Of a stretch of 64,000 bases of DNA, positions 1 to 64,000 are shown in pieces. Each line of letters begins with the position of its first letter. Position 1 is the first letter of the stretch. Both the position numbers and the translations under genes were made by a program. The notes below the pieces were generated by a model. The model saw only the letters and a list, made by a program, of their open reading frames with translations. It ran no database searches and was not told the origin of the DNA. Source of the stretch: Kordiimonas marina (GTDB lineage: Bacteria; Pseudomonadota; Alphaproteobacteria; Sphingomonadales; Kordiimonadaceae). The DNA lies in the NCBI RefSeq assembly GCF_023006325.1, contig NZ_JAINDF010000006.1, positions 186,001-250,000 on the forward strand, written 5' to 3'.

Positions 1-286
1 CCCGTTCAACCTCGTACGGGGCGATAGTGCCGCCATCACCCATGTCGTTGAGATCAGCGGCGGCGACAGGCCCGGCCTTGTTGCCCGTATCAGCGAGGTG
101 TTGATGGAGTATGGCGCCAACATCGTGCGGATGAGCAGCAAGCGTATCCCCAGCAAGGACGGGTTCGACTATCGCACCCGCTTCGCCATCAGCGCAGGGC
201 CGGAGCGGTTCGAACAGTTGGAGTCGGCACTTTACAATACCGCAGGCAGTTTGCGCCTCGACTGCAAGGTCGAAGCGCCAAACTGA
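1..286 (+). CDS. ACT-domain regulatory protein (GcvR-like), 3' part only
   Basis: The frame is open from base 2 with no start inside the window, so only the C-terminal 94 residues are present. They form an ACT-like regulatory domain: a strand reading THVVEISGGDRPGLVARISE, then a helix and the phrase YGANIVRMSSKR. The DRPGLVARI turn is the typical ACT ligand-binding loop. Tandem ACT proteins of the GcvR family act as amino-acid-responsive regulators, and this would be the second ACT copy. The specific function is an inference from the fold. The gene ends 24 bases before the convergent MlaC-type gene, and I see no clear terminator between them. Confidence 0.7.
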   Translation, partial: PFNLVRGDSAAITHVVEISGGDRPGLVARISEVLMEYGANIVRMSSKRIPSKDGFDYRTRFAISAGPERFEQLESALYNTAGSLRLDCKVEAPN

Positions 287-310
287 TGCGCTAGGGAAGG
301 CGGGGTAGCT

Positions 311-949
311 TCAGGACGCGTGGGCGACGTTGGCGCCCGTGGTCATGGTGCTCTGGGTCTTGAGCCAGGCGACAAGGCCGTCAAACCCGACGTCCTTGAT
401 CTTGGCGGAGAAAACATCCCGGTTGGTGATCAGAAGGTTGATGCCTTCGAATTCCAGATTGACGATCTGGAATTTGCCGTCCTTCTTGCGTACGCGCCAA
501 TCTGCGAGGATGGGTTCCCCCTGGTCGCGGGCAACCTGAGTGCGCACGAACAGGTGACCATGTCGGCCGGAGGCCGGCTTGGTGCCGGTCACCTCAAGCG
601 ACCGGAAGCCGATCTGGGTCATGCGCTTGTCAAACTCCGACACGATATAGTCGGTCATCGCGGCCATATAGGCGGCGCGCTGGGCCGGGGTCGCCGTGCG
701 GTAATGGCGGCCGAGCATCCCCTTGGCAAGCAGGTCGATATCGGTTGCGTTCTCGAACAGCTTACGGAAAGCCTCATAGCGTTCCTTGCTGTTCATTTTG
801 CTGTCGCTCCAGACGGCGATCACGTCCTTGGACAGGTTCTGGATGAATTCGATGGCCCCACGGGGGTCGTCGACCGCTGTCTGCCCCTGCGCTGCAGCAG
901 GCAACGCGGGGACAAAAAGCAGGATCATAAGGGCGAAAAGGCGTTTCAT
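311..949 (-). CDS. MlaC/Ttg2D-type periplasmic phospholipid-binding protein
   Basis: This is a 212-residue protein with a cleavable signal peptide (residues 1-20, ending ALPAAA before Gln). The mature part matches the MlaC/Ttg2 family: about 180 residues, with the early phrase FIQNLSKDVIAVW, the middle RHYRTATPAQRAAYMAAMTDYI, and a C-terminal half ending in a DWRVRKKDG...IVNLEFEGINLLITNRDVF segment. MlaC shuttles phospholipids through the periplasm between the outer-membrane MlaA and the inner-membrane MlaFEDB ABC transporter. None of those partners lies in the window, so this may be a separately located mlaC or a paralogue such as the hopanoid-associated homologue. Confidence 0.85.
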   Translation of the reverse strand: MKRLFALMILLFVPALPAAAQGQTAVDDPRGAIEFIQNLSKDVIAVWSDSKMNSKERYEAFRKLFENATDIDLLAKGMLGRHYRTATPAQRAAYMAAMTDYIVSEFDKRMTQIGFRSLEVTGTKPASGRHGHLFVRTQVARDQGEPILADWRVRKKDGKFQIVNLEFEGINLLITNRDVFSAKIKDVGFDGLVAWLKTQSTMTTGANVAHAS

Positions 950-1008
950 TTTATAGTGTCCTCACTGTCAGCCTTTTTAGTAGCCTTGCGGTATCTGTCA
1001 GGCACCGA

Positions 1009-1431
1009 TTACTCGGCAGTTGCCTGGCGCAGATAGGCGATCAGGTTTTTACGTTCCTGAGCGCTCTTGAGACCGGCAAACGGCATCTTGTTGCCCGGCA
1101 GGAAAGCCTGCGGCTTGGTCAGCCACTTGTCCAGCTTGGCTTCGGTCCAGACAAAGTCCGCATCCTGAAGGGCTTTCGAATATTTATACCCCTCTGATGT
1201 ACCAACCTTCCGGCCAAACAGGCCGTTCAGGTTCGGGCCAATCCGGTGGCGTTGGGCACCGGACAGATTATGACATGCCTTGCAGCGGTTGAAAACACGT
1301 TCACCTACCTTGGCGTCACCTGCGGATGAGAAAGACGTATCGCTTACGCTGTCTTCCGCATGGGCGGTAACGGTCAGGTTTGCCAGGGCAAGGCCAGCGC
1401 CCAGGCTTAGGGTTAGGATCGATTTAATCAT
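1009..1431 (-). CDS. Class I c-type cytochrome, exported
   Basis: I placed the start at the ATG at 1431, not the upstream ATG at 1494, because it follows an AAGAGGAAAGAG ribosome site and begins directly with a Sec signal peptide (MIKSILTLSLG...TVTAHA). The 140-residue product has a single heme-attachment motif CKACH at residues 50-54, a GPNLNGLFGRKVG segment, and a distal Met ligand in GNKMPFAGL (Met116). This is the arrangement of mitochondrial-like cytochrome c/c550 proteins that carry electrons in the periplasm. No oxidase or dehydrogenase is adjacent, so the redox partner is unknown. Confidence 0.85.
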   Translation of the reverse strand: MIKSILTLSLGAGLALANLTVTAHAEDSVSDTSFSSAGDAKVGERVFNRCKACHNLSGAQRHRIGPNLNGLFGRKVGTSEGYKYSKALQDADFVWTEAKLDKWLTKPQAFLPGNKMPFAGLKSAQERKNLIAYLRQATAE

Positions 1432-1548
1432 TCGTCTCTTTCCTCTTGATACAATGAGGCGGGGTAAAAAACCCCGCCGCATAATGGCTTGCAAAACTTA
1501 ATCGGAAATGAACAGCGATCAAGTGGTCTGCGTCATTCTGTCTGGCGG

Positions 1549-3105
1549 CTAGCCACCATGAAAAGGTTTAATTTCGCCAGATTTAAGGCGCGCCAGATAA
1601 CTGTCCAGCATCCCTTTGACTTCCTTGCGCATCACGAAGACACCGATCAGGTTCGGGAAGCCGAGCGCGAGCAGCGCAGCGTCCGCAAAGTCCATCACGG
1701 CAGTGAGCTGCATCATGGACCCCAGAATCACCGCCAGGAGATAGCACGCCTTATAGATGGTCGCGGAATGTTTCGCGTTACCGCCGGTCAGATAATCAAG
1801 CGCACGCTCACCGTAATAATAGTAGGTGATCGTGGTCGAGAAGGCGAACAGCGGAACAGCGACCGTCAGCACATAGCGGAAGCCGTTGAAGAAGGTGTCG
1901 AAGGCATAGGACGTCATGGCAATACCGTCACCGGTGTTGGCATTATTGGCGCCCGTGAGGATGATCACGAGGGCGGTCATGGTGCAGATGACGACCGTAT
2001 CGACGAACGGCTCGATGAGGGCAACGAGGCCTTCAGCGACAGGTTCCTTGGTCTTGGCGGCAGCGTGAGCGATCGAGGCAGTGCCGAGGCCCGCTTCGTT
2101 CGAGAAGGCAGCGCGCCTGATACCCATGATCAGCACGCCAACGAAGCCACCAGTCACGCCTTCGCCCGTGAAGGCGCCGTGAATGATCTCACCAAAGGCA
2201 GCAGGCACATGGCCGATATTGGCGAAGATGATGGCGAGCGCGGCGATGACATAAATCGCGGCCATGAACGGCACCAGGATTTCGGTCACATGGGTGATAC
2301 CGCGGATACCGCCGATAACGACGAGCGACAAGAGGCCCGAATAGATGATGCCGAAGATCCACGCCTTGCCGACGAAGAAGCTGGTCGGTCCGCCGGTCAG
2401 TTCGACGGCGATGGCCGTCAGCTGTGCAGTCGACTGGTTGACCTGGAACATGTTGCCGGCGCCAAAGGCACCGCCAATGCAGATCAGGGCGAAGATGATC
2501 GAAAGCACCTTGCCGAAATTCGGCCAGCCGCGGGCGGCAAAGCCTTTGGACAGATATTTCATCGGGCCGCCGGAGACGACGCCCTGTTCGTTGATGTCGC
2601 GGTACTTATGGCCGAGCGTCACTTCCGAGAATTTACTGGTCATACCCAGAAGGCCGGTCATGACCATCCAGAAGGTCGCACCAGGACCACCGATGCCGAT
2701 GGCAAGCGCCACACCGGCGATGTTGCCGAGGCCGACAGTCGCGGACAAGGCCGCAGTCAGCGCCTGGAAGTGGGTGACTTCGCCCGGGTCTTCCGGGTTG
2801 TCATACTTGCCGGAGACAATACGGATGGCCTGCCCAAAACCCCGCAGGTTGATGAATCGCATATAGACGGTGAAGAACATGGCACCTGAGAAGAGCCACA
2901 GGACGATAACCGGGATACCCGGGGCGCCTTTGACCAGCCAGTCAAGCGGTATCGGGTAGAAGAGTACCTTTGAGATAGCGTCTGTGATTGGCGCTACCAC
3001 ACTGTTTACTGCGTTTTCGATGGACTGCTTTGCACCGTCTGACGCGCTGGCTGTCTGGCTCAAAAGCACAGCCGCAGCGACGAACGACATAATTCGTCTA
3101 ATCAT
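1549..3105 (-). CDS. Sodium:alanine/glycine symporter (AGCS family)
   Basis: This 518-residue polytopic protein starts with a signal-like segment (residues 1-22) followed by about ten or eleven membrane helices. Family hallmarks include LRGFGQAIRIVSGKYD, the ATVGLGNIAGVALAIGIGGPGA stretch that forms the Na+/substrate site, and GIRRAAFSNEAGLGTASIAHAAAKT, the classic AGCS signature. The family couples Na+ influx to uptake of Ala, Gly or related small amino acids. The gene is monocistronic, with about 250 bases upstream that contain no other gene. Substrate specificity cannot be read from the sequence. Confidence 0.92.
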   Translation of the reverse strand: MIRRIMSFVAAAVLLSQTASASDGAKQSIENAVNSVVAPITDAISKVLFYPIPLDWLVKGAPGIPVIVLWLFSGAMFFTVYMRFINLRGFGQAIRIVSGKYDNPEDPGEVTHFQALTAALSATVGLGNIAGVALAIGIGGPGATFWMVMTGLLGMTSKFSEVTLGHKYRDINEQGVVSGGPMKYLSKGFAARGWPNFGKVLSIIFALICIGGAFGAGNMFQVNQSTAQLTAIAVELTGGPTSFFVGKAWIFGIIYSGLLSLVVIGGIRGITHVTEILVPFMAAIYVIAALAIIFANIGHVPAAFGEIIHGAFTGEGVTGGFVGVLIMGIRRAAFSNEAGLGTASIAHAAAKTKEPVAEGLVALIEPFVDTVVICTMTALVIILTGANNANTGDGIAMTSYAFDTFFNGFRYVLTVAVPLFAFSTTITYYYYGERALDYLTGGNAKHSATIYKACYLLAVILGSMMQLTAVMDFADAALLALGFPNLIGVFVMRKEVKGMLDSYLARLKSGEIKPFHGG

Positions 3106-3356
3106 AACCTGTTGATTCCCCTCGCATGGACCCCACTATTTTTTATAGTTCCCATGCATTTAGTTCTTGGGACGGACCCTCCGCCCGGTTAAAATTGGGG
3201 CCATGCTAGCGGCTAACGGCTGAGGGCTCAACGGAAAGATACTCAAATATTTGGGATCAGATCTGGCGGTGGCCTTGGGTGTGCAGTTCTTTAACGGGCA
3301 ATTAACCTGTTTGCCATAGCGTGCCGAGTTGGAACAATTAATACGGGATCAGGGCT

Positions 3357-4487
3357 TTGTCTGACAGCAATACGCTTTCCAGTGCCGACGTTGCGAAACT
3401 CCTGCAGGACCCCAATGTCGAAAACCGGGCCGATGCCGCGTCGAAAGTCGCCGCTACCTTTGGGGGCCATGACCTTACGGAAAGCGAACGCAAGATCGCT
3501 GAGGACATTTTCCGTTTCATGCTCAAGGACGCCGCGGTCCGTGTGCGGCAGGCCTTGTCGGAAAGTCTGAAAGACAACCCCGATGTCCCGAAGGATGTGG
3601 CAACGTCGCTTGCGCAGGACGTCGATGAAGTCGCGATTCCGATCATTGAAAGCTCTTCGGTTCTGTCGGACGCGGACCTGATCAATATCGTCCGGACGCG
3701 GGATGCTGAAGTGCAGAAGGCGGTCGCCAAGCGCGCCGACGTCTCGGAAGACGTGGCGGATGCGCTTGCCGACAGCAGTGACGAAGAAGTGATCGCCACG
3801 CTTGTCAGCAATGAGAACGCGAAGATCAATGAAAGCACCTTCGGCAAGGTGCTGGATAAGTTCGCGGACAGCGACCTGGTGAAAGTGCCGATGGCGATGC
3901 GCGGCGAGCTGCCGATCGGCGTGGCTGAGCGGCTGGTGACGCTGGTATCCGAACAGCTGCGCGACCATATCATGACCCACCATGAAATCTCGCCGACGAT
4001 GGCGAGCGACCTGTTGATGGAAAGCCGGGAGAAGGCGACCGTTTCGCTTCTCGAAGGCGGCAAACAGCAGGCGACAGTCATGGAGCTTGTTGACCAGCTT
4101 TATGACAATGGCCGCCTGACGCCGACCCTGATGCTCCGGGCTCTCTGCATGGGTGACACCACCTTCTTCGAAACCGCGCTCGCCAAGCGGGTCGGTATTC
4201 CGGTCATCAACGCCTACAAGCTGGTGCATGACAAGGGCGACATGGGGCTGACGCGTCTGTTTGATGCCGCCAAGATGCCGCCGCAGTTCCTGGCAGTTGC
4301 CCGTGCAGCCCTTGATGTTGCCGAAGAAGCGGTCAAAACCGGTGGCGATGACCGTGAACTGCTGCGCCAGCTGATTATCGAGCGCGTGCTGACCGCGACC
4401 GAAGACGATATCGATACCGAAAACCTCGATTATCTGATCGGCAAGCTGCAGAAGGTCGACCAGAAGGACGCGGGCGCATCCGCCTGA
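3357..4487 (+). CDS. DUF2336 domain protein, TTG start
   Basis: This 376-residue protein appears to be cytoplasmic, with no signal peptide or membrane helix. It is rich in short helical repeats resembling HEAT-like units, such as DVPKDVATSLAQDVDEVAIPIIESS and the later VSEDVADALADSSDEEVIATLVSN. This is the layout of the alphaproteobacterial DUF2336 family, whose function is unsettled. The start is TTG at 3357, preceded by an AGGG-type ribosome site at 3351-3354; there is no suitable ATG nearby. The gene is single and is followed by a strong terminator. Its role is unknown; regulatory scaffolding is only a guess. Confidence 0.8.
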   Translation: MSDSNTLSSADVAKLLQDPNVENRADAASKVAATFGGHDLTESERKIAEDIFRFMLKDAAVRVRQALSESLKDNPDVPKDVATSLAQDVDEVAIPIIESSSVLSDADLINIVRTRDAEVQKAVAKRADVSEDVADALADSSDEEVIATLVSNENAKINESTFGKVLDKFADSDLVKVPMAMRGELPIGVAERLVTLVSEQLRDHIMTHHEISPTMASDLLMESREKATVSLLEGGKQQATVMELVDQLYDNGRLTPTLMLRALCMGDTTFFETALAKRVGIPVINAYKLVHDKGDMGLTRLFDAAKMPPQFLAVARAALDVAEEAVKTGGDDRELLRQLIIERVLTATEDDIDTENLDYLIGKLQKVDQKDAGASA

Positions 4488-4507
4488 TAATCCGGTCTAT
4501 GGAATAG

Positions 4508-4541
4508 AAAAGGGCGCCTGTTTGGGCGCCCTTTCTTTTTA
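4508..4541 (+). terminator. Intrinsic terminator after the DUF2336 gene
   Basis: A GC-rich hairpin has the arms AAAGGGCGCC and GGCGCCCTTT separated by six bases (TGTTTG) and is followed by CTTTTTATTT. The A-rich left flank would also make it work for the convergent TRAP operon read from the other strand. Confidence 0.9.
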
Positions 4542-4559
4542 TTTATCAATGTTTTGTCG

Positions 4560-5930
4560 CTATTTCCCGAGAAACCGTGGCAGCCACAGGGCCAGGTCCG
4601 GCCAGATCAGCAGGGTGACAAGCCCCAGAAGCTGCAGCGCCACGAACGGCACGATCCCGCGGTAGATGTCCCCAAGCTTCACTTCCTTGGGGGCGGAGCC
4701 TTTCATATAGAAAAGCGCGAAGCCGAAGGGCGGTGTCAGGAAGCTGGTTTGCAGGTTCACCGCCATCAGCATAGCGAACCACACTACCGTGGTGCTTTGA
4801 TCCGGCAGATGGGCACCGAAGTCGAGCTTGGTGATGATCGGCGCGAATACCGGCAGGATGATGAGGGTGATCTCGATCCAGTCGAAAAAGAATCCGAGGA
4901 TGAAGACCGCGATCATCAGGACAGTCAGGACAGCCCAAGGGCCTGTGCCGGTGGCTTCCATCACCTGGAGGATCGTGTCATTGCCGCCCAGAAGCGCGAA
5001 GACGTAGGAGAAGGCGGTCGCGCCCACGAACAGGCCGAACAGCATCCCGGTCGTCAGCGCCGACTTTTCCACCACATCCTTGAGCGTGGCAAACGTGAGC
5101 TTGCCGTGAAGGGCCGCGAGAATGACAGCGCCCAAGGCCCCAACGCCACTGGCTTCCGTAGGCGTGGCGAAGCCGCCGAAGATGGAGCCCAGCACCACGA
5201 AAATGAGGAGCGCGGGCGGCACGAAACTGCGGATGATCCGCATGACGGTAAGCTGCCCTTTGGCTTCTTCCGCCCCGAGTGGCGGCGCAAGCGACGGCTT
5301 GGTCCAGGTGCGGATGAGGATATAGAGCATATAAAGCGCGGCGAGCATCAGGCTTGGCCCAATGGCGGCGGTGAACAGCCCGCCCGCGGAGGTTTGCAGC
5401 AGGTCCGCCATCACGACAAGCATGATCGACGGCGGCAGCAGGATGCCGAGCGTGCCCGAGGCCGCGATCGTCCCGGTCGCCAGCGCCTTGTCATAGCCGC
5501 GGTCGAGCATGACCGGCAGCGCCAGCAGCGTCATCATCACCACGCTGGCACCGATGATGCCGGTGGTGGCGGCGAGGATAACCCCAAGGATGGTGACCGA
5601 AAGCGCTAGCCCGCCGGGCACGCGCCGGGTGAGCAGTTGAAGCGTATTCAGAAGGTCCCGCGCCACGCCGCTGCGTTCCAGCATTGTCCCCATGAAAATG
5701 AACATGGGGATGGCGACAAGTACCAGCTTGCTGACCACACTGCCGAAGATACGGCTGACCACCAGGAAGAAACTGTGCGGGTTTTCAAGGCCGATCCCAA
5801 CCGCGAGCAGCCAGAAGGCGAGCCCGACACCGCCGAGCACGAATGCGACCGGGTAGCCCGAAAACAGAAGCGGGATCAGCACCAGGAACATCAGGAAGGG
5901 CAGGTAGGTGATGAAAAAGTCCATGGTCAT
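4560..5930 (-). CDS. dctM: TRAP transporter large permease (DctM/SiaM family)
   Basis: This 456-residue membrane protein of about twelve hydrophobic segments has the DctM landmarks: FSGYPVAFVLGGVGL near the N-terminus, PMFIFMGTMLERSGVA, a GTLGILLPPSIMLVVMA hairpin motif, and the late QTSFLTPPFGFALFYMKG. It is the Na+-coupled transport subunit of a tripartite ATP-independent periplasmic transporter. It is the last gene of a dctP-dctQ-dctM operon: its ATG overlaps the dctQ stop by one base (TGATG), implying translational coupling. The substrate is probably an organic acid, but the sequence does not identify it. Confidence 0.93.
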   Translation of the reverse strand: MTMDFFITYLPFLMFLVLIPLLFSGYPVAFVLGGVGLAFWLLAVGIGLENPHSFFLVVSRIFGSVVSKLVLVAIPMFIFMGTMLERSGVARDLLNTLQLLTRRVPGGLALSVTILGVILAATTGIIGASVVMMTLLALPVMLDRGYDKALATGTIAASGTLGILLPPSIMLVVMADLLQTSAGGLFTAAIGPSLMLAALYMLYILIRTWTKPSLAPPLGAEEAKGQLTVMRIIRSFVPPALLIFVVLGSIFGGFATPTEASGVGALGAVILAALHGKLTFATLKDVVEKSALTTGMLFGLFVGATAFSYVFALLGGNDTILQVMEATGTGPWAVLTVLMIAVFILGFFFDWIEITLIILPVFAPIITKLDFGAHLPDQSTTVVWFAMLMAVNLQTSFLTPPFGFALFYMKGSAPKEVKLGDIYRGIVPFVALQLLGLVTLLIWPDLALWLPRFLGK

Positions 5931-6493
5931 CAGCTTGCCCCTTCCATTTCATGGTGGACGGAGAAGGGCGTCTGCTTCCCAAGCTCATCGCCCCCGAACA
6001 GGAAGACGATGGCATTCAGCGCACGGGCGATCCCCGCAATGCCGAGGATGGCGAAGCCGAAGACGATGGCGCCCTTAATGATCCAGCGGTCCGGCAGCCC
6101 GGTTGCTGACGCCGAGGACTCGTTAAAGGCATAGCTGAAGCTGGTGTAATCGACGCCGAAATGCAGGATGGCGATCACGTAAGGGATCAGGAGCATGAGG
6201 CAGCCGAGAAGCTCGATCCAGGCCTGCGTGCGGGCGGAGAAGCGCTCGCTGATCAGTTCGATCCGCACATGCGCGCCTTTGGTATAAGCCCAGCCGAGGC
6301 ACAGGAGGAACAGGCCGCCGTGCAGGTGCCACTCCAGCTCCTGCAGTTTGGTGGAGCCGATCACGAACCAGTGCCTCAGGGTCACGTCGGTAATGATGAC
6401 GAGCATGAGCGCGACGATAAGCCAGGCGCCGAGGCGGCCGATGAAACTGCTCAGGCGTTCGAACGCCCGCGCGGCATTGAGGAGGGACTGCAT
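5930..6493 (-). CDS. dctQ: TRAP transporter small permease (DctQ family)
   Basis: This 187-residue protein has four membrane spans. The first (LGAWLIVALMLVIITDVTLRHW) and the following GSTKLQELEWHLHGGLFLLCLGWAYTKGAHVRIELI carry the DctQ signature, in which a conserved EL(E)W pair precedes the second span. DctQ pairs with DctM and supports docking of the binding protein. The gene sits between dctP (5 bases upstream) and dctM (1-base overlap), so the three are clearly one transcript. The length is typical of the family. Confidence 0.9.
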   Translation of the reverse strand: MQSLLNAARAFERLSSFIGRLGAWLIVALMLVIITDVTLRHWFVIGSTKLQELEWHLHGGLFLLCLGWAYTKGAHVRIELISERFSARTQAWIELLGCLMLLIPYVIAILHFGVDYTSFSYAFNESSASATGLPDRWIIKGAIVFGFAILGIAGIARALNAIVFLFGGDELGKQTPFSVHHEMEGAS

Positions 6494-6498
6494 GGGGC

Positions 6499-7572
6499 CT
6501 ACTCCTTCAGATAGCCGCGTTCGGACCAGGTCTTGTAATCCTTGCGGAAGGCCTGGAGCGACGTCCAGGCCTTGGCGAAGGTCGGGTCCTTCTTCGCCAT
6601 GTCAGCGGCAACCTTGTCCCAGGCCTTGTGGAGGCCGTCGAGGATTTCCGGCGGCCAGGTATGGATATGCACGCCTTTGGCCTCAAGCCGCTTCAAGGCT
6701 GCGACCTGCTTGGCCTCACCTTCCGAAATGCCATAGCGGATGTTGGAGGAACAGGCGGTCTCAATCTGCGCCTTCTGGACGTCGGTCAGCTTGTTCCATG
6801 CTTGTAGGTTGATCATCAGGTCAAAGAAGGTCGACTGCTGGTGCCAGCCGGGGAAATAATAATGCTTGGCCACTTCATAGAGGCCGAGCTTCTCGTCGAT
6901 GGCGGGCATGGAATATTCGGTGGCATCAATGGTACCCAGCTCAAGCGCCTGATAGATTTCCCCACCGGCAATGAGCTGCGGCGCGGCGCCGACTTCTTCC
7001 ATCACTTTGGCGCCAAGGCCGAAGAAGCGGATCTTCAGGCCCTTGAAGTCATCAAGTGACTTGATCTCTTTCTTGAACCAGCCTGAGGCCTCCGGCGGTT
7101 CGAGGCCGCACATGATGCTGTGGATATTGTGCTTGTGGTAGATTTTCTCGAACATCTCCTTGCCGCCGCCATAGTCGAACCAGGCGAGATATTCACGCGC
7201 GGGCGGCCCGAAGGGCACCGAGGCGAACAGTTGGAGCGCGGGTTCTTTCCCGGCCCAATAGCCGGGGGTGGACCAGCCTGCTTCCACGGCACCGTAGCTG
7301 ACGGCATCGAAGGTCTCGAACGGTGGGGCCAAGACGCCGGGCTCATAAAGCTTCAGGTTCACCTTGCCGTCCGAGATAGTGCGGACGGTGTCAGACAGCC
7401 TTTTGGCCAGCGTGCCGATCAGGAACAGGTTGGAAGGGTAGGTGGTGGTCATCCGCCAATTGACGACCGGCGTGGTGCCAGCGGCTGGTGCTTCAGCCTT
7501 CTTTTCCTTGGCCGGGCCACAGCCGGACAGAAGCGACAGCATAACCGCTGCGGCAAGTGCGCGTTTTTTCAT
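6499..7572 (-). CDS. dctP: TRAP substrate-binding lipoprotein (DctP family)
   Basis: This is a 357-residue DctP-type solute receptor. It begins with a lipoprotein signal peptide ending LLSGC (Cys18), so it is probably anchored to the outer face of the inner membrane, whereas many DctP proteins are freely periplasmic. Landmarks include WRMTTTYPSNLFLIGTLAKR, GLKIRFFGLGAKVMEEVGAAPQLIAGGEIYQALELGTIDATEY and a C-terminal helix bundle. The GLKIR...ALELGTIDATE region holds the Arg that usually pairs with a ligand carboxylate. It resembles the subgroup annotated for 2-oxo or mannitol-like acids, but specificity is uncertain. First gene of the operon. Confidence 0.9.
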   Translation of the reverse strand: MKKRALAAAVMLSLLSGCGPAKEKKAEAPAAGTTPVVNWRMTTTYPSNLFLIGTLAKRLSDTVRTISDGKVNLKLYEPGVLAPPFETFDAVSYGAVEAGWSTPGYWAGKEPALQLFASVPFGPPAREYLAWFDYGGGKEMFEKIYHKHNIHSIMCGLEPPEASGWFKKEIKSLDDFKGLKIRFFGLGAKVMEEVGAAPQLIAGGEIYQALELGTIDATEYSMPAIDEKLGLYEVAKHYYFPGWHQQSTFFDLMINLQAWNKLTDVQKAQIETACSSNIRYGISEGEAKQVAALKRLEAKGVHIHTWPPEILDGLHKAWDKVAADMAKKDPTFAKAWTSLQAFRKDYKTWSERGYLKE

Positions 7573-7630
7573 ACCTTCCCCCTTTTAGGCCCCTCCCATA
7601 GGGCCGTGTGCCGGTTTGCCCGGCACTTGA

Positions 7631-10408
7631 TCAGTTGAATTTCTTCATGGCTTGCCCAAGAAGCACATACAGCTTGCCCATGTCGGATGAGATGAGTGTG
7701 ACCGCCATGGCGCTGCCGCGGTCGCCCAGCATGGCGCGTTCCATCATGCCTTCGAAATCGCGGCAATAGCGGCTGACGGTTTCGCGGAATTCACGGTCAG
7801 ACTTGAATTTTTCGGCGATAGCCTTCCTGGTGCGCCGGTCCGCCATTTTGAGCGTGCGGCGCATGAAGACCGAGCGGTCGCCTTCCATGAAGCTTTCCCA
7901 CACATCGTCCGGCAGGTCGTACGAGAGCGCCTTGTTGATGTCGATCGAGGCGGATTGCAGGCTTTCCATAAGAAGCTGCGACGTGCGGGCGAAATCGTTC
8001 TTGGTCGCGGCCACGATGCGCTTTTCGATGTCCGCGGTTTTTTCAATGAACTGTTCGGCGCGCTGGGCGATCTTCTCGGCTTCGTTGCCGAGCCGCATGG
8101 CCAGAAGCGCGCTTTCTTTCTCGGCCTGATCGGCGGTTTGCTGATAGTCGCTGAGCACGCGAGCGAGGGTGGCCTGCATTTCTTCCCGCAGGTAAGTGAT
8201 GCGTTCAGATGCGCGGTCGCCAATGTCTTCCATGCTGGCGGTCAGTTCGGTCTTGGTGAGGTTGACGGCATTCTGCATGTCGCCCTGGGCACGCTGGGTT
8301 TGGTCCACCAGTGCCTGGGTTGCGGAATCCAGCTGGCTCGCCACGTCTTTGGAGCTTTCGGTGAAACGCTCCATCTCCCGGCCCATGGTGTCGGACGCGG
8401 CATTGAGGCGGCTGACTACAGCCTCGGTCTCTTCGCGGATGCGGGTGCGTTCGCCCGCGAAGGCTTCGGCGGCTGAGCCAAGCGCCTGGCTGGAATCGGA
8501 AAGTTCGGCCCTGAGCGTTTCAGATTGCTCGCCAAGGGATTTGGTGGCCCCGGCCAGTTTGGCGGCGGTATCCTCACCCGAGGTGCCGAGCCGTTCGACC
8601 AGGGAGACAATCTCGCCGGATTGGGCGCCGATGGTGTCGCTGGCGGTTCCGGCCGCGTCGGTGATGGCCTTGGTTTGCTCTGCGAAGCGCGTTGCCGCTT
8701 CGATCACCCGCTCGGACGCCTCGGAGGATGCCGCCGTCAGGGCATCGCGCTGGGCGGTCAGGTCCTCCTCAAGGTGGGCCAGTTTCATCCGGGTATCATT
8801 CAGGACATCGGCCAGCGCCCCGCTTTGGGTGTCCATTTTTTCGCGGACAGAATCGAGGTCGGCACTGGAGGCCCGGGCCTTCTCCGCCAGGGCATCGGCG
8901 CGTTCACCGATCTGACCGGCGATTTCTTCAAGTGAGATGCCTGCGTCCTTGCCTGCGCGGGCCAGTTCTTCCAGCTGTTCTTCGACACCGGCACGAAGCT
9001 GGCGGATATGCTGGAGCGTGCGTTCCGCGACACTTTCGGCCTCAGCCGCTGCGGCGGCTCCGTGGCCGTCAATGGCTGCCATCGTGCTTTCCAGCGCTTC
9101 CTGCGCACGGGCGAGATTGGCGCCCAGCACCTTGTCGACCTTTTCAGCGTGCTCAGCGACGGCGCGGCCGGTTGCTTCGGTGGTCTCCAGCGTGTGGTTG
9201 TTCATCCGTTCGCTGGTTTCAAGCGCGGAGCGGCAGTGCTCATCCAGCGCATGACCGGCCTCATCCAGAAGCGCCTTGGCCCGCTCCATGGTTTCCATGA
9301 CCTGGGCTGACATGTTCTGCGCGCTTAGTGTGAAGGTATCGCTGACGGTGTTGGTGCGCTCAAGCGCCTCTGATGCCGCGGTGCGGACCTCACCCACATG
9401 GGTCTTGAGCGTGTTCTCGATCTTGGCGGATTCTGCGGCCGCCAGTTCGGCCAGGTCTTTCAGGACATGGGCCTGGGTGGTCATATGTTCGGAAAGCTCG
9501 TGCGAGCGGCCCTCAAGCCCTTCCATGTCATGGCGGAAGCGGTCCATGCCGTTCAGGACGTTCTCGGAAATGCCTTGAAGGCGCAGTTCGACATCGAGTG
9601 CGATTTCCTGGACCTTGTCAGCCCGGCCTTCGATACCGCTGCTGGTGGCCGCCAGGCGGTTCTCCAGCTCGTCGGCGGCAGAATTGAGCGCGCTCAGGCT
9701 TTCGTCGACCTTGGTCCGGGCCGACGTTGCCTGCTCGTCGGCATAGGCCCCGGCGCCTTCGATGCGGGCGGCCATCATGCGGACCATATCTTCAAGGGAT
9801 TTGAAGCGCTGCTCGACCTCAGCGGTCAGGCCGTCAACGGATGTGCGTTCCCGCTCCAACAGGTCGCGGATGCTGATCGTCCGGGCTTCGGTGTCGGCGG
9901 TGGCGGAAAACAGATTGCTGATCTGTTCCTGGAAACGGTTTTCCAGATTATCGATCCGGTTCGAGGCCAGGTCAGCGACGGCTTCGATATTCTGGACTTC
10001 CTTTTTAAGGCCACGGCTTAATAGGGCGAGCCTCTGTTCCGCGGCTTCGACCGGGGCGATGGCCTTGTCGAGATTGCGCGCAATGGCGACACGGCGTTCC
10101 AGGAGCGGATCTGTGCGCTGGAAGGCGAGGGCTATTAGCCAGAACAAGGCCGCGGGCGTGCTGACGGCGGCTACAAGGCTGCTGAGCCCCATCGGCGTGC
10201 CTGTCAGTTTCTCAAGGCTGTCTGTTCCAACGAGATAGAGGAAGACGCCGGCAATCCAAAGCAGGGTCAGCGTGGCAGCGGTCATGAAGGGCACAAGGCG
10301 GCGTATATTCCGCGCTGTGGCAGCTTTTTGGGCGCGCTCTTCTTCTGCGCTGCCGTCTGCCGTACCACTGTCCGTGCTTTCCGGGAAATCCGCTTCCATT
10401 TTCGACAT
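7631..10408 (-). CDS. TipN-like membrane-anchored giant coiled-coil protein
   Basis: I start this 925-residue protein at the ATG at 10408, which follows GGAGGGGAC, not at 10432. After an acidic N-terminus come two membrane helices (about residues 38-60 and 72-95). About 700 residues of Ala/Glu/Gln/Arg-rich heptad coiled coil follow. A conserved-looking C-terminal cap contains GDRSVFMRRTLKMADRR, FRETVSRYCRDFEGMMERA and ISSDMGKLYVLLGQAMKKF. Two N-terminal spans plus a long coiled coil of about 900 residues is the architecture of Caulobacter TipN, the new-pole marker that places the flagellum and the chromosome. The C-terminal cap looks like that family from memory. The flagellum-rich context fits, but orthology is an inference. 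Confidence 0.65.
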   Translation of the reverse strand: MSKMEADFPESTDSGTADGSAEEERAQKAATARNIRRLVPFMTAATLTLLWIAGVFLYLVGTDSLEKLTGTPMGLSSLVAAVSTPAALFWLIALAFQRTDPLLERRVAIARNLDKAIAPVEAAEQRLALLSRGLKKEVQNIEAVADLASNRIDNLENRFQEQISNLFSATADTEARTISIRDLLERERTSVDGLTAEVEQRFKSLEDMVRMMAARIEGAGAYADEQATSARTKVDESLSALNSAADELENRLAATSSGIEGRADKVQEIALDVELRLQGISENVLNGMDRFRHDMEGLEGRSHELSEHMTTQAHVLKDLAELAAAESAKIENTLKTHVGEVRTAASEALERTNTVSDTFTLSAQNMSAQVMETMERAKALLDEAGHALDEHCRSALETSERMNNHTLETTEATGRAVAEHAEKVDKVLGANLARAQEALESTMAAIDGHGAAAAAEAESVAERTLQHIRQLRAGVEEQLEELARAGKDAGISLEEIAGQIGERADALAEKARASSADLDSVREKMDTQSGALADVLNDTRMKLAHLEEDLTAQRDALTAASSEASERVIEAATRFAEQTKAITDAAGTASDTIGAQSGEIVSLVERLGTSGEDTAAKLAGATKSLGEQSETLRAELSDSSQALGSAAEAFAGERTRIREETEAVVSRLNAASDTMGREMERFTESSKDVASQLDSATQALVDQTQRAQGDMQNAVNLTKTELTASMEDIGDRASERITYLREEMQATLARVLSDYQQTADQAEKESALLAMRLGNEAEKIAQRAEQFIEKTADIEKRIVAATKNDFARTSQLLMESLQSASIDINKALSYDLPDDVWESFMEGDRSVFMRRTLKMADRRTRKAIAEKFKSDREFRETVSRYCRDFEGMMERAMLGDRGSAMAVTLISSDMGKLYVLLGQAMKKFN

Positions 10409-10579
10409 AAAAGTCCCCTCCGGCTCTGCCAAGCCCCAATGCGCTAACCTTGACGATTACGACTGTCAGGTCAACCATTGCTGATAACCCGCCTTGTCGG
10501 AAAAGGACAGTTTGGTGACAAGTTATGGCATTATTAGGGAAACAGGTTATTCTGCGACGTCTGGGGAAGAGGAAAGACG

Positions 10580-10843
10580 GTGACTGGCGTTAAGAACACA
10601 TCCGCAGCACCCAAGCCAAGCAAGGTGCAAAGGCAATATCTGGAACGTGGCCTCAAGCAGCCGGGCGGTAAGCTGCCGCTGTTTGACAAGCATGGCCAGC
10701 GAATCAGGGAACAAACGATTCGGGCCTGCATGGACCATGGCTGGTGTGAACCCTGGGCCAGGAACCCGATCAAACCTGACTGGATCGTCTGCCGCCTCAC
10801 CGATGCCGGGCGGACAGCCCTTCAATCAAAAGGCACTGTCTGA
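10580..10843 (+). CDS. Small conserved hypothetical protein, winged-helix-like
   Basis: This 87-residue protein has no signal peptide. The central KVQRQYLERGLKQPGGKLPLFD is followed by HGWCEPWARNPIKPDWIVCRLTDAGR, and the final LTDAGR phrase is typical of the last strand of small winged-helix domains. I recognise the pattern from short alphaproteobacterial hypotheticals but not a named function. Its TGA overlaps the ATG of the HPt gene by one base (TGATG), so it is translated together with the phosphotransfer genes. That makes a regulatory role plausible. Confidence 0.65.
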   Translation: MTGVKNTSAAPKPSKVQRQYLERGLKQPGGKLPLFDKHGQRIREQTIRACMDHGWCEPWARNPIKPDWIVCRLTDAGRTALQSKGTV

Positions 10844-11208
10844 TGCAGGAATCCGACTGGGATGAAAGCGTCATCTTGGACGCAGGCCATTTGCGCGGCT
10901 TCACGGCGGGGGATACAGACCTGGAGATAACCGTGCTGACGGTCTTTACTGACAACACACCGGGATACCTGGAAACATTGCGTGCCTCGGACGGCGAAAA
11001 CTGGAAAAGCGACGCCCATAAGCTGAAGGGGGCGGCGCGCAGTATCGGGGCTTGGCGGCTTGCCCGTGTAGCCGAACGGGCTGAATTCATGGGCAACCCG
11101 GCGCCAGGGGACCCCAGGCGGGATGCTGTCCTTGATGAGCTCAAGGGGCGCCTGGATGAACTGATCCGCCATATTGAGGACCGCTGCCGCGCCCTTGAAG
11201 ACGAGTGA
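10843..11208 (+). CDS. HPt (histidine phosphotransfer) domain protein
   Basis: This 121-residue all-helical protein carries an HPt motif AHKLKGAARSIGA, with the likely phospho-accepting His at residue 59. The family passes phosphoryl groups between receivers and histidine kinases. It is a single-domain protein with no kinase attached. It overlaps the upstream small ORF and is followed 78 bases later by a receiver gene and a second HPt gene. No kinase occurs in the window, so the input is unknown. Confidence 0.85.
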   Translation: MQESDWDESVILDAGHLRGFTAGDTDLEITVLTVFTDNTPGYLETLRASDGENWKSDAHKLKGAARSIGAWRLARVAERAEFMGNPAPGDPRRDAVLDELKGRLDELIRHIEDRCRALEDE

Positions 11209-11286
11209 AAGGATTGACCCGCCGCCGGAAACAGGGATAGTAGGTTGGGTAAGTGCCTGCAAAATGGCAATAATTAAGGTCCGCTT

Positions 11287-11838
11287 ATGAGTGATTATGA
11301 TTTCGACCGGCTGAATGTTCTACTTGCGGAAGACAGTCCGTTTATCCGGTCGCTTCTTGTCAATTCGCTGAAAGTTCTCGGTGTTGGGAACGTTTACGCG
11401 GTGGAACACGGCGGCGATGCGATCCATTTCCTGCAGCGCGTGAAGAACGAGCCGATGCGCGTAGGCGTCCAGCAAATTGATATCGTCATTTCCAACTGGG
11501 ACATGCACCCGGTTGACGGCATGATGTTCCTGCGCTGGGTTCGCCGCCACAAGGACAGCCCGGACCGCTTCGTGCCTTTCATGATGATCACCAGCTATAC
11601 CGAGCCCGAACGCGTGCTTCAGGCGCGGGAAATGGGCGTGACCGAAATGCTGGCCAAGCCCTTTACCATCAAGAATATCGGCGAGAAGCTCATCTCTATC
11701 ATCGAGCGGCCGCGCCAGTTCGTGCATACCAAAGACTTTTTCGGGCCTGACAGGCGCCGCCAGAAGCTGGACCATGACGGGCCGGAGCGGCGCGTGCTGA
11801 CCGATAAGAGCGAAGGCGTGGAGATCATCCGTGGCTGA
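11287..11838 (+). CDS. CheY-like receiver protein with Asn at the phospho-acceptor site
   Basis: This 183-residue protein consists of a receiver domain (about 1-142) plus a short basic tail (GPDRRRQKLDHDGPERR) that is not a recognisable DNA-binding domain. The acidic pair Glu15-Asp16 (LLAEDSPF), the Thr/Ser switch (ITSYTEP, Thr102) and Lys124 (LAKPF) are present. The usual acceptor Asp is replaced: the strand reads VISNWDMHPVDG, with Asn70 where CheY-type proteins have Asp (VISDWNMP). Asp72, two residues later, may or may not substitute. It could be a phosphorylation-independent pseudo-receiver. It lies between two HPt genes and overlaps the downstream one by eight bases. Confidence 0.85.
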   Translation: MSDYDFDRLNVLLAEDSPFIRSLLVNSLKVLGVGNVYAVEHGGDAIHFLQRVKNEPMRVGVQQIDIVISNWDMHPVDGMMFLRWVRRHKDSPDRFVPFMMITSYTEPERVLQAREMGVTEMLAKPFTIKNIGEKLISIIERPRQFVHTKDFFGPDRRRQKLDHDGPERRVLTDKSEGVEIIRG

Positions 11839-12334
11839 AAAGAAACCCGTGATCGTGCGGTTTTACCGCTTCAAGAACCGCCTGAAGGAAAAAACCGCAG
11901 GACTGGCGCCCGGCAAGGTGACCATTTCGCCCGAGGCGTTGGAGGCGGCGGAAGAAGCGCTCCACAAGATGGCCGAAGACTATCCGGACTGGGTGTCCGG
12001 CCTGATCGTGAAGTTGCAGGAGCAGCATGGCCGCTGTGTCGACACGCCTGAAAAGCGGCGGGACTGCTTTGAGGAAATCAACCGCATCGCCCATGACATG
12101 AAGGGGCAGGGTGGCACGTTCGGTTATCCGCTCATCACAACGGTGTCGGACTCGCTTTACGGCTTCACGCAGTCCCGGGAAGAGATCAGCGACAACCAGG
12201 TTGAGCTCGTGAAGGCGCACCTGGACGCCATGCGCGCGGTTATCCGCGGTCGGGTCAGCGGCTCCGGCGGCGATATCGGCCAGAAGCTGATCGAAGGCCT
12301 CAACCAAGCCATCCTGAAATATTCGAAAAAATAA
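11831..12334 (+). CDS. HPt-like phosphotransfer protein
   Basis: This 167-residue protein has a basic N-terminal segment (VIVRFYRFKNRLKEK) followed by a helical bundle. The phrase NRIAHDMKGQGGTFGYPLIT has the HPt helix pattern, with the candidate phospho-His at residue 88 followed by the Lys-Gly that normally follows the His. The start codon lies inside the receiver gene (eight-base overlap), which suggests coupled translation and equal amounts. The gene is followed by a strong terminator shared with the convergent alkaline phosphatase gene. Confidence 0.75.
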   Translation: MAEKKPVIVRFYRFKNRLKEKTAGLAPGKVTISPEALEAAEEALHKMAEDYPDWVSGLIVKLQEQHGRCVDTPEKRRDCFEEINRIAHDMKGQGGTFGYPLITTVSDSLYGFTQSREEISDNQVELVKAHLDAMRAVIRGRVSGSGGDIGQKLIEGLNQAILKYSKK

Positions 12335-12362
12335 CCCCGCTGCATGAGCCGGGGGATAAGAA

Positions 12363-12389
12363 AAAGGGCCGCATGAGCGGCCCTTTCCA
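12363..12389 (+). terminator. Bidirectional intrinsic terminator
   Basis: Perfect ten-base arms AAAGGGCCGC and GCGGCCCTTT enclose an ATGA loop. The flanks are A-rich on the left and T-containing on the right. It lies between the convergent HPt-like gene and the alkaline phosphatase gene and can serve both. Confidence 0.85.
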
Positions 12390-12408
12390 TTTGTCGTTTC
12401 CGAAAGCG

Positions 12409-13890
12409 TTATTTTTTCGCTTTGGCCGCGCGGTCGCGAACGTCAAGCGCGTGGTCCATCAGGTGGAAGATGACATTCTGTTCCATGGTGCCGTGGACGA
12501 GGTAAGACGACGGGCCGATGGCGAACAGCGCGACGTCTTCCCCGCTGTGGGTTTCCGAGTTGGTCGCATAGGCCGACTGCTGGTGGTAGTCCGGCTTGAC
12601 GACTTCATCTTCGGTCAGGGTTTTGCGCTCGCCTTTGATGGCGCCCGGGCCGTTCTGGTAGCCGACGGTGGTGTAGGGCTTGCCGTCTTTCGCCAACAGA
12701 TATTCACCCTTCTTCTGCCACGGGGCGGAAACAAGGCCGAGGATCGGGTTGCCGCGGCGGGGGTAGCCGGCCATGGTGAAGACGTGGCTGTGGTCAGCCG
12801 TGACCAGGATCAGCGTATCCTTGAGATCGACCATCGAGCGAGCCTTCGCAACAGCGCGGGACAGTGCCACCGTGTCATGAAGTGCGTTATAGGCATTGCC
12901 ATTGTGGTGGGCATGGTCGATACGGCCTGCCTCGACCATCAGGAAGTAGCCTTTCTTGTTTTTCGATAGCATCTTGATGGCCGCTTCGGTCATCTGGCTC
13001 AGGTCAGGCTGCTTGGGGTCGTGGCCGGCGTCGAAGTCCATATGGGACTTGGAGAACAGGCCCAAGAGGCGGGACGTGTGGGCATAATCGGTTGCCTCAA
13101 GCTCACCGACGGTCTCGACGAAGCGCGCGCCCTTGCGGCCATTCACCCATTCCTTGGTCAGGTCGCGATGGTCGGCGCGGCGGCCGTCCTCGGTGCCCTT
13201 GGGCATGAATTTCTCACGTCCACCGGCCAGGGCGACTTCAAGGCCGTTACCGCCCATATTGTCCAGGATCTGCTGGGCGATATCGCGGCAGCCGTTTGCC
13301 TTGGCTTCGTCCGGCAGGTCATAGTCGGCTTCCCAGTCACGGTCCGGGCTGTGGGCATAAACCGCGGCCGGGGTCGCGTGGCTGAGACGCGTGGTGGTGA
13401 CGACACCGGTCGAAAGACCCGCGCGCTCGGCATAGTAGGCGATCGGGGTCATGAAATGGTCGGACGCGCCTTTGCAAACACCGCGCGGCTGGTCCAGGTT
13501 CGTGTTGATCACACCCATGCGGGTTTTCGCGCCGCTGTTGATCGCGGAGGCCGTACCCGCTGAATCCGGCACCTGCGCATCGACATTGTAGGTTTTGATA
13601 AGCGCGGTGTAGGGAAACTTCTCGAAGCTGAGGTAATTTTCTTCACCCGTGTGGCCCGCCATCTGGCCTTCGAGGATGCGCGAGGCGGTGAGCGTGGAGA
13701 TGCTCATGCCGTCGCCGATGAACAGGATGACGTTCTTTGCCCGTTGGGTGTTCGGTTTTTCCTGCATCCGCTCATTGATGGCTTTTTCGCCAGCGGCCAT
13801 CCAGGACTGTTCAGTGCCGAAATCGTCGGCAAGGCAGGTACCGCTTATGAGCACGGTGAGGCCGATGTACCCCAAACTCTTCAGTTTCAT
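12409..13890 (-). CDS. Periplasmic alkaline phosphatase (PhoA family)
   Basis: This 493-residue protein has a signal peptide (about 1-21, ending CLA). The metal and nucleophile motifs are intact: KNVILFIGDGM (Asp60), VPDSAGTASA with nucleophile Ser110, EAGRIDHAHHNG, VTADHSHVFT and a final SETHSGEDVALFAIGP supplying a zinc-ligand His. It hydrolyses phosphomonoesters in the periplasm to release phosphate. It is monocistronic. Only a weak half-site resembling a Pho box is visible upstream, so PhoB control is not supported by sequence alone. Confidence 0.92.
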   Translation of the reverse strand: MKLKSLGYIGLTVLISGTCLADDFGTEQSWMAAGEKAINERMQEKPNTQRAKNVILFIGDGMSISTLTASRILEGQMAGHTGEENYLSFEKFPYTALIKTYNVDAQVPDSAGTASAINSGAKTRMGVINTNLDQPRGVCKGASDHFMTPIAYYAERAGLSTGVVTTTRLSHATPAAVYAHSPDRDWEADYDLPDEAKANGCRDIAQQILDNMGGNGLEVALAGGREKFMPKGTEDGRRADHRDLTKEWVNGRKGARFVETVGELEATDYAHTSRLLGLFSKSHMDFDAGHDPKQPDLSQMTEAAIKMLSKNKKGYFLMVEAGRIDHAHHNGNAYNALHDTVALSRAVAKARSMVDLKDTLILVTADHSHVFTMAGYPRRGNPILGLVSAPWQKKGEYLLAKDGKPYTTVGYQNGPGAIKGERKTLTEDEVVKPDYHQQSAYATNSETHSGEDVALFAIGPSSYLVHGTMEQNVIFHLMDHALDVRDRAAKAKK

Positions 13891-14193
13891 GGTTGTTTCC
13901 TCAACATATTGGTGGGCGGGCTTAGGCGCAGGCCAAAAGCCTTAACAAGTAAGCCCTCTGTTTAAAAGCCGAATTTGAACCTTTTGCGACAGTCACAAAT
14001 TTGGGAACAAACGCTGCGTTTAGGCTTTTCGCGCACACCGTAGGTTTAGAAGTTTAGCGGCAGACCGCAAAAGGCCCTCGGTTCACCGCACCGGTCTGCC
14101 GCTCAGGGGCGGATTGGCCTCATGCTTCAGGCACAAGAAAAGGCCGGAAAACCGGCATCACGATAAGCGACATGACAAGCGAGGAGAAAAGAC
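13891..14193. other. Intergenic region with two inverted repeats
   Basis: This 303-base gap separates the divergent alkaline phosphatase and TonB-domain genes. I see no open frame with coding character. It holds a twelve-base perfect inverted repeat (14056-14067 and 14092-14103) and a small GCCGG-AAAA-CCGGC hairpin near 14142-14155, just before the TonB-domain gene. Confidence 0.6.
14056..14103. repeat. Twelve-base perfect inverted repeat
   Basis: Arms AGCGGCAGACCG and CGGTCTGCCGCT are separated by 24 bases. No T-tract follows on either strand, so it is not a standard terminator. It could be an RNA structure or an operator in the divergent promoter region. Confidence 0.7.
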
Positions 14194-14685
14194 ATGGCTT
14201 ATTCGATTCTGAAAACTGCGAAACCGCTGGCGGCGTTCGCCGTTGCAGCCCTTATGGCTACCAGTGCCCATGCACAAGGGACGTCCGGCCTGACAGGTTG
14301 GGCGAAAGACGCCGGCAAGTCTATCGACCGGGTGATGAGCTATCCGGCCATGGCGGTACAGCACAATAATGAAGGGACCGCGCGTTTTCGGGTGACGGTG
14401 GACCGGACCGGCAAGCTTCTGGCCGTCAGCCAGACCGTTCGGATGGATAGCCCAACCCTGAACGGCGCAGCCAAGCGCGTCATCAACCGCGCCAAGTTCC
14501 CGGCACTTCCGGCAAGTTACGGCAAGGACAAGATGACCTTCGCGGTGCGGCTTCAATATGCCATCGTTGCCAGCCAGGAAGAGGCCCTGGCCCTGAAACG
14601 GCAAGGCCACGTCACCGGCGAGGCGCTGGCGTCAAACGCTGAGCCAATGGTGGCAAGCATTGAGATTTTGAGCGATCAGGACTGA
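14194..14685 (+). CDS. Exported TonB C-terminal-domain protein
   Basis: This 163-residue protein has a Sec signal peptide (cleavage after about residue 28, SAHAQG). The mature part resembles the TonB C-terminal fold: YPAMAVQHNNEGTARFRVTVDRTGKLL, then an AAKRVINRAKFPALPA segment and a final strand FAVRLQYAI. It lacks the membrane anchor and Pro-rich spacer of a true TonB, so it is probably a periplasmic stand-alone domain, perhaps binding TonB boxes or peptidoglycan-associated partners. It is monocistronic, with its own terminator. Confidence 0.75.
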   Translation: MAYSILKTAKPLAAFAVAALMATSAHAQGTSGLTGWAKDAGKSIDRVMSYPAMAVQHNNEGTARFRVTVDRTGKLLAVSQTVRMDSPTLNGAAKRVINRAKFPALPASYGKDKMTFAVRLQYAIVASQEEALALKRQGHVTGEALASNAEPMVASIEILSDQD

Positions 14686-14710
14686 CCCCTGACCCAAGAA
14701 CCATAAGACG

Positions 14711-14735
14711 AAAGGGCCGCTTCTGCGGCCCTTTT
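14711..14735 (+). terminator. Intrinsic terminator after the TonB-domain gene
   Basis: A ten-base stem, AAAGGGCCGC and GCGGCCCTTT around TTCT, runs into a T stretch. It is placed between this gene and the convergent VWA gene. Confidence 0.88.
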
Positions 14736-14751
14736 TGCTGTATGGGGCAAA

Positions 14752-15927
14752 TCAGCGCCTGAGGTCGCGCATGGCCCTGTCGATCCCGCTGATGCTGAGC
14801 GGGAACATCCGGTCTTCCATCAGCGTTTTCATGATCTGGATCGATTGGGAATAGTCCCAGTGGGTTTCCGGAATCGGGTTGAGCCAGACGCTGCGCTGAT
14901 AGACGTTCGTCAGCCGTTTCATCCAGGTTTCGCCGGATTCTTCATTCCAATGCTCGACCGAGCCGCCGGGATAGACAATCTCATACGGGCTCATTGAGGC
15001 ATCGCCGACGATGATGATTTTATAGTCGTGCGGGTATGTGTGCAGCACGTCCATCGTATTCATGGTATCGGTGTGGCGGCGGCTGTTATCGCGCCAGACG
15101 CGCTCATAAAGGCAGTTGTGGAAATAGAAGAATTCCAGGTGTTTGAACTCACTGCGCGCGGCGGAGAAGAGCTCCTCACATACTTTTACATGTGGGTCCA
15201 TCGACCCGCCGACATCCAGAAACAGGAGCACTTTCACGGCGTTATGGCGTTCCGGCACCATTTTGATGTCGAGCCAGCCCTTGTGGGCGGTCGAGCGGAT
15301 GGTATCGTCGAGGTCCAGTTCCGTGGCTTCGCCCTGGCGCGCGAACTGCCTGAGCTTCCTCAGCGCCACCTTAATGTTGCGGGTGCCAAGCTCGATGCTG
15401 TCATCGAGGTTCTTGTATTCGCGTTTGTCCCACACCTTGATGGCGCGGCCGTGCCGGCCCTTGTCCTGGCCGATGCGCACGCCTTCGGGGTTATAACCGT
15501 AGGCGCCGAACGGGCTGCGGCCGGCGGTGCCGATCCATTTGTTGCCGCCCTGGTGGCGTTCCTTCTGCTCCTCAAGCCGCTTCTTGAGGGTCTCCATGAT
15601 TTCTTCCCAGCTTCCGAGGGCCTCAATCTTCTCCATCTCTTCCTTGCTGAGATAAAGCTCGGCCAGCTTCTTGAGCCATTCATCCGGGATTTCGGCAATA
15701 TCATCGTCGCCGATGAATTCGATACCGCTGAAAACCTTGCCAAAGACGCGGTCGAACTTGTCGAGGTTCTTCTCATCTTTGACGAAAGCGGACCGGGACA
15801 GGAAGTAAAAATCGTCAACCTTGTAGCTGGCGCACCCGGCCTTCAATGCGTCGCACAGCATCAGATATTCCTTGATGCTGACGGGCACACCGGCGTCTTT
15901 TAGCTCATAGAAGAAGTTGACGAACAT
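14752..15927 (-). CDS. CoxE-like VWA-domain protein
   Basis: This 391-residue cytoplasmic protein belongs to the CoxE-like VWA family. It starts MFVNFFYELKDAGVPVSIKEYLML, a very typical beginning. The VWA metal site reads LLFLDVGGSMDPHV, so the classical DxSxS is DxGGS here. It ends SGIDRAMRDLRR. CoxE-like proteins work with MoxR AAA ATPases as metal-dependent chaperone or activation pairs. The ATPase gene is immediately upstream (10-base gap), so the two form a bicistron. The client protein is unknown. Confidence 0.88.
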   Translation of the reverse strand: MFVNFFYELKDAGVPVSIKEYLMLCDALKAGCASYKVDDFYFLSRSAFVKDEKNLDKFDRVFGKVFSGIEFIGDDDIAEIPDEWLKKLAELYLSKEEMEKIEALGSWEEIMETLKKRLEEQKERHQGGNKWIGTAGRSPFGAYGYNPEGVRIGQDKGRHGRAIKVWDKREYKNLDDSIELGTRNIKVALRKLRQFARQGEATELDLDDTIRSTAHKGWLDIKMVPERHNAVKVLLFLDVGGSMDPHVKVCEELFSAARSEFKHLEFFYFHNCLYERVWRDNSRRHTDTMNTMDVLHTYPHDYKIIIVGDASMSPYEIVYPGGSVEHWNEESGETWMKRLTNVYQRSVWLNPIPETHWDYSQSIQIMKTLMEDRMFPLSISGIDRAMRDLRR

Positions 15928-15937
15928 GGAGGTGTCC

Positions 15938-16783
15938 TCAGCCCTGCTGGCGACGGTTCATGAATGCCAGACGTTCAAACAGGTGCACATCCTGCTCGTT
16001 CTTCAGAAGCGCGCCATGGAGCGGCGGGATCAGCTTGGACGGGTCCTTGGATTTCAGGACCTCGACCGGCAGGTCTTCCGCCATCAACAGTTTCAACCAG
16101 TCCAAGAGTTCGCTGGTGGACGGCTTTTTCTTCAAGCCCGGCACCTCACGGACATCGAAGAAGACATTGAGCGCTTCTTTCACCAGTTCCTGCTGGATGT
16201 CCGGATAGTGGACATCGATGATCTCGCGCATGGTGTCCTTGTCCGGGAATTTGATGAAGTGGAAGAAGCAGCGGCGCAGGAAGGCGTCCGGCAGTTCCTT
16301 CTCGTTATTGGAGGTGATGATGACGATCGGCCGTTTCTCGGCCTTGATCGTTTCCCCGGTTTCGTAAACATGGAACTCCATACGGTCGAGTTCCAGGAGC
16401 AGGTCGTTCGGGAATTCAATGTCGGCCTTGTCGATTTCGTCGATCAGAAGGACAGGGGTTTCCTTGCTTTCGAAGGCTTCCCACAGTTTGCCGCGTTTGA
16501 TGTAATTCTTGATGTCCTTGACCCGCTCATCGCCAAGCTGGCTGTCGCGCAGGCGGGAAACGGCGTCATATTCGTATAGGCCCTGTTGGGCTTTGGTCGT
16601 GGATTTGATGTGCCATTCAATCAGCGGCATCCCGAAGGATTCGGCGATTTCACTGGCGAGCACGGTTTTCCCGGTGCCGGGTTCCCCCTTGATCAGGAGC
16701 GGGCGCCTCAGCGTGGCGGCAGCGTTGACAGCGACCTTGAGGTCATCTGTGGCCACATAATTTTCGGTACCGGCAAATTTCAT
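15938..16783 (-). CDS. MoxR-family AAA+ ATPase
   Basis: I use the ATG at 16783 because it follows GGAGAG and gives the family N-terminus MKFAGTENYVATDDL; the frame extends upstream to 16852 without support. The 281-residue protein has Walker A GEPGTGKT (about 33-40), Walker B VLLIDEIDKAD, sensor 1 VIITSNNEKELPDAFLRRC with an arginine finger, and a C-terminal lid domain. MoxR ATPases remodel or activate partners together with VWA proteins; the partner gene follows directly. Housekeeping-type pair, monocistronic with it. Confidence 0.92.
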   Translation of the reverse strand: MKFAGTENYVATDDLKVAVNAAATLRRPLLIKGEPGTGKTVLASEIAESFGMPLIEWHIKSTTKAQQGLYEYDAVSRLRDSQLGDERVKDIKNYIKRGKLWEAFESKETPVLLIDEIDKADIEFPNDLLLELDRMEFHVYETGETIKAEKRPIVIITSNNEKELPDAFLRRCFFHFIKFPDKDTMREIIDVHYPDIQQELVKEALNVFFDVREVPGLKKKPSTSELLDWLKLLMAEDLPVEVLKSKDPSKLIPPLHGALLKNEQDVHLFERLAFMNRRQQG

Positions 16784-17002
16784 CAAAACTCTCCGACTGG
16801 CAAAAGTGTTTCTTGTTACGGTCTTATCTGATCCGTTTTCGTGATCTAGCACGAATGGTCGCGCTGTCCACCGGTGAATATTTCAAGCTGGCAACAAACA
16901 CAAAAACCCCGCTTCGCGACCCGTCAACCGACAGGGCACAGCAGGGGCAATTCTAAAACCTCGACTTCGGGGCAGCGGCAATCGCCGCAATGGAGCCGAT
17001 AT

Positions 17003-17413
17003 CTAGGCTTTGCTGTCTACCGCCAGGCCTTCAGCCTCACGATAGTAGGATATGATCTCAAGAATCTTGGCGGGCGGGAATTGTGCAAGCACTTCGCCGG
17101 TATCCGCATCAACATTCTTGTAGATAAAGCGACCGGTTTCCTTGTCCCGATCGATCCTCAATTTGGTATTGCGTTGTTCATCGGAGCCCGGAAGGAACTT
17201 CTCCAGGGCTTTCGCCGCCTTTTCCAAAGGATCTTGTGCTGGCGATGCGCCAGCGACTTGCGGGACAATAGACGCAGTCGCGCTTTTGCCGTTTTCCTGA
17301 CCGACTGGTGCGGCGGAAAAACGGCCAATACCGCCGGACGAAGACGCCCGAGCCGGAGCAGAAGTCAGGTTAACAACCTGAGTACTGCTATTTGTATTGC
17401 CAATTTCCGTCAT
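17003..17413 (-). CDS. flaG: FlaG family flagellar protein
   Basis: This 136-residue protein starts at the ATG at 17413 after GAGGAGTGGAG. The first 70 residues are low-complexity (Ser/Ala/Asn). The C-terminal 70 match FlaG: LRIDRDKETGRFIYKNVDADTGEVLAQFPPAKILEI is the family core. FlaG influences filament length or filament-cap assembly in other bacteria. It lies directly downstream of three flagellin genes on the same strand, the usual position. Expression may rely on readthrough from flagellin 1 or on its own promoter; I did not find a sigma-54 site directly upstream. Confidence 0.85.
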   Translation of the reverse strand: MTEIGNTNSSTQVVNLTSAPARASSSGGIGRFSAAPVGQENGKSATASIVPQVAGASPAQDPLEKAAKALEKFLPGSDEQRNTKLRIDRDKETGRFIYKNVDADTGEVLAQFPPAKILEIISYYREAEGLAVDSKA

Positions 17414-17504
17414 CTCTCCACTCCTCACGAATTTTCGCTGCCACGAAATCTTCGGAGCTAAGTTTCCTATGCCAAACCGGTCTCTAATCCGTCACTAAAG
17501 CTGG

Positions 17505-17532
17505 AATGGGGCCCTCCGTAGAGAGCCCCATT
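17505..17532 (-). terminator. Hairpin after flagellin 1
   Basis: Eight-base arms AATGGGGC and GCCCCATT lie just downstream of the flagellin stop on the minus strand. The following T-tract is weak, so it may be an RNA-stabilising 3' hairpin as much as a terminator. Confidence 0.6.
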
Positions 17533-17543
17533 GCCAAGGCTTA

Positions 17544-18371
17544 TTAACGGAAGAGGCCGAGAACCGTCGAAGGCGCCTGGTTGGCGATCGACAGAGCCTG
17601 GAGACCAAGCTGCTGTTTCACCTGCAGGGACTGCAAGTTTGCAGACTCTTTTGCCAGGTCAGCGTCAACAAGGTTACCGATACCAACCTGGATGCTGTCA
17701 GACAGTTTGTTAACAAACGTCTTCTGCAGGTCGACACGCTTGGAGCCCGAACCGAGGGCCGACAGAGCGGTGTTCACCTTGGCGATCGAAGCATCGATCG
17801 CGGTCACAGCAGCCGCAGCCGTGGTGGCCGTGCTGATCTGCGTCGTTGCGGTAATGGTAACGTTACCGCCGCCCAGCGAAAGGTCTTGGGCAGAGATCGA
17901 GATGCTGTTGCTACCGTTGGCATTGGTGATCGCGGTCACGTTGCTGCCACCGCTCTTCACGACGTTGGTGCCGTTGAAGTCAGCGTTGCTAACGATCGAG
18001 GTGATCTGGTCGCGGAGCTGTTTGAAGTCATCGTTCAGCGCGGAACGGCTGGCGGTGTCAAGGCCGGTGTCCTTGGCAGCAACAGCTTTTTCTTTCAGCT
18101 GAATGAGGAGATCGGAAACGGCCTCGCCTGCAGCGATACCTACGTCAAGGGTCGAGGAAGCACGATCCAGCGAGGATTTAACAGCGGTGAGACCCGATAC
18201 GTCGCCACGCAGTTTCTGCGCGATCGAGTAAACTGCGGCGTTGTCTTTTGCAGACGCAACCTTCAGGCCAGTGTTAATCCGACTCTGGACAGTTTTGAGA
18301 GAGTTACTTGTAGAGTTCAAGTTCTGCAGGGCAAGGAACGCACCTGCGTTGGTGTTTACCGAAAAAGCCAT
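17544..18371 (-). CDS. Flagellin 1
   Basis: This 275-residue short flagellin, of the typical alphaproteobacterial size, has the conserved N-terminal D0/D1 helix (MAFSVNTNAGAFLALQNLNS, INTGLKVASAKDNAAVYSIAQKLRGD) and the C-terminal D0 helix (NLVDADLAKESANLQSLQVK, SIANQAPSTVLGLFR). The variable centre is Ser/Thr/Ala-rich and offers many possible O-glycosylation sites. It is the first of three tandem paralogues that differ mainly in the centre, with its own sigma-54-type promoter and terminator hairpin. The start follows TCCAAAAAGGAGAAGC, a good ribosome site. Confidence 0.96.
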   Translation of the reverse strand: MAFSVNTNAGAFLALQNLNSTSNSLKTVQSRINTGLKVASAKDNAAVYSIAQKLRGDVSGLTAVKSSLDRASSTLDVGIAAGEAVSDLLIQLKEKAVAAKDTGLDTASRSALNDDFKQLRDQITSIVSNADFNGTNVVKSGGSNVTAITNANGSNSISISAQDLSLGGGNVTITATTQISTATTAAAAVTAIDASIAKVNTALSALGSGSKRVDLQKTFVNKLSDSIQVGIGNLVDADLAKESANLQSLQVKQQLGLQALSIANQAPSTVLGLFR

Positions 18372-18441
18372 TTTGCTTCTCCTTTTTGGAGTTATTTAAA
18401 GGGCATTTTGCCCACGGGACCTTTTGTCCCAAAGCTATGCT

Positions 18442-18457
18442 AGCAAAATTGAGGCCA
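18442..18457 (-). promoter_or_regulatory. Sigma-54-type promoter of flagellin 1
   Basis: The minus strand reads TGGCCTCAATTTTGCT: GG and GC with ten-base spacing, matching TGGC and TTGC but not the ACG positions. It predicts a leader of about 60 bases before the flagellin ATG. Confidence 0.7.
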
Positions 18458-18600
18458 GAAATAGAAATAGAGTGTTATATTTTTAAGTAATTGATTCTAA
18501 TGAAAAAAGACAAACTTGGCTCACGCGAAGCTAGGTTTATGTTGTGGGTATAAATTGCCTAGCGGGAAAAATGTGCCTACTTTTCAGCGTTTGCTAGGCA

Positions 18601-18635
18601 AAAATATACCGGGCTCCCCCATAGGGAAGCCCGGT
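18601..18635 (-). terminator. Intrinsic terminator of flagellin 2
   Basis: On the minus strand the arms ACCGGGCT and AGCCCGGT pair, with further CCC/GGG pairing inside. ATATTTT follows, giving a proper U-tract. Confidence 0.82.
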
Positions 18636-18648
18636 GATTTTTGAGGCT

Positions 18649-19476
18649 TTATTGGAAAAGGCGCGTAATTGCCTGCGGAGCCTGGTTGGCAATCGACAGA
18701 GCCTGAAGGCCAAGCTGCTGCTTGACTTGCAGGGACTGAAGATTGGCCGACTCTTTAGCCAGGTCTGCGTCAACAAGGTTACCGATACCGATCTGGATGC
18801 TGTCAGACAGTTTGCCGACAAACGTCCTCTGCAGCTCAACCCGCTTAGAGCCGGAGCCTAATTGGGACAGAGCTGAGTTGACTTTGGTGATCGATGTGTC
18901 GAGCTGGCTTACTACCAAGGCTGCGCTGGTCGCCGTACTGATTTGCGATGTGGCGGTGATGGTAACATTACCGCCCCCCAGCGACAGGTCTTGGGCTGCG
19001 ATTGTGAGCGTATTGCCGCCATCGGAGTTGGTGATGGCGATAATATCTTTACCCCCGCTCTTCACAACGTTGGTGCCATTGAATTCGGCGTTCTGAACGA
19101 TGGAGGTAATCTGGTCACGAAGCTGTTTGAAATCATCATTCAATGCAGAACGGCTTGTGGTGTCGAGCCCGGCATCTTTCGCCGCGACAGCCTTTTCTTT
19201 CAGTTGAATGAGGAGATCGGAGACAGCTTCGCCAGCAGCAATCGCAACATCCAGGGTGGATGACGCACGGTCAAGCGAGGACTTGGCCGCGTTCAAGCCC
19301 GAGACGTCGCCCCGAAGCTTTTGTGCGATCGAGAAGACCGCTGCGTTATCCTTGGATGATGCCACCTTCAATCCCGTGTTGATTGCAGTTTGTACTTTTC
19401 CAAGCGACCGATTTGTTGCCGCCAGGTTTTGAAGGGCGGATAAAGCGGGCGCGTTCGTGTTGACTGACAAAGCCAT
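18649..19476 (-). CDS. Flagellin 2
   Basis: This 275-residue flagellin (MALSVNTNAPALSALQNLAATNRSL start) has the same length as flagellin 1. The D0/D1 ends are intact (INTGLKVASSKDNAAVFSIAQKLRGD; DADLAKESANLQSLQVK; ending TRLFQ). Codon choice and upstream spacing differ from its neighbours, so this is not a very recent duplication. It has its own sigma-54 site and terminator. Multiple flagellins in alphaproteobacteria often assemble in successive segments of one filament; the order here is unknown. Confidence 0.96.
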   Translation of the reverse strand: MALSVNTNAPALSALQNLAATNRSLGKVQTAINTGLKVASSKDNAAVFSIAQKLRGDVSGLNAAKSSLDRASSTLDVAIAAGEAVSDLLIQLKEKAVAAKDAGLDTTSRSALNDDFKQLRDQITSIVQNAEFNGTNVVKSGGKDIIAITNSDGGNTLTIAAQDLSLGGGNVTITATSQISTATSAALVVSQLDTSITKVNSALSQLGSGSKRVELQRTFVGKLSDSIQIGIGNLVDADLAKESANLQSLQVKQQLGLQALSIANQAPQAITRLFQ

Positions 19477-19530
19477 TGTGTGTCTCCTTTTGAGATAATC
19501 CTGAGCCTTTCTGCTCTTGGCACCCTAAAC

Positions 19531-19546
19531 AGCAAGCGTCATGCCA
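19531..19546 (-). promoter_or_regulatory. Sigma-54-type promoter of flagellin 2
   Basis: The minus strand reads TGGCATGACGCTTGCT: one mismatch to TGGCACG-N4-TTGCW, with correct GG-N10-GC spacing. The predicted start is about 44 bases before the ATG. Confidence 0.8.
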
Positions 19547-19671
19547 AAATAACCTTTTGTTTATAAAGGATAAAATTGATGGCGCCTGTTGCGGGGAGGG
19601 GAGAAGATGCCTAGTCTGGGCAAGATTTTCCGCAGGAGGGGCTTTGTGTGGAGGCGATGAGGGGTAATAAG

Positions 19672-19691
19672 AAGGGCCCCGAAGGGCCCTT
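19672..19691 (-). terminator. Hairpin after flagellin 3
   Basis: Eight-base arms AAGGGCCC and GGGCCCTT surround CGAA, downstream of flagellin 3 on the minus strand. The following sequence, CTTATTA, is moderately T-rich. Confidence 0.7.
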
Positions 19692-19719
19692 AAGTGTGTT
19701 GCGGTTTCTTAGGAACCAC

Positions 19720-20550
19720 TTACCGGAAGAGGGACAGGACCGTCGATGGAGCCTGGTTGGCGATCGACAGGGCCTGGAGACCAAGCTGCTGCTTAACTTG
19801 CAGGGACTGCAAGTTCGCGCTGGTCTTGGCCAGATCGGCGTCAACGAGGTTGCCGATACCAACTTCGATGCTGTCGGACAGTTTACCAACGAACGTCTTC
19901 TGCAGGTCGATACGCTTGGAGCCCGAACCAAGGGCGGAAAGCGAGGTGTTGACCTTGGTGATCGAAGCGTCGATTTTGGTCACTGCAGCAGCAGCGGTCG
20001 TGGCCGTGCTGATTGTTGCGGTGGACGACAGCGTAACGATGCTGCCGCTGAGCGACAGATCCTGAGCAGCAACTGTAATGGTGTTGCTGCCGTTAGCATT
20101 GGTGATGGCGATCACGCCATTGGCCGTGGAGCCGTCAACAACGTTGGTGCCGTTGAAGCTGGCGTTCTGTACGATCGAGGTGATCTGGTCACGCAGCTGT
20201 TTGAAGTCATCGTTCAGCGAGGAGCGGCTGGCGGTATCCAGGCCGGCGTCTTTTGCTGCAACAGCTTTTTCTTTAAGTTGGATGAGCAGATCGGAGACAG
20301 CTTCACCGGCAGCGATGGCAACATCGAGGGTCGAGGAAGCACGGTCCAGCGAGGACTTAACGGCGTTAAGGCCCGAAACATCACCGCGGAGCTTCTGTGC
20401 AATCGAGTAGACAGCTGCGTTGTCTTTTGCCGACGCAACTTTCAGGCCCGTGTTAATTTGGGTCTGGGTTTTGTTGAGGGCTTGGTTGGTGAGGCTGAGG
20501 TTTTGCAGGGCTGCAAACGCACCGGCATTGGTGTTTACTGAAAAGGCCAT
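19720..20550 (-). CDS. Flagellin 3
   Basis: This 276-residue flagellin has the start MAFSVNTNAGAFAALQNLSL and the end SIANQAPSTVLSLFR, nearly identical at both ends to flagellin 1. The middle carries many Thr/Ser residues (ALSSTATISTATTAAAAV-like region), candidate O-glycan sites for the adjacent modification island. It is the first of the tandem triplet in transcription order and has its own sigma-54 promoter and terminator. Confidence 0.96.
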   Translation of the reverse strand: MAFSVNTNAGAFAALQNLSLTNQALNKTQTQINTGLKVASAKDNAAVYSIAQKLRGDVSGLNAVKSSLDRASSTLDVAIAAGEAVSDLLIQLKEKAVAAKDAGLDTASRSSLNDDFKQLRDQITSIVQNASFNGTNVVDGSTANGVIAITNANGSNTITVAAQDLSLSGSIVTLSSTATISTATTAAAAVTKIDASITKVNTSLSALGSGSKRIDLQKTFVGKLSDSIEVGIGNLVDADLAKTSANLQSLQVKQQLGLQALSIANQAPSTVLSLFR

Positions 20551-20619
20551 TTTGTTTCTCCATTCTGAGATGTCTTGAGCTTTTTGCTCACGAAAGCATT
20601 TTGCTTCCGCCTCAACATA

Positions 20620-20635
20620 AGCATGGGCTGTGCCA
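20620..20635 (-). promoter_or_regulatory. Sigma-54-type promoter of flagellin 3
   Basis: The minus strand reads TGGCACAGCCCATGCT: perfect TGGCAC and TGC with ten-base GG-GC spacing, and only one T of TTGC changed. The predicted leader is about 60 bases. Confidence 0.82.
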
Positions 20636-20804
20636 GTTTTCTGCGGGTGGGGTGTTTTGAAGGGCTAGTATATTGAATTTACATCAAATTTTATGAATGC
20701 GCTGGATAAGGCCGTTTTCGCAGAGGGCAAAATAAGATGGGTAATTATTGCCTATTGGGAAAAAAGTGCATTCTTGATGTAGGTAAAATTTGCCTTGTTG
20801 GGGC

Positions 20805-21221
20805 TCAAAGGGAGGAATCGACCGGCTTGGTGTTTGCTGGATCTTGCTGTTGTGCAGCTTCCCTTTGCAGCTTGGCTTGGGCTGCCAGTCCTTCCATGAT
20901 CGTCTTATTGATGTTGATCAGGTCGTCGACAGATTCCGTGCCGCGCATCACGGCGGAGGAATGTTTTGATACCCATATAGAAAGAGAAATGATCCCCGCG
21001 CGCAATTGATCAGGGAGGCTGTTTCCCTCCGTGCCGCAGTCCGTGGAAAGAGTGGACCATAGCCGGCGGTTCCAGTCGAGCGCATCAACCATCACACTGT
21101 CACGAATGCCTCGATCGCGAACTGCAATCAGGGCGTTTGTAACTTGAGCAAACAGGCGGTACTCCACCTGGCTCGGTGTTTCTGATGTTTGTTGGGCCTT
21201 TTGATACGCTTGATATGACAT
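20805..21221 (-). CDS. flaF: Flagellin biosynthesis regulator FlaF
   Basis: This 138-residue protein begins MSYQAYQKAQQTSETPSQVEYRLFAQVT and contains ALDWNRRLWSTLSTDC, the alphaproteobacterial FlaF signature. FlaF is needed for flagellin translation and secretion and acts together with FlbT. It is longer than many FlaF proteins because of a Gln/Ala/Pro tail of about 20 residues. It lies 33 bases downstream of flbT in a flbT-flaF pair on the same strand as the flagellins. Confidence 0.92.
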   Translation of the reverse strand: MSYQAYQKAQQTSETPSQVEYRLFAQVTNALIAVRDRGIRDSVMVDALDWNRRLWSTLSTDCGTEGNSLPDQLRAGIISLSIWVSKHSSAVMRGTESVDDLININKTIMEGLAAQAKLQREAAQQQDPANTKPVDSSL

Positions 21222-21254
21222 TCACATTCCCAAAACTTACGATCTGGTGCTGCC

Positions 21255-21644
21255 TTACGTTGCTAAGCGCTCCTTTTCGAAGGCAAGCAGTTTCTTGCAG
21301 TTGATCAAGGCCCGGTAGTAATTCTTTTCCATGACGTCCCGGCTGATTTTGACACATGTCTCAATCGCGTCCGGCGTTGTTATGGCGCTCATGAATTCTG
21401 TCATGCGCATAACGAACTCGTCATAGTACCGGCCAGTCTGATCCGCATCCATATACATCAGCATAATCGGAAAATAGATCCGCTTAACTGGTGTATCGAC
21501 ATCTTCCTCCTGCATAATATCCTTCTCGCGAAGGATAGATGCTTTGTTATGGACGATCAAAGTCGCCCTCCTGTCCGCGTTTGCAATTACCGCGCCATTG
21601 ATGACCAGTTTCTCATCAGGTTTTAAAGAAAGCTTTAACGCCAT
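21255..21644 (-). CDS. flbT: Flagellar biosynthesis repressor FlbT
   Basis: This 129-residue protein has a FlbT core: LKLSLKPDEKLVINGAVIANADRRATLIVHNKA and REKDIMQEEDVDTPVKRIYFPIMLMYMD. In Caulobacter, FlbT binds the flagellin mRNA leader and blocks translation until the hook is finished. The four flagellin genes here have leaders of about 45-60 bases that could be targets; that is an inference. flbT is divergent from the flmG-like gene and its sigma-54 promoter. Confidence 0.93.
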   Translation of the reverse strand: MALKLSLKPDEKLVINGAVIANADRRATLIVHNKASILREKDIMQEEDVDTPVKRIYFPIMLMYMDADQTGRYYDEFVMRMTEFMSAITTPDAIETCVKISRDVMEKNYYRALINCKKLLAFEKERLAT

Positions 21645-21770
21645 TCGTCTCTCTCCCGTGCGTCAAAAGCGGTATCCGAGGACTGGTAATTCCAGCTATG
21701 TCCATGACGCATAAATGTTTATTGCGGTTACCATACGTGTTTTTAGGGCTTTCGCCAATGAATAGTTTAT

Positions 21771-21786
21771 TGGCCCTCATCTTGCA
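21771..21786 (+). promoter_or_regulatory. Sigma-54-type promoter of the glycosylation island
   Basis: The plus strand reads TGGCCCTCATCTTGCA: TGGC and TTGCA with exact GG-N10-GC spacing. It sits 59 bases before the ATG at 21845 of the flmG-like gene and predicts transcription from near 21797. Confidence 0.75.
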
Positions 21787-21844
21787 TTGTTGTGTGCCAA
21801 GTGCATAATCATTGCCAATAAGCATTATATTGTCAGCAAGGCCG

Positions 21845-23659
21845 ATGGAGATGGGGTTGCCCAAGAGTCGAAAGCATAAAAACGTGCTTAGCCAGCATGG
21901 TAGAGAAAAGAGTGTTCTTACCGGCAGCAAGGTTGCTGACAGCGGTGAAGCCGATATCAAAAAGGGCCAGGATGTCCATGGTATCCATGTGCAAACTTCC
22001 CCCCAAATTCTGCGCAAAGCTCAGAAAGCCCTGACGGCTGGCGTGAAAGCCAGCAGGAAAGGGGATTGGGCTGAGGCGGTCAAGCATATGACGGTTGCCT
22101 GGGACATGGCGCCGAATGACCTCAATATTCTGACGTCCCTTGCGCACTCATTGGTGCAGTTGGGGGTGCGTGAGCAGGCAATCGAGGTGCTGGAGCGGGC
22201 GCTGCGCTTCCACGAACCGACGCCTGAAATATTGGGCATCATGCTCGAACTTGCGGTTGGCATGGATTTCAACGATATCGGGATCCAGATCGGCCGTCAC
22301 CTTGTGGCATTGGACCCTGACACCCCGGGTAACTATGTCAATTTGGCGACGGCTTATCTTGGGGCGGAACAATATGAAGAAGCCATCGAGCTGCTGCAGG
22401 CGGTTCTTCCCCGTTTCCCGGAAGAAGCGGATTTGTGGAACGTTCTGGCAAACGTTGTCCGGTTGCGGGACGGTATCGAACAATCCGAAGTATTCTATCA
22501 GGAGGCCCTGAAGCACGATCCGAATAACTTCAAAGTCCTCAGCAACTATGCCCAGAACCTTGAACGTATGTACCGGTTTGATGAAGCGCTGGAGATGGAT
22601 CGGCGGGCAATGAAGGCCAGCCCTGGAAGCCCCGAGCCGCGCTTGGGCGCTTCCATCAACCTGTTCTTCCGGGGGGAAATGAAAGAAGCCTGGGACCTTT
22701 ATGAAGCGCGTTTCGATCCACGCCGCAAAATTACCCAGAACCTTCAGTACACGCACCAAATCCCGGCCTGGAAAGGTCAAAGCCTTGCAGGGAAAACATT
22801 GTTTGTGACGGCTGAGCAGGGGATCGGTGACGAAATCATGTTTGGCAATTATTTGCCGTTCCTATACGACGAAGCCGAAAAATTGGTTATCGGCTGTGAC
22901 ACTCGTTTGGTGTCGCTTTATCAACGCCGTTTTCCGAATGCGGTGGTTGGCGGATATAACGGCGTTGTTCGCCATGGTTACCGGTACCGCTACTTCCCTG
23001 AGATAGAGCAGCTTATTGCCAAGGGTGAGCTTCATGTCGATTATTCTGTACCGGTTGCAAGTTGTGCCCAATTTGCATGGCTGAAGACAGAGGATATCAA
23101 ACCGCATCCGGAAGGCTTCCTGAAGGCAGACCCCAAGCTTTCCAAGAAGTTTGCCAAGCGGCTTCAGGAGATCAGTGACAAGCCTAAAGTGGCACTCGCG
23201 TGGCGGAGCGGCAACGTGGAGGGCCTTCGGGCCGCCGGGTATGCGTCTATTGAAGATATGGGGCCGCTCTTCGCCGCCTTGAAGGATAAGGTGGACTTTA
23301 TCAACGTACAGTATGGTGATTGTCAGGCTGAACTTGATAAAGTCCGGGAGATGTTCGGTGTCGAAATCCACAATTTTGAAGATGTCGACCTGAAGAAAGA
23401 TATCGAGGCCAATATCGCGATCATGCAAAACTGTGACTTGGCTGTGGCAGGTGCCAGTGCGCCTTGTACATTTGCCATGGCGGCAGGTGTTTCGACGATC
23501 ATGATTAACCCAATCCGCCCCTGGTGGAGTTTCGGCAGTAAGGATCACGCCCCCTTCGCGCGAGATGGGGCTTTTGTCGACGCGGACCTGAAGCCAGGGG
23601 AATGGGGTAAAACACTCGAAGCCGTTACGGAAATGGCTAAAGAAAAGCTGGGGCTCTGA
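21845..23659 (+). CDS. flmG: FlmG-like flagellin glycosyltransferase (TPR + GT domain)
   Basis: This protein of about 604 residues starts at the ATG at 21845; a TTG at 21812 is also in frame, and the ribosome site does not settle the choice. Residues about 60-290 form tandem TPR helices (DWAEAVKHMTVAWDMAPND, QYEEAIELLQAVLPRFPEEADLW, DEALEMDRRAMKASPGS). The C-terminal half is a GT-B-like domain with FVTAEQGIGDEIMFGNYLPF and PKVALAWRSGN. In Caulobacter FlmG the TPR part binds flagellin and the GT part transfers a nonulosonic acid. Position next to flagellins, flaF-flbT and PseI/PseG-type genes supports the same role here. Confidence 0.8.
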   Translation: MEMGLPKSRKHKNVLSQHGREKSVLTGSKVADSGEADIKKGQDVHGIHVQTSPQILRKAQKALTAGVKASRKGDWAEAVKHMTVAWDMAPNDLNILTSLAHSLVQLGVREQAIEVLERALRFHEPTPEILGIMLELAVGMDFNDIGIQIGRHLVALDPDTPGNYVNLATAYLGAEQYEEAIELLQAVLPRFPEEADLWNVLANVVRLRDGIEQSEVFYQEALKHDPNNFKVLSNYAQNLERMYRFDEALEMDRRAMKASPGSPEPRLGASINLFFRGEMKEAWDLYEARFDPRRKITQNLQYTHQIPAWKGQSLAGKTLFVTAEQGIGDEIMFGNYLPFLYDEAEKLVIGCDTRLVSLYQRRFPNAVVGGYNGVVRHGYRYRYFPEIEQLIAKGELHVDYSVPVASCAQFAWLKTEDIKPHPEGFLKADPKLSKKFAKRLQEISDKPKVALAWRSGNVEGLRAAGYASIEDMGPLFAALKDKVDFINVQYGDCQAELDKVREMFGVEIHNFEDVDLKKDIEANIAIMQNCDLAVAGASAPCTFAMAAGVSTIMINPIRPWWSFGSKDHAPFARDGAFVDADLKPGEWGKTLEAVTEMAKEKLGL

Positions 23660-23662
23660 TGT

Positions 23663-24529
23663 ATGCCGGTAGCGCCCTTCTTCATCGCCGAAGTCTCCAG
23701 TAACCACGCCCGGGACCAGGACCGTTGCCGGGCCTTCATTCAGAAGGCTGCTGAGGTGGGCTGCGATGCCGTCAAGTTCCAGCTTTTTCGTATCGATGAA
23801 CTTTTCGCCCCGGAAATACTTGCGAAAAGTGAAGATCACCGCCGCCGCAAGGACTGGGAACTGCCTGTCAGTTTTCTGCCTGCCTTGAAGTCTGCGTGCG
23901 TCGAAAGCGGTATACAGTTTTCCTGCACGCCTTTCTATTTGGATGCGGTGGGCGAATTAGAACCCTATGTGGATTTCTATAAAATCGCCTCCTACGAGTT
24001 GCCGTGGGATGACCTGATCGCCGCCTGTGCGCGCACGGGCAAGCCTCTGGTATTGTCCACGGGGATGGCGACGCTTGAGGAAATCCGCCATGCCGTTACC
24101 GTGTTCCGGGCAAATGGCGGCAAAGACCTGACGCTTCTCCACTGTGTGTCGGGGTACCCTGTAAAGGCTGAGGACTGCAATCTGGCGGCAATTAAAACCA
24201 TCCATGATGTAACGGGCGTACCTGTCGGTTGGTCGGACCATAGCCGTGACCCCGCTGTTGTCAGCCGGGCGACGTCTCATTGGGGCGCGCCGATGGTTGA
24301 GTTTCACCTCGACCTGGAAGGCGAGGGCGCGGAATATGCCGCGGGCCATTGTTGGTTGCCGGACGAAATCGCAGCAGTGATTGCGGATGGACGTCGTGGC
24401 CTTCTGGCTGATGGTACTGGCGTCAAGGCACCCACCCCGGCGGAGATTGACGACAGGCCATGGCGCGCTGATCCTTCGGACGGTTTGCGGCCGACGCTGG
24501 CTGTGAGGAAGCAATGGCAAACAAAGTAA
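23663..24529 (+). CDS. N-acetylneuraminate/pseudaminate synthase family (NeuB/PseI), no SAF domain
   Basis: This 288-residue TIM-barrel enzyme has the NeuB pattern: FFIAEVSSNHARD, GCDAVKFQLFRIDELF, FSCTPFYLDAV, YKIASYELPW, LVLSTGMATLEEI, LLHCVSGYP and GWSDHSRDP. It would condense phosphoenolpyruvate with a 6-carbon amino sugar to give a nonulosonic acid. Family members are normally about 340-350 residues with a C-terminal SAF (antifreeze-like) domain; this one stops at residue 288, just after the barrel, so SAF is missing. It starts 3 bases after the flmG-like gene and overlaps the next gene by 16 bases. Confidence 0.85.
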   Translation: MPVAPFFIAEVSSNHARDQDRCRAFIQKAAEVGCDAVKFQLFRIDELFAPEILAKSEDHRRRKDWELPVSFLPALKSACVESGIQFSCTPFYLDAVGELEPYVDFYKIASYELPWDDLIAACARTGKPLVLSTGMATLEEIRHAVTVFRANGGKDLTLLHCVSGYPVKAEDCNLAAIKTIHDVTGVPVGWSDHSRDPAVVSRATSHWGAPMVEFHLDLEGEGAEYAAGHCWLPDEIAAVIADGRRGLLADGTGVKAPTPAEIDDRPWRADPSDGLRPTLAVRKQWQTK

Positions 24530-26271
24530 TCGCTGTTGTTGGCGCCCGGCTTAATTCAAGTCGGCTGCCGCGCAAGCATTTGTTGCCGCTCGCGGGCGAG
24601 CCTTTAATCGCCCATATTTTCCACCGGTTGGCCGCTGTTCCTGGCCTTGATAAGGCGGTCCTCGCCACTACGGCGGATTCCTATAATCAGGATTTGGTCT
24701 CATGGGCGGCGGCGGCGGATGTCGCCTGCTATGCCCATGAGGGTGACGTCAATGACCTCATGGGCCGTGTCGATGCCGTTGTGCGCAGGGAAGAAGCGGA
24801 CATGGTGCTCTATGTCTGTGGGGACAGCCCGCTGATTGAGCCTGTGACCCTGCAAGGACTTATCAATACATTGAAGCAAGATGAAAGCGCCGATCTGGTT
24901 CAGTTGGCGGCGCATGAGAATGATGGTGTTCCCATTCATTGCGGTTTCGACCTTTATCGCCGGTCTTTCTGGGACCAGATGATGATGGCCGCGACCGAGC
25001 CTTTTGAGCGAGAGCATGTTGGTGCTGTCAGCCGTCATTCCGGCAAAGTGAAACCCAGGTCGATCGCCTTCTTTCAGGATGACCCTGCCTATGCCCGGAT
25101 AGGGCACCGTATCTCAGTGGATACGGGGCAGGACTACAAGTTCATGAAGCAAATCTATGCTGATTGGTACAGTCAGCATGACCAGAAGGAGCCCGTCGAC
25201 CTCCTGTGGGTGATAGACCGTTTGCTCAGCGAGCCGGAGCTGCGCGCCATAAATGCCGACGTCCATCAGCGCCGGCCGGAGGAAGTGCCGCCGCATGTAA
25301 CCCTGCTGACAGAGGCGGGGCCAGATATTGGTCTTGGCCATCTGGTGCGAACCTGCGTGGCGGCGTCGTCCCTGCAAACCTATCTCGGGGCCAAGGTTCA
25401 TGTCGTGGTGCGGGGCACGCCAGTCGATTTCGAAGATTTATCCCTTCTGCCCCATTCGTGGGTGGAAGACTTTTCAGGTGAAGAAGGGCGGCTTGGCGAA
25501 AGCGATTCGGTCATCCTCGACCTGAAAGCGGTTGATGCGGATTGTGAGACGCTCCTGCGAAACCTGCCCGCATCCACCGTGAAGGTCGGGATCGATTTCC
25601 CTCTGGATCATGCAGGGCTCGTCGACCTGTGCTGGATGCCGTCCATCCATGTCCCTGAAGCCGTCCAGAAGCATTTCGGGGATAAGCTGGCTTATGGACC
25701 CGATTGTTTTCTCCTTCGGCCGACGCCGAAACCATACCGGGCAAAGCACGAAGGCAAATCCGTGCTGGTGCTGACTGGTGGGTCCGACCCGGCGCACTTG
25801 TCGGAAACACTGCCGGCTAAACTTCTTGCCGCTATTCCACAGGATGTCCGGATCGATTGGGTTCAGGGGCCTTATGCTGATCCGCCGGTTTTGCCAGGGG
25901 AAGGCGTGCCCCTTACGCGCTGGCGTACGCTAAAGGCGCCGGATAACCTGAATGAATTGCTCGCCGGATATGATGCCGTCCTGTGTGTTTATGGCGTCAG
26001 TTTTTACGAATGCCAGCAGGCTGGTGTTCCGACGGTTGTGTTTGACGCCATTGGGGCAGCAAAGCCGGATGAATGGAAGGTTGTCTCCGATATGTTCCCG
26101 TCCCTGGCGGTGCAAGATGTTGAGGCTGCGGTAGACAGGACCGTTTCCTTGCTTGTTGAGGATAATTCCCGGCATGATCTGACTTTAGCGGACCGCCTGA
26201 AGCAAGCCCCTGAGCATTTTGCCCGGAAGGTCGCGGCGCTTATTGCGGAAAGAGGAAAGCAAGATGCCTGA
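24514..26271 (+). CDS. SpsF-type cytidylyltransferase fused to PseG-like hydrolase
   Basis: This 585-residue two-domain protein has residues 1-250 as a cytidylyltransferase of SpsF/NeuA type (GARLNSSRLPRKHLLPLAG, VLYVCGDSPLIEP, RISVDTGQDYKFMKQIY). Residues 260-580 resemble PseG/SpsG, the GT-B-fold UDP-sugar hydrolase: TEAGPDIGLGHLVRT, VLVLTGGSDPAHL and YGVSFYECQQAGVPTVVFD. The first would make a CMP-activated sugar and the second would release UDP before the NeuB step, so the fusion joins two non-consecutive steps of one pathway. It overlaps the synthase gene upstream (16 bases) and the methyltransferase downstream (8 bases). Confidence 0.82.
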   Translation: MANKVIAVVGARLNSSRLPRKHLLPLAGEPLIAHIFHRLAAVPGLDKAVLATTADSYNQDLVSWAAAADVACYAHEGDVNDLMGRVDAVVRREEADMVLYVCGDSPLIEPVTLQGLINTLKQDESADLVQLAAHENDGVPIHCGFDLYRRSFWDQMMMAATEPFEREHVGAVSRHSGKVKPRSIAFFQDDPAYARIGHRISVDTGQDYKFMKQIYADWYSQHDQKEPVDLLWVIDRLLSEPELRAINADVHQRRPEEVPPHVTLLTEAGPDIGLGHLVRTCVAASSLQTYLGAKVHVVVRGTPVDFEDLSLLPHSWVEDFSGEEGRLGESDSVILDLKAVDADCETLLRNLPASTVKVGIDFPLDHAGLVDLCWMPSIHVPEAVQKHFGDKLAYGPDCFLLRPTPKPYRAKHEGKSVLVLTGGSDPAHLSETLPAKLLAAIPQDVRIDWVQGPYADPPVLPGEGVPLTRWRTLKAPDNLNELLAGYDAVLCVYGVSFYECQQAGVPTVVFDAIGAAKPDEWKVVSDMFPSLAVQDVEAAVDRTVSLLVEDNSRHDLTLADRLKQAPEHFARKVAALIAERGKQDA

Positions 26272-27193
26272 TCATAAAGATTGGAATGATGCTGCCTACG
26301 GGCGTCATGCGGGCCTCGTGGTATCCAGCCGGGATGGGGCCGACGTGATCGCGTGCGAAACCTGCGGGTTTAAGCATATCGTTCCGCTACCGGACCAAAC
26401 CAAGCTCAAGGAATTCTATGAGCAGGCTTTCTACCAGTCGGAAAAGCCTGATTATCTGAACCGCAACCAGGAAGATCTGGATTGGCGGACATTGGAGTTT
26501 ACGGACCGGTTCCTGGAAACCGAGGCTGTCTTGCCTGAAGGCGCTGCACGTCGTGTGCTGGATATCGGCTGTGGCCCAGGGGACTTTCTTGCCGCCGGGA
26601 AAGCGCGGGGCTGGGACTGTGTGGGGGTCGAGCCTTCACCTGTCGCGGCTGATTTTGCCCGGGGGCGCGGCCTTGAAATCATCACGGCAGCTTTCGACCG
26701 GGATGTTGCGGCTTCCCTTGGCCAGTTTTCCTTCGTCCATATGAGCGAAGTGCTGGAACATATTCCGAACCCGTCGGAACTGCTATCTCTTGCGACAGAG
26801 CTTCTGATCCCGGGTGGGGTGATGTGTGTCTCCGTCCCTAATGATTTCAACCCGCTGCAAAAGGCCTTTTGTGCTGAAAGCGGGGCTGATGATTGGTGGG
26901 TCGTGCCTGAACATCACCTGAATTATTTTGATTTTCAAAGCCTTGAGGGGCTGATCCGGCAATCAGGGCTTCTGCCTTTTGCACGGTCGACCAACTTCCC
27001 GATGGAGGCTTTCCTGCTGATGGGCCAGGATTATACCAAGGCGCCGGACTTGGGGCGTCAGTTGCACGGTCAGCGTAAGAATTTTGACATGACGCTTGGA
27101 CGCCACGAGCCAGAGGCGCGCCGTGCCCTTTATAAGGCACTGGCTTCGGCAGGGCTTGGCAGGCTTGCGATAATCCTTGCGAAAAAAGGCTAA
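26264..27193 (+). CDS. SAM-dependent methyltransferase (class I)
   Basis: This 309-residue protein starts at 26264 (ATG after AGAGGAAAG), overlapping the fusion gene by eight bases. An N-terminal piece with CETCGFKHIVPLPD looks like half of a zinc-ribbon. The Rossmann methyltransferase core follows: RRVLDIGCGPGDFLAAGKARGWDCVGVEPS, then MSEVLEHIPNPSELL and LLIPGGVMCVSVPND. This layout occurs in enzymes that methylate sugars or their precursors in surface-glycan clusters. The exact substrate is unknown; an N- or O-methyl group on the flagellin glycan is a reasonable guess. Confidence 0.8.
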   Translation: MPDHKDWNDAAYGRHAGLVVSSRDGADVIACETCGFKHIVPLPDQTKLKEFYEQAFYQSEKPDYLNRNQEDLDWRTLEFTDRFLETEAVLPEGAARRVLDIGCGPGDFLAAGKARGWDCVGVEPSPVAADFARGRGLEIITAAFDRDVAASLGQFSFVHMSEVLEHIPNPSELLSLATELLIPGGVMCVSVPNDFNPLQKAFCAESGADDWWVVPEHHLNYFDFQSLEGLIRQSGLLPFARSTNFPMEAFLLMGQDYTKAPDLGRQLHGQRKNFDMTLGRHEPEARRALYKALASAGLGRLAIILAKKG

Positions 27194-27234
27194 GCTCTTG
27201 GCATAAAAGGTGCTTATTATGCGGGAGCCGGTGT

Positions 27235-27256
27235 GCCTGACCATGACGGGTCAGGC
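27235..27256 (+). repeat. Strong hairpin between two methyltransferase genes
   Basis: Perfect eight-base arms GCCTGACC and GGTCAGGC enclose ATGACG, and the stem extends outward with two single-base bulges. It sits 25 bases before the next start codon with no U-tract, so it looks like a processing or stabilising element within the operon more than a terminator. Confidence 0.55.
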
Positions 27257-27280
27257 TACACGGCCAGGTGATGGGAGATA

Positions 27281-28480
27281 ATGCCGATGAGTCGAAAGTA
27301 TGTGGTAGTTCAGGCCAGTTCGCGGTCATGGCAGGGGGGGCAAGATCTCTGCATGAACCACGTGGATGGTGTGCCTGCTGTCGTGGCCACAGCACGACGG
27401 TTTCTGGAGGCGGACCCTTCGACCAATATCATCATTGCCGCCCCTGCCTTTGATGATGGCGGGCCATTTTCAACCCTGTTTTCCGATTTACCGGCGGAGC
27501 GTATCTCGCTTGTTTTTGCGGCGGATGACAGCCCGCTGAGGCGCCTGGTCATTGCAACCGAGGCCCTGAATGAAGAAGACCATATCGTCCGTGTGGACGG
27601 CCTTCATTTCGCAGTATTGACCGACGCTGTTCTCGAAATGTTGGCGGCAGCTTCTGCTGAGAAGTGGGATTGCGCCAAGTTCCCCGATGATTTCCCGCCC
27701 CAGTTGGGAGCCGACATATACAAGATTGGGGCCTTGCGGCGGCTCTTGGCGACAGCACCGGATGGCGCGTTTCAGGTCCATCCCAAATACGCCATGTTCG
27801 CCGACCCTGAGCATTTCACATGCAGGCACTTCCCAGCGCCGGATGTCTCGGATGATTACCTCCGCCAAGCCCGGGCCCAGGCCGAAACCGTATATTTCAT
27901 TCCGCGCATGGATGTTACCGATAAGGCCTTGGAAGTCGGCAATCAGTTGACCTGGCATTATCAGGAAGCGCTGAAATATTTACCTGGCAGCGGCCGGGTG
28001 CTCGACATCGCCTGCGGTGACGGATACGGCAGCCGCCTGATGGCCGAAAACGGTTATGAGGTCGTGGGTGGGGACCTGGACCCTGAGATCGTTGTCACGG
28101 CGCAAGGCCGGTCCAAGGGCATGAAGAACGCGCCTGACTTTCGCGTCCTCGATGTGACCAAGCTTGCCCTTGAAGATGCCAGCTTCGATGCTGTGGTCAG
28201 CATGGAAACGGTCGAGCATGTGGATGATCAGGCGTATCTCGCAGAAATATGCCGGGTCCTGAAGCCGGGCGGCACATTCATCCTGTCGACGCCGCAGAAT
28301 TCCCTTGGCCATATTCCGGTGAATGCGGAACATGTCCGTGAATATAGCCTCAAGCAAATTCAGGAATTATGTCAAACGCGCTTTGACGTCGTGCAGACGA
28401 TTGGTATTAAGCAGGGACGGGTGGTTATCCCCGACAGTCCTCTCGGCACGAACACTCTTCTCGTGTGTAAAAAGAAATGA
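27281..28480 (+). CDS. Two-domain protein: unassigned N-terminal domain + SAM methyltransferase
   Basis: This 399-residue protein starts at 27281 after GGGAG; an ATG six bases later is an alternative. Residues about 225-399 are a class I methyltransferase (GRVLDIACGDGYGSRLMAENGYEVVGGDLD, METVEHVDDQAYLAEICRVLKPGGTFILSTP). Residues 1-200 are not methyltransferase. They contain HVDGVPAVVATARRFL and RIVRVDGLHF-like strands that faintly recall a cytidylyltransferase or sugar nucleotidyltransferase fold without the usual RLPxK motif. The N-terminal function is unknown. The gene follows the first methyltransferase by 87 bases and precedes the split transketolase. Confidence 0.7.
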   Translation: MPMSRKYVVVQASSRSWQGGQDLCMNHVDGVPAVVATARRFLEADPSTNIIIAAPAFDDGGPFSTLFSDLPAERISLVFAADDSPLRRLVIATEALNEEDHIVRVDGLHFAVLTDAVLEMLAAASAEKWDCAKFPDDFPPQLGADIYKIGALRRLLATAPDGAFQVHPKYAMFADPEHFTCRHFPAPDVSDDYLRQARAQAETVYFIPRMDVTDKALEVGNQLTWHYQEALKYLPGSGRVLDIACGDGYGSRLMAENGYEVVGGDLDPEIVVTAQGRSKGMKNAPDFRVLDVTKLALEDASFDAVVSMETVEHVDDQAYLAEICRVLKPGGTFILSTPQNSLGHIPVNAEHVREYSLKQIQELCQTRFDVVQTIGIKQGRVVIPDSPLGTNTLLVCKKK

Positions 28481-28493
28481 AAGACACGTAACA

Positions 28494-29303
28494 ATGACTG
28501 ATCTGGAACAGCGGGCGCGGGACATCCGGGCAGGCGCCGTCAAAGCGGTCCATGCCGCGCGCTCCGGCCACCCCGGTGGCAGCCTGTCGATCGCCGATAT
28601 GCTGGCCGTCCTCTATTTCGATGAAATGAATGTCGACCCCGCCAAGCCGGACGCGCCAGGGCGTGACCGCTTCGTGCTGTCGAAAGGCCATGCTTGCCCG
28701 GCGCTTTATATAGCGCTGGCGATGAAAGGCTTCTTCCCGATGGAAGAGGCGCTGAAGCTCAGGAAACTTGAAGGCTTCATGGAAGGTCACCCGGATGTCC
28801 GTATCCCTGGTGTTGACGCACCGTCCGGCTCGCTCGGCATGGGCTTGAGCCAGGGCCTCGGCATGGCCATCGGCGCCAAGCTGCAGGGGCTGGATTTCCG
28901 CACCTATGTCATCGTCGGAGACGGCGACATGCAGGAAGGCAATAGCTGGGAAGCCATCATGTCCGCGGGCTTCAAGAAGATGGACAATCTCGTCGCTATC
29001 TATGACGCCAACAAACTGCAGGGCGATGCCCCGGTTGAGACCCAGTTGGACCTCGGCGATGTCGCGGCCAAGGTGGCGCCGTTCGGCTGGCATGTCATTG
29101 AGCTCGATGGTCACGATATCGGGGCACTGAAGGCGGCACTGGCGGAAGCCCGCGCGACCAAGGGAAAGCCCACGTTCATCGTCGCCGATACGGTCAAGGG
29201 CAAGGGTGTCAGCTTCATGGAGAATGTTCTTTACTGGCACGGCAGTGTCACCATGAGCGACGAAGAACTCGCCAATGCCTTGTCTGAGCTGGAGGACGCT
29301 TGA
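28494..29303 (+). CDS. Transketolase, N-terminal (ThDP-binding) subunit
   Basis: This 269-residue subunit starts at the ATG at 28494. It shows the N-terminal half of transketolase: SGHPGGSLSIADMLAVLYF, SKGHACPALYIALA, and the ThDP/Mg2+ motif GDGDMQEGNSWEA ending at YDANK. The split into two genes is the form seen in some archaea, in Actinobacteria and in specialised pathways such as apulose use. Transketolases move a two-carbon ketol unit between sugars. Its place inside a glycan operon suggests work on a sugar precursor and not the pentose-phosphate pathway. It is translationally coupled to the C-terminal subunit (TGATG). Confidence 0.88.
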   Translation: MTDLEQRARDIRAGAVKAVHAARSGHPGGSLSIADMLAVLYFDEMNVDPAKPDAPGRDRFVLSKGHACPALYIALAMKGFFPMEEALKLRKLEGFMEGHPDVRIPGVDAPSGSLGMGLSQGLGMAIGAKLQGLDFRTYVIVGDGDMQEGNSWEAIMSAGFKKMDNLVAIYDANKLQGDAPVETQLDLGDVAAKVAPFGWHVIELDGHDIGALKAALAEARATKGKPTFIVADTVKGKGVSFMENVLYWHGSVTMSDEELANALSELEDA

Positions 29304-30262
29304 TGACCGATCTTGAGTTTTGGCCCATGGGGGCAGAGGTTTCGGTACGTGACGCCTTCGGCCGCGTGCTGGTTCATATGGCTGATGAGCGCAAGGACTG
29401 GGTGCTTCTGGACGCTGACGTTGCGGGCGGCACGGGCGCCAAGCCCTTGGTGGCTGCGCACCCTGACAGGGTCGTCCAGTTCGGGATCGCCGAACAGAAT
29501 ATGATGGCGGCCGCAGGCGGCATGGCGGACACCGGGCTTATCCCCGTGGTTTCCACCTTCGCGGCTTTTGGCACCATGCGCGCGCACGAACAGTTCCGTA
29601 CGGCCATTGCCTACCCGAACCGCAACGTAAAACTCTGCTGTTCCCACATCGGCCTCGATGTCGGGCCGGACGGGGCCACGGCCCAGATGCTGGAGGACCT
29701 GGCAACCATGCGGGCCGTGCCGGGTGTGACCGTTATCAGCCCGGCTGACGCCAATGAATTCATGCAGGCCTTTGAGGCGATCCTCGATCATGACGGCCCG
29801 GTCTATATGCGTATCGGCCGTAGTCCGACGCCGGTGGTGACCGATAGCGCGGCACCGTTCAGGATCGGCAAAGCCAAGCGCCTCAGGGAAGGCAGCGATG
29901 TCACTGTCGTTGCGACCGGGGTGATGGTGGCCCGTGCGCTGAAGGCTGCTGAGGCGCTGGCGGCTGAAAATATTTCCGTCCGCGTCGTCAATATGGCGTC
30001 GATCAAACCCATCGATACCGATGAGCTGGTTGCCGCCGCGCGGGAAACCAAAGGGATCGTCACCGCCGAGGACCATAACGTCATCGGTGGCCTTGGCGGC
30101 GCTGTCGCCGAATGTCTGGCAGCCCACCATCCGGCGCGTGTGCGCTTCGTGGGTGTGCAGGACCGGTTCGGGAAATCGGGCGAACACACGAACTTGCCCG
30201 CGGCTCTCGGGATCGCGGCGGATGATGTGGCCGCTGCTTGCCGCGCACTTCTGAAGGATTAA
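29303..30262 (+). CDS. Transketolase, C-terminal subunit
   Basis: This 319-residue partner of the preceding gene starts at 29303, where TGA and ATG overlap by one base. It carries the pyrimidine-binding half: VQFGIAEQNMMAAAGGMADTG with the catalytic Glu in IAEQN, then SHIGLDVGPDGATAQMLEDLA, and a C-terminal domain TVVATGVMVARALKAAEAL. The order N-subunit then C-subunit and the complete motifs suggest an active heterotetramer. It is followed four bases later by an SDR gene. Confidence 0.88.
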   Translation: MTDLEFWPMGAEVSVRDAFGRVLVHMADERKDWVLLDADVAGGTGAKPLVAAHPDRVVQFGIAEQNMMAAAGGMADTGLIPVVSTFAAFGTMRAHEQFRTAIAYPNRNVKLCCSHIGLDVGPDGATAQMLEDLATMRAVPGVTVISPADANEFMQAFEAILDHDGPVYMRIGRSPTPVVTDSAAPFRIGKAKRLREGSDVTVVATGVMVARALKAAEALAAENISVRVVNMASIKPIDTDELVAAARETKGIVTAEDHNVIGGLGGAVAECLAAHHPARVRFVGVQDRFGKSGEHTNLPAALGIAADDVAAACRALLKD

Positions 30263-30266
30263 TCCC

Positions 30267-31007
30267 ATGGAACTTAAGGATAAGGTTGCGCTGGTAACGG
30301 GCGGCAGCCGGGGTATTGGCCGTGCCGTTGTTGAAGCGTTCGTTCGCGAAGGCGCCAAGGTTTATTTTACCTACGCCAGCAATGATGCAGCCGCCGTTGA
30401 AACCTGCCAGGCCGCAGGCCTTGCATCTGACCGGGCGATCCGGGCGGACGTTAGAGACCGGGCGTCGGTGAAAAAGGCGCTTGAAGCTGTCGGTCAGGCC
30501 GAAGGACGGATCGATGTGCTCGTCAATAACGCGGGCATCAACAAGCCGACGGATTTCGATGCCATAACCGATGAAGACTGGGACGACATCATGGCGGTCA
30601 ACCTGAAGGGGCCGTTCGTGGTCACCCAGGAAGCCTTGCCCTTCTTGCGCAAGTCACCCGCTGGCAGTGTTATCCAGATGGGATCGGTCTCGGGCCAGTA
30701 TGGCGGGCCGCGCACAGCGCATTATGCTGCGTCGAAGGCTGGTCTGATTTCACTGTCCCAGGTGATTGCGCGCTTCCTGGCACCTGACAATATCCGCAGC
30801 AATACGCTGGCGGCAGGGCTTGTGGCCTCTGAGATGGCGGCGGGCGCGATGAGTAACCCGGCGGTAAAAGCCGCAGCGGAAAGCGTGCTTCTGAAGCGCA
30901 TGGGAACAACAGCTGAGATTGCCGAAGCCGCCGTTTTCCTGGCGAGCGACCGGTCCAGCTATGTCACCGGCCAGACGCTCAATGTCAACGGTGGACTATA
31001 TTTCTAA
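30267..31007 (+). CDS. Short-chain dehydrogenase/reductase
   Basis: This 246-residue classical SDR has the cofactor motif TGGSRGIGRA at the N-terminus, NNAG in the fourth strand, catalytic Ser in QMGSVSGQYGG, and Tyr-Lys in AHYAASKAG. It ends with the usual YVTGQTLNVNGGLYF. It resembles FabG/3-ketoacyl reductases in sequence but sits among sugar genes, so it probably reduces a keto-sugar or aldehyde. Its frame runs close to the next gene: the ADH start lies 16 bases after its stop. Confidence 0.9.
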   Translation: MELKDKVALVTGGSRGIGRAVVEAFVREGAKVYFTYASNDAAAVETCQAAGLASDRAIRADVRDRASVKKALEAVGQAEGRIDVLVNNAGINKPTDFDAITDEDWDDIMAVNLKGPFVVTQEALPFLRKSPAGSVIQMGSVSGQYGGPRTAHYAASKAGLISLSQVIARFLAPDNIRSNTLAAGLVASEMAAGAMSNPAVKAAAESVLLKRMGTTAEIAEAAVFLASDRSSYVTGQTLNVNGGLYF

Positions 31008-31023
31008 TTCAAGGGGTATCGAA

Positions 31024-32205
31024 GTGGTACAAGCGTTCGGATTTTTTCAACCCACCCAGGTTTTTGTCGAAGAAGGGGCCGCGGGCCGCTTGGCCGACCT
31101 TTGCAAGCTGTACGGCTCTAAGCCTCTGGTCGTCTATTCGGCTGATCTGGAAGCTTTCGCCAATCCGGTGATCGCGGACCTCGAAGTTGCTGGCCTGTCG
31201 CCCGTCCGTTTTGCCCAGAAGGACCCTGAGCCGACGTGTGATTTTATCGATGCCGCCACGGCCGAGTTGAAGGCTGAAGCCCCGGACTGTGTTGTTGGCA
31301 TCGGCGGCGGCAGTGCCGTGGACCTTGCCAAAGCTTTCGCCATTTCGCTGACGCAGGAAGCCGGGATCTGGATGTATGCCAACCTATCGAACCGGCCGCC
31401 GCTTCCCCTGAAAGCGCCGGTTCTGCCGGTTATCGCAGTTCCGACAACGTCGGGGACGGGCTCGGAAGTCACGCCCTATGCTGTCCTGACCAAGACGGAT
31501 ACCAAGCAGAAAGGCACGGTTCAGGAACCTGCAATTTTCCCGAAAGTGGCGTTGGTTGACCCGGTCTTCACCGCTGGGATGCCGCCCGCCTTGACCGCTT
31601 CAACCGGCATGGACGCATTCGCCCATGCGCTTGAAGCCACCATCAACGTGTCCAAAGTCGCGCCGATGGCCGAGCTATTCGGCATCCAGGCCATGAAGCT
31701 GATCCTTGAGTGGCTGCCGGTCGCCTATGAGGACGGCAAGAACCTGGAAGCGCGGCAACAGATGGCCTTTGCGGCCAGCCTTGCCGGGATGGCGATTTCG
31801 CACCGTGGCACCACGACGGCGCATGCGATTGCGGAACCGCTCGGCGCGCTGACCCATATTCCGCACGGTCTTGGTGTTGCCATCAGCACGGTGCCGGTGC
31901 TCCGGCATTCGCTCCCGGCGGCTTCTGCGTCGCTCGCGCGTCTGTGGCGGGACGTCATGGGCGGTGAGGCGCTCGCGACTGAAGAAGCGGAAGCGATGGC
32001 CTTTGTCGACGCCCTGGAAGCCCTGATGACCCGCGTTGGACTAAACAAAACCGTGCGGGACATTCTGGGGGATGAGAAGTGCGAAGGTCTCAGGGACTTG
32101 CTGGTCCAGAATATTCTGGAATTCAAGTTCCGCCCGCTCAAGCAGCATCCGGTGGAGTTTGACAAAGCTGCCCTGGAGACAATTACCGCCGACATTATCG
32201 GCTAA
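31024..32205 (+). CDS. Iron-containing (type III) alcohol dehydrogenase
   Basis: I start this 393-residue protein at the GTG at 31024, which follows AAGGGG and gives the family-type beginning VQAFGFFQPTQVFVEEGA. The cofactor motif is GIGGGSAVDLAKA. The metal site is formed by Asp and His in STGMDAFAHALEA and two His in ISHRGTTTAHAIAEPLGALTHIPHGLG. Type III ADHs reduce aldehydes or oxidise alcohols with NAD(P). It is the last gene of the plus-strand part of the island and ends 6 bases from the convergent zinc ADH gene. Confidence 0.9.
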   Translation: MVQAFGFFQPTQVFVEEGAAGRLADLCKLYGSKPLVVYSADLEAFANPVIADLEVAGLSPVRFAQKDPEPTCDFIDAATAELKAEAPDCVVGIGGGSAVDLAKAFAISLTQEAGIWMYANLSNRPPLPLKAPVLPVIAVPTTSGTGSEVTPYAVLTKTDTKQKGTVQEPAIFPKVALVDPVFTAGMPPALTASTGMDAFAHALEATINVSKVAPMAELFGIQAMKLILEWLPVAYEDGKNLEARQQMAFAASLAGMAISHRGTTTAHAIAEPLGALTHIPHGLGVAISTVPVLRHSLPAASASLARLWRDVMGGEALATEEAEAMAFVDALEALMTRVGLNKTVRDILGDEKCEGLRDLLVQNILEFKFRPLKQHPVEFDKAALETITADIIG

Positions 32206-32211
32206 GGAGCA

Positions 32212-33210
32212 TCAGGGCTCGACAATGCCCTTGATATAGCCTTCCGTGCGCGCCGCGCTCTGCTCATAGCCCTTGCCGACATCGGCGAGGGCGAAGCGGT
32301 GTGTGATCAGCTTCTCGACCGGGAAAATACCTTCGCCGAGCGCCCACATTGCCCGTTCCAGGTCATGCCGTTTATCGAGCGACTGGTTCGGATATGCCGG
32401 GATCAGCACTGGCGCACGGTTCTGCAAATAGTTGCCGATCATCAGCGGCATGTCGTTCGAATAGGCGGCGGCCAGCACAAGCTTCGCCCGTACTTTGGCC
32501 TGGCAAACGCTGGCGGCGAGCTGAAGGCTGCTGGCGGTACCGGCATATTCCACCGCCACCTGAACGCCGACATTACCCGTCAGTGCCATGATCTCTTTCC
32601 AGGCGTCGGTTTTCTTGCCGTTGATCACGGCTGTCGCGCCGAAGGATGAGGCCATGGCCAGACGGTCATCGTGGTGGCCGACGACAATAAGCTGCGCGAG
32701 TGGCACGCGGGCGAGGGCGGCAATGAGCAGCAGGCTCATATAGCCGTCGCCGACCACGAGAACCGTATCGCCATAGTCAGGCTGGGTCTGGCGGATGATA
32801 TTCATCGTTGCCATCAAGGGTTCCCCGATCGCGAGCGAAAGGTCTCCCTTGTAGGCGTCCGGCACCTTGACCAGCATGGTATCTTTTTCAAGAAAATAGT
32901 CCGCGAAGCCGCAACCGCTGTAGGTCAGGCCCGTAACCTTGTCGCCTTCCTTGAAAGCCGTGACGTCCGGACCGACGGCTTCAACCGTTCCGACCACTTC
33001 ATGGCCAAGGTCGGCCGGAAAGTCGGTATAGCGGAAGGAAACGCCCGCGGTGCCGATGACCGAGCCGTCAAAAACCGGCGCTTCTGACGAGCAGATGCCG
33101 CAGGCACGCACTTTGATCAAGACGTCATTGCCCGTAGGTGTGGGGACTTCGGCGTCGATGATTTCGAAACGGCGGGGGGCGACCAGTTTGGCGGCTTTCA
33201 TCAGCGTCAT
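32212..33210 (-). CDS. Zinc-type medium-chain alcohol/polyol dehydrogenase
   Basis: This 332-residue MDR protein starts at 33210 after AAGGGG, not at 33249. It has the catalytic zinc ligand region VRACGICSSEAP and GHEVVGTVEAVG, and a Rossmann site VLVVGDGYMSLLLIAALA. The usual four-Cys structural-zinc lobe is absent: that segment reads TYSGCGFADYFLEKD. It resembles threonine or polyol dehydrogenases. It lies 5 bases after the DXS-like gene in a two-gene unit divergent from the ATP-grasp gene. The substrate is probably a hydroxylated intermediate of the glycan pathway. Confidence 0.85.
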   Translation of the reverse strand: MTLMKAAKLVAPRRFEIIDAEVPTPTGNDVLIKVRACGICSSEAPVFDGSVIGTAGVSFRYTDFPADLGHEVVGTVEAVGPDVTAFKEGDKVTGLTYSGCGFADYFLEKDTMLVKVPDAYKGDLSLAIGEPLMATMNIIRQTQPDYGDTVLVVGDGYMSLLLIAALARVPLAQLIVVGHHDDRLAMASSFGATAVINGKKTDAWKEIMALTGNVGVQVAVEYAGTASSLQLAASVCQAKVRAKLVLAAAYSNDMPLMIGNYLQNRAPVLIPAYPNQSLDKRHDLERAMWALGEGIFPVEKLITHRFALADVGKGYEQSAARTEGYIKGIVEP

Positions 33211-33215
33211 GTTTG

Positions 33216-34985
33216 TTACCCCTTGAGCGTTTTGGCGATTTTCGCGCAAACGCTGTCGGTGTCGAGGCCATATTGACGGTAGATATAATCCCGCGTGCCA
33301 TGCTCGATAAACTGTTTCGGGAACCCGAACCGTTGAACGGCAGGGGCGGTGCCTTCAAGGGCGTTGCAGGCTTCAAGAACCGCGGCGCCGATGCCGCCCG
33401 GCAGGACGTTCTCTTCCAGCGTCACCACATGGCCGTACTGGGGCAGAAGCGCAACGATTGCCTCGTTCAAGTCCGACACTTCGGTCAGGCAGATATGATC
33501 TGCTTTGATGCCGTGGTCTTTCTCAAGCGCGGCTTGCGCCAGTTGGCCATAGCGGTTCTGCATCCCGACCGACAGGATCAGCGTGTCAGCCGACGGGGTG
33601 AAGCCCGCAAGCTTACGGTCGATTACGACGTCGCCATCCGGGTCGTCGATAATGCCGCCATAGGGGAACAGGACCAGCGTCGGATGTGCGAGGTTGGCGA
33701 CTTCCGTCTTCACGCACTCGGCAAGGTCTGCCTGGGTCGCGGGGTAGACGATGCGCAGGTTCGGGACCGCACGCAGGTAGGAAAGGTCGAGCATGGCGTG
33801 GTGCGTGACATGGTCGAGCCCGGTATGGCCCGAGCGCGCCGCAACCATCATGACCGGCAGGTCGGAAATGCACAGGTCATGGACGATCTGGTCATAGGTG
33901 AGCTGCAGGAAGGTCGCTTCGAAACAAACGATGGGTTTGACGCCGCGAAGCGCGAGGCCGCCGCCGAAGGTAACAGCGTGCTGTTCGGCCATGCCGACAT
34001 CAAGGACCCGCTCCGGATATTTACGAGAAAGGCCATAGATGCCGGTATTTTGCAGCGTGGCGGGGGTGACGACAAAGACGTCTTTGTCCTCTTCCAGAAC
34101 CTCATGCATGGTTTCGGCGAAGACAGCGGCGTGCGATTTGGACTTCGGCCCTTCGGTGTTCTCCAGCGTGCCGGTATCGAACGGGAAGTTCCAGTGGATG
34201 CGCACCGGGCTCTTCTCGGCCATAGTTTCAAGACCTTTGCCCTTCACGGTTTTGACATGGAGGACGGTGGGGCCTTCAAGCGTGTCTTTGATCTCATTCA
34301 GCTTGGCAATAAGGGCGCCGATATCATGGCCGTCAATGGGGCCTTCATAGCGCAGGCCCAGTTCCTTGAAGATGTTGGCCGCGTTGGGATCGCGAGTGAT
34401 TTTCTTGAAATGCTCGTGCCAGCCACCGAAGTTCTCATCGAGCGCCATCTCATTGTCATTCAGGACATAGAGGAGGCGGCCCTTGTCGACGGCCAGGTGG
34501 TTCAGGGCTTCCTGGTTCGAGCCTTCAACGAAGGAGCCATCGCCGATGACGGCAACGCTGATGTTGGATTTGCCCTGAAGCTCGAAAGCTTTCGCCGCCC
34601 CCAGCGCAAGCGAAAGCGCGGCACCGGCGTGGCTGGACGTCACAGCCTCATAAGGGCTTTCAGGACGGAAAGCATAGCCCGGGGCACCGCCGTTCACGCG
34701 GATTTCCCGCAGGAGCGGCAGGCGTTCTGTCAGCATTTTCTGCACGTAAACCTGGTGGCCGATATCCCATACCAGCGAATCTTCCGGGAAATCGAAAACA
34801 TGGTAGAGCGCCGTTGTCAGCTCGATCACGCCGAGGTTGACGCCGATATGCCCGCCGGTTTTGGAAATGATCTCGATCAGTTCCTGCCTCAACTCGGCAC
34901 AAAAGTCGGGCAAGGTGTCTGCCCCGATCGATTTGACGTAGGCAGGATCCATGATTTCGCGGACTAGGCGGTAATTTTTATACAT
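33216..34985 (-). CDS. Divergent 1-deoxyxylulose-5-phosphate synthase homologue
   Basis: This 589-residue ThDP enzyme aligns with DXS along its length: GVIELTTALYHVFDFPEDSLVWDIGHQVY, AVIGDGSFVEGSNQEALNHLA, VLNDNEMAL, DVGMAEQHAVTFGGGLALRG and the catalytic-Glu region. Differences from true DXS are visible: GHSSTS becomes SSHAGAA, and the DGQTHQG loop reads LDHVTHHA. It is also somewhat shorter than the usual 620-640 residues. A role in isoprenoid synthesis is therefore unlikely. In this island it may condense a pyruvate-derived acyl unit with an aldehyde to build a deoxy-ketose. That is an inference. Confidence 0.82.
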   Translation of the reverse strand: MYKNYRLVREIMDPAYVKSIGADTLPDFCAELRQELIEIISKTGGHIGVNLGVIELTTALYHVFDFPEDSLVWDIGHQVYVQKMLTERLPLLREIRVNGGAPGYAFRPESPYEAVTSSHAGAALSLALGAAKAFELQGKSNISVAVIGDGSFVEGSNQEALNHLAVDKGRLLYVLNDNEMALDENFGGWHEHFKKITRDPNAANIFKELGLRYEGPIDGHDIGALIAKLNEIKDTLEGPTVLHVKTVKGKGLETMAEKSPVRIHWNFPFDTGTLENTEGPKSKSHAAVFAETMHEVLEEDKDVFVVTPATLQNTGIYGLSRKYPERVLDVGMAEQHAVTFGGGLALRGVKPIVCFEATFLQLTYDQIVHDLCISDLPVMMVAARSGHTGLDHVTHHAMLDLSYLRAVPNLRIVYPATQADLAECVKTEVANLAHPTLVLFPYGGIIDDPDGDVVIDRKLAGFTPSADTLILSVGMQNRYGQLAQAALEKDHGIKADHICLTEVSDLNEAIVALLPQYGHVVTLEENVLPGGIGAAVLEACNALEGTAPAVQRFGFPKQFIEHGTRDYIYRQYGLDTDSVCAKIAKTLKG

Positions 34986-35016
34986 TTAACCCTCGGTTAC
35001 CGATGTGGTGCAAAAA

Positions 35017-35035
35017 TTGCTTATCGTATAAGCAA
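35017..35035. promoter_or_regulatory. Palindrome between divergent glycan genes, possible operator
   Basis: Perfect eight-base arms TTGCTTAT and ATAAGCAA are separated by CGT. It sits in the 174-base divergent promoter region of the DXS-like and ATP-grasp genes. Symmetric AT-rich arms suit a dimeric repressor, but no regulator gene is adjacent. Confidence 0.45.
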
Positions 35036-35159
35036 GTCATGTGCCATGTAGGCGTGTTTGCTGGTTAGAAGGAACATACAAACTTCGGTACGAATGTACA
35101 GTGTCGTGGGAAGATTGTTTAGGGTAATGGTGTGATGCCGGACAGCGATAGGTAAATTT

Positions 35160-36383
35160 ATGAAAACATTGTTGATTATCGGGGCTGGGATGGAGCAGGC
35201 GGAGGCCTATAAGCTTGCCAAGTCGAAGGGGCTGACCGTGGTCGGCACGGACATGGACCCCGAGGCCCCGGCGTTCGAATTTGCCGATGTGCGCCTGATC
35301 GCCAGCACCCGCGATGTGGATGAAACATGCGCTGTGGTCGGTGCTTTTGCCAAGACCCATAAAATCGATGGCGTCATGACCATCGCGAACGATGTTCCCT
35401 ATACAGTTGCCAAGGTGGCTGAGATGCTCGGCGTACCAGGAGCTCCCTCAGAAGCAGTCGCGCGGCTGACCAACAAGGCGGAGATGAAACGCGCCTTCCA
35501 GGCCGCAGGTGTGGCGACACCCGCATTTTGCGAAATCAGGACGCTTGCCGAGCTTGAGGCCGAGGCCGGTAAGCGGTCCTTCCCGATGATCTTGAAGCCA
35601 TCGGACGGACGCGGTGCCAAGGGCGTGCTCTATCTCGAAGCGGAAATGGACCTGGCTTGGGCCTTTGATCATGCCATGTCGGCGTGCGGTAGCGGCCTTC
35701 TTTTGTTGGAGGCCTATTATGGTGGTCCGCAGCTGTCGGTCGAAGGCATGTTCATTGGTGGCCGCTATCATGCGGTTGCTTTTGCTGACCGGAATTATTC
35801 GAACCTGCCGCTTACCAAGCCTTATATCGTCGAAGATGGCGGGACGCTGCCGTCCCGCTTTGGCGGAGATATGCAGGAAAAAATCCGCGCCGTTATCGAA
35901 GCCGGCGCCAAGGCCATGGGGCTTCATTGGGGTGTGGTCAAAGCGGACATCGTGCTGGATGATGCCGGTGAACCGGCGATTATCGAACTGGCGGGACGCT
36001 TGTCAGGCAATTATCTCGCCACACACCATATTCCCTTCGCTTACGGCGTGGACCTTGTGGGTGCCGTGATGGATCTCTGCCTGGGGGACGAGGTTGCCCC
36101 CGAACGGTTGGTTCCGAAACGCATGGCCTATTTGGGGGTGCGCTATTTCTTCCCGCCAGCAGGGCGCGTAGTCGCAGTTTCAGGCGGTGACGAAGTCGCG
36201 GCGCTGCCTTATGTGCATGAACTGATGATTTACCGTAAGGCTGGGGATATGCAGCCCCGGATCGAAAGTCACGGGGCACGAGCCGGTACCGTTATGGCCG
36301 AAGGCGCGAGCTATGAAGAAGCGACAGAGCGGGCGGAAGCCTGTGCTGCAATGATTAAGTTTGTTGTAGAAACTCAGAAATAG
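35160..36383 (+). CDS. ATP-grasp ligase family protein
   Basis: This 407-residue protein begins with a Rossmann-like preATP-grasp domain (MKTLLIIGAGMEQAEAYKLAKSKGLTVVGTD) followed by the ATP-grasp core (FPMILKPSDGRGAKGVLYL, LLLLEAYYGGPQLSVEG, VVKADIVLDDAGEPAIIELAGRLSGNY). It is of the carbamoyl-phosphate-synthase/PurK-like branch used in many natural-product and glycan pathways to make C-N or peptide-type bonds. A reaction that would attach an amino acid or acyl group to an amino-sugar is conceivable. First gene of a four-gene plus-strand unit. Confidence 0.8.
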   Translation: MKTLLIIGAGMEQAEAYKLAKSKGLTVVGTDMDPEAPAFEFADVRLIASTRDVDETCAVVGAFAKTHKIDGVMTIANDVPYTVAKVAEMLGVPGAPSEAVARLTNKAEMKRAFQAAGVATPAFCEIRTLAELEAEAGKRSFPMILKPSDGRGAKGVLYLEAEMDLAWAFDHAMSACGSGLLLLEAYYGGPQLSVEGMFIGGRYHAVAFADRNYSNLPLTKPYIVEDGGTLPSRFGGDMQEKIRAVIEAGAKAMGLHWGVVKADIVLDDAGEPAIIELAGRLSGNYLATHHIPFAYGVDLVGAVMDLCLGDEVAPERLVPKRMAYLGVRYFFPPAGRVVAVSGGDEVAALPYVHELMIYRKAGDMQPRIESHGARAGTVMAEGASYEEATERAEACAAMIKFVVETQK

Positions 36384-36402
36384 ACCGCTAAGATCGGCCG
36401 CA

Positions 36403-38397
36403 ATGACCAAACCCGCACTTTATACGGCTTTTCATCTCAATCTGGCTTTCTCCTCGATAGAGGAGGAGGACAGGCCCATCGTTATTGAGCGCTGTTATTG
36501 GCCACTGTTGCACCTGGCGGAGCAGGGCTTTCCCATCGGCATTGAAATGACGGGCTATACCCTGAGGGCGATTGGCGACCATTCGCCAGCTTGGGTCGGC
36601 CGGTTCAGGGAGCTGTTGCAGGAAGGGGCCGCGGAACTGATCGCCAGCGGCTATACACAGATGATTGCCCCGCTTGTGCCACCTGAGGTCACCCGCAGGA
36701 ACCTAGCTTACGGCCTTGCTGACTATGAACGCATCTTAGGCGTACGGCCGGAAATCGCGCTTCTGAATGAGCAAGCCTATGCCCCCGGGCTCGTGCCGAT
36801 TTATCATGAAATGGGCTTTAAGGCGCTGATGATGGATTGGGCAGAACCCGCGAGCCATCACCGGGAATGGCCCGCCGAATGGTCGCTGTCACCGCAGCGG
36901 ATCGAAGGGGCGGATGGCACAGTCATGCCGGTGGTCTGGTCCGATGCCATGTCGTTCCAGAAGTTCCAGCGCTATGCTCATGGCGAAATCGACCCGGAAG
37001 ATTATGTTGAGTTTCTGTCCGGTCAGCTGGGAGGCGGGGCCACCGCAATGCCGATCTATACCAGCGACGCGGAAATATTCGACTTCAGGCCTGGCCGGTT
37101 TGAAAGCGAAGCCGCGCAGGCGGGAACCATTTCGGAATTCGACCGGATTGCGCTTTTGCTCACGGCGCTCAAGAAAAGCGATGATGTAGAGCTATGCCTG
37201 CCGTCATCGGTGATCCCATTGGTGGATCAGGACGGGCCGCTTCTTCATCTGGAAAGTGCCGCCGTGCCGGTGCCCGTGAAGAAGCAGCGGAAATATAACC
37301 TCGTCCGCTGGGGGGTGACGGGACGCGACGACCTCAGCCTCAATACCAATTGCTGGCGCCGCTATGAAGCGCTTATGGCGCGTGGTGTGCAGGATGAAGA
37401 GACCTGGCGCAGCTTATGCCGCGCCTGGGCCAGCGACCTCAGGACCCATATAACCGAGAAAAGGTGGCGCAAGGCCATGGAGGCGGCCCCCACCCTGGAG
37501 GCTGCGGCCGAAGTCGATGCCACTGAAGCGCCGCTTCCGGATGACATTAAGGTCACGATTACGAAGCGCTATCTGAGCATCGAAACGCCGACCCAACATC
37601 TGATGCTCAAGCTGTTCCGGGGGCTGGCGGTCCAGTCTTTCGGGTATGGCCCGGTCAAGCAACAGGTTCATGGGTCCCCTGGGCCTGAAGGCGTGGTTGG
37701 CACGCTGGCGCACGGTTTCTTCAAGGATATTCTGTATGGCGCCGACTTCTATAGCGGCCATCTGGTCTTTGAACCGCATAACAGCCATAAGGTCACTGAC
37801 CTCGCGCACTGTGTGCCTGAATGGCGCTGGCTTCCAGGCCCACGGGCTGTTGAGGTTACGGCTTCTGTACCCAGTGCCAAAGGTCCGCTCGAGAAAAAGG
37901 TCCGCTTTTATGTGGATGAGAGCCGGCTTGAAGTCCTGTATGCATCCCTGTGGGATTGCCCCGTGGATGGGGTGCTGCGCCTTGGCCACATTACGCTCAA
38001 TCCGCAGACTTTCGACAAGAACAGCCTGTATATGAGCTGCCATAATGGCGGAGAACTTCCTGAGAAACATACCCTGTTTAAGAATGGCAAGCTGGTGGTG
38101 TTCGATCATGGCCGCCATGTCTCACGGCTTGTGACCGCACAGACTGCCCAGGGTATGACGGGGGGGTATCTTGAACTTGGTGACGATCGCCATTTTGTCC
38201 GCCTCGAAATGGCGCGTACAGATGCGGCCGGTCTCGGTATGGTTACCTGCCAGGAGGTTGACGATCTCTATTTCATACGGGCTTCTGTGAGCCTCAGGGA
38301 AGTGGATGAGACATCGGTCAGGCCATCGCTGGGCGCTGCCTCGGTCTTTGGCGCGCCTGTTGTTCGCTATGGAATAAGGATTGGTCGCCACGACTAA
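36403..38397 (+). CDS. Glycoside hydrolase 57-like protein
   Basis: This 664-residue protein has no signal peptide. The N-terminal half follows the GH57/GH38-type barrel: a first strand with YTAFHLNLAFSS, ELIASGYTQMIAPLVPPE, ALLNEQAYAPGLVPIYHEMGFKALMMD and a later VVWSDAMSFQKFQRY. The second half (from about 370) is beta-rich, as in the C-terminal domain of these enzymes. GH57 enzymes act on alpha-glucans by hydrolysis or branching. Inside a flagellar glycan island the natural substrate is unclear; it may process a lipid-free glycan or be a repurposed transferase. It lies 20 bases after the ATP-grasp gene. Confidence 0.7.
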   Translation: MTKPALYTAFHLNLAFSSIEEEDRPIVIERCYWPLLHLAEQGFPIGIEMTGYTLRAIGDHSPAWVGRFRELLQEGAAELIASGYTQMIAPLVPPEVTRRNLAYGLADYERILGVRPEIALLNEQAYAPGLVPIYHEMGFKALMMDWAEPASHHREWPAEWSLSPQRIEGADGTVMPVVWSDAMSFQKFQRYAHGEIDPEDYVEFLSGQLGGGATAMPIYTSDAEIFDFRPGRFESEAAQAGTISEFDRIALLLTALKKSDDVELCLPSSVIPLVDQDGPLLHLESAAVPVPVKKQRKYNLVRWGVTGRDDLSLNTNCWRRYEALMARGVQDEETWRSLCRAWASDLRTHITEKRWRKAMEAAPTLEAAAEVDATEAPLPDDIKVTITKRYLSIETPTQHLMLKLFRGLAVQSFGYGPVKQQVHGSPGPEGVVGTLAHGFFKDILYGADFYSGHLVFEPHNSHKVTDLAHCVPEWRWLPGPRAVEVTASVPSAKGPLEKKVRFYVDESRLEVLYASLWDCPVDGVLRLGHITLNPQTFDKNSLYMSCHNGGELPEKHTLFKNGKLVVFDHGRHVSRLVTAQTAQGMTGGYLELGDDRHFVRLEMARTDAAGLGMVTCQEVDDLYFIRASVSLREVDETSVRPSLGAASVFGAPVVRYGIRIGRHD

Positions 38398-38495
38398 CAC
38401 ACTATAAAATATGAAGAAGTTCTTTGAACGGTGTGTGGGCGATGATAGGCTGAGCGCAATCTTGTTGCGTGAGGCCCATGGGGAAGGAAAACCCG

Positions 38496-39533
38496 ATGAC
38501 GATTTCAAGCTTTGACTGCTCAGACACGGATCTGACCGGTAAGTCCATTTTGATTACCGGCGGGACCGGGTCGTTCGGCAAAATGATGTTGAAGCACATT
38601 CTGGCCAATCATAAACCCCGCAAGGTTATTGTCTTCGCCCGTGGCGAATATAATCATTATCTGCTCCAGAATATGCTGACTGAGGAGCAGCTCCAACTGG
38701 TCCGTTTCTTCATCGGCGACGTTCGGGACCAGGACCGGTTGGTTATGGCGATGCGCGGTGTTGACATCGTAATCCATGCGGCTGCTCAAAAGCAGGTGCC
38801 TCTCGCCGAATATAACCCGTTTGAATGTATCCGTACCAATGTGATCGGGGCTGAGAATATCGTACAGGCCTCCATCCGGGCGGGCGTGAAACAGGTTATC
38901 GCGCTCTCGACTGATAAAGCCGTCAACCCGATCAACCTGTATGGCGCCAGCAAACTGGCGTCCGATAAGATTTTCGTGGCGGCCAACGCGCTTGCGTCAG
39001 GAACAGGTACACGCTTTGCCGTGGTGCGCTATGGCAATGTCCTTGGCTCGCGTGGCAGCGTTATCCCCTTTTTCCGCAAGCTTCTGAAGGAAGGGTCTGA
39101 CTTCCTTCCTGTTACGGACCCCAGGATGACCCGTTTCTGGATCACGCTGGAACAGGCGGTCGCCTTTACCATGTCATGTTTGCCGGCGATGCGGGGCGGT
39201 GAAATTTTCGTACCTAAGATTCCGTCCATGCGCATCGTCGATCTGGTCGAAGCGATGGCGCCGGGGATCGAGGCGCGCCATGTCGGTATTCGTCCCGGTG
39301 AAAAGCTTCATGAAATCATGATTACCGAGCATAGCGCTCCGCGTACTTTCGATATGGACGACCGGTTTGTTATCGATCCGGATTGGAGCTTCTGGGATCG
39401 GGAACCTCATTCATCCGATGGGTACCCGGCGATGCCCGAAGGCTTCGAATATACCAGCGACAAAAACGATAGCTGGATGTCGGTGGCGGATTTGCAGGCT
39501 GTTCTGAAAAATATTCCGGAAGCTGGGGATTAG
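38496..39533 (+). CDS. pseB: UDP-GlcNAc 4,6-dehydratase (PseB/FlaA1 type)
   Basis: The start is the ATG at 38496, placed after GGGAAGGAAAA. The 345-residue enzyme has the NAD motif ITGGTGSFGKMM, HAAAQKQVPLAEYNP, and the catalytic region ALSTDKAVNPINLYGASKLASDK with the Tyr-x3-Lys. It continues RYGNVLGSRGSVIPFF and ends with an Arg-rich C-terminus. PseB-type enzymes convert UDP-GlcNAc to a UDP-4-keto-6-deoxy sugar with C5 inversion, the first step of pseudaminic acid synthesis (FlmA in Caulobacter). The next gene supplies the aminotransferase. Confidence 0.9.
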   Translation: MTISSFDCSDTDLTGKSILITGGTGSFGKMMLKHILANHKPRKVIVFARGEYNHYLLQNMLTEEQLQLVRFFIGDVRDQDRLVMAMRGVDIVIHAAAQKQVPLAEYNPFECIRTNVIGAENIVQASIRAGVKQVIALSTDKAVNPINLYGASKLASDKIFVAANALASGTGTRFAVVRYGNVLGSRGSVIPFFRKLLKEGSDFLPVTDPRMTRFWITLEQAVAFTMSCLPAMRGGEIFVPKIPSMRIVDLVEAMAPGIEARHVGIRPGEKLHEIMITEHSAPRTFDMDDRFVIDPDWSFWDREPHSSDGYPAMPEGFEYTSDKNDSWMSVADLQAVLKNIPEAGD

Positions 39534-39538
39534 AACAG

Positions 39539-40732
39539 ATGACCGATGCCTTCCTGCCTTATGGCCGGCATCAGATTGATGAAGATGACATCGCCGCCGT
39601 GGTTGATGTGCTGCGACATGGCGTGCTCACCTGCGGCCCCAAGGTCGAGGCATTCGAAAAAGCATTTGCAGAAAAAATAGGTGTGCCGGAAGCGGTCGTT
39701 TGCTCGAACGGCACGACTGCGTTGCATCTGGCGGCGATCGTCGCGGGCCTTGGCCCCGGGGACAAGGCCATTGTTCCGGCAATCACGTTTTTAGCAACCG
39801 CCAACGCCGTTCGTATGACCGGGGCTGACGTGGTGTTCGCTGATGTCGATCCGAATACCGGTTTGATGACGCCAGAGACCATGCAGGCCGCGATTGCCAA
39901 AGGTGGCAATGCGGTAAAAGCCGTGATGCCCGTGCATATGAACGGTCAAATGGGCGATATGGAAGCGTTGCGCTCTCTTACGGAAGAGCGGGAGTTACAG
40001 CTCATCAGTGATTGCTGCCACGCGCTGGGGGCCAAATACAATGGTGGCGGCGTGCCAGGAGATGGCCGGTTTGAGGACCTGGGCTGTTTCTCGCTTCACC
40101 CTGTGAAATCTATCGCGATGGGCGAGGGCGGCATGGTTACCACCCGGGATTCCGGGGTTGCGGCACGGCTCAGGCTTTTGCGCGGGCAGGGTATGGAACG
40201 TGGCCAAAATGGCTGGGCACGGCCTGAGCTGGCGTTTGATCAGAATGGGGACCCCAACCCCTGGTATTATGAAATGCAGGAACTGGCCTATAATTACCGG
40301 GCGACGGACTTGCAGTGCGCGCTTGGTTTAAGCCAGCTTGGCAAGCTTGACCGTTTTGTTTCGCGGCGGGTAGAAATTGCCGGTCTGTATGACGAGCTGC
40401 TCGCGCCGCTGGCGCCACGCCTGAAGCCAGTGCCCAGGTCGTCCTTCGGCCAGTCTGCCTGGCATCTTTATCCGGTGCTGATCGATTTTGAGGCTGTGGG
40501 CCAGGACCGTGCCGCTGTTATGAAGGCCCTTGTGGAGTACGGCGTCGGTACCCAGGTCCATTATGAACCGGTCGCCTGGCAGCCCTATTATCGGGGCCTG
40601 TATGGCGACATGCCGCTTCCGGGGGCAGCGCACTATTATGCGCGGGTTCTCAGCCTGCCGATCTTTCCGGCCATGTCGGATGAGGACGTGAAGCGGGTTG
40701 CTGACGCGCTGGACGCCGTCCTGAAAAGCTAA
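39539..40732 (+). CDS. pseC: PLP-dependent sugar aminotransferase (PseC/DegT family)
   Basis: This 397-residue DegT/DnrJ/EryC1 family enzyme has the entry phrase LPYGRHQIDEDDI, the PLP region VCSNGTTALHLAA and ISDCCHALGA, and the Schiff-base Lys190 in CFSLHPVKSIAMGEGG. It also carries YNYRATDLQCALGLSQL, typical of UDP-4-amino-sugar transaminases. It would aminate the product of PseB at C4. It follows pseB by 5 bases. The acetyltransferase (PseH) step has no obvious gene in the window, so it may lie elsewhere or be replaced by an enzyme of the unusual module. Confidence 0.9.
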   Translation: MTDAFLPYGRHQIDEDDIAAVVDVLRHGVLTCGPKVEAFEKAFAEKIGVPEAVVCSNGTTALHLAAIVAGLGPGDKAIVPAITFLATANAVRMTGADVVFADVDPNTGLMTPETMQAAIAKGGNAVKAVMPVHMNGQMGDMEALRSLTEERELQLISDCCHALGAKYNGGGVPGDGRFEDLGCFSLHPVKSIAMGEGGMVTTRDSGVAARLRLLRGQGMERGQNGWARPELAFDQNGDPNPWYYEMQELAYNYRATDLQCALGLSQLGKLDRFVSRRVEIAGLYDELLAPLAPRLKPVPRSSFGQSAWHLYPVLIDFEAVGQDRAAVMKALVEYGVGTQVHYEPVAWQPYYRGLYGDMPLPGAAHYYARVLSLPIFPAMSDEDVKRVADALDAVLKS

Positions 40733-40784
40733 GCGAATAATCGGAAATGTCTAGAAAAGGCGGGGACGCTGGGCTGAAGCTGCC

Positions 40785-40826
40785 GCCCGCGGTGCCAGCA
40801 CCTCATGGAGGATGCTGGCCGCGGGC
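40785..40826. repeat. Long imperfect inverted repeat downstream of pseC and flagellin 4
   Basis: The region reads GCCCGCGGTGCCAGCACCTC, then ATG, then GAGGATGCTGGCCGCGGGC, pairing over about 17 positions with a bulge. It lies between convergent genes without clear U-tracts, so it is likely an mRNA 3'-end structure shared by both. Confidence 0.55.
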
Positions 40827-40871
40827 TTAGCCGAAACGTCATGATGGATATCGGTCATCAACCGTGGGACC

Positions 40872-41702
40872 TTAGCCCCGGAACAGCGACAGGATCGCTT
40901 GCGGCGACTGGTTGGCGATCGAGAGCGCCTGAACACCAAGCTGCTGCTTAACTTGCAGGGCTTGCAGGTTGGCGCTTTCCTTGGCCATGTCGGCGTCAAC
41001 AAGGTTACCGATACCAACTTGGATCACGTCAGCCAGTTTGCTGGTGAAGGTGCTCGTCTGTTCAAGCGAGGTGGAGCCGGAACCAAGTTTGGTCAGAACT
41101 GCGTTCAGGTTATTGATCGCGGAGCCCAGGGTGGTCACAGCAGCAGCAGCAGCCGTTTGCGTGGAAATATCCTGGGTGGCGGTGATCGGGATCGCGGTGC
41201 TGCCCAGCGACAGGTTCTCGTGGGAAACCGTCAGGGTCTGCGTCGCGTCGGAGTTGGTGATGGCGACGATTGCATCGGTGCCGTTGTCGATTAGGTTGGT
41301 GCCGTTGAAGGAGGCGTTTTGCACGATCGAGGTGATCTGGTCACGCAGGGCGGTAAAGTCCTGGGACAGAGCAGTACGGCTCGTGGTGTCGAGGCCTTGG
41401 TCGGCTGCGGCAACAGCTTTTTCTTTCATCGACAGCAGGAGGTCGGAAATCGCGCTGGCTGCTGCAAGGGCAACATCAACGGTCGACTTGCCGCGGTCGA
41501 GCGACTGTTTAACAGCATTGAGGCCTTTAAGGTCGCCACGCAGTTTCTGGGCGATCGAAAAGACGGCAGCATTGTCCTTGGCGGACGCAATCTTGAGACC
41601 GGTGTTAATGTGGGTCTGGGTCTTTTCCAGATCCTTGCTGGTCAGGTTCAGGTTGCGAAGCGCATTCAGCGCGCTGGCGTTTACGTTAATTGAGAAGGCC
41701 AT
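40872..41702 (-). CDS. Flagellin 4
   Basis: This 276-residue flagellin stands apart from the other three, at the far end of the glycosylation island. The ends are conserved (MAFSINVNASALNALRNLNL; INTGLKIASAKDNAAVFSIAQKLRGD; DADMAKESANLQALQVK; ending QAILSLFRG). It is more divergent from flagellins 1-3 in the centre and in the C-terminal sequence SGSTSLEQTSTFTSKL. It has its own near-perfect sigma-54 site and a ribosome site GAGGAGAGG. Its position suggests that the sugar genes were inserted between flagellin genes, or that flagellin 4 moved with them. Confidence 0.96.
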   Translation of the reverse strand: MAFSINVNASALNALRNLNLTSKDLEKTQTHINTGLKIASAKDNAAVFSIAQKLRGDLKGLNAVKQSLDRGKSTVDVALAAASAISDLLLSMKEKAVAAADQGLDTTSRTALSQDFTALRDQITSIVQNASFNGTNLIDNGTDAIVAITNSDATQTLTVSHENLSLGSTAIPITATQDISTQTAAAAAVTTLGSAINNLNAVLTKLGSGSTSLEQTSTFTSKLADVIQVGIGNLVDADMAKESANLQALQVKQQLGVQALSIANQSPQAILSLFRG

Positions 41703-42022
41703 TTAACCTCTCCTCTTCATGACGTTTCTGTTGGCCGCACTAAGCGGTTTGTCATGAATTATGCAACGGGTGTGCCAGTTTTTATTTTTATATAAGATAT
41801 TGAAATATATAGAAAAATAATATCGCGCTAGTAGCGGTGGGAGAAAAAGGCAATTCCTGCCTTGCCGGGTTCCGGGTTTGACAGGGTAGAAGATTCATCC
41901 CTCCGCAGGCAAAAAGTGTCACATTGTGGGGCATCGGAAAGATAACAGGGCATGTGTGGAGTGGGTATGGCCAACAGGAAGAACCCGGTTTGGCGAGGGC
42001 CGCTCTGAGTGCCTTGGTACTG
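41703..42022. other. Intergenic region before the flgN-linked genes
   Basis: This 320-base region contains the flagellin 4 leader, its sigma-54 site and an AT-rich stretch near 41780-41830 just upstream of the promoter. The remainder appears to be non-coding, and I see no terminator for the converging small ORF. Confidence 0.55.
41762..41777 (-). promoter_or_regulatory. Sigma-54-type promoter of flagellin 4
   Basis: The minus strand reads TGGCACACCCGTTGCA, a match at every conserved position (TGGCAC, TTGCA, ten-base spacing) except the G/R at position 7, which is A and therefore also allowed. It is the strongest site in the window. Confidence 0.88.
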
Positions 42023-42337
42023 TCAATGAGGTTTTGGGGGTGGCGTGTCGCAGGAAGGCGCGCGCTTTTTCTTGCGTTTTTCGCTGCGTTTGGCGGGAGC
42101 TGCGCTGGCGCCCAAGGTAAGTGGGGCAAGACACGCCGGGAGGAACACCGGGGTCTGGATCGTCATGCCATGTACCTGTCCCACCCGAGGGACGGCCGCG
42201 CCAACGCGAGGTGGGGGCGAGGCCAGGAGGCGGGTCAATTGCTGCTGGAACAAAGCTTCAGTGGCTTGAAGCTGTGTGGCAGCGCCTGTTTGGATAGCAA
42301 TTGGCCCAGCTGCAAGCTGGGCCGGGGCGATAAGCAT
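42023..42337 (-). CDS. Small uncharacterised flagellar-operon protein
   Basis: This 104-residue open frame has an ATG that overlaps the stop of the flgN-like gene by one base (TAATG), the same coupling as in flgI-flgJ upstream. The product is Ala/Pro/Gln-rich (AATQLQATEALFQQQLTRLL, a likely short helix) with a very basic tail KRSEKRKKKR. I do not recognise the family. Codon use looks coding, but an opposing open frame covers the same bases, so the call rests mainly on coupling and position at the end of the flgI-flgJ-flgN unit. Confidence 0.45.
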   Translation of the reverse strand: MLIAPAQLAAGPIAIQTGAATQLQATEALFQQQLTRLLASPPPRVGAAVPRVGQVHGMTIQTPVFLPACLAPLTLGASAAPAKRSEKRKKKRAPSCDTPPPKPH

Positions 42338-42813
42338 TAGATGACCTGGTTAAGACTAAGAGATGTCGGCCGGGCGGTGCTTGAGCGCTGCATCGCCGCA
42401 TTCTTGCCATATGCCATCACCGGCTGGTTCTGCCGGGTCACTTCTTCGCCGACGCTCTTGATCAGGCCTTCGGCAACCGATTTGAGCCTGAGGACAATAC
42501 GCGCATGGTCACGCAGCGCTTCCCTCAGTTCATCGGTTACGTCACGCAGATATTTGCGTTCGGGTGAATCTTCAGGCCCGAGCAGGTGGCTGTTGACCTG
42601 CACCAGGCCCAGGCTGTTGCGGTATTCCGCCATCAGCCGGCTTTTTTCTCCATGAAGCTTTTGTGCTTCCCGCGGGCGCCTGCTTTTCAGAAGCGCGGTT
42701 TCCCGTTCGATCAGTTCCGTGAGTGCAACCGTCAGGCGCACCAGCTTTTCAACATTGCCGGTGAGGACGGGCTTCAGCGGTTCGGGGCGCTGGGGTAGGG
42801 GATCAAGCGGCAT
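42337..42813 (-). CDS. FlgN-like flagellar chaperone
   Basis: This 158-residue protein starts at 42813 (after AGGAGGAG), not at 42861. The helical pattern (VEKLVRLTVALTELIERETALLKSRRPREAQKLHGEKSRLMAEYRNSL) matches FlgN-family chaperones, which deliver hook-filament junction proteins FlgK and FlgL to the export gate. Its stop overlaps the next ATG. It follows the flgJ-type gene with a 1-base gap, in the third position of the flgI operon. The name is by pattern and context. Confidence 0.72.
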   Translation of the reverse strand: MPLDPLPQRPEPLKPVLTGNVEKLVRLTVALTELIERETALLKSRRPREAQKLHGEKSRLMAEYRNSLGLVQVNSHLLGPEDSPERKYLRDVTDELREALRDHARIVLRLKSVAEGLIKSVGEEVTRQNQPVMAYGKNAAMQRSSTARPTSLSLNQVI

Positions 42814-42814
42814 A

Positions 42815-43153
42815 TTACTCCTCCTGCATCTTGAGGATTTCGCGGTAAACTTGGTCGGCAATGCCGATGCCGCCTTTTTTGGCGATCGCTTTACCCATTT
42901 GCTGGACCATCATGGAGCGGAAGACATCTTCACCGTTGCCGCCGCCCATCATGCTGTCCGTCTTGACGGTTTCGAACATGGGGGACAGCATCTGCGACAG
43001 GAAGACGGCTTCGAACTGCTCAGCGGCCTCATGTGCTTTGCGCTTGTTCGCGGAAAGCCTGGGGTTGTCGATCCCGTTCTTGGCCTGAGCGGCCTGGGCG
43101 TCCAGGATCTGGACGTTGGCGGCACTGGCGTTATTTGAGATGAGGCTCGACAT
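42815..43153 (-). CDS. flgJ: Rod-binding protein FlgJ (N-terminal domain only)
   Basis: This 112-residue protein corresponds to the rod-capping half of FlgJ: AAEQFEAVFLSQMLSPMFETVKTD, GGGNGEDVFRSMMVQQMGKAIAKKGGIGIADQVYREIL. The muramidase domain of enteric FlgJ is absent, as is usual in alphaproteobacteria, where the hydrolase is a separate protein. Its ATG overlaps the flgI stop codon by one base (TAATG), so flgI and flgJ are translated together. Confidence 0.92.
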   Translation of the reverse strand: MSSLISNNASAANVQILDAQAAQAKNGIDNPRLSANKRKAHEAAEQFEAVFLSQMLSPMFETVKTDSMMGGGNGEDVFRSMMVQQMGKAIAKKGGIGIADQVYREILKMQEE

Positions 43154-44280
43154 TACATCACCTGAATTTCAGCTTGCATCGCGCCGGCGGCTTTGATCGC
43201 CTGCAGGATGGAAATCATGTCACGCGGGCCGACGCCAAGGGCATTGAGGCCATCGACAAGTTGCTGCAGCGTCACGGCATTGGGCAGGACGGCCAGGCGG
43301 TGGTCGCTCTGGGTGTCCACGGAGATGCTGGAGCGCGGCACAGTCTTGGTCTTGCCGCCCTGGGCAAAGGCGCCAGGCTGGGAAACCTGCGGGGTTTCCG
43401 AGATGCTGATGGTCAGGTTGCCCTGGGCAATCGCGACCTTGTTGATCCGGACCTCGGCGCCCATGACGATGATGCCGGTCCGTTCGTCAATGATGACACG
43501 GGCTTTCTGGTCGGGCTGCACCATCAGTTGCTCGATGTTGGTCAGGATATCGACGAGCGGCATGTCATAGCCGACGGGGCGGTCGAGTTCGATCGTCGCC
43601 GGGTCAAGCGCGCGGGCCAGATTGCCCTTGAGCTTTTTGTTGATTGCTTCGGCAACACGGTGCGCCGTGGTCAGGTCAGGGTTGTTGAGCGACAGCCGAA
43701 CCGAGGTGAGGTCGGTCAGCTCAAACGGAATTTCGCGTTCGACGATACCACCGTTGGCGATACGGCCGTTGGTGGGGACGCCCTGGACGACCGAGGCTGC
43801 CTGTCCCTGGGCACTGAAGCCGGCAACGGCCACCGCGCCTTGGGCCACGGCATAAACTTCGCCGTCGGCACCCATCAGGGGCGTGGCGATCAGGGTGCCG
43901 CCCTTGAGGTCGTTGGCATCACCCATGGAGCTGACGGAAACGTCGATATGGGTACCCTGGCGCGAGAAGGCCGGCAAATTTGCGGTGACCATGACCGCGG
44001 CAACATTTTCCGGGCGCATGGTTTCGCCCTTGGAGTTTACGCCGAGACGTTCCAGCATCGCGGTCAGGCTTTGTTGGGTATAAGGCGTATTCCGGAGGGT
44101 ATCACCGGTGCCATTGAGGCCGACGACAAGGCCGTAACCAATCAGCTGGTTTTCCCTAACGCCTTCAATTGTCACGATATCTTTGATCCGGGATGCGGCG
44201 CTGGCGGGCGCGTGCGTCCACAATACAGCGGCTGCGGTGAGCACCATTACTGTGATCTTGGAGCGAAGAAAGCGTGACAT
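43153..44280 (-). CDS. flgI: Flagellar P-ring protein FlgI
   Basis: This 375-residue protein is read from the ATG at 44280, which begins a signal peptide (MSRFLRSKITVMVL...PASA) after AGGGATACAGA. The open frame continues upstream without support. It has the FlgI hallmarks SRIKDIVTIEGVRENQLIGYGLVVGLNGTGD, GGTLIATPLMGADGEVYAVAQG and the end LVDGLNALGVGPRDMISILQAIKAAGAMQAEIQVM. FlgI forms the ring around the rod in the peptidoglycan layer. It is the first gene of the flgI-flgJ-flgN-like unit, preceded by a sigma-54-type site and divergent from fliX. Confidence 0.97.
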   Translation of the reverse strand: MSRFLRSKITVMVLTAAAVLWTHAPASAASRIKDIVTIEGVRENQLIGYGLVVGLNGTGDTLRNTPYTQQSLTAMLERLGVNSKGETMRPENVAAVMVTANLPAFSRQGTHIDVSVSSMGDANDLKGGTLIATPLMGADGEVYAVAQGAVAVAGFSAQGQAASVVQGVPTNGRIANGGIVEREIPFELTDLTSVRLSLNNPDLTTAHRVAEAINKKLKGNLARALDPATIELDRPVGYDMPLVDILTNIEQLMVQPDQKARVIIDERTGIIVMGAEVRINKVAIAQGNLTISISETPQVSQPGAFAQGGKTKTVPRSSISVDTQSDHRLAVLPNAVTLQQLVDGLNALGVGPRDMISILQAIKAAGAMQAEIQVM

Positions 44281-44349
44281 ATTCTGTATCCCTGCTTGCA
44301 TTGGGGCCGGCCCTTTTTTGCCGGTCCACGCTGGTTTCGCCTCATAATA

Positions 44350-44365
44350 TGCGAAGATCGTGCCA
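44350..44365 (-). promoter_or_regulatory. Sigma-54-type promoter of flgI
   Basis: The minus strand reads TGGCACGATCTTCGCA: the whole TGGCACG half is perfect and GG-N10-GC spacing is kept, with one substitution in TTGC. The predicted start is about 60 bases before the flgI ATG. Confidence 0.8.
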
Positions 44366-44498
44366 ATTATTATTTTGCCCTGTGGGATGAGGTGCCGTGA
44401 AAAACAGGCTGGCGCGCTTACGCGCTGGGCAGTACAGTCTGCCACCATGGAACCGGTGAGGGCTTGCCCGCGGCGTACGTTAGGAATAAGTTGTTGGT

Positions 44499-44918
44499 AT
44501 GAAAATTAGCGGTCCCGGACGCGTCTCCTCAAAGACGGTCAAAAAAACCTCACGCAAAAGCAGCGCCAGTGGATCTTCATTCGCAGGCGAACTCAGCGGC
44601 GCGTCCTCGGCATCTGCCCCGGCGAGTGTAGCCGGAGCGTCGCCCATTGCGTCTGTCGATGCGCTCCTTGCCTTGCAGGAAGTGCCGGATGCGACGACCG
44701 GCCGGTCTAAAGGCCTGAAGCGCGCCGAGGAGATGCTCGATGCTCTTGACGAGATCAGGAAGGGTATCCTTTTGGGGGCCGTCCCCGTGCACCGGTTGCG
44801 TAGTCTTGCCGACATGGCAAGGAATCGCCGTGGCAAGACAGGTGATTCTCGCCTAGACAGTATTTTGGCCGATATCGAACTGAGGGCCGAAGTCGAGCTG
44901 GCAAAGCTTGGTGCGTAA
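44499..44918 (+). CDS. fliX: Flagellar assembly regulator FliX
   Basis: This 139-residue protein has a Ser/Lys-rich N-terminus (MKISGPGRVSSKTVKKTSRK) and a helical C-terminal domain (GRSKGLKRAEEMLDALDEIRKGILLGAVPVHRLRSLADMARNRR) matching FliX. In Caulobacter, FliX couples early basal-body assembly to activation of the sigma-54 regulator FlbD, so it links assembly to the promoters listed here. It is divergent from flgI, the same arrangement as in Caulobacter. FlbD itself is not in the window. Confidence 0.92.
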   Translation: MKISGPGRVSSKTVKKTSRKSSASGSSFAGELSGASSASAPASVAGASPIASVDALLALQEVPDATTGRSKGLKRAEEMLDALDEIRKGILLGAVPVHRLRSLADMARNRRGKTGDSRLDSILADIELRAEVELAKLGA

Positions 44919-45079
44919 ATTCAATTAGTTAGCTTTCGTCTGCCGCCATCACAAAAACGTCTTTTTCTGAAAACCTAATACTTCTTGTGCTCATGCTAGG
45001 AAGTCATTATATAAGCGCGTGCCTTCGAGGGGGTGTTTTGAGGTGAAGGCCTATGGTTGCTTTTTGTTAGGGAGTGACA

Positions 45080-45523
45080 ATGACCAATACTATGACGAAG
45101 CCCGCCAAGGAAATTACATTGCCTGATGGGTATCTGCCGTCACCTGACGAAGATTTCATGAACCCGCTTCAGTTGGAATATTTCCGTCGTAAACTGATTA
45201 ATTGGAAAGAAGATATCCTGAGGGAATCTGCCGAAACCCTTCAGAATCTCCAAGAAGACAATCTACGGGAACCCGATATTGCGGACCGTGCTTCTTCCGA
45301 GACCGATTGGTCCGTGGAGTTGCGGACACGGGATCGTCAACGGAAGCTGGTAGCCAAAATCGATTCAGCGCTTCGCCGCATTGAAACGGGTGAGTATGGC
45401 TACTGTGAAGTTACCGGTGAGCCGATTAGCCTGCGCCGTCTGGATGCTCGCCCGATTGCGACCATGACGATCGAAGCTCAGGAAGCGCACGAACGTGCCG
45501 AAAAGGTGCACCGGGAAGACTAA
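45080..45523 (+). CDS. dksA: RNA polymerase-binding transcription factor DksA
   Basis: This 147-residue protein, starting at 45080 after TTAGGGAG, has the DksA N-terminal segment, a coiled coil with the tip sequence EPDIADRASSE (the key Asp and Ala are kept), and VELRTRDRQRKL. The globular part reads YGYCEVTGEPISLRRLDARPIATMTIEAQ: only the first of the four zinc-ligand cysteines remains. This is common in alphaproteobacterial DksA and similar to the Zn-independent DksA2 type. It modulates RNA polymerase with ppGpp. It stands just downstream of fliX and has its own terminator. Confidence 0.93.
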   Translation: MTNTMTKPAKEITLPDGYLPSPDEDFMNPLQLEYFRRKLINWKEDILRESAETLQNLQEDNLREPDIADRASSETDWSVELRTRDRQRKLVAKIDSALRRIETGEYGYCEVTGEPISLRRLDARPIATMTIEAQEAHERAEKVHRED

Positions 45524-46173
45524 GCATCGAGTTTAGAGATAGATACGACAGTGAGGGAGCTTCGGCTCCCTTTTCTTTTGTCAGGGCTGCGGCGTATTTT
45601 TGCCGGTGCGGATGCGTTCCATGATGCGCTGCATATGGGGGGGAGTGTCTCTTTCGTCGGCAGGCTGAAGGTGCCCGCGGCTTCCTGCCAGGCAGCGTGG
45701 GCCCCGGCCAAATAGCCAAGATAGGCAGCGATGAGCCAGGCAACCGGATACTCTGTGCCGATCTCCTGCGGCCAATACACAAACCAGAGGAGGGCATCGA
45801 GGAAGTTTGTCAGGCTGCCGATCAGGAACTTCACAACCAGGTCGAAACCGATATGGTCGAACCAGTGTTCGAGCTGGCCGAGGTTGTAGAGAAGATTTAT
45901 GAAGTCGGTGAGTTCGACAAAAAGGTAGGTGAAAACGGCCATGCAGCCATAAAAACCACCGCCGAAACGCATCCATTTGGCATGGACTTTATTGACGCTC
46001 TTGTGTTTTTTCTTGGGCCGCTTCTTCAGGGCCTTGAGCCAAGCTTTGAGGGCGATGTCGCCGTCGCCTGGGGTGTGGGCCTCCGCCGCGAGCGACCAGC
46101 GCACCAGGAAATAGGTCAAGACCGCAAGTGGCATACCCATCAGAAATACGGCTTTGAAAAATGCCCAGATCAC
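45520..46173 (-). CDS. Hypothetical membrane protein, probable C-terminal frameshift
   Basis: This 217-residue frame has two clear membrane spans near the start (MIWAFFKAVFLMGMPLAVLTYFLV; FYGCMAVFTYLFVELTDFINLLY) and hydrophobic stretches later. The first 180 residues look like one real protein. The last 35 residues after TKETLPP are unlike it: they read through the dksA terminator and end 4 bases inside dksA. In the frame gained by one extra C in the run of seven, the text becomes HMQRIMERIRTGKNTPQP and stops at 45581, just outside that terminator. I think that is the true end. The function is unknown. Confidence 0.65.
   Translation of the reverse strand: MIWAFFKAVFLMGMPLAVLTYFLVRWSLAAEAHTPGDGDIALKAWLKALKKRPKKKHKSVNKVHAKWMRFGGGFYGCMAVFTYLFVELTDFINLLYNLGQLEHWFDHIGFDLVVKFLIGSLTNFLDALLWFVYWPQEIGTEYPVAWLIAAYLGYLAGAHAAWQEAAGTFSLPTKETLPPICSASWNASAPAKIRRSPDKRKGSRSSLTVVSISKLDA
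45552..45579 (+). terminator. Intrinsic terminator of dksA
   Basis: The stem AGGGAGC - TTCG - GCTCCC has a stable tetraloop, followed by TTTTCTTTTG. It lies 29 bases after the dksA stop. Confidence 0.92.
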
Positions 46174-46257
46174 GGCGTTGTCCCCACTTCCGCTGCACCA
46201 TAGGAGAGGGTTTTACCACAAGCTAAGCTGTCGGACTATCCGTCTGAAGATTAGGAC

Positions 46258-46293
46258 AAAAAAAGGGCCGGTCGCACATGGCGCCGGCCTTTG
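46258..46293 (-). terminator. Intrinsic terminator of the flgF-flgG-flgA-flgH operon
   Basis: On the minus strand AAAGGCCGG and CCGGCCCTTT pair, with one bulged base, around a twelve-base loop. A run of seven T follows. It lies about 65 bases downstream of the flgH stop. Confidence 0.85.
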
Positions 46294-46359
46294 AAGAGTT
46301 GGCTTTATTTCGGTAAGTGTTCCTAAATCTGCAGAAGGCTCCTCCTATTAGGCTATTGG

Positions 46360-47178
46360 TTAGAAAGGAAAGATGACGTCAAACAGTTGGGTCCCATAAC
46401 GCGGCTGCTGGACGTCGGTTAGTTGGCCTTTCCCGCCATAAGAGATGCGGGCTTCGGCAATCTGTGTGTGTTCGATGGTGTTGTTGCTGGAAATATCCTG
46501 AGGGCGCACGATGCCTGCGATCAGCAGTTCGCGCTTCTCAAAGTTCACGCGGACTTCCTGGCGGCCCTGGATAACCAGGTTGCCGTTCGGCAGCACGTCG
46601 GTGACGATGGCGGCCACAGTCAGGTTGATCGCTTCCGACCGGTCAACTGCGCCCGTTCCGGCATAGGACGAGGATGAACCCGCGCTCAGAAGCGAAGACG
46701 GATCATAGGCGTTGGCCCCGGCTTCGGCGGCATTGGTGGCTGTACCTGAGCCAGAATCTGCGTTTGCGCCGGCGCTGTGGCCATAGAGGCCATATTTCAG
46801 CGCCTGTTCGGCACCGGCCGCGTTGGCGATGTTCGCGCCTTCAGCGGTTGTCCGGGTGCGAGAGGTCGAATTGCCGATCTTGGCATTGTCGGCGATATTG
46901 ATGTGCACGGTCAGGATGTCGCCGACGTTCGAGGCACGCTGGTCCTTGAAGAAGGCACGGGCACCGGTCCGCCACAGGGAGTTGGGCTGGTATTTGTCCG
47001 GCTTGTTCTCGGGCATCGGCAAGCTGATCGACCGCTGCGTGGCCGGGGCCTTGATGTCTTTAATCGGAGTCATCTCGGGGGCTTTGCCGATGTTGGAAAT
47101 CCGGTCCGCGGCGCCACACGCAGCCAGTGACATCAGCATCACGGCTAATCCGGCTTTTTTCATAGTGGTGACAAACAT
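46360..47178 (-). CDS. flgH: Flagellar L-ring lipoprotein FlgH
   Basis: This 272-residue protein, starting at 47178 after AGGAGAAGAG, has a lipoprotein signal (LMSLAAC) and the FlgH core: NSLWRTGARAFFKDQRASNVGDILTVHINIADNAKIGNSTSRTRT, then NLVIQGRQEVRVNFEKRELLIAGIVRPQDISSNNTI and the final IAEARISYGGKGQLTDVQQPRYGTQLFDVIFPF. It forms the outer-membrane ring of the flagellum. Last gene of the flgF-flgG-flgA-flgH operon, followed by a terminator. Confidence 0.97.
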   Translation of the reverse strand: MFVTTMKKAGLAVMLMSLAACGAADRISNIGKAPEMTPIKDIKAPATQRSISLPMPENKPDKYQPNSLWRTGARAFFKDQRASNVGDILTVHINIADNAKIGNSTSRTRTTAEGANIANAAGAEQALKYGLYGHSAGANADSGSGTATNAAEAGANAYDPSSLLSAGSSSSYAGTGAVDRSEAINLTVAAIVTDVLPNGNLVIQGRQEVRVNFEKRELLIAGIVRPQDISSNNTIEHTQIAEARISYGGKGQLTDVQQPRYGTQLFDVIFPF

Positions 47179-47218
47179 GGCTCTTCTCCTGCCTAAATCC
47201 GGGTTTATCCGGCGCCTT

Positions 47219-48208
47219 TTACCTGGCGGCGAGGTTTAAGGTGTTGCTGCTGATCACTTCAGCGAGACCTGGCTTGATAACGCGGGCGTCGACCGTCTGT
47301 TTCGACTTGGTGTTCATGACCCTGATGGTGTCGCCTGTGCCGCCATTTTCGAGGGCGCGGCCGTTGGTCGAGAGCACCATGGCACCGGAGCGGATCATCA
47401 TGGTGATGATGCTGCCTTTGCCGATGATTATCGGAACAGTGATGTCGTTGGTCGAGATCAACTTGCCTGGGCGTTCAGGGCGGCGGACCGTTTGGCCAAC
47501 CAGGTCGCTCATGTTGAGTACCGTACGGCTGTTGATGCGGGCCGCGGCCATCTTGCCCCAGGTGAGGTCAGATTTACGGATCACTTCACCCGGGCTGACG
47601 ATGCGGGTGAACATGGGAACATCCCGCATTTCCTCAAGCGTACCACCGATATTCAGCCGGGTCGTCTGGCCATTGCCGGTCGGGATCAGGGCAACTGCCG
47701 AGAAACGGTCCTTGCGCTGGCTCAGGGTAAAGCTTTCGAAGCTGATATCCTTGAGGCTGGCGCCCTCGGGCAGGTACAGACCGCTTTTGCGGCCGAACAG
47801 CCGAACCTCGACATCCGAAGGTGCCCCTTGTGCTTCAGCGGCATCCAGGACGGACGGAATGAGGTCGTCGATCGAGAACGGGACACCGTCGCGCGTTACC
47901 GTGATGCGCTTCAGAAGCGTCGGACGCTTCCAGTCCAGCTTGTATTCCTTGGCGATGCGGTCCAGCTCGAAAGCGGACAGCTGATCGCTTTTACCCGGGG
48001 CAGGGGCTTCCATGACAACCGTGTCACCGTTTGCGCCGACATCGTTGAACAGGTCGCTGAGCCGAACCATGGCGTCTTCTACCACTATCTGGTCCTTCAG
48101 CGTCGCTGCGTGGGCGGCAGTTGCCGCCGACAGAACGGTGCCAACAAGGGCGGTGAGGCGGATTGCCTTCAGGCTCGCTTCATATGCCTTTGTGATGACC
48201 GGCATCAT
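47219..48208 (-). CDS. flgA: Flagellar P-ring assembly chaperone FlgA
   Basis: This 329-residue protein has a signal peptide (ending TAAHAAT) and the FlgA/SAF region: MFTRIVSPGEVIRKSDLTWGKMAAARI, NMSDLVGQTVRRPERPGKLISTNDI, then IGKGSIITMMIRSGAMVLSTNGRALENGGTGDTIRVMNTKSKQ. It is longer than enteric FlgA (about 220 residues) because of an N-terminal domain typical of alphaproteobacteria. FlgA chaperones FlgI through the periplasm. It lies 9 bases after flgG; two adjacent ATGs (48208 and 48205) could both serve. Confidence 0.95.
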   Translation of the reverse strand: MMPVITKAYEASLKAIRLTALVGTVLSAATAAHAATLKDQIVVEDAMVRLSDLFNDVGANGDTVVMEAPAPGKSDQLSAFELDRIAKEYKLDWKRPTLLKRITVTRDGVPFSIDDLIPSVLDAAEAQGAPSDVEVRLFGRKSGLYLPEGASLKDISFESFTLSQRKDRFSAVALIPTGNGQTTRLNIGGTLEEMRDVPMFTRIVSPGEVIRKSDLTWGKMAAARINSRTVLNMSDLVGQTVRRPERPGKLISTNDITVPIIIGKGSIITMMIRSGAMVLSTNGRALENGGTGDTIRVMNTKSKQTVDARVIKPGLAEVISSNTLNLAAR

Positions 48209-48217
48209 TGCCTCCTA

Positions 48218-49003
48218 TTAGCGCAGGTTATTGGCAGCTTGGAGCATTTCGTCCGAGGTCTGGATAACCTTGGAGTTCAGCTCGTAGGCGCGTTGCGCTG
48301 CAATCATTGCGGTGATTTCGCTGACAGCATTGACGTTGGACTGCTCAAGGTAGCCCTGCTGGACGGTGCCGTAACCCTGGGTCCCGGCCTGGCCGATGTT
48401 CGGGGCGCCGGATGCCTGGCTTTCCAGGTACATGTTGCCGCCGATGGCTTCGAGGCCGGTTTCGTTCGGGAACATGACGAGATCCAACTGGCCGACCTGG
48501 GTCGGGTTCGTGGTCCCCTGAAGCTTGTAGGAGACATAGCCCTGATTGTTGATCTGGACGTCCACGGCGTTGTTCGGGATGTTGATGGCCGGCTGAACCG
48601 GATAACCTTCCGGCGTCACAAGCTGGCCGTTCTGGTCAATCTGGAACGAGCCTGCGCGGGTGTAGGCATCCTGACCGTCCGGCATCTGGACACGGAAGAA
48701 GCCGCGGCCGTTGATTGCCAGGTCATACTGGTTGCCGGTATTCGACAGGCTGCCTTGATCGGAGATGCGGTACACGCCTGCGGCCCGCACACCGACACCA
48801 ACCTGGATACCGCTCGGGACCGTGGTGCCTGCGTCCGACGAGGTCGAGCCTACACGTTCGATGTTCTGGTAGAGCAGGTCCTGGAATTCAGCGCGCGAAC
48901 GCTTGAAGCCCGTGGTGTTCATGTTGGCGATGTTGTTCGAGATTACCTCGATATTGAGCTGCTGGGCCATCATGCCCGTTGCTGCGGTGCTAAGAGATCT
49001 CAT
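48218..49003 (-). CDS. flgG: Flagellar distal-rod protein FlgG
   Basis: This 261-residue protein opens MRSLSTAATGMMAQQLNIEVISNNIANMNTTGFKRSRAEFQDLLYQ, the rod/hook N-terminal signature. It continues with LAINGRGFFRVQMPDGQDAYTRAGSFQIDQNGQL and ends with LEQSNVNAVSEITAMIAAQRAYELNSKVIQTSDEMLQAANNLR. Length and both termini are standard. The ribosome site is GAGGAAAGGA. It forms the distal rod that carries the ring proteins encoded in the same operon. Confidence 0.98.
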   Translation of the reverse strand: MRSLSTAATGMMAQQLNIEVISNNIANMNTTGFKRSRAEFQDLLYQNIERVGSTSSDAGTTVPSGIQVGVGVRAAGVYRISDQGSLSNTGNQYDLAINGRGFFRVQMPDGQDAYTRAGSFQIDQNGQLVTPEGYPVQPAINIPNNAVDVQINNQGYVSYKLQGTTNPTQVGQLDLVMFPNETGLEAIGGNMYLESQASGAPNIGQAGTQGYGTVQQGYLEQSNVNAVSEITAMIAAQRAYELNSKVIQTSDEMLQAANNLR

Positions 49004-49040
49004 TGTCCTATCCTTTCCTCATTCCTGGTGGTCAGGCCGG

Positions 49041-49787
49041 CTATTGCACTCGGGCAAGCCGGTCGAGGCTATCCCTACGCATGTTTTCGTAAGACGAGCT
49101 GCTTTTCGAAGCGCGTTCATAGGCGCGCATGACGTCGATCATTTCGACCATGGATTCGATGGCATTGACGTTCGAGCCCTCGATAGCCTTGGGCTGAAGC
49201 TTGATGCCTTTCTTCTGGTCTGCGGGGATCGGCGACTGGTTGGTCTCGTAAAGCGAAGACCCACGTCGTTTCATGTTCTGCTCATTGGCAAAAGCTACGA
49301 GAGCGAGCTTGCCGCGCTCACCATTCTTTGTGGAGATGGTGCCGTCAGGCGCGATGAAATAGTCGCTATCATCATCCTGGAAGCGGATCGGCTTGCCACT
49401 GTCGTCCAGTACTTTTTCGCCGGACAAGAGGGCCAATTCATTGTCGGTATCGACCTTCATGCGCCCGTTACGGGTGTAATAGGTCTTGCCGTCCTTGCCT
49501 TGCACGCTCAGGTAACCGCGGCCATGGATGAAGACGTCGAGAGGGTTGTTGGTCGGGATCAGCGTACCGGCTTCGAGGTTACGCATAACGCCTCGGTCGA
49601 TCACGGAAGCGATCTTGCCGCCACCCGTGGCTGTCGACCCGGGAACGTCGATCAGATAGGTTTGGAAAATTACCTTTTCCTTATTGAAGGCGGTCGTCGA
49701 CATGTTCGCAATGTTGTGTGCGACGACATCCATGCGCCTCTGAAGCGCTGCTCTGTGTGCCAACCCGACAAAAAGTGCGGTGTCCAT
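49041..49787 (-). CDS. flgF: Flagellar proximal-rod protein FlgF
   Basis: This 248-residue protein has the rod signature MDTALFVGLAHRAALQRRMDVVAHNIANMSTTAFNKEKVIFQTYL and LDVFIHGRGYLSVQGKDGKTYYTRNGRM. Its C-terminus is GSNVNAIESMVEMIDVMRAYERASKSSSSYENM. It is first in the flgF-flgG-flgA-flgH unit, preceded by AGGAG and a sigma-54-type promoter. It builds the proximal rod below FlgG. Confidence 0.97.
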   Translation of the reverse strand: MDTALFVGLAHRAALQRRMDVVAHNIANMSTTAFNKEKVIFQTYLIDVPGSTATGGGKIASVIDRGVMRNLEAGTLIPTNNPLDVFIHGRGYLSVQGKDGKTYYTRNGRMKVDTDNELALLSGEKVLDDSGKPIRFQDDDSDYFIAPDGTISTKNGERGKLALVAFANEQNMKRRGSSLYETNQSPIPADQKKGIKLQPKAIEGSNVNAIESMVEMIDVMRAYERASKSSSSYENMRRDSLDRLARVQ

Positions 49788-50149
49788 TGTTTTTCTCCTG
49801 CATTTAGCAGATGCTGCTTATTACGCAGACTTTGCTTTGCCAGAGACTAAGCATGTTCCATGCCAGAAGGTTATCTATATGAAAAATAATGGAAAAATTC
49901 TGAATGGTGGCTTAGTGCGGGGATGGATAGGCGAACTGTGCCGGAGGCTTTTGCCGGATGGCGGCAGAATTATCCCACCCCGTGAGGATGCTTTCTTGTG
50001 TGTTCTTTCACCGCTTGTTAACTATAGATAAATAAAGATAAAGTCGTAAGACTCTAAAGTGAGAGACAATCAGGCTTATCAGGCAGCGGTTAGGCGACGA
50101 TGCGGCCGCGCCCTATGCCTAATTCATTTTGGAAGGTAGCGGGTTTTTT
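49788..50149. other. Intergenic region between divergent flgF and fliL operons
   Basis: This 362-base gap contains the sigma-54-type promoter of flgF. On the fliL side I found no GG-N10-GC element, so fliL probably uses another sigma factor, as early flagellar genes do. The stretch near 49895-49990 contains no plausible short gene. Confidence 0.55.
49850..49865 (-). promoter_or_regulatory. Sigma-54-type promoter of flgF
   Basis: The minus strand reads TGGCATGGAACATGCT: GG-N10-GC spacing is exact, and the site differs from TGGCACG-N4-TTGCW at two positions. It is about 62 bases before the flgF ATG. Confidence 0.72.
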
Positions 50150-50731
50150 ATGGCCGAAGATATTGATGACACCCTGGGCGAAGCTGAACTGGTCGAAGGG
50201 CTTGAGCGCAAGCGCTTCGCCGGTAAGAAGATGCTTATTCTGGTTGGCGCGGCGCTAATCCTTATTGCTGCGGCCGTTGGTGTTGCCAGCATGTTCGGTG
50301 GTGGTGACGGCGAACACGAGCAGACGGCCGACAATGCGATGGACAAGATGGCCGAACAGGCCGCGACCAAGCGCGATGAAGCCAAGCTTGAAAAAGATAA
50401 GCCGGTCGAAGAGCTCAAAACCCTGTTTGTTGATGTCCCTGATCAGCTTTACAACCTGAACACCGGCGGTGAAGGCAAAAGCTTTCTCCGGGTGAAGGTC
50501 AAGCTTGAGGTGGACCGCGAAAGCTATAAGGAAGAGCTCAAGGTCAAAATGCCCCGCATTTTGGATGAATTTAACGTTTATATGCGTGAATTGAGACCGG
50601 AGGACCTGGATGGGGCCGCCGGCATTATCCGCCTGAAGGAAGAGCTGCTGATGCGGATCAACCAGGCGGTGGCGCCCACCCGCGTGAAGGATGTCCTGTT
50701 CCAGGAGTTTCTCGTCCAGGGCCAGGGCTAA
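50150..50731 (+). CDS. fliL: Flagellar basal-body protein FliL
   Basis: I start at 50150 (ATG after GGAAGG); the frame opens at 50129. The 193-residue protein has one membrane helix (KKMLILVGAALILIAAAVGV) and a periplasmic SPFH-like domain including LFVDVPDQLYNLNTGGEGKSFLRVKVKLEVDR and INQAVAPTRVKDVLFQEFLVQGQG. FliL sits around the stator and supports torque generation. First gene of a seven-to-eight gene motor operon: fliL-fliM-pflI-motE-cheZ-motB-like-motB-TPR. Confidence 0.94.
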   Translation: MAEDIDDTLGEAELVEGLERKRFAGKKMLILVGAALILIAAAVGVASMFGGGDGEHEQTADNAMDKMAEQAATKRDEAKLEKDKPVEELKTLFVDVPDQLYNLNTGGEGKSFLRVKVKLEVDRESYKEELKVKMPRILDEFNVYMRELRPEDLDGAAGIIRLKEELLMRINQAVAPTRVKDVLFQEFLVQGQG

Positions 50732-50751
50732 CGGGCGCCTAGGAGTATAGT

Positions 50752-51888
50752 ATGGCAGACGATGAAGAAATTGACGACGAAGCCGTAGCCGCCGAATGGG
50801 CTGCGATGGCTGGCGCCGACGAGGAAGAGACCGACCAGGATGCCATGGCTGCGGAATGGGAGGCTATGGCCGGCGGTGACGGTGGCGCCGAGGACGACGA
50901 CGACGGCGGTCCGTCCCCCGGTCGTGTGCTCGACCAGGACGAGATCGACAGCCTGCTTGGTTTCGATGGGGATGCCGATGCCGGTGAGATGACAGGCATT
51001 CATGCCCTCATTAACAGTGCGCTTGTCTCCTATGAACGCCTGCCGATGCTGGATATCATCTTCGACCGCATGGTCCGGATGATGTCGACATCGCTCCGCA
51101 ATTTCACGTCCGACAATATCGAAGTCTCGCTCGACAATATCACCTCGGTCCGCTTCGGGGATTATCTGAACTCGATCCCGCTGCCGGCGATGCTGGCGGT
51201 GTTCCGCGCCGAGGAATGGGACAACTATGGTCTGATGACCATCGACAGTAGCCTAATCTATTCGATCGTGGACGTGCTCCTCGGTGGCCGTCGCGGCACC
51301 GCCGCGATGCGGATCGAAGGCCGTCCTTATACAACGATCGAACAGACGCTGGTCGAACGGATGATCTCCGTCGTCCTTAAAGATATGTGCGGTGCGTTTG
51401 AACCCTTGAGCCCGGTCAACTTCACCTTCGACCGGCTGGAGACCAACCCGCGTTTCGCCACCATCGCACGGCCGCCTAACGCTGCGGTGCTCGTCAAGCT
51501 CCGCGTCGATATGGAAGACAGGGGCGGGCGCCTTGAGGTTCTGTTCCCCTATGCCACGCTCGAGCCTGTCCGTGAGCTGCTGCTCCAGCGCTTCATGGGT
51601 GAGAAATTCGGCCGTGACACCATCTGGGAAACCCACCTGGCGACCGAGCTTTGGCGCGCGGACGTCGACCTGATGGCGATCATGGATGAAACCACCATGA
51701 CGCTCAGGGAAGTGATGGACCTTCAGGTCGGGCAGACGGTGCTTTTCAACAAAACGCCGAAAGATGAAGTTGTGCTGAAGTGTGGCGACGTTCCTATGGT
51801 GAGCGGTGCCATTGGCCGGGCGGGGCAGTATGTCGCCGTTCAGGTCCGGCAAACGGCTGAACGCTTGCAGCAGTCAGGGGAAGAATGA
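50752..51888 (+). CDS. fliM: Flagellar motor switch protein FliM
   Basis: This 378-residue protein has the CheY-binding peptide DQDEIDSLLG at residues 61-70, the FliM middle domain (GIHALINSALVSYERLPMLDIIFDRMVRMMSTSLRNFTSDNIEVSL, GLMTIDSSLIYSIVDVLLGGRRG) and a C-terminal FliN-like domain (MTLREVMDLQVGQTVLFNKTPKDEVVLKCGDVPMV). The first 55 residues form an acidic N-terminal extension with a duplicated AAEW-AMAG unit (residues 13-20 and 33-40). It forms the switch in the C-ring. It follows fliL by 20 bases. Confidence 0.97.
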   Translation: MADDEEIDDEAVAAEWAAMAGADEEETDQDAMAAEWEAMAGGDGGAEDDDDGGPSPGRVLDQDEIDSLLGFDGDADAGEMTGIHALINSALVSYERLPMLDIIFDRMVRMMSTSLRNFTSDNIEVSLDNITSVRFGDYLNSIPLPAMLAVFRAEEWDNYGLMTIDSSLIYSIVDVLLGGRRGTAAMRIEGRPYTTIEQTLVERMISVVLKDMCGAFEPLSPVNFTFDRLETNPRFATIARPPNAAVLVKLRVDMEDRGGRLEVLFPYATLEPVRELLLQRFMGEKFGRDTIWETHLATELWRADVDLMAIMDETTMTLREVMDLQVGQTVLFNKTPKDEVVLKCGDVPMVSGAIGRAGQYVAVQVRQTAERLQQSGEE

Positions 51889-52313
51889 TGACAGTAAGCC
51901 CACTTTCCGGCGTCATTGTTGACGGCATTCTCGCGGTCCTGCTTGTGGCGGTGATCGTTGTCTCCCTGATCGTCTACCGCCGCCTGGGGACCATCAAGTC
52001 GGGGCAGGCTGAACTCCGCCAGCTGGTGGACAGCCTTAATATGGCCGTTCTGGATGCCCAGCGCAGTGTGGCTAACCTCAAGCATTCCGCCGTTGAAGTG
52101 GAGGAACGCCTCAAAGCGGAAACGCAAAAGGCCAAGGCAATCTCCGATGAGCTCAGCATGATTACCGAAGCTGGCAACAATCTTGCAGACAGGATTGAGA
52201 AGGGGTTGACCGGCGATCGCGGCAGCTCTCAAGGGGCTGAAAAAGGCTCGGATGCCAAGCCTGCGCAGAAACAGCAGCAGGAACTTTTGGCCGCACTGAG
52301 GGAAGCGCGTTAA
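51885..52313 (+). CDS. pflI: PflI-like flagellar positioning protein (DUF6468)
   Basis: This 142-residue protein has one N-terminal membrane helix (IVDGILAVLLVAVIVVSLIVYRRL) followed by a cytoplasmic helical region (LRQLVDSLNMAVLDAQRSVANLKHSAVEVEERLK). It matches the DUF6468 family. The Caulobacter member directly downstream of fliM, PflI, is needed to place the flagellum at the pole; position and architecture match. Its ATG overlaps the fliM stop (ATGA). The name is by synteny and domain and is not proof of the same role. Confidence 0.8.
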   Translation: MMTVSPLSGVIVDGILAVLLVAVIVVSLIVYRRLGTIKSGQAELRQLVDSLNMAVLDAQRSVANLKHSAVEVEERLKAETQKAKAISDELSMITEAGNNLADRIEKGLTGDRGSSQGAEKGSDAKPAQKQQQELLAALREAR

Positions 52314-52317
52314 GCAT

Positions 52318-53058
52318 ATGACTGCAAAGGAAAGCCAGGAAATGAAAGGCTCGTCACTGAGCAAGGTAAGACTGTTTCCCTTGATGATGGGCGTGGCTTT
52401 CATTGCTCTTACGCTTCGTGGCGTCAGCCTTTACACCGGTATTGCCCTTATCGTGCAGCCCGCGCAGGCGGAAGATAGCGCCGCTGCGCAGCAGGGTGAA
52501 ACCGACAAGGCTGCTGCTGAAAACAAGGGCGATGCTGCGCAGGATAAACAGCAGACCTCGGAACCCGTGAAACCGCCTTTGGTTGTGGGGCTGCCCAGTT
52601 CCCAGGAAATGCAGCTGATAACCCAGCTGCGGCAGCGCCGGGAAGAACTGGACAAACGCGCGCAGAAGCTGGACCTCCAGCAGGAGCTTCTGGCAGGCAC
52701 CGAAAAGCGGATCAATGACAAGATCGATCAGCTCAAAAAGCTGGAAGAGCGCATCAAGGCGCACCTGAAGCTGTTTGAGAAACGGGAAGAAGAGAAGCTG
52801 GCGCAGATTGTCAAAGTCTATGAGACGATGAAGCCCAAGGAGGCGGCGCCGCGGTTCGAAGCCTTGCCGATCGGCACGCAGGTCGAACTGGCAACCCGGA
52901 TGAACTCACGCAAGATTGCGGCGATCATGGGGGCCATGACGCCGAGCAAGGCGTCTGAGTTGACCCTGAAGCTGGCGACAATGGCGCAACCGCCGAGCAT
53001 CGAAGAAATCCAGAAGGAAGAAAAGACCGCAGGCGGGAGCACCGGCCGCGGCAAGTAA
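52318..53058 (+). CDS. MotE-like motor chaperone
   Basis: This 246-residue protein has an N-terminal hydrophobic segment (LFPLMMGVAFIALTLRGVSLYTGIALI), an Ala/Gln/Glu linker, and a long coiled coil (MQLITQLRQRREELDKRAQKLDLQQ). The C-terminal domain has the MgtE-N-like fold with KVYETMKPKEAAPRFEALP and MTPSKASELTLKLATM. In Sinorhizobium, MotE is a periplasmic chaperone for the motor protein MotC. Here it lies between pflI and cheZ, 5 bases after pflI. The start could also be the ATG at 52342. Confidence 0.82.
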   Translation: MTAKESQEMKGSSLSKVRLFPLMMGVAFIALTLRGVSLYTGIALIVQPAQAEDSAAAQQGETDKAAAENKGDAAQDKQQTSEPVKPPLVVGLPSSQEMQLITQLRQRREELDKRAQKLDLQQELLAGTEKRINDKIDQLKKLEERIKAHLKLFEKREEEKLAQIVKVYETMKPKEAAPRFEALPIGTQVELATRMNSRKIAAIMGAMTPSKASELTLKLATMAQPPSIEEIQKEEKTAGGSTGRGK

Positions 53059-53129
53059 GAATGGGGCCGGTGCTGGCAGGCGCCGGGTGGTGGCAGAATA
53101 AGTGGGGCTGAGCCCCTTAGGAGCGCGGA

Positions 53130-53780
53130 ATGGTAAAGCAGGCAGCCGCAATGAGTTTGGCAGATCGGGCGACGATGCTGCGGAAGGACCGGGGGGACAG
53201 TGTCGCCATCGACGACATTACTCACGTGGTCGGGAGCCTAGTGAAAGGCACCACGCACGACGAAGACCTCGCCCAGATCGCCAGCGAGCTGAGGGAACTT
53301 CTGTCCTATATCGGCGCTGCTAAAAGCGAATTGGTCGGAATGCAGCCTAAGTCGCTGTCGAACCGAGACATTCCCGATGCCCATGACCAGCTTGAAGCCA
53401 TCGTCAAATCGACCGAGGACGCTGCGGGCACGATCATGGATTCTGCCGAAACAGTAGAGGCGATTGCCGAATCTGTAGACGAAGAACTCGCGGCTCAGCT
53501 TAATGACGTTGCGACCAATCTTTTCCAGGCTTCCAGCTTTCAGGACCTGACGGGCCAGCGGATCACCAAGGTCGCTGGCACGCTTGCGCACCTGGAGGAG
53601 CGCCTGAACGCGCTTGCCGATGCCATTGGCGATGAGTATATCCGGCCGGCGGAAGACGATGTTGCGCGTGACGCGGAAGGCATTGTTCAGGACGAACATG
53701 ACCTTTTGCATGGCCCGCAGCTTGAAGGTGAGGGCAACAGTCAGGCTGAAATTGACGCCATTTTGGCAAGCTTCGATTGA
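53130..53780 (+). CDS. cheZ: CheZ-family protein phosphatase
   Basis: This 216-residue helical protein has the CheZ catalytic phrase ASSFQDLTGQRITKV, which carries the Asp and Gln of the active site, and a C-terminal peptide QAEIDAILASFD resembling the CheY-binding tail. CheZ dephosphorylates CheY-P to end motor switching. True CheZ is rarer in alphaproteobacteria than in enterics, but CheZ-like genes occur in fliL operons of this class. It starts at 53130 after AGGAG and is followed 32 bases later by the MotB-like gene. Confidence 0.85.
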   Translation: MVKQAAAMSLADRATMLRKDRGDSVAIDDITHVVGSLVKGTTHDEDLAQIASELRELLSYIGAAKSELVGMQPKSLSNRDIPDAHDQLEAIVKSTEDAAGTIMDSAETVEAIAESVDEELAAQLNDVATNLFQASSFQDLTGQRITKVAGTLAHLEERLNALADAIGDEYIRPAEDDVARDAEGIVQDEHDLLHGPQLEGEGNSQAEIDAILASFD

Positions 53781-53811
53781 CGGAGCGGTCGCGCCAGGTG
53801 ATTTGGGCTGC

Positions 53812-54537
53812 ATGTATATAGAAGATCAACAGACCAAACGGCTTTTTGGCAGCGACCCCACCATGGGGCTGTTCGTGGCCCTTTATCTCATCCTTCTGGC
53901 ATTCTTTATCGTTCTGGCGGCCATGTCGGAACAGGCTGAAGTTCGGTCATCCGCAGCCCTGGAAAGCGTCAACAGCACCTTCCAGAAAGGCGGACACCAG
54001 AAGATGCCGGAGATCAACCCGGCCGCTAAAGATGCCGCGCAGGATACGGTTCTGTCCGGCATTCAACGTGAATTCATGTCGGAGATGAATATCAAGGGTC
54101 GCTTCTCGCGTGCGGGAGGCAATGTGTTCGAAGTCCAGTTTCCGCAGGAATATTTGTTCCAGAAAGGCTCCTTCCAGGTTCGTTCCGACATGGGGCCGTT
54201 TCTGGACCAGCTCATCCGGATCCTCAGGGAAGCCCCGGCCGGCAACCGCCAGGAAGTCGTGTTCCTGTTCGGAAGCGGTAATGGGGCTGTCCGGCGTGAG
54301 ATTACCCGGTCCCAGGAGGTGGCAATCCGCAGGGCGGGGTCGCTTGCCCGTTACCTGCGAGACCAAGGCTTGCCTTCCGGTACGTTTTCCGCCGGGTTCA
54401 CCGCTATCCCGCGGTCCGATATTGTGGCCGTGTTCCGCAACACGCTGCGCCGGGATGAAATACTGGATCTGGGCCGGGATGCCGTGACCCTGGATGGTCC
54501 GGTCTCGGACGCAACTCAAGAAACGTCGGGGGAGTAG
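53812..54537 (+). CDS. MotB-like membrane protein lacking the proton-channel Asp
   Basis: This 241-residue protein starts at the ATG at 53812; the open frame is longer upstream without support. A single helix (TMGLFVALYLILLAFFIVLAAMSEQ) near the N-terminus resembles MotB topology, followed by a periplasmic region. The helix has no Asp where MotB has its essential proton-carrying Asp (compare FADLLSL in the next gene). The C-terminal part only loosely resembles OmpA. It may be a stator-associated or plug-like paralogue. The next gene, a normal motB, follows 4 bases later. Confidence 0.78.
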   Translation: MYIEDQQTKRLFGSDPTMGLFVALYLILLAFFIVLAAMSEQAEVRSSAALESVNSTFQKGGHQKMPEINPAAKDAAQDTVLSGIQREFMSEMNIKGRFSRAGGNVFEVQFPQEYLFQKGSFQVRSDMGPFLDQLIRILREAPAGNRQEVVFLFGSGNGAVRREITRSQEVAIRRAGSLARYLRDQGLPSGTFSAGFTAIPRSDIVAVFRNTLRRDEILDLGRDAVTLDGPVSDATQETSGE

Positions 54538-54541
54538 GGCT

Positions 54542-55273
54542 ATGGCCGATAAAAACACTCCCTTCCGGCAACAAGAAGCCGCGCCTGCGAACTGGATGCT
54601 GACATTCGCGGACCTTCTGTCCCTGCTTCTGACGTTCTTTGTCCTGATGTTTTCCATGAGCGCAATCCAGTTCGATAACTGGAAGGCCATGGTGCGCACC
54701 ATGTCGGATGAGTTCAACCCGGCCCGGGTCGCTGTCGACACCAAGCCGCATGATGGGCAGGATTCGCTGCTTGTTCAGAAGGCGCCAGGGCTGAACCTGA
54801 GCTACCTGACGGTTCTGATCCGCCGCGCGCTTGACAAGAACCCGCTTCTGAAACAGGCGATCGTGCACCGTGTGCGGGACAATGTGGTGATCAGTATTCC
54901 TGCAAACCTTTTGTTCGGGGATAAAAACGCGACCCCCACGACCGACGGCGTGAAGGCGCTTAGGCAATTGGCGGGGTCTTTCGTGCAGGTGAAGAACCGG
55001 ATCATGGTGGCGGGCTATACGGACCCGAACCCGGTAAAGAACGGTTTGTTCCGCTCCAACTGGGAGCTTTCGCTCACGCGCGCCCGGCTGGTTGCGGGTA
55101 TCATGGCGGATGCGGGCTATGTGCAGCCTGTCAATGTTCTCGGCTATGCTGATACGCGGTTTGCTGAACTGAGCCCTAAACTTGGTCAGGTTCGGCGATA
55201 TCAGCTGGCGGAACGTATTGATATTATTATAATAAACGAAAAGCGGGAACGAGGACCCTATGACCTTTTCTGA
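54542..55273 (+). CDS. motB: Flagellar motor stator protein MotB
   Basis: This 243-residue protein starts at the ATG at 54542, after GGGGGAG. Its N-terminus has the MotB transmembrane signature NWMLTFADLLSLLLTFFVLMFSMS with the proton-conducting Asp. The C-terminal OmpA-like peptidoglycan-binding domain includes NRIMVAGYTDPNPVKNG, SNWELSLTRARLVAGIM and VLGYADTRFAE. MotA is not in the window. Its final 14 bases overlap the start of the large TPR gene. Confidence 0.95.
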   Translation: MADKNTPFRQQEAAPANWMLTFADLLSLLLTFFVLMFSMSAIQFDNWKAMVRTMSDEFNPARVAVDTKPHDGQDSLLVQKAPGLNLSYLTVLIRRALDKNPLLKQAIVHRVRDNVVISIPANLLFGDKNATPTTDGVKALRQLAGSFVQVKNRIMVAGYTDPNPVKNGLFRSNWELSLTRARLVAGIMADAGYVQPVNVLGYADTRFAELSPKLGQVRRYQLAERIDIIIINEKRERGPYDLF

Positions 55274-58200
55274 TCGGCGCACCATGGCTGGCATTATGGC
55301 CGCAGCTCTTATCTGGGCTGCGCCGTCTGCTGTTGTCGCCCAGAATGCCAATGTCCTCCGTGTCCAAGGCGCTCAGCAGCCGACGTATGTCCGCCTGATA
55401 TTGGACCTGCCTGCTGGTGTGCCTTATCAGGTCAGCCATCAGGGAACCGATCTGTCGGTGACGATTGCCGGCAGTTTCGAGGTCGACTTCAGCGCCCTCA
55501 ATGCCGTTTCCTTGAAGCAGGTGTCGTCGCCCAGGGCGCGGCGCGCCGGCGGTGAAACGATTCTCAGCTTCAATGTGCCGGCAGATGCCGGGCCCAGTGC
55601 TTTCCGCTCCGGCGGCTATCTGGTGCTCGATGTTTATTCCGGGAATAGTGCACCGGCCATCGCGCGGCGCCAGGCGGCAGCCTCAGGTGCTACTACGCAG
55701 CCGCAGACCCCCGCGAGCACGTCCTCGGCTGCACAGGAAACGACAACCGCTAAACCACAAGGACCGGAACAAGCAGCCGATACAGGTGGGAAAGCCCCAG
55801 ACTCTAAAGTCCCTGAACCTACTGCTGGGACTGAGACGCAGGCGGCTGAAAGCACAGGGCCCAGTGCACAGGAAAACACGGAACAGAAAGCGCCAGAGGG
55901 GAATGCCTCTCAGACCGCTCAACCGGCGGCAAAAGCCCCGGCAGTGTCTCTGGACCCGGTTGCGCCGCCCCCTGATCAGAATGGCGGTAACCTTGCGCGT
56001 CTTGAAGACCATTCCCTCGTGACCCGCGGGGGGACAACGGATATTGCACCGTTCAAGAAAGACGTCATTCCAGACCGCCTGCAGGTAACAGGCAGCCTTC
56101 CCGAGAATTCGGCGGCCGCGAATGTCATGTCAGCCAGCGTGAAAACCATAGACAGCGGCATCAGCCTGACCTTCGCCTGGCCTGAGGAGGTTGCCGCGGC
56201 TGCCTTCAAGCGGGGCGGTTATCTGTGGGTCGTGTTCGACCAGCCCTATAAGTTTGACGCCAAATCCTTGCTTCAGGCCGGGAAGACGGTCACCGAGCGC
56301 ATTCGGTCCATTGATGTTGAAGCGAACCCCGACGCCCTTGTCCTGCGTATGGCTATTCGCGCCGGGCAGAATGCTGTGGTCGAGCGCCAGGAAAAAAGCT
56401 GGATTCTCAGCCTGAAAGATACGCCGGCCAAGCCGCGTTTCCCGCTGGCGCCCGAGCGTCAGGGGGCCGATTCCCAAGGCCAGCAGATCTATATTCCCGC
56501 GACCGATATCGGCCGCAAGATCACGGTCGAAGACCCGGCGATCGGCGACAATATGATTATTCTGCCCATGCTTCATGAAGGCAGGGGCATGGCTATGACC
56601 TACAATTATGCCGCCGTCAATATCCTGGAAACGTCGCAAGGTATTGCGATCATTCCGCTTTCGGACCTTGTCAATGTGGAGCGTTTCCCGAAGGGGGTTG
56701 CGATCCGGCTGTCCGGGAACAATGTTCTGTCGGCATCTCACCTGCCGTCCGGTGCAGGCCCGGGGGACCGGCGAGGCGGTAAATTCCACCGCCTTATCGA
56801 TTTCGCGGCTTGGCGGCTTGGCCCGAAGTGGGAATACCGCAAAAGCAAGGACAAGCTCTTCTACGAACTGTCGTTGCAACCTGCGAACCGCCGAAATGGT
56901 GTGCGCTGGAAAATCGCCCGCTTCTACCTGGCGTTTGGCCGGGCGGCTGAATGCCTTGGGATGCTGGACCGTATGTTGTCTGAAGACCCGCTTTTGGCCC
57001 AGAACACCGATTATCTGGCTGTGCGCGGTGTCGCCAATTTCAAAATGGGGCGGCTTAAGGAAGCGGCGAAGGATCTCGGGTCGAAGGAGCTGGAGGCCGA
57101 ACAGGATGCTGACCTTTGGCGCACCCAGGTCGCAGAGGCCATGGGTCATTATAAAGAAGCGCTCGACCATTACCGCCGCGGCAAAGACATCATGGGAACC
57201 TATGATGATTCCGACAGGGCTGACATCCAGTTGGCTGTTGTCCGTTCCGCTTTGGCAACGGGTGACCTGGAAATGGCCCAAAGGGAACTTGAGCTTCTAA
57301 ACGGCCTGAAGCTGACGGATGCCCAGATGTCGGAATCGGTTTATCAGTCCGCCCGTATTGCCGAACGGCAGGGGCAGGTCGACAAAGCGCTTCAGCAGTT
57401 TGATGACCTGTCGAATGCGCCGCAGCACTGGATCGCCGCACGGGCACGGTATTCCCGTATCTTGATCGGTCTCAAGAAAGGGGACCTGAGCCCTGTGGAT
57501 GCCATCGACCAGCTGGAGCGCCTGCGCTATTCCTGGCGGGGTGACCGGTTCGAGGTGCAGCTGATCGATAAGCTTTCCGAGCTTTATTTCCAGACCAAGC
57601 AGTATGCCAAGGGGCTGGAAATCCTGCGACAGGCTGTGTCCTACTTCCCGGAACTCTCGTCCGAGCGCAAGTTCACCCTGCGGATGGGCAATGTCTTCCG
57701 GGATCTGTATTTGGGCCATGACGCGGATGATATGACGCCGATTGCGGCCATCAGTCTCTTCTATAAGTTCCGTGAACTCACGCCGCTTGGCGCCGATGGT
57801 GACCTGATGATCCGCAGGCTTGCGGACAGGCTGGTGTCTGTCGACCTGCTCGACCGGGCGGCTGAACTGCTTCAATATCAGGTGAAGGTCCGGACCGAAG
57901 GGGCCGCGCGTGCGCAGATCGCTGCGAAGCTCGCCAAGATCTATATCCTTGATAAAAAACCGGAAAGTGCGCTTGAGATTATCCGCGCCACGCGTGAGCC
58001 GAGGTTGCCGGAGGATATCAACGCCAACCGCCGCTGGGTGGAGGCTCGTGCCCTGACCGAGCTTGGCCGGTATGAAGAAGCCGAAGTCATGCTTGAGAAT
58101 GACCGGAGTGCCGGGGCGGAAGTGTTGCGCGCCGACATCTATTGGGGTGCCAAGAACTGGGCCAAATTCGCGGATACGGCGCGTCACCTTCTGGGCGACG

Positions 58201-58481
58201 GCTGGCGCCACAATGAATCGCTGACGTCGCTCCAGCGCCTGAATTTGATCCGCCTCACGATTGCGCTTACCTTCATGGAAGACCGGGCAGGGCTTGTTGA
58301 GCTCCGGCGCCGGTATGGCAACCAGATGAGCAGCGGTGATTTCGCCAATGCCTTCGACCTTCTGACCAACGATCAGAAGCTTTCCGGCCGCCAGCTGGGC
58401 AAGATCGCGAGCCAGATCGCCAGTGTCGAAAAGCTGCAATCCTTCATGCGGGATTACCGGAAGGATTTCAGCGGCAGGTAA
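55260..58481 (+). CDS. Large periplasmic AMIN-like/TPR protein of the motor operon
   Basis: This 1073-residue protein has a signal peptide (about 1-27, ending SAVVAQ). Two AMIN-like beta-rich regions follow (ANVLRVQGAQQPTYVRLILDLPAGVPYQVSHQGTDLSVTI near 31-70 and a similar segment near 285-380), separated by a disordered Ala/Pro/Glu/Thr-rich linker (about 135-235). From about residue 550 it is built of TPR-like helical repeats (FYLAFGRAAECLGMLDRMLSEDPLLAQ, AEAMGHYKEALDHYRRGKDI). It overlaps motB by 14 bases. TPR periplasmic proteins next to motB (PflA, MotC) hold the stator in place elsewhere; I infer a similar role here, not proven. Confidence 0.8.
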   Translation: MTFSDRRTMAGIMAAALIWAAPSAVVAQNANVLRVQGAQQPTYVRLILDLPAGVPYQVSHQGTDLSVTIAGSFEVDFSALNAVSLKQVSSPRARRAGGETILSFNVPADAGPSAFRSGGYLVLDVYSGNSAPAIARRQAAASGATTQPQTPASTSSAAQETTTAKPQGPEQAADTGGKAPDSKVPEPTAGTETQAAESTGPSAQENTEQKAPEGNASQTAQPAAKAPAVSLDPVAPPPDQNGGNLARLEDHSLVTRGGTTDIAPFKKDVIPDRLQVTGSLPENSAAANVMSASVKTIDSGISLTFAWPEEVAAAAFKRGGYLWVVFDQPYKFDAKSLLQAGKTVTERIRSIDVEANPDALVLRMAIRAGQNAVVERQEKSWILSLKDTPAKPRFPLAPERQGADSQGQQIYIPATDIGRKITVEDPAIGDNMIILPMLHEGRGMAMTYNYAAVNILETSQGIAIIPLSDLVNVERFPKGVAIRLSGNNVLSASHLPSGAGPGDRRGGKFHRLIDFAAWRLGPKWEYRKSKDKLFYELSLQPANRRNGVRWKIARFYLAFGRAAECLGMLDRMLSEDPLLAQNTDYLAVRGVANFKMGRLKEAAKDLGSKELEAEQDADLWRTQVAEAMGHYKEALDHYRRGKDIMGTYDDSDRADIQLAVVRSALATGDLEMAQRELELLNGLKLTDAQMSESVYQSARIAERQGQVDKALQQFDDLSNAPQHWIAARARYSRILIGLKKGDLSPVDAIDQLERLRYSWRGDRFEVQLIDKLSELYFQTKQYAKGLEILRQAVSYFPELSSERKFTLRMGNVFRDLYLGHDADDMTPIAAISLFYKFRELTPLGADGDLMIRRLADRLVSVDLLDRAAELLQYQVKVRTEGAARAQIAAKLAKIYILDKKPESALEIIRATREPRLPEDINANRRWVEARALTELGRYEEAEVMLENDRSAGAEVLRADIYWGAKNWAKFADTARHLLGDGWRHNESLTSLQRLNLIRLTIALTFMEDRAGLVELRRRYGNQMSSGDFANAFDLLTNDQKLSGRQLGKIASQIASVEKLQSFMRDYRKDFSGR

Positions 58482-58519
58482 TTCTTTTCCGCGCGAACGG
58501 CTATTCGGGGGAGAATGCG

Positions 58520-59008
58520 ATGAAGATCTCAGAAGATGCTGACCTAAGGGGCGGCTGTACCTGCGGGGCAGTGCGCTACCGTATCATGCGGAAACCCATG
58601 TTTGTTCATTGCTGTCACTGTCGCTGGTGCCAGCGGGAAACCGGGACGGCCTTCGCCCTGAATGCCCTTGTGGAAACGAGCGAGCTTTCGGTTCTTGAGG
58701 GCAACCCAAAAACTGTTCTGACCCCTTCAAACAGCGGCAAGGGCCAGAAAATCGTCCGCTGCCCTGATTGTGAGATAGCGCTTTGGAGCCATTATTCCGG
58801 GGCGGGGGACAAGCTGGCGTTCGTGCGTGTCGGGACACTTGATAACCCGGACCAGTTGCCGCCCGATATCCATATTTTCACGGCTTCCAAGCAGCCGTGG
58901 GTGGTCCTGCCACCGGACATGCCAGCGGTTGAGGAATATTATTCAGCCCGAACCTATTGGCCCGCTGAAAGCCTCGAACGCCGGAAAGCCCTGGCCGGGA
59001 AGGACTGA
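58520..59008 (+). CDS. GFA (CENP-V/formaldehyde-activating-enzyme) family protein
   Basis: This 162-residue zinc protein has the GFA pattern: GGCTCGAVRYRIM, HCCHCRWCQRETGTAFALNALV and CPDCEIALWSHYSG, providing the cysteines for two zinc sites. Family members act on glutathione adducts such as S-hydroxymethylglutathione, but most are unassigned. It has no operon partner and ends 12 bases before the convergent cyclase-family gene. It is distinct in function from the flagellar operon upstream. Confidence 0.88.
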   Translation: MKISEDADLRGGCTCGAVRYRIMRKPMFVHCCHCRWCQRETGTAFALNALVETSELSVLEGNPKTVLTPSNSGKGQKIVRCPDCEIALWSHYSGAGDKLAFVRVGTLDNPDQLPPDIHIFTASKQPWVVLPPDMPAVEEYYSARTYWPAESLERRKALAGKD

Positions 59009-59020
59009 TCGTCTTTTGCG

Positions 59021-59704
59021 TTAGGCCTTGGCTGGGCTTGGTTGATCGTCCATGAGCGCATAGGCCCGTGTCGGGAAAGTCCCGACGCCCTCAAACTTGA
59101 TCGGGGCGGCAAAGAAGCGGAAGCCCTGGTCGGGGAGCGCATTCAGGTTGGTCATATGCTCGACAATCGGAATCTCTGCGCCCAGAAGGGTGGTGTGGAC
59201 CGGCCGTTTACGGCCGCGCGTGTCGTCAATATTATGGCTGTCTATCCCGACAAGCGCTGCGCCGACATCCCGCAGGTATTGAGCCGCATCAGCGCTCAGG
59301 AACGGGTGGCCTTCATAATAGGCAGAGGAGCCGAAGTAACGGCACCAGCCGGTTTCAATCAACACAGCCTTGCCTTTGACATCCCTACCTTTGACGGCGG
59401 AAAGTTCCACAGACGCCCAGGGCGAGGCCGATGGCGCCCTGATCACGATTCCGGGAAGGTTGACGGTGGCCGCCAGGGAAAGAGCGGCCAAATCCTTGCC
59501 GTCTTTATAGCGGTGGAAGGGGGAATCGATATAGGTGCCGCTATTGCCGATCAACTGAATGTCATCGATCTGGAACTCGGCGCCGTCTTCATAATGCTGG
59601 CGGCTGTCTTCGCGCGATAAATGGCTGCAGACATGGATTTCGGGCAGGCCTTTGTAGGTCTGGAGGCCGTCTTTCATGGTCTGGCTCAGGTCGATGATAT
59701 GCAT
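59021..59704 (-). CDS. Cyclase family (kynurenine formamidase-like) metal hydrolase
   Basis: This 227-residue protein carries the cyclase-family signature DDIQLIGNSGTYIDSPFHRY (in place of the usual HxGTHxDxPxH) and ALVGIDSHNIDD near the C-terminus. It has LIETGW in the centre. Such enzymes hydrolyse arylformamides or cyclic amides with a divalent metal. The expected first His of the metal motif is Asn here (GNSGTYID), so metal binding may differ. Monocistronic, divergent from the bufferin operon. Confidence 0.82.
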   Translation of the reverse strand: MHIIDLSQTMKDGLQTYKGLPEIHVCSHLSREDSRQHYEDGAEFQIDDIQLIGNSGTYIDSPFHRYKDGKDLAALSLAATVNLPGIVIRAPSASPWASVELSAVKGRDVKGKAVLIETGWCRYFGSSAYYEGHPFLSADAAQYLRDVGAALVGIDSHNIDDTRGRKRPVHTTLLGAEIPIVEHMTNLNALPDQGFRFFAAPIKFEGVGTFPTRAYALMDDQPSPAKA

Positions 59705-59880
59705 GATCTATCCCCGAATGAGTGACATGTGGAGCGTGTATGATGACAACCCTCTCACCAAGTCGTGACGCTTATATTATTTTCCTTTTTTGGGGGGATG
59801 GGCAACCATGCTTGTACGGACAGCGTGGGATTGGCAGTGCCACTTCAAACGTTCCGTCCGGATTAGGAGGAGAAACTCAT

Positions 59881-60165
59881 ATGAAAATGAATCGCTTTGC
59901 AAAAGCCGCCGTTGCCGTTGCTGGTACGGCTCTTGTTATTGGTACGGCCACTGCTGCCGCCTCGGCTGCGGACGACATGAAGGCCAAAAAGGAAAAATGC
60001 TATGGCGTTGCCGCCAAGGGCATGAATGACTGTGCCAGCGCCAACCACAGCTGCGCAGGTCAAAGCACTCAGGATGCTCATCCTGAGGAATGGGTCTATG
60101 TCCCGGCCGGTCTGTGCGACCGTCTCGCAGGCGGTGTATCCGAAAGCAAGAAAAAGGGCGGCTGA
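59881..60165 (+). CDS. bufA1: BufA1-type bufferin precursor (DUF2282)
   Basis: This 94-residue protein starts at 59881 after AGGAGGAG and begins with a Sec signal peptide (MKMNRFAKAAVAVAGTALVIG...ASA). The mature part has four cysteines: KEKCYGVAAKGMNDCA, NHSCAGQS and PAGLCDRLAGG. The pattern EKCYGVA...NDCA...SCAGQ...VPAGLC is that of DUF2282 proteins, which are RiPP precursors (bufferins) modified on cysteine by MNIO enzymes and protecting against copper. The three partner genes follow directly. Confidence 0.88.
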   Translation: MKMNRFAKAAVAVAGTALVIGTATAAASAADDMKAKKEKCYGVAAKGMNDCASANHSCAGQSTQDAHPEEWVYVPAGLCDRLAGGVSESKKKGG

Positions 60166-60195
60166 TAAGGCCAGGCCTTAAAGGAGGGCGGAACG

Positions 60196-61074
60196 ATGAC
60201 CTCACCTTTACCGCTTTCACCCTCCGGCAGCAGAACCCCGGTTGGTGTGGGGCTCAAGAGCCAGCATTATCAAGATGTGCTGCAAACGAGCCCCGCGCTG
60301 ACCTTCTTTGAGGTTCATGCCGAGAATTACATGGTGCCCGGGGGGGCGCACCGTCGTTATCTCGATGCTATTTCAGACAAATATGCCCTGTCGCTTCACG
60401 GCGTCGGTATGTCGCTCGGCTCGGCGGAGGGGCTGGATGAAGCCCATGTCCGCCGCTTCCGTGCCCTGGTCGAAGACTATAGGCCCTGGCTGATTTCCGA
60501 GCATCTGGCCTGGTCCCGGCGGGGGGACACCTACCTGAATGACCTTTTGCCGCTGCCGCTCAATGCGGAAAGCCTGGAGATTGTCACCCGGAACGTGTCG
60601 CACCTGCAGGATGCCATTGGCCGTCGGGTGCTGGTGGAAAACCCGTCCGCCTACTTGTCCTTTGAAACCACCGATATCCCGGAAGTGGAGTTCCTTTCAG
60701 CCCTCGCGGACCGCACGGGCTGCGGCCTGCTTCTGGATGTGAATAATGTTTTCGTCTCGGCCACCAATATGGGCTGGGATGCGGCGGCGTACCTGGATGC
60801 AGTCCCCACGGCTGCGGTCGGCGAAATCCATCTGGCGGGCCATGCGCTCAAGGACATTGATGGTGTTCCCTTGCGTATTGATGACCATGGCAGCCGTGTC
60901 GCCGAGGACGTGTGGGAGCTTTACAGGCATACGATTGCCCGGCTTGGCGCCCGGCCGACCTTGATTGAATGGGACACGAATGTGCCGTCCCTTGCCACGC
61001 TGGTTTCCGAAGCGGGGATTGCCGAAGGGATCATGCGGCAGGAAGCGGTCGCGCGGGAGGTGGACCGTGTCTGA
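60196..61074 (+). CDS. bufB1: BufB1-type multinuclear non-heme iron oxidase (MNIO, DUF692)
   Basis: This 292-residue TIM-barrel enzyme has metal-site motifs in order: FFEVHAENYMV, LSLHGVGMSLGS, ISEHLAWS, VLVENPSAYLSF, LLLDVNNVFVSATN, EIHLAGHA, IDDHGSRV and LIEWDTNVPSL. These match DUF692 enzymes such as MbnB, which oxidise cysteines in RiPP precursors with a cluster of iron ions. It begins 30 bases after the precursor gene and overlaps the next by eight bases. It probably modifies the BufA1 cysteines. Confidence 0.92.
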   Translation: MTSPLPLSPSGSRTPVGVGLKSQHYQDVLQTSPALTFFEVHAENYMVPGGAHRRYLDAISDKYALSLHGVGMSLGSAEGLDEAHVRRFRALVEDYRPWLISEHLAWSRRGDTYLNDLLPLPLNAESLEIVTRNVSHLQDAIGRRVLVENPSAYLSFETTDIPEVEFLSALADRTGCGLLLDVNNVFVSATNMGWDAAAYLDAVPTAAVGEIHLAGHALKDIDGVPLRIDDHGSRVAEDVWELYRHTIARLGARPTLIEWDTNVPSLATLVSEAGIAEGIMRQEAVAREVDRV

Positions 61075-61801
61075 CCTCGCCCGCCTGCAACAGGCCTTTA
61101 CCGATGCGGTCCTGAGCCCTGAAGAAACGCTTGAGGGGTTGGCTGGCATGATCGAAGGCGGCCCGCTCAGCCCGGTCCAGCGACTTAATGTTTACCGCAA
61201 CAATTATCGTCTCGGCCTCACGGACGGTGTTGCGGAGATATTTCCACTGGTGTCGGCTTTTGTCGGCAGCCAGTTCCTGAAGGGCGCGCTTCGGCGTTAT
61301 ATCTTAGCGGAACCGCCGGCTGAGCCCATGCTGCACCGCTATGGCGCCGGTTTTGCCGCCTTCCTGGACGATTTCGAACCGGCGTCGGGTGTCCCCTATA
61401 TCGCGGACCTCGCCCGGATCGAGTGGGCTGTGCATGAACTTCAGAATGCTTTGGAAGAGCCTCTCTTGCCGCCCGAGGATGCAGAAGGTGCCATGCGGGC
61501 AGGATGGGCTCGGCTGTCTTCCAATATGCGTCTCGTCGTCAGCGCTTACCCTGTCGTCAATCTATGGATGGTGGGGCGCGGGCAATTGCCGCCTGAAGCG
61601 GTCCGCCTTGAAGACGGTGCCCAGACGGCGGCGGTCGTGCTGACGGGCAGGCAGGTTCGGATTTTGCCGCTTGAAGGCGGTTTGGCCAAGCTTGCCCGCT
61701 GTCTTCATGCCGGGGACCAGCCTGTGCCGGAAGACCTTTATGCTTATGCGGCGGGTTTGGCTGAAAGAAGCTTGTTGTCTAAACGGGATGGGGAGAGTTG
61801 A
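61067..61801 (+). CDS. bufC1: BufC1-type partner of MNIO (DUF2063)
   Basis: This 244-residue protein starts at the GTG at 61067 (GGGAGG six bases before), inside the end of the MNIO gene. The N-terminal helical domain has QRLNVYRNNYRLGLTDGVAEIFPLVSAFVG and MLHRYGAGFAAFLDDFEPASGVPYIADLARIEWA, the DUF2063 signature. In methanobactin and bufferin clusters this partner (MbnC/BufC) recruits the precursor to the MNIO enzyme. No DNA-binding motif beyond the family name is evident. Confidence 0.88.
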   Translation: MSDLARLQQAFTDAVLSPEETLEGLAGMIEGGPLSPVQRLNVYRNNYRLGLTDGVAEIFPLVSAFVGSQFLKGALRRYILAEPPAEPMLHRYGAGFAAFLDDFEPASGVPYIADLARIEWAVHELQNALEEPLLPPEDAEGAMRAGWARLSSNMRLVVSAYPVVNLWMVGRGQLPPEAVRLEDGAQTAAVVLTGRQVRILPLEGGLAKLARCLHAGDQPVPEDLYAYAAGLAERSLLSKRDGES

Positions 61802-61809
61802 GGGTGTTT

Positions 61810-62256
61810 ATGGCCAAGATACAGGCGGCCCAGGCTTTCCTGCAGGAGAAATTTCAGGCTGAAGACTTTATGCTTTTGTGGCTTCGCATGTGGATAGCCC
61901 ATGTCTTTTTCGTGTCGGGGCGGCTCAAGACAGGGGGCAGCTTGCTGACCCCGACCGACATGGCCATCACGCTGTTCCAGGATGAATATCGCCTGCCGCT
62001 TATCTCGCCTGAGGTGGCCGCTTATATGTCGGTCTATGCCGAAACCTTCCTGCCGATCCTTTTGATGCTTGGGCTGTTCGCCCGCGTTGGCGCGGCGGGC
62101 CTTCTCGGCATGGCCCTGGTTATCCAGTTTCTGGTCTATCCGGGCCATTTTTCCGAGCATCTGACATGGATGGCTGCGCTTCTCGCCATTCTGGTCCTTG
62201 GGGCAGGGCGGGTATCGCTCGATCACCTGATCCAGCGCTTCAGTCGCCGTACCTGA
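61810..62256 (+). CDS. DoxX-family membrane protein of the bufferin operon
   Basis: This 148-residue protein has four predicted membrane helices with the DoxX pattern: FMLLWLRMWIAHVFFVSGRLKTGGSLLTPTDMAITLFQDEY, AAYMSVYAETFLPILLMLGLFARVGAAGLLGM and HLTWMAALLAILVLG. The start is the ATG at 61810 (a TTG at 61798 is possible). DoxX proteins recur beside bufA-bufB-bufC and may handle redox or quinone chemistry for the modification. It lies directly after bufC1 and is followed by a strong terminator. Confidence 0.85.
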   Translation: MAKIQAAQAFLQEKFQAEDFMLLWLRMWIAHVFFVSGRLKTGGSLLTPTDMAITLFQDEYRLPLISPEVAAYMSVYAETFLPILLMLGLFARVGAAGLLGMALVIQFLVYPGHFSEHLTWMAALLAILVLGAGRVSLDHLIQRFSRRT

Positions 62257-62277
62257 CGGTGGAGTGCTTGAAACCGC

Positions 62278-62311
62278 GCCGGGTTGTTTCAGCCCGGCTT
62301 TTTGTTTTATT
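62278..62311 (+). terminator. Intrinsic terminator of the bufferin operon
   Basis: The stem GCCGGG - TTGTTTCAG - CCCGGC is followed by TTTTTGTTTTATTTG. It closes the four-gene operon. Confidence 0.92.
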
Positions 62312-62386
62312 TGCGAGAATTTTCCGCTAAGAGTGAGGCCAATAAAGGCGTGACAGCCTCATGCCTCACCACAAAAAGGACAAGCC

Positions 62387-62878
62387 ATGGACGATATCGA
62401 CCGTAAGATCCTAGGTCTCTTGCAGAAGGACGCCACCCTCAGTACGGCGGAGATCGCCGAGGCGGTCGGTCTGTCCACCACGCCGTGCTGGCGCCGTATC
62501 CAGATCCTGGAGCAGGAAGGTTATATCACCCGCCGTGTCGCCCTGGTTGACCGGAACAAGGTCAATGTCCCACTCGATGTTTTTGTCGCTGTCCGCACCA
62601 ACGAACATAACTGGGATTGGCTGGATGAATTCGCCCGCCTCATCTGTGAGTTCCCCGAAGTGGTTGAGCTCTACCGGATGAGTGGCGAAATCGATTATCT
62701 GATGCGCGTTGTGGTGCCGGACATGGCCGCCTATGACGCTTTCTACAAGAAGCTGATCTCCAAGGTGCAACTGTCGGACGTCAGCTCCTCCTTCGCCATG
62801 GAACGGATCAAATACACAACGGCCCTGCCGCTTGACTATGCGCTTGAAGAAACGCGCGGACGGCGCCGGAGGTCTTAA
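62387..62878 (+). CDS. Lrp/AsnC family transcriptional regulator
   Basis: This 163-residue protein has an N-terminal helix-turn-helix (MDDIDRKILGLLQKDATLSTAEIAEAVGLSTTPCWRRIQILEQEGYI) and a C-terminal RAM ligand-binding domain (VVELYRMSGEIDYLMRVVVPDMAAYDAFYKKLI). It binds amino acids as an octamer-type regulator. It starts at 62387 after GGACAAGCC and precedes pepN by 3 bases, so the two are co-transcribed. Its ligand and targets are not evident. Confidence 0.93.
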   Translation: MDDIDRKILGLLQKDATLSTAEIAEAVGLSTTPCWRRIQILEQEGYITRRVALVDRNKVNVPLDVFVAVRTNEHNWDWLDEFARLICEFPEVVELYRMSGEIDYLMRVVVPDMAAYDAFYKKLISKVQLSDVSSSFAMERIKYTTALPLDYALEETRGRRRRS

Positions 62879-62881
62879 GTC

Positions 62882-64000
62882 ATGGATGTTTCAGCCGCTG
62901 CCTCGGTACCCAAGAGTGAAATCTATCTCGCCGATTACCGCCCGCCCGCTTTTGCCATTGATCATGTCCAGCTGACCTTCCGTCTTTTTGATGATTTTGC
63001 CGAAGTCGAAGCCGTCTCCGACGTGCGCCGGCAGGAAAAGGGCACGGCCCCGCTCATGCTTGATGGCGGTCCTTATATGGACCTGGTTTCCGTGGCGGTC
63101 GATGGCGAGGCCCTCACGGGGAATGCCTATACACTTGGCTCAGACAGCCTGACGCTTCATGACGTGCCGGACCAGTTCAGCCTGCGGATTGTCACCCGGC
63201 TGAAACCTCAGGAAAATACACGCCTTGAAGGGCTGTATCATTCCGGAGGCAACTTCTGCACCCAGTGTGAGGCGGAAGGCTTCCGTCACATCACATATTT
63301 TGTCGACAGGCCCGATAACCTTGCGCGCTATAGCGTCCGGATCGAGGCGAATAAGGCCCGTTGTCCGGTCCTGCTGTCGAACGGCAACCCGGGGGATGCC
63401 GGGGATCTGAATGAGAGGCGCCATTTTGCGGAATGGCATGACCCGTTCCCGAAACCCAGCTATCTGTTTGCGTTGGTCGCAGGCAAGCTCGGAGTGCTGA
63501 GTGACAGCTTCACGACCGAAAGCGGTCGCGATGTTGCCCTCAATATCTATGCCGCGCCGGCGGACCTGGATAAGTGCGGGTACGCCATGCAGTCGCTCAA
63601 ACGCTCGATGAAATGGGACGAAGAAGCGTTCGGGCGTGAGTATGACCTCGATGTCTATAACATCGTCGCGGTGGGTGACTTCAATATGGGGGCCATGGAA
63701 AACAAGGGCCTCAATATCTTCAATTCCAAATATGTGCTGGCGAGCCCGGACACCGCGACCGATACGGATTTCGACCGCATCGAAGGCATCATCGGGCACG
63801 AATATTTCCACAACTGGTCGGGCAACCGGGTTACCTGCCGGGACTGGTTCCAACTGAGCCTCAAGGAAGGTCTCACCGTCTTCCGGGACCAGCAATTCTC
63901 GTCGGACATGACGTCCCGCGCGGTGAAGCGTCTGGATGATGTGCGGCTGTTGCGGATGCTCCAGTTCCCTGAGGATGCAGGTCCGCTCGCTCACCCGGTT
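62882..64000 (+). CDS. pepN: Aminopeptidase N (PepN), 5' part
   Basis: Open from the ATG at 62882 to the end of the window (373 codons), so the 3' part is missing. It is an M1 metallopeptidase with the exopeptidase motif GAMENKGLNIFN and the zinc motif HEYFHNWSGNRVTCRDWFQLSLKEGLTVFRDQQF. The N-terminal beta domain includes EGLYHSGGNFCTQCEAEGFRHITYFVDRPD, typical of the enterobacterial-type PepN. It removes N-terminal residues from peptides in the cytoplasm. The full protein should be about 870-890 residues. Confidence 0.95.
   Translation, partial: MDVSAAASVPKSEIYLADYRPPAFAIDHVQLTFRLFDDFAEVEAVSDVRRQEKGTAPLMLDGGPYMDLVSVAVDGEALTGNAYTLGSDSLTLHDVPDQFSLRIVTRLKPQENTRLEGLYHSGGNFCTQCEAEGFRHITYFVDRPDNLARYSVRIEANKARCPVLLSNGNPGDAGDLNERRHFAEWHDPFPKPSYLFALVAGKLGVLSDSFTTESGRDVALNIYAAPADLDKCGYAMQSLKRSMKWDEEAFGREYDLDVYNIVAVGDFNMGAMENKGLNIFNSKYVLASPDTATDTDFDRIEGIIGHEYFHNWSGNRVTCRDWFQLSLKEGLTVFRDQQFSSDMTSRAVKRLDDVRLLRMLQFPEDAGPLAHPV

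What the first reader, a model, noticed from the sequence alone, without database searches (positions are those of the whole stretch)
28494..38397. Unusual ThDP/dehydrogenase/ATP-grasp module inside a flagellin-glycosylation island
Between nonulosonic-acid genes (NeuB-type synthase, SpsF-PseG fusion on one side; PseB, PseC on the other) lies a set not found in known pseudaminic or legionaminic acid pathways: a split transketolase, an SDR, an iron ADH, a zinc ADH, a divergent DXS homologue, an ATP-grasp enzyme and a GH57-like protein. Two ThDP enzymes able to move two-carbon units, plus three dehydrogenases, point to synthesis of a sugar or side chain with a modified carbon skeleton. I infer an unusual glycan on the flagellins; its structure cannot be deduced.
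Basis: partly seen in the sequence, partly recalled or inferred. Interest (0 to 1): 0.78.

Follow-up and report, generated by a model that had tools for sequence, protein, structure and literature searches.

The report
Sugar-acid side-chain cassette for flagellin glycan
Beside its flagellin genes this bacterium (genus Kordiimonas) carries an exchangeable set of enzymes that probably builds an unusual sugar-acid and hangs it on the sialic-acid-like sugar of its flagella; related sets occur in other bacteria, but the chemistry has not been worked out.

Summary
All the genes described are present. The region is a sfm-type flagellin-glycan cluster, similar in gene logic to the Shewanella oneidensis sfmABCDE operon (NeuB-domain protein, ThDP enzyme, FabG-like SDR, methyltransferase, ATP-grasp protein), so it is not without precedent.

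In 80 loci selected by the GH57-like gene, NulO (PseB, PseC, NeuB, PseG) and flagellin genes usually surround a variable cassette: ThDP enzyme + SDR + ATP-grasp. The ThDP slot holds a split transketolase (41 loci) or an IlvB-like enzyme (6). In two unnamed Pseudomonadota genomes of another class it holds a DXS-like enzyme. SDR and ATP-grasp are present in 41 of 41 transketolase loci.

The window is unusual in carrying two ThDP enzymes. Its DXS-like protein groups with those two and shares their loss of acceptor-site residues. Best reading: ThDP carboligation plus SDR reduction makes a polyhydroxy acid, and the ATP-grasp enzyme amide-links it to the PseC-made amine of a pseudaminic-type sugar. 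The published S. oneidensis mass data fit this scheme. All reactions, the acceptor (a hexuronate?), the GH57 step and the window's exact product are inferred.

The parts
21812..23659 (+). FlmG-like TPR protein (presumed flagellin NulO transferase)
   Evidence: TPR hits; upstream of NeuB in several Kordiimonas loci. The name FlmG rests on resemblance, not on a curated model or a comparison run here
23663..24529 (+). Short NeuB (NulO synthase with only the NeuB domain found)
   Evidence: PF03102 196 bits at residues 26-254; below PseI/NnaB equivalog cut-offs; only NeuB match of the genome
24514..26271 (+). SpsF-type cytidylyltransferase fused to a PseG-like UDP-sugar hydrolase domain
   Evidence: CTP_transf_3, weak PseG 35.9 bits at 264-510, cut-off 153.55
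26219..27193 (+). Methyltransferase MT1 (start probably nearer 26264)
   Evidence: Methyltransf_23; relatives in many loci
27281..28480 (+). NT-MT2: N-terminal domain without Pfam hit plus methyltransferase domain
   Evidence: Methyltransf_11 at 241-335; relatives beside ThDP genes in L031, L092, L173, L214
28494..29303 (+). TKN: transketolase ThDP-binding subunit
   Evidence: PF00456 198.6 bits
29300..30262 (+). TKC: transketolase pyrimidine/C-terminal subunit
   Evidence: PF02779, PF02780; best PDB match is the split transketolase 6yaj
30267..31007 (+). FabG-like SDR reductase
   Evidence: PF13561, PF00106; adjacent to the ThDP enzyme in 45 of 47 ThDP loci
31009..32205 (+). Iron-type alcohol dehydrogenase (frame open from 30919; start not fixed)
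   Evidence: PF00465; 73% identical gene in the nearest relative L052
32212..33249 (-). Zinc-type alcohol dehydrogenase
   Evidence: PF08240, PF00107; at 100 bits or more in none of the 80 loci
33216..34985 (-). DXS-like ThDP enzyme, paralogue of the housekeeping DXS
   Evidence: clade with the DXS-like cluster proteins of G803 and G1062
35160..36383 (+). ATP-grasp ligase with L-amino-acid-ligase C-terminal domain
   Evidence: PF18603; model pLDDT 94.9, TM 0.86 to L-amino acid ligase 3vot
36403..38397 (+). GH57-like glycosidase/transglycosidase
   Evidence: PF03065; model pLDDT 91.3; E123 and D222 invariant in 36 sequences and aligned with 1k1w E123 and D214
38469..39533 (+). PseB (UDP-GlcNAc 4,6-dehydratase type)
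   Evidence: PF02719 331.7 bits
39539..40732 (+). PseC (aminotransferase)
   Evidence: PF01041 364 bits
40872..41702 (-). Flagellin
   Evidence: PF00669, PF00700
17544..20550 (-). Three further flagellin genes (17544-18371, 18649-19476, 19720-20550)
   Evidence: Flagellin_N hits at these places, frames

Best explanation
The segment is a variable side-chain cassette inside a pseudaminic-type flagellin-glycan cluster of the sfm kind. PseB and PseC make the 4-amino sugar nucleotide. The cassette makes a polyhydroxy acid: a ThDP enzyme adds a two-carbon unit to the aldehyde end of a sugar acid, and the neighbouring SDR reduces the new ketone. Methyltransferases decorate the hydroxyls. The ATP-grasp ligase joins the acid's carboxylate, as an amide, to the amine installed by PseC, where PseH would put an acetyl group. 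PseG, short NeuB and SpsF then finish the CMP-NulO (the order relative to ligation is open), and the FlmG-like protein moves it to flagellin. In this genome a second extension is likely: the split transketolase (C2 from a ketose) and the DXS-like enzyme (C2 from pyruvate), with Fe-ADH and Zn-ADH handling carbonyl/alcohol steps. Shown here: gene content, linkage, exchange of ThDP types beside the same SDR and ligase, conserved and lost active-site residues. Inferred: every reaction, the acceptor (perhaps a hexuronate) and the role of GH57.
For: (1) ThDP slot: of 80 GH57-selected loci 41 have split TK and 6 an IlvB-like enzyme; 45 of 47 ThDP loci have the SDR adjacent on the same strand; 41 of 41 TK loci have ATP-grasp. 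In the order of G803, 3 of 345 genomes (G803 included) have the short NeuB, and all 3 have a ThDP enzyme and SDR nearby: DXS-like in G803 and G1062, IlvB-like in G876. (2) Not conditioned on GH57: TKC in 385 Alphaproteobacteria, 6 of 6 hits at 57-59% identity in full clusters, 9 of 9 at 41-46% outside (3 of the 6 contigs were already among the 80). (3) ATP-grasp type follows cassette type: 63.6% mean identity within a type (16 pairs) against 36.3% between types (71 pairs), while PseB is 78.3 and 75.6%. (4) ATP-grasp model has its highest listed TM-score with an L-amino acid ligase. (5) PseH over the curated cut-off in 0 of 20 cluster genomes. (6) The three cluster DXS-like proteins form a clade (0.999 FastTree, 100 UFBoot) and have R476->L, R478->Y and Y392->E/Q; the nine other DXS compared keep these except one R478K (E. 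coli numbering recalled). (7) S. oneidensis: mono-N-acetyl NulO (274 Da) plus nitrogen-free C9H16O7, C10H18O7 or C11H20O7. With a pyruvate C2 unit these equal a hexuronate-derived C8 acyl group with 1, 2 or 3 methyls. (8) Of 96 other ORFs picked from cassette regions, 29 match a methyltransferase model and 15 a sulfotransferase model.
Against: No reaction has been shown. 8 of 51 loci with ATP-grasp and more than 8 kb upstream have neither split TK nor IlvB-like, so a ThDP enzyme is not obligatory. Neighbours are not constant: of 59 loci with more than 8 kb upstream, NeuB is in 38, PseB in 31, PseC in 33, flagellin in 41; 10 of 80 loci show no NulO or flagellin gene in the held DNA (several contigs are cut). 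The PseH test is weak: only 1 of 14 control genomes passes its cut-off, and Caulobacter FlmH is only 26% identical to PseH (PMC7591256). The split TK keeps most sugar-phosphate contacts, so its acceptor may be phosphorylated. In S. oneidensis, loss of the ATP-grasp gene gave a somewhat smaller gel shift but no structure, and the easy in-source loss of the 264-Da part could also suit a glycoside. No S. oneidensis Sfm sequence was compared here; the link to sfm rests on published annotations. The 80 loci were selected by GH57.
Confidence: 0.6

Rival explanations
1. The ThDP enzymes and dehydrogenases make a separate sugar (a ketose or chain-extended sugar) that is glycosidically attached to the NulO, perhaps by the GH57-like protein acting as a transglycosidase; the ATP-grasp enzyme adds something else.
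For: The GH57-like protein keeps both catalytic acids and its best structural match is a 4-alpha-glucanotransferase. In S. oneidensis the 264-Da part is lost readily in the source.
Against: Among the 25 families listed for 96 other cassette ORFs, one ORF matched a glycosyltransferase (GT2) and two a CTP transferase (the L031 and L214 frames, which are PseF-like); 14 rarer families were not shown. ATP-grasp type follows cassette type, which ties the ligase to the variable moiety. No glycosyltransferase is named inside the sfm operon.
Confidence: 0.15
2. The ThDP enzymes alter the carbon backbone of the nonulosonic acid itself, giving a NulO with a non-standard skeleton.
For: NeuB is an unusual short form, so its substrate could be unusual.
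Against: Short NeuB of 59-71% identity to the window's occurs with TK, IlvB-like, DXS-like or no ThDP enzyme. PseB, PseC and PseG/SpsF form a backbone route. S. oneidensis, with an sfm operon, has a NulO read as ordinary mono-N-acetyl pseudaminic acid.
Confidence: 0.1
3. The ATP-grasp enzyme attaches an amino acid or a small hydroxy acid, and TK/SDR make its precursor; the DXS-like/Zn-ADH pair serves an unrelated pathway inserted into the island.
For: L-amino acid ligases are among the closest structures. The DXS-like/Zn-ADH pair lies on the opposite strand; no DXS-like relative was found at the same threshold in 147 relatives.
Against: DXS-like proteins of the same clade are the only ThDP enzyme recognised in two clusters of another class with the same kind of neighbours. 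The sfm side group contains no nitrogen.
Confidence: 0.12
4. Bystander primary-metabolism genes (spare transketolase and DXS) parked in the island.
For: The DXS-like protein just passes the dxs equivalog cut-off.
Against: A better-scoring DXS is elsewhere. The cluster DXS-like proteins lost residues kept in the other DXS compared. The TK-SDR-ATP-grasp linkage recurs in distant bacteria.
Confidence: 0.03

Closest known systems
Shewanella oneidensis MR-1 sfmABCDE flagellin-modification operon (PMC3765264)
   Same: NeuB-domain protein, ThDP enzyme, FabG-like SDR, methyltransferase and ATP-grasp protein; PseB and PseC homologues in the genome, no clear PseH
   Different: ThDP enzyme is annotated ilvB, not split TK plus DXS-like; Maf proteins suggested for transfer; no GH57, Fe-ADH or Zn-ADH in the passages and sections read; reactions not established there either
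Campylobacter jejuni 5-(2,3-di-O-methylglyceroyl)amino pseudaminic acid (PMC3068675, passages)
   Same: Flagellin NulO with an O-methylated hydroxy-acid amide
   Different: Acid is a C3 glycerate; linked to Cj1295; no ThDP cassette in the passages seen
Caulobacter crescentus FlmG pseudaminic-acid flagellin glycosylation (PMC7591256, passages)
   Same: FlmG with PseB/PseC/PseG/NeuB-type enzymes in an alphaproteobacterium
   Different: NeuB of 38 kDa with a required arginine R322, an acetyltransferase FlmH, and no side-chain cassette in the passages seen
Housekeeping 1-deoxy-D-xylulose-5-phosphate synthase
   Same: Pfam domains, ThDP motifs, catalytic His/Glu positions
   Different: 33-37% identity to the nine other DXS compared; residues R476, R478, Y392 (E. 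coli numbering, recalled) replaced

Membership tests
sfm-type flagellin modification cluster (S. oneidensis) | NeuB-domain protein + ThDP enzyme + FabG-like SDR + methyltransferase + ATP-grasp together | tested here: met
   window against the operon description
sfm-type flagellin modification cluster (S. oneidensis) | ThDP enzyme of the IlvB type | tested here: not met
   window has split TK and DXS-like; IlvB-like occurs in related loci L065, L072, L092, L102, L120, L215
sfm-type flagellin modification cluster (S. oneidensis) | Direct sequence orthology of the five proteins | not tested
sfm-type flagellin modification cluster (S. oneidensis) | mono-N-acetyl NulO with nitrogen-free side group on flagellin | not testable with these tools
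   needs mass spectrometry
Canonical pseudaminic acid pathway | PseB and PseC | tested here: met
   by Pfam family
Canonical pseudaminic acid pathway | PseH acetyltransferase | tested here: inconclusive
   none over the cut-off in 20 genomes, but divergent PseH such as FlmH may score below it
Canonical pseudaminic acid pathway | PseI equivalog | tested here: not met
   161.3 bits against cut-off 340.25
DXS | Score over the curated dxs cut-off | tested here: met
   467.5 against 465.95 bits
DXS | Acceptor-site residues R478 and Y392 (recalled as glyceraldehyde-3-phosphate contacts) | tested here: not met
   Y and E in the window, Y and Q in G803 and G1062
Transketolase | ThDP, pyrimidine and C-terminal domains as a split pair | tested here: met
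Transketolase | Phosphate-site residues R318, S345, H416, R474 (human numbering, recalled) | tested here: inconclusive
   R318 and H416 kept in 52 of 53, S345 to G in 50 of 53 cluster sequences; R474 kept in the pairwise alignment of the window protein
GH57 | Fold and the two catalytic acids | tested here: met
GH57 | Glycosidase or transglycosidase activity | not testable with these tools
   needs enzyme assay
L-amino-acid-ligase-like ATP-grasp | ATP-grasp fold with LAL C-terminal domain | tested here: met
   PF18603, TM 0.86 to 3vot

The most novel reading that the evidence does not exclude
A general and so far undescribed biosynthetic logic for NulO decoration: interchangeable ThDP carboligases of three distantly related types (split transketolase, acetolactate-synthase-like, DXS-like) lengthen a free sugar acid such as a hexuronate by two carbons, an SDR reduces it, and a matched ATP-grasp ligase amide-links the resulting chain-extended acid to flagellar pseudaminic acid. 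Kordiimonas cassettes are swapped between species, and the window's genome runs two rounds, the second with a DXS recruited away from isoprenoid synthesis.
Probability: 0.35. Interest if true: 0.85.

Novelty: new variant of a known kind. Interest (0 to 1): 0.7.

Why it matters
It turns an unsolved flagellin glycan group (the 236-264 Da part in S. oneidensis, 2013) into a testable pathway. It also shows that the same cassette logic is wider than the two Shewanella species its authors knew: ThDP+SDR+ATP-grasp loci come from records labelled Alphaproteobacteria, Pelobacter, Desulfuromonas, Desulfotignum, Gemmatimonadetes and others (many are metagenome bins). It predicts a combinatorial code for flagellar surface chemistry in which the ThDP enzyme sets the end group and the ATP-grasp enzyme the attachment, and it offers candidate enzymes for C-C bond formation on sugar acids. 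It also warns that a curated model would name this cluster enzyme a plain DXS.

Tried and rejected
DXS-like as marker for the module: searches in 147 relatives, 385 class genomes and the plasmids gave no close relative (37-38%, below 60%). GH57 was used instead, and alignment A1 was the single genome-contig query (137 of 197 stretches encode a relative, best 80 kept). That query biases the 80 loci towards GH57-bearing clusters; the TKC search was run as the check.

A uronate link through KduI: 3 of 96 unassigned cassette ORFs are KduI-like, in L071, L101 and L110. L101 and L110 show no ThDP enzyme by my profiles; L071 is a 6.2-kb contig. I first guessed that such genes sat between TKC and SDR in L070 and L076; one search showed a methyltransferase and a B12-radical-SAM protein there, so this was dropped.

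First-reader idea of a changed NulO backbone: kept as a rival, low. 'Transketolase' in the C. butyricum paper PMC12342839 proved to be an ordinary metabolic gene in a table (passages). 'Thiamine pyrophosphate' in PMC3426422 concerned a Maf domain (passage).

Literature: the searches were seen as listings, several of them capped (for example 20 of 198 papers, 15 of 65). None of the listed titles or abstracts describes a transketolase or DXS in a NulO or flagellin cluster; no paper held transketolase, pseudaminic and 1-deoxy-D-xylulose together. The library holds open-licence papers only. Of papers opened, I saw passages only, except sections 5, 11 and 13 of PMC3765264.

Base composition of the DXS-like/Zn-ADH pair does not stand out (58-60% GC against 57.7% for the window).

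In one search the column meant for R474 was off by one; R474 is taken instead. The 53 cluster sequences include second TK copies and three contigs held twice. In one search cassette types were assigned by me; types B and D share one ATP-grasp type, L063 counted as different from A although its ATP-grasp is 57-60% identical, and the 4 pairs of L063 with type B were dropped (16 + 71 of 91 pairs counted). In one search one weak IlvB-like hit (L125, 264 bits) was left out by the 600-bit threshold, and 4 of the 6 IlvB-like loci were the seeds of that profile.

Full report
WHAT IS THERE. The organism is a Kordiimonas: the window's contig belongs to a 3.68-Mb genome, and several same-genus handles have contigs of the same length as Kordiimonas records (for example G011, G016 and G017 against L054, L075 and L060). 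Read on the + strand, the order is FlmG-like, short NeuB, SpsF-PseG fusion, two methyltransferases, TKN, TKC, SDR, Fe-ADH, then Zn-ADH and the DXS-like gene on the minus strand, then ATP-grasp, GH57-like, PseB, PseC, and a flagellin on the minus strand. Three more flagellins lie upstream.

THE ISLAND IN RELATIVES. The GH57-like gene is found in 21 of 147 relatives, own genome included. Twenty regions around these genes were read. In most of those long enough, the outer genes are the same (NeuB, SpsF-PseG, often MT1 on one side; GH57, PseB, PseC, flagellin on the other), but the middle differs. Type A (L032, L038, L043, and by position L051) has TKN-TKC-SDR-FeADH, a KDO8P-synthase-like gene (L032: 328.6 bits against cut-off 242), a second split TK and a second Fe-ADH. 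Others have radical-SAM plus TKN-TKC-SDR, or FkbM methyltransferase plus a GFO/IDH oxidoreductase without TK. The window matches L052, its nearest relative, on both sides (Fe-ADH 73%, ATP-grasp 78%). In between, Zn-ADH and the DXS-like gene stand where L052 has KDO8P-synthase-like, TK2 and Fe-ADH2.

A CASSETTE WITH A MATCHED LIGASE. Among 14 loci including the window, ATP-grasp identity follows cassette type: mean 63.6% in 16 same-type pairs against 36.3% in 71 different-type pairs, while PseB stays at 78.3 and 75.6%. Example: L054 is 77% identical to the window in PseB but 38% in ATP-grasp. Types were assigned by me, types B and D share one ligase type, and 4 pairs were dropped (see Tried and rejected).

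THE ThDP SLOT. Eighty named loci were fetched with the GH57 alignment and scanned with profiles made from cluster members. 41 of 80 hold a split TK; all 41 also have SDR and ATP-grasp, and 39 of 41 have NulO or flagellin genes in the held DNA. Six have an IlvB-like enzyme (above 600 bits); Pfam confirms three ThDP-enzyme domains in the five examined (L065, L072, L092, L102, L120), and the acetolactate-synthase models are their best NCBIfam hits in the two examined (L072, L092). In 45 of 47 ThDP loci the SDR is adjacent on the same strand (not in L070, L076). Of 51 loci with ATP-grasp and more than 8 kb upstream, 39 have TK, 4 IlvB-like and 8 neither. Of 59 loci with more than 8 kb upstream, 55 have at least one NulO or flagellin gene; singly, NeuB 38, PseG 40, PseB 31, PseC 33, flagellin 41. 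Ten of 80 loci show none; among them are cyanobacterial records and cut contigs. A Solidesulfovibrio carbinolicus plasmid has NeuB, PseF, MT1, SDR, TKN, TKC, NT-MT2, ATP-grasp, GH57, PseB and PseC together.

CHECKS NOT CONDITIONED ON GH57. TKC in 385 Alphaproteobacteria: besides the window, 6 hits have 57-59% identity and 9 have 41-46%. All 6 lie with TKN, SDR, ATP-grasp, GH57 and NeuB; none of the 9 has ATP-grasp, GH57, NeuB, PseB or PseC in the fetched DNA. Short NeuB in 398 genomes of the phylum: four hits, the window included, at 61% or more with frames of 289-297 aa, then a gap to 41%. G803 has PseB-PseC-SpsF-NeuB-PseG-MT1-NTMT2-DXSlike-SDR-ATPgrasp-GH57. G1062 has PseB, PseC, a 167-aa frame over the PseF cut-off (covering 164 of 222 positions), NeuB, PseG, a methyltransferase, NTMT2, SDR, DXS-like, ATP-grasp and GH57. 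G876 has PseB-PseC-NeuB-IlvBlike-SDR up to the end of a 5.5-kb contig.

THE DXS-LIKE ENZYME. The genome's better-scoring DXS lies elsewhere (799 bits). The cluster DXS-like proteins of the window, G803 and G1062 form one clade (0.999 in FastTree; 100 UFBoot in IQ-TREE) against nine others. All three have L at R476, Y at R478, and E or Q at Y392. The other nine have R476 and Y392 throughout and R478 in eight (K in one). H49, H299, E370, R420, D427 and H431 are kept in all twelve. Numbering and roles are recalled for E. coli DXS. The pattern suggests retained ThDP chemistry with a changed acceptor site.

THE SPLIT TRANSKETOLASE. Against human TK, R318, H416, D424 and R474 are kept and S345 is Gly in the window (numbering recalled). 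Gly stands there in 50 of 53 cluster sequences; H416 and D424 are kept in 52 of 53, and in none of the 9 stand-alone split TKs.

ATP-GRASP AND GH57. The ATP-grasp model (pLDDT 94.9) has its highest TM-score among the listed rows with L-amino acid ligase 3vot (0.86); the best E-value is with 4dim, labelled phosphoribosylglycinamide synthetase. The GH57-like model (pLDDT 91.3) matches 4-alpha-glucanotransferase 1k1x first (TM 0.42-0.44) and GH38 mannosidases with TM of about 0.5-0.6. E123 and D222 are invariant in 36 sequences and align with E123 and D214 of 1k1w. It is therefore probably an active glycoside-processing enzyme, but its step is unknown.

THE PUBLISHED PRECEDENT. S. oneidensis sfmABCDE (PMC3765264; passages, and sections 5, 11 and 13 in full) encodes a NeuB-domain protein, a ThDP enzyme annotated ilvB, a FabG-like SDR, a methyltransferase and an ATP-grasp protein. 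Deletion of any of the first four brings flagellin to about its unmodified size; deletion of the ATP-grasp gene gives a slightly smaller shift. The glycan is read as a mono-N-acetyl NulO (C11H19N2O6+ ion) with a nitrogen-free increment C9H16O7, C10H18O7 or C11H20O7. The authors knew the cluster from one further species. As an amide-linked acid, C9H18O8 has one unsaturation, the carboxyl. Among fully hydroxylated aldehydo acids of 2-7 carbons extended by a pyruvate-derived C2 unit and reduced, only the six-carbon one reaches C9H16O7, with one methyl. With a ketose-derived C2 unit only the five-carbon one does, with two methyls. The ilvB annotation favours the first, but this is arithmetic, not proof. 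A methylated hydroxy-acid amide on flagellar Pse is known from C. jejuni (di-O-methylglyceroyl, PMC3068675, passages).

PseH AND NeuB. None of 20 genomes with this cluster has PseH over the curated cut-off (best 69.6 against 93.1 bits, G1062), and S. oneidensis is reported to lack a clear PseH. This fits a free amine for the ligase. The test is weak: 1 of 14 control genomes passes, and divergent acetyltransferases such as FlmH (26% to PseH) may fall below. The short NeuB is the only NeuB match in the window's genome and in 9 more of the 20, so the short form seems to suffice. In Caulobacter NeuB an arginine at position 322 is required (passages), beyond the length of the short form.

WHAT VARIES AROUND IT. 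Ninety-six unassigned ORFs of 150 aa or more were picked from cassette regions of loci with ATP-grasp. 29 match a methyltransferase model, 15 a sulfotransferase, 5 a pyruvyltransferase, 5 an FkbM methyltransferase, 4 a formyltransferase, 3 KduI, 3 Fe-ADH, 3 radical SAM and 2 PIG-L; 25 of 39 matched families were shown. Hydroxyl- and amine-decorating functions prevail, as expected for a polyhydroxylated side chain.

VERDICT. The genes are real, and the core is linked across distant bacteria. The finding is a variant of the sfm kind, with a split TK as main ThDP enzyme and an extra DXS-like/Zn-ADH pair. That ThDP enzymes of three types stand beside the same SDR and ligase is the most interesting result; I saw no description of it in the listings. 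The reactions remain to be shown.

Noticed in passing
L065:8386-10004 and L068:8386-10004: Pelobacter/Desulfuromonas clusters have frames between ATP-grasp and GH57 that in L065 are a PIG-L-type deacetylase and a formyltransferase (the L068 pair was scanned only within), suggesting the other NulO amine may be formylated.
   Followed up: partly
L071, L101, L110: KduI/IolB-like isomerase genes in GH57 loci with ATP-grasp; no ThDP enzyme recognised in L101 and L110. A hint that sugar acids are the side-chain precursors.
   Followed up: partly
L032:16186-17049; also L052, L057, L061: A KDO8P-synthase-like gene sits with a second split transketolase in type A cassettes.
   Followed up: partly
L081, L090, L098, L107, L116: Weaker Fe-ADH relatives (76-93 bits) upstream of TKN in other alphaproteobacterial clusters.
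   Followed up: no
L115, L118, L123 (cyanobacterial records): GH57-like relatives (38-39%) without any recognised NulO or flagellin gene in the held DNA, so the GH57 family is probably wider than flagellin glycosylation.
   Followed up: no
L058, L101: Clusters with more than one ATP-grasp-like gene, possibly for two different acyl groups.
   Followed up: no
window 17544-20550 and 40872-41702; genome C20, C22, C23: Seven flagellin-N matches in the genome, four in the window.
   Followed up: no
window 33216-34985: The curated dxs model would name this paralogue DXS (467.5 against 465.95 bits) although acceptor-site residues are replaced: a likely misannotation.
   Followed up: yes
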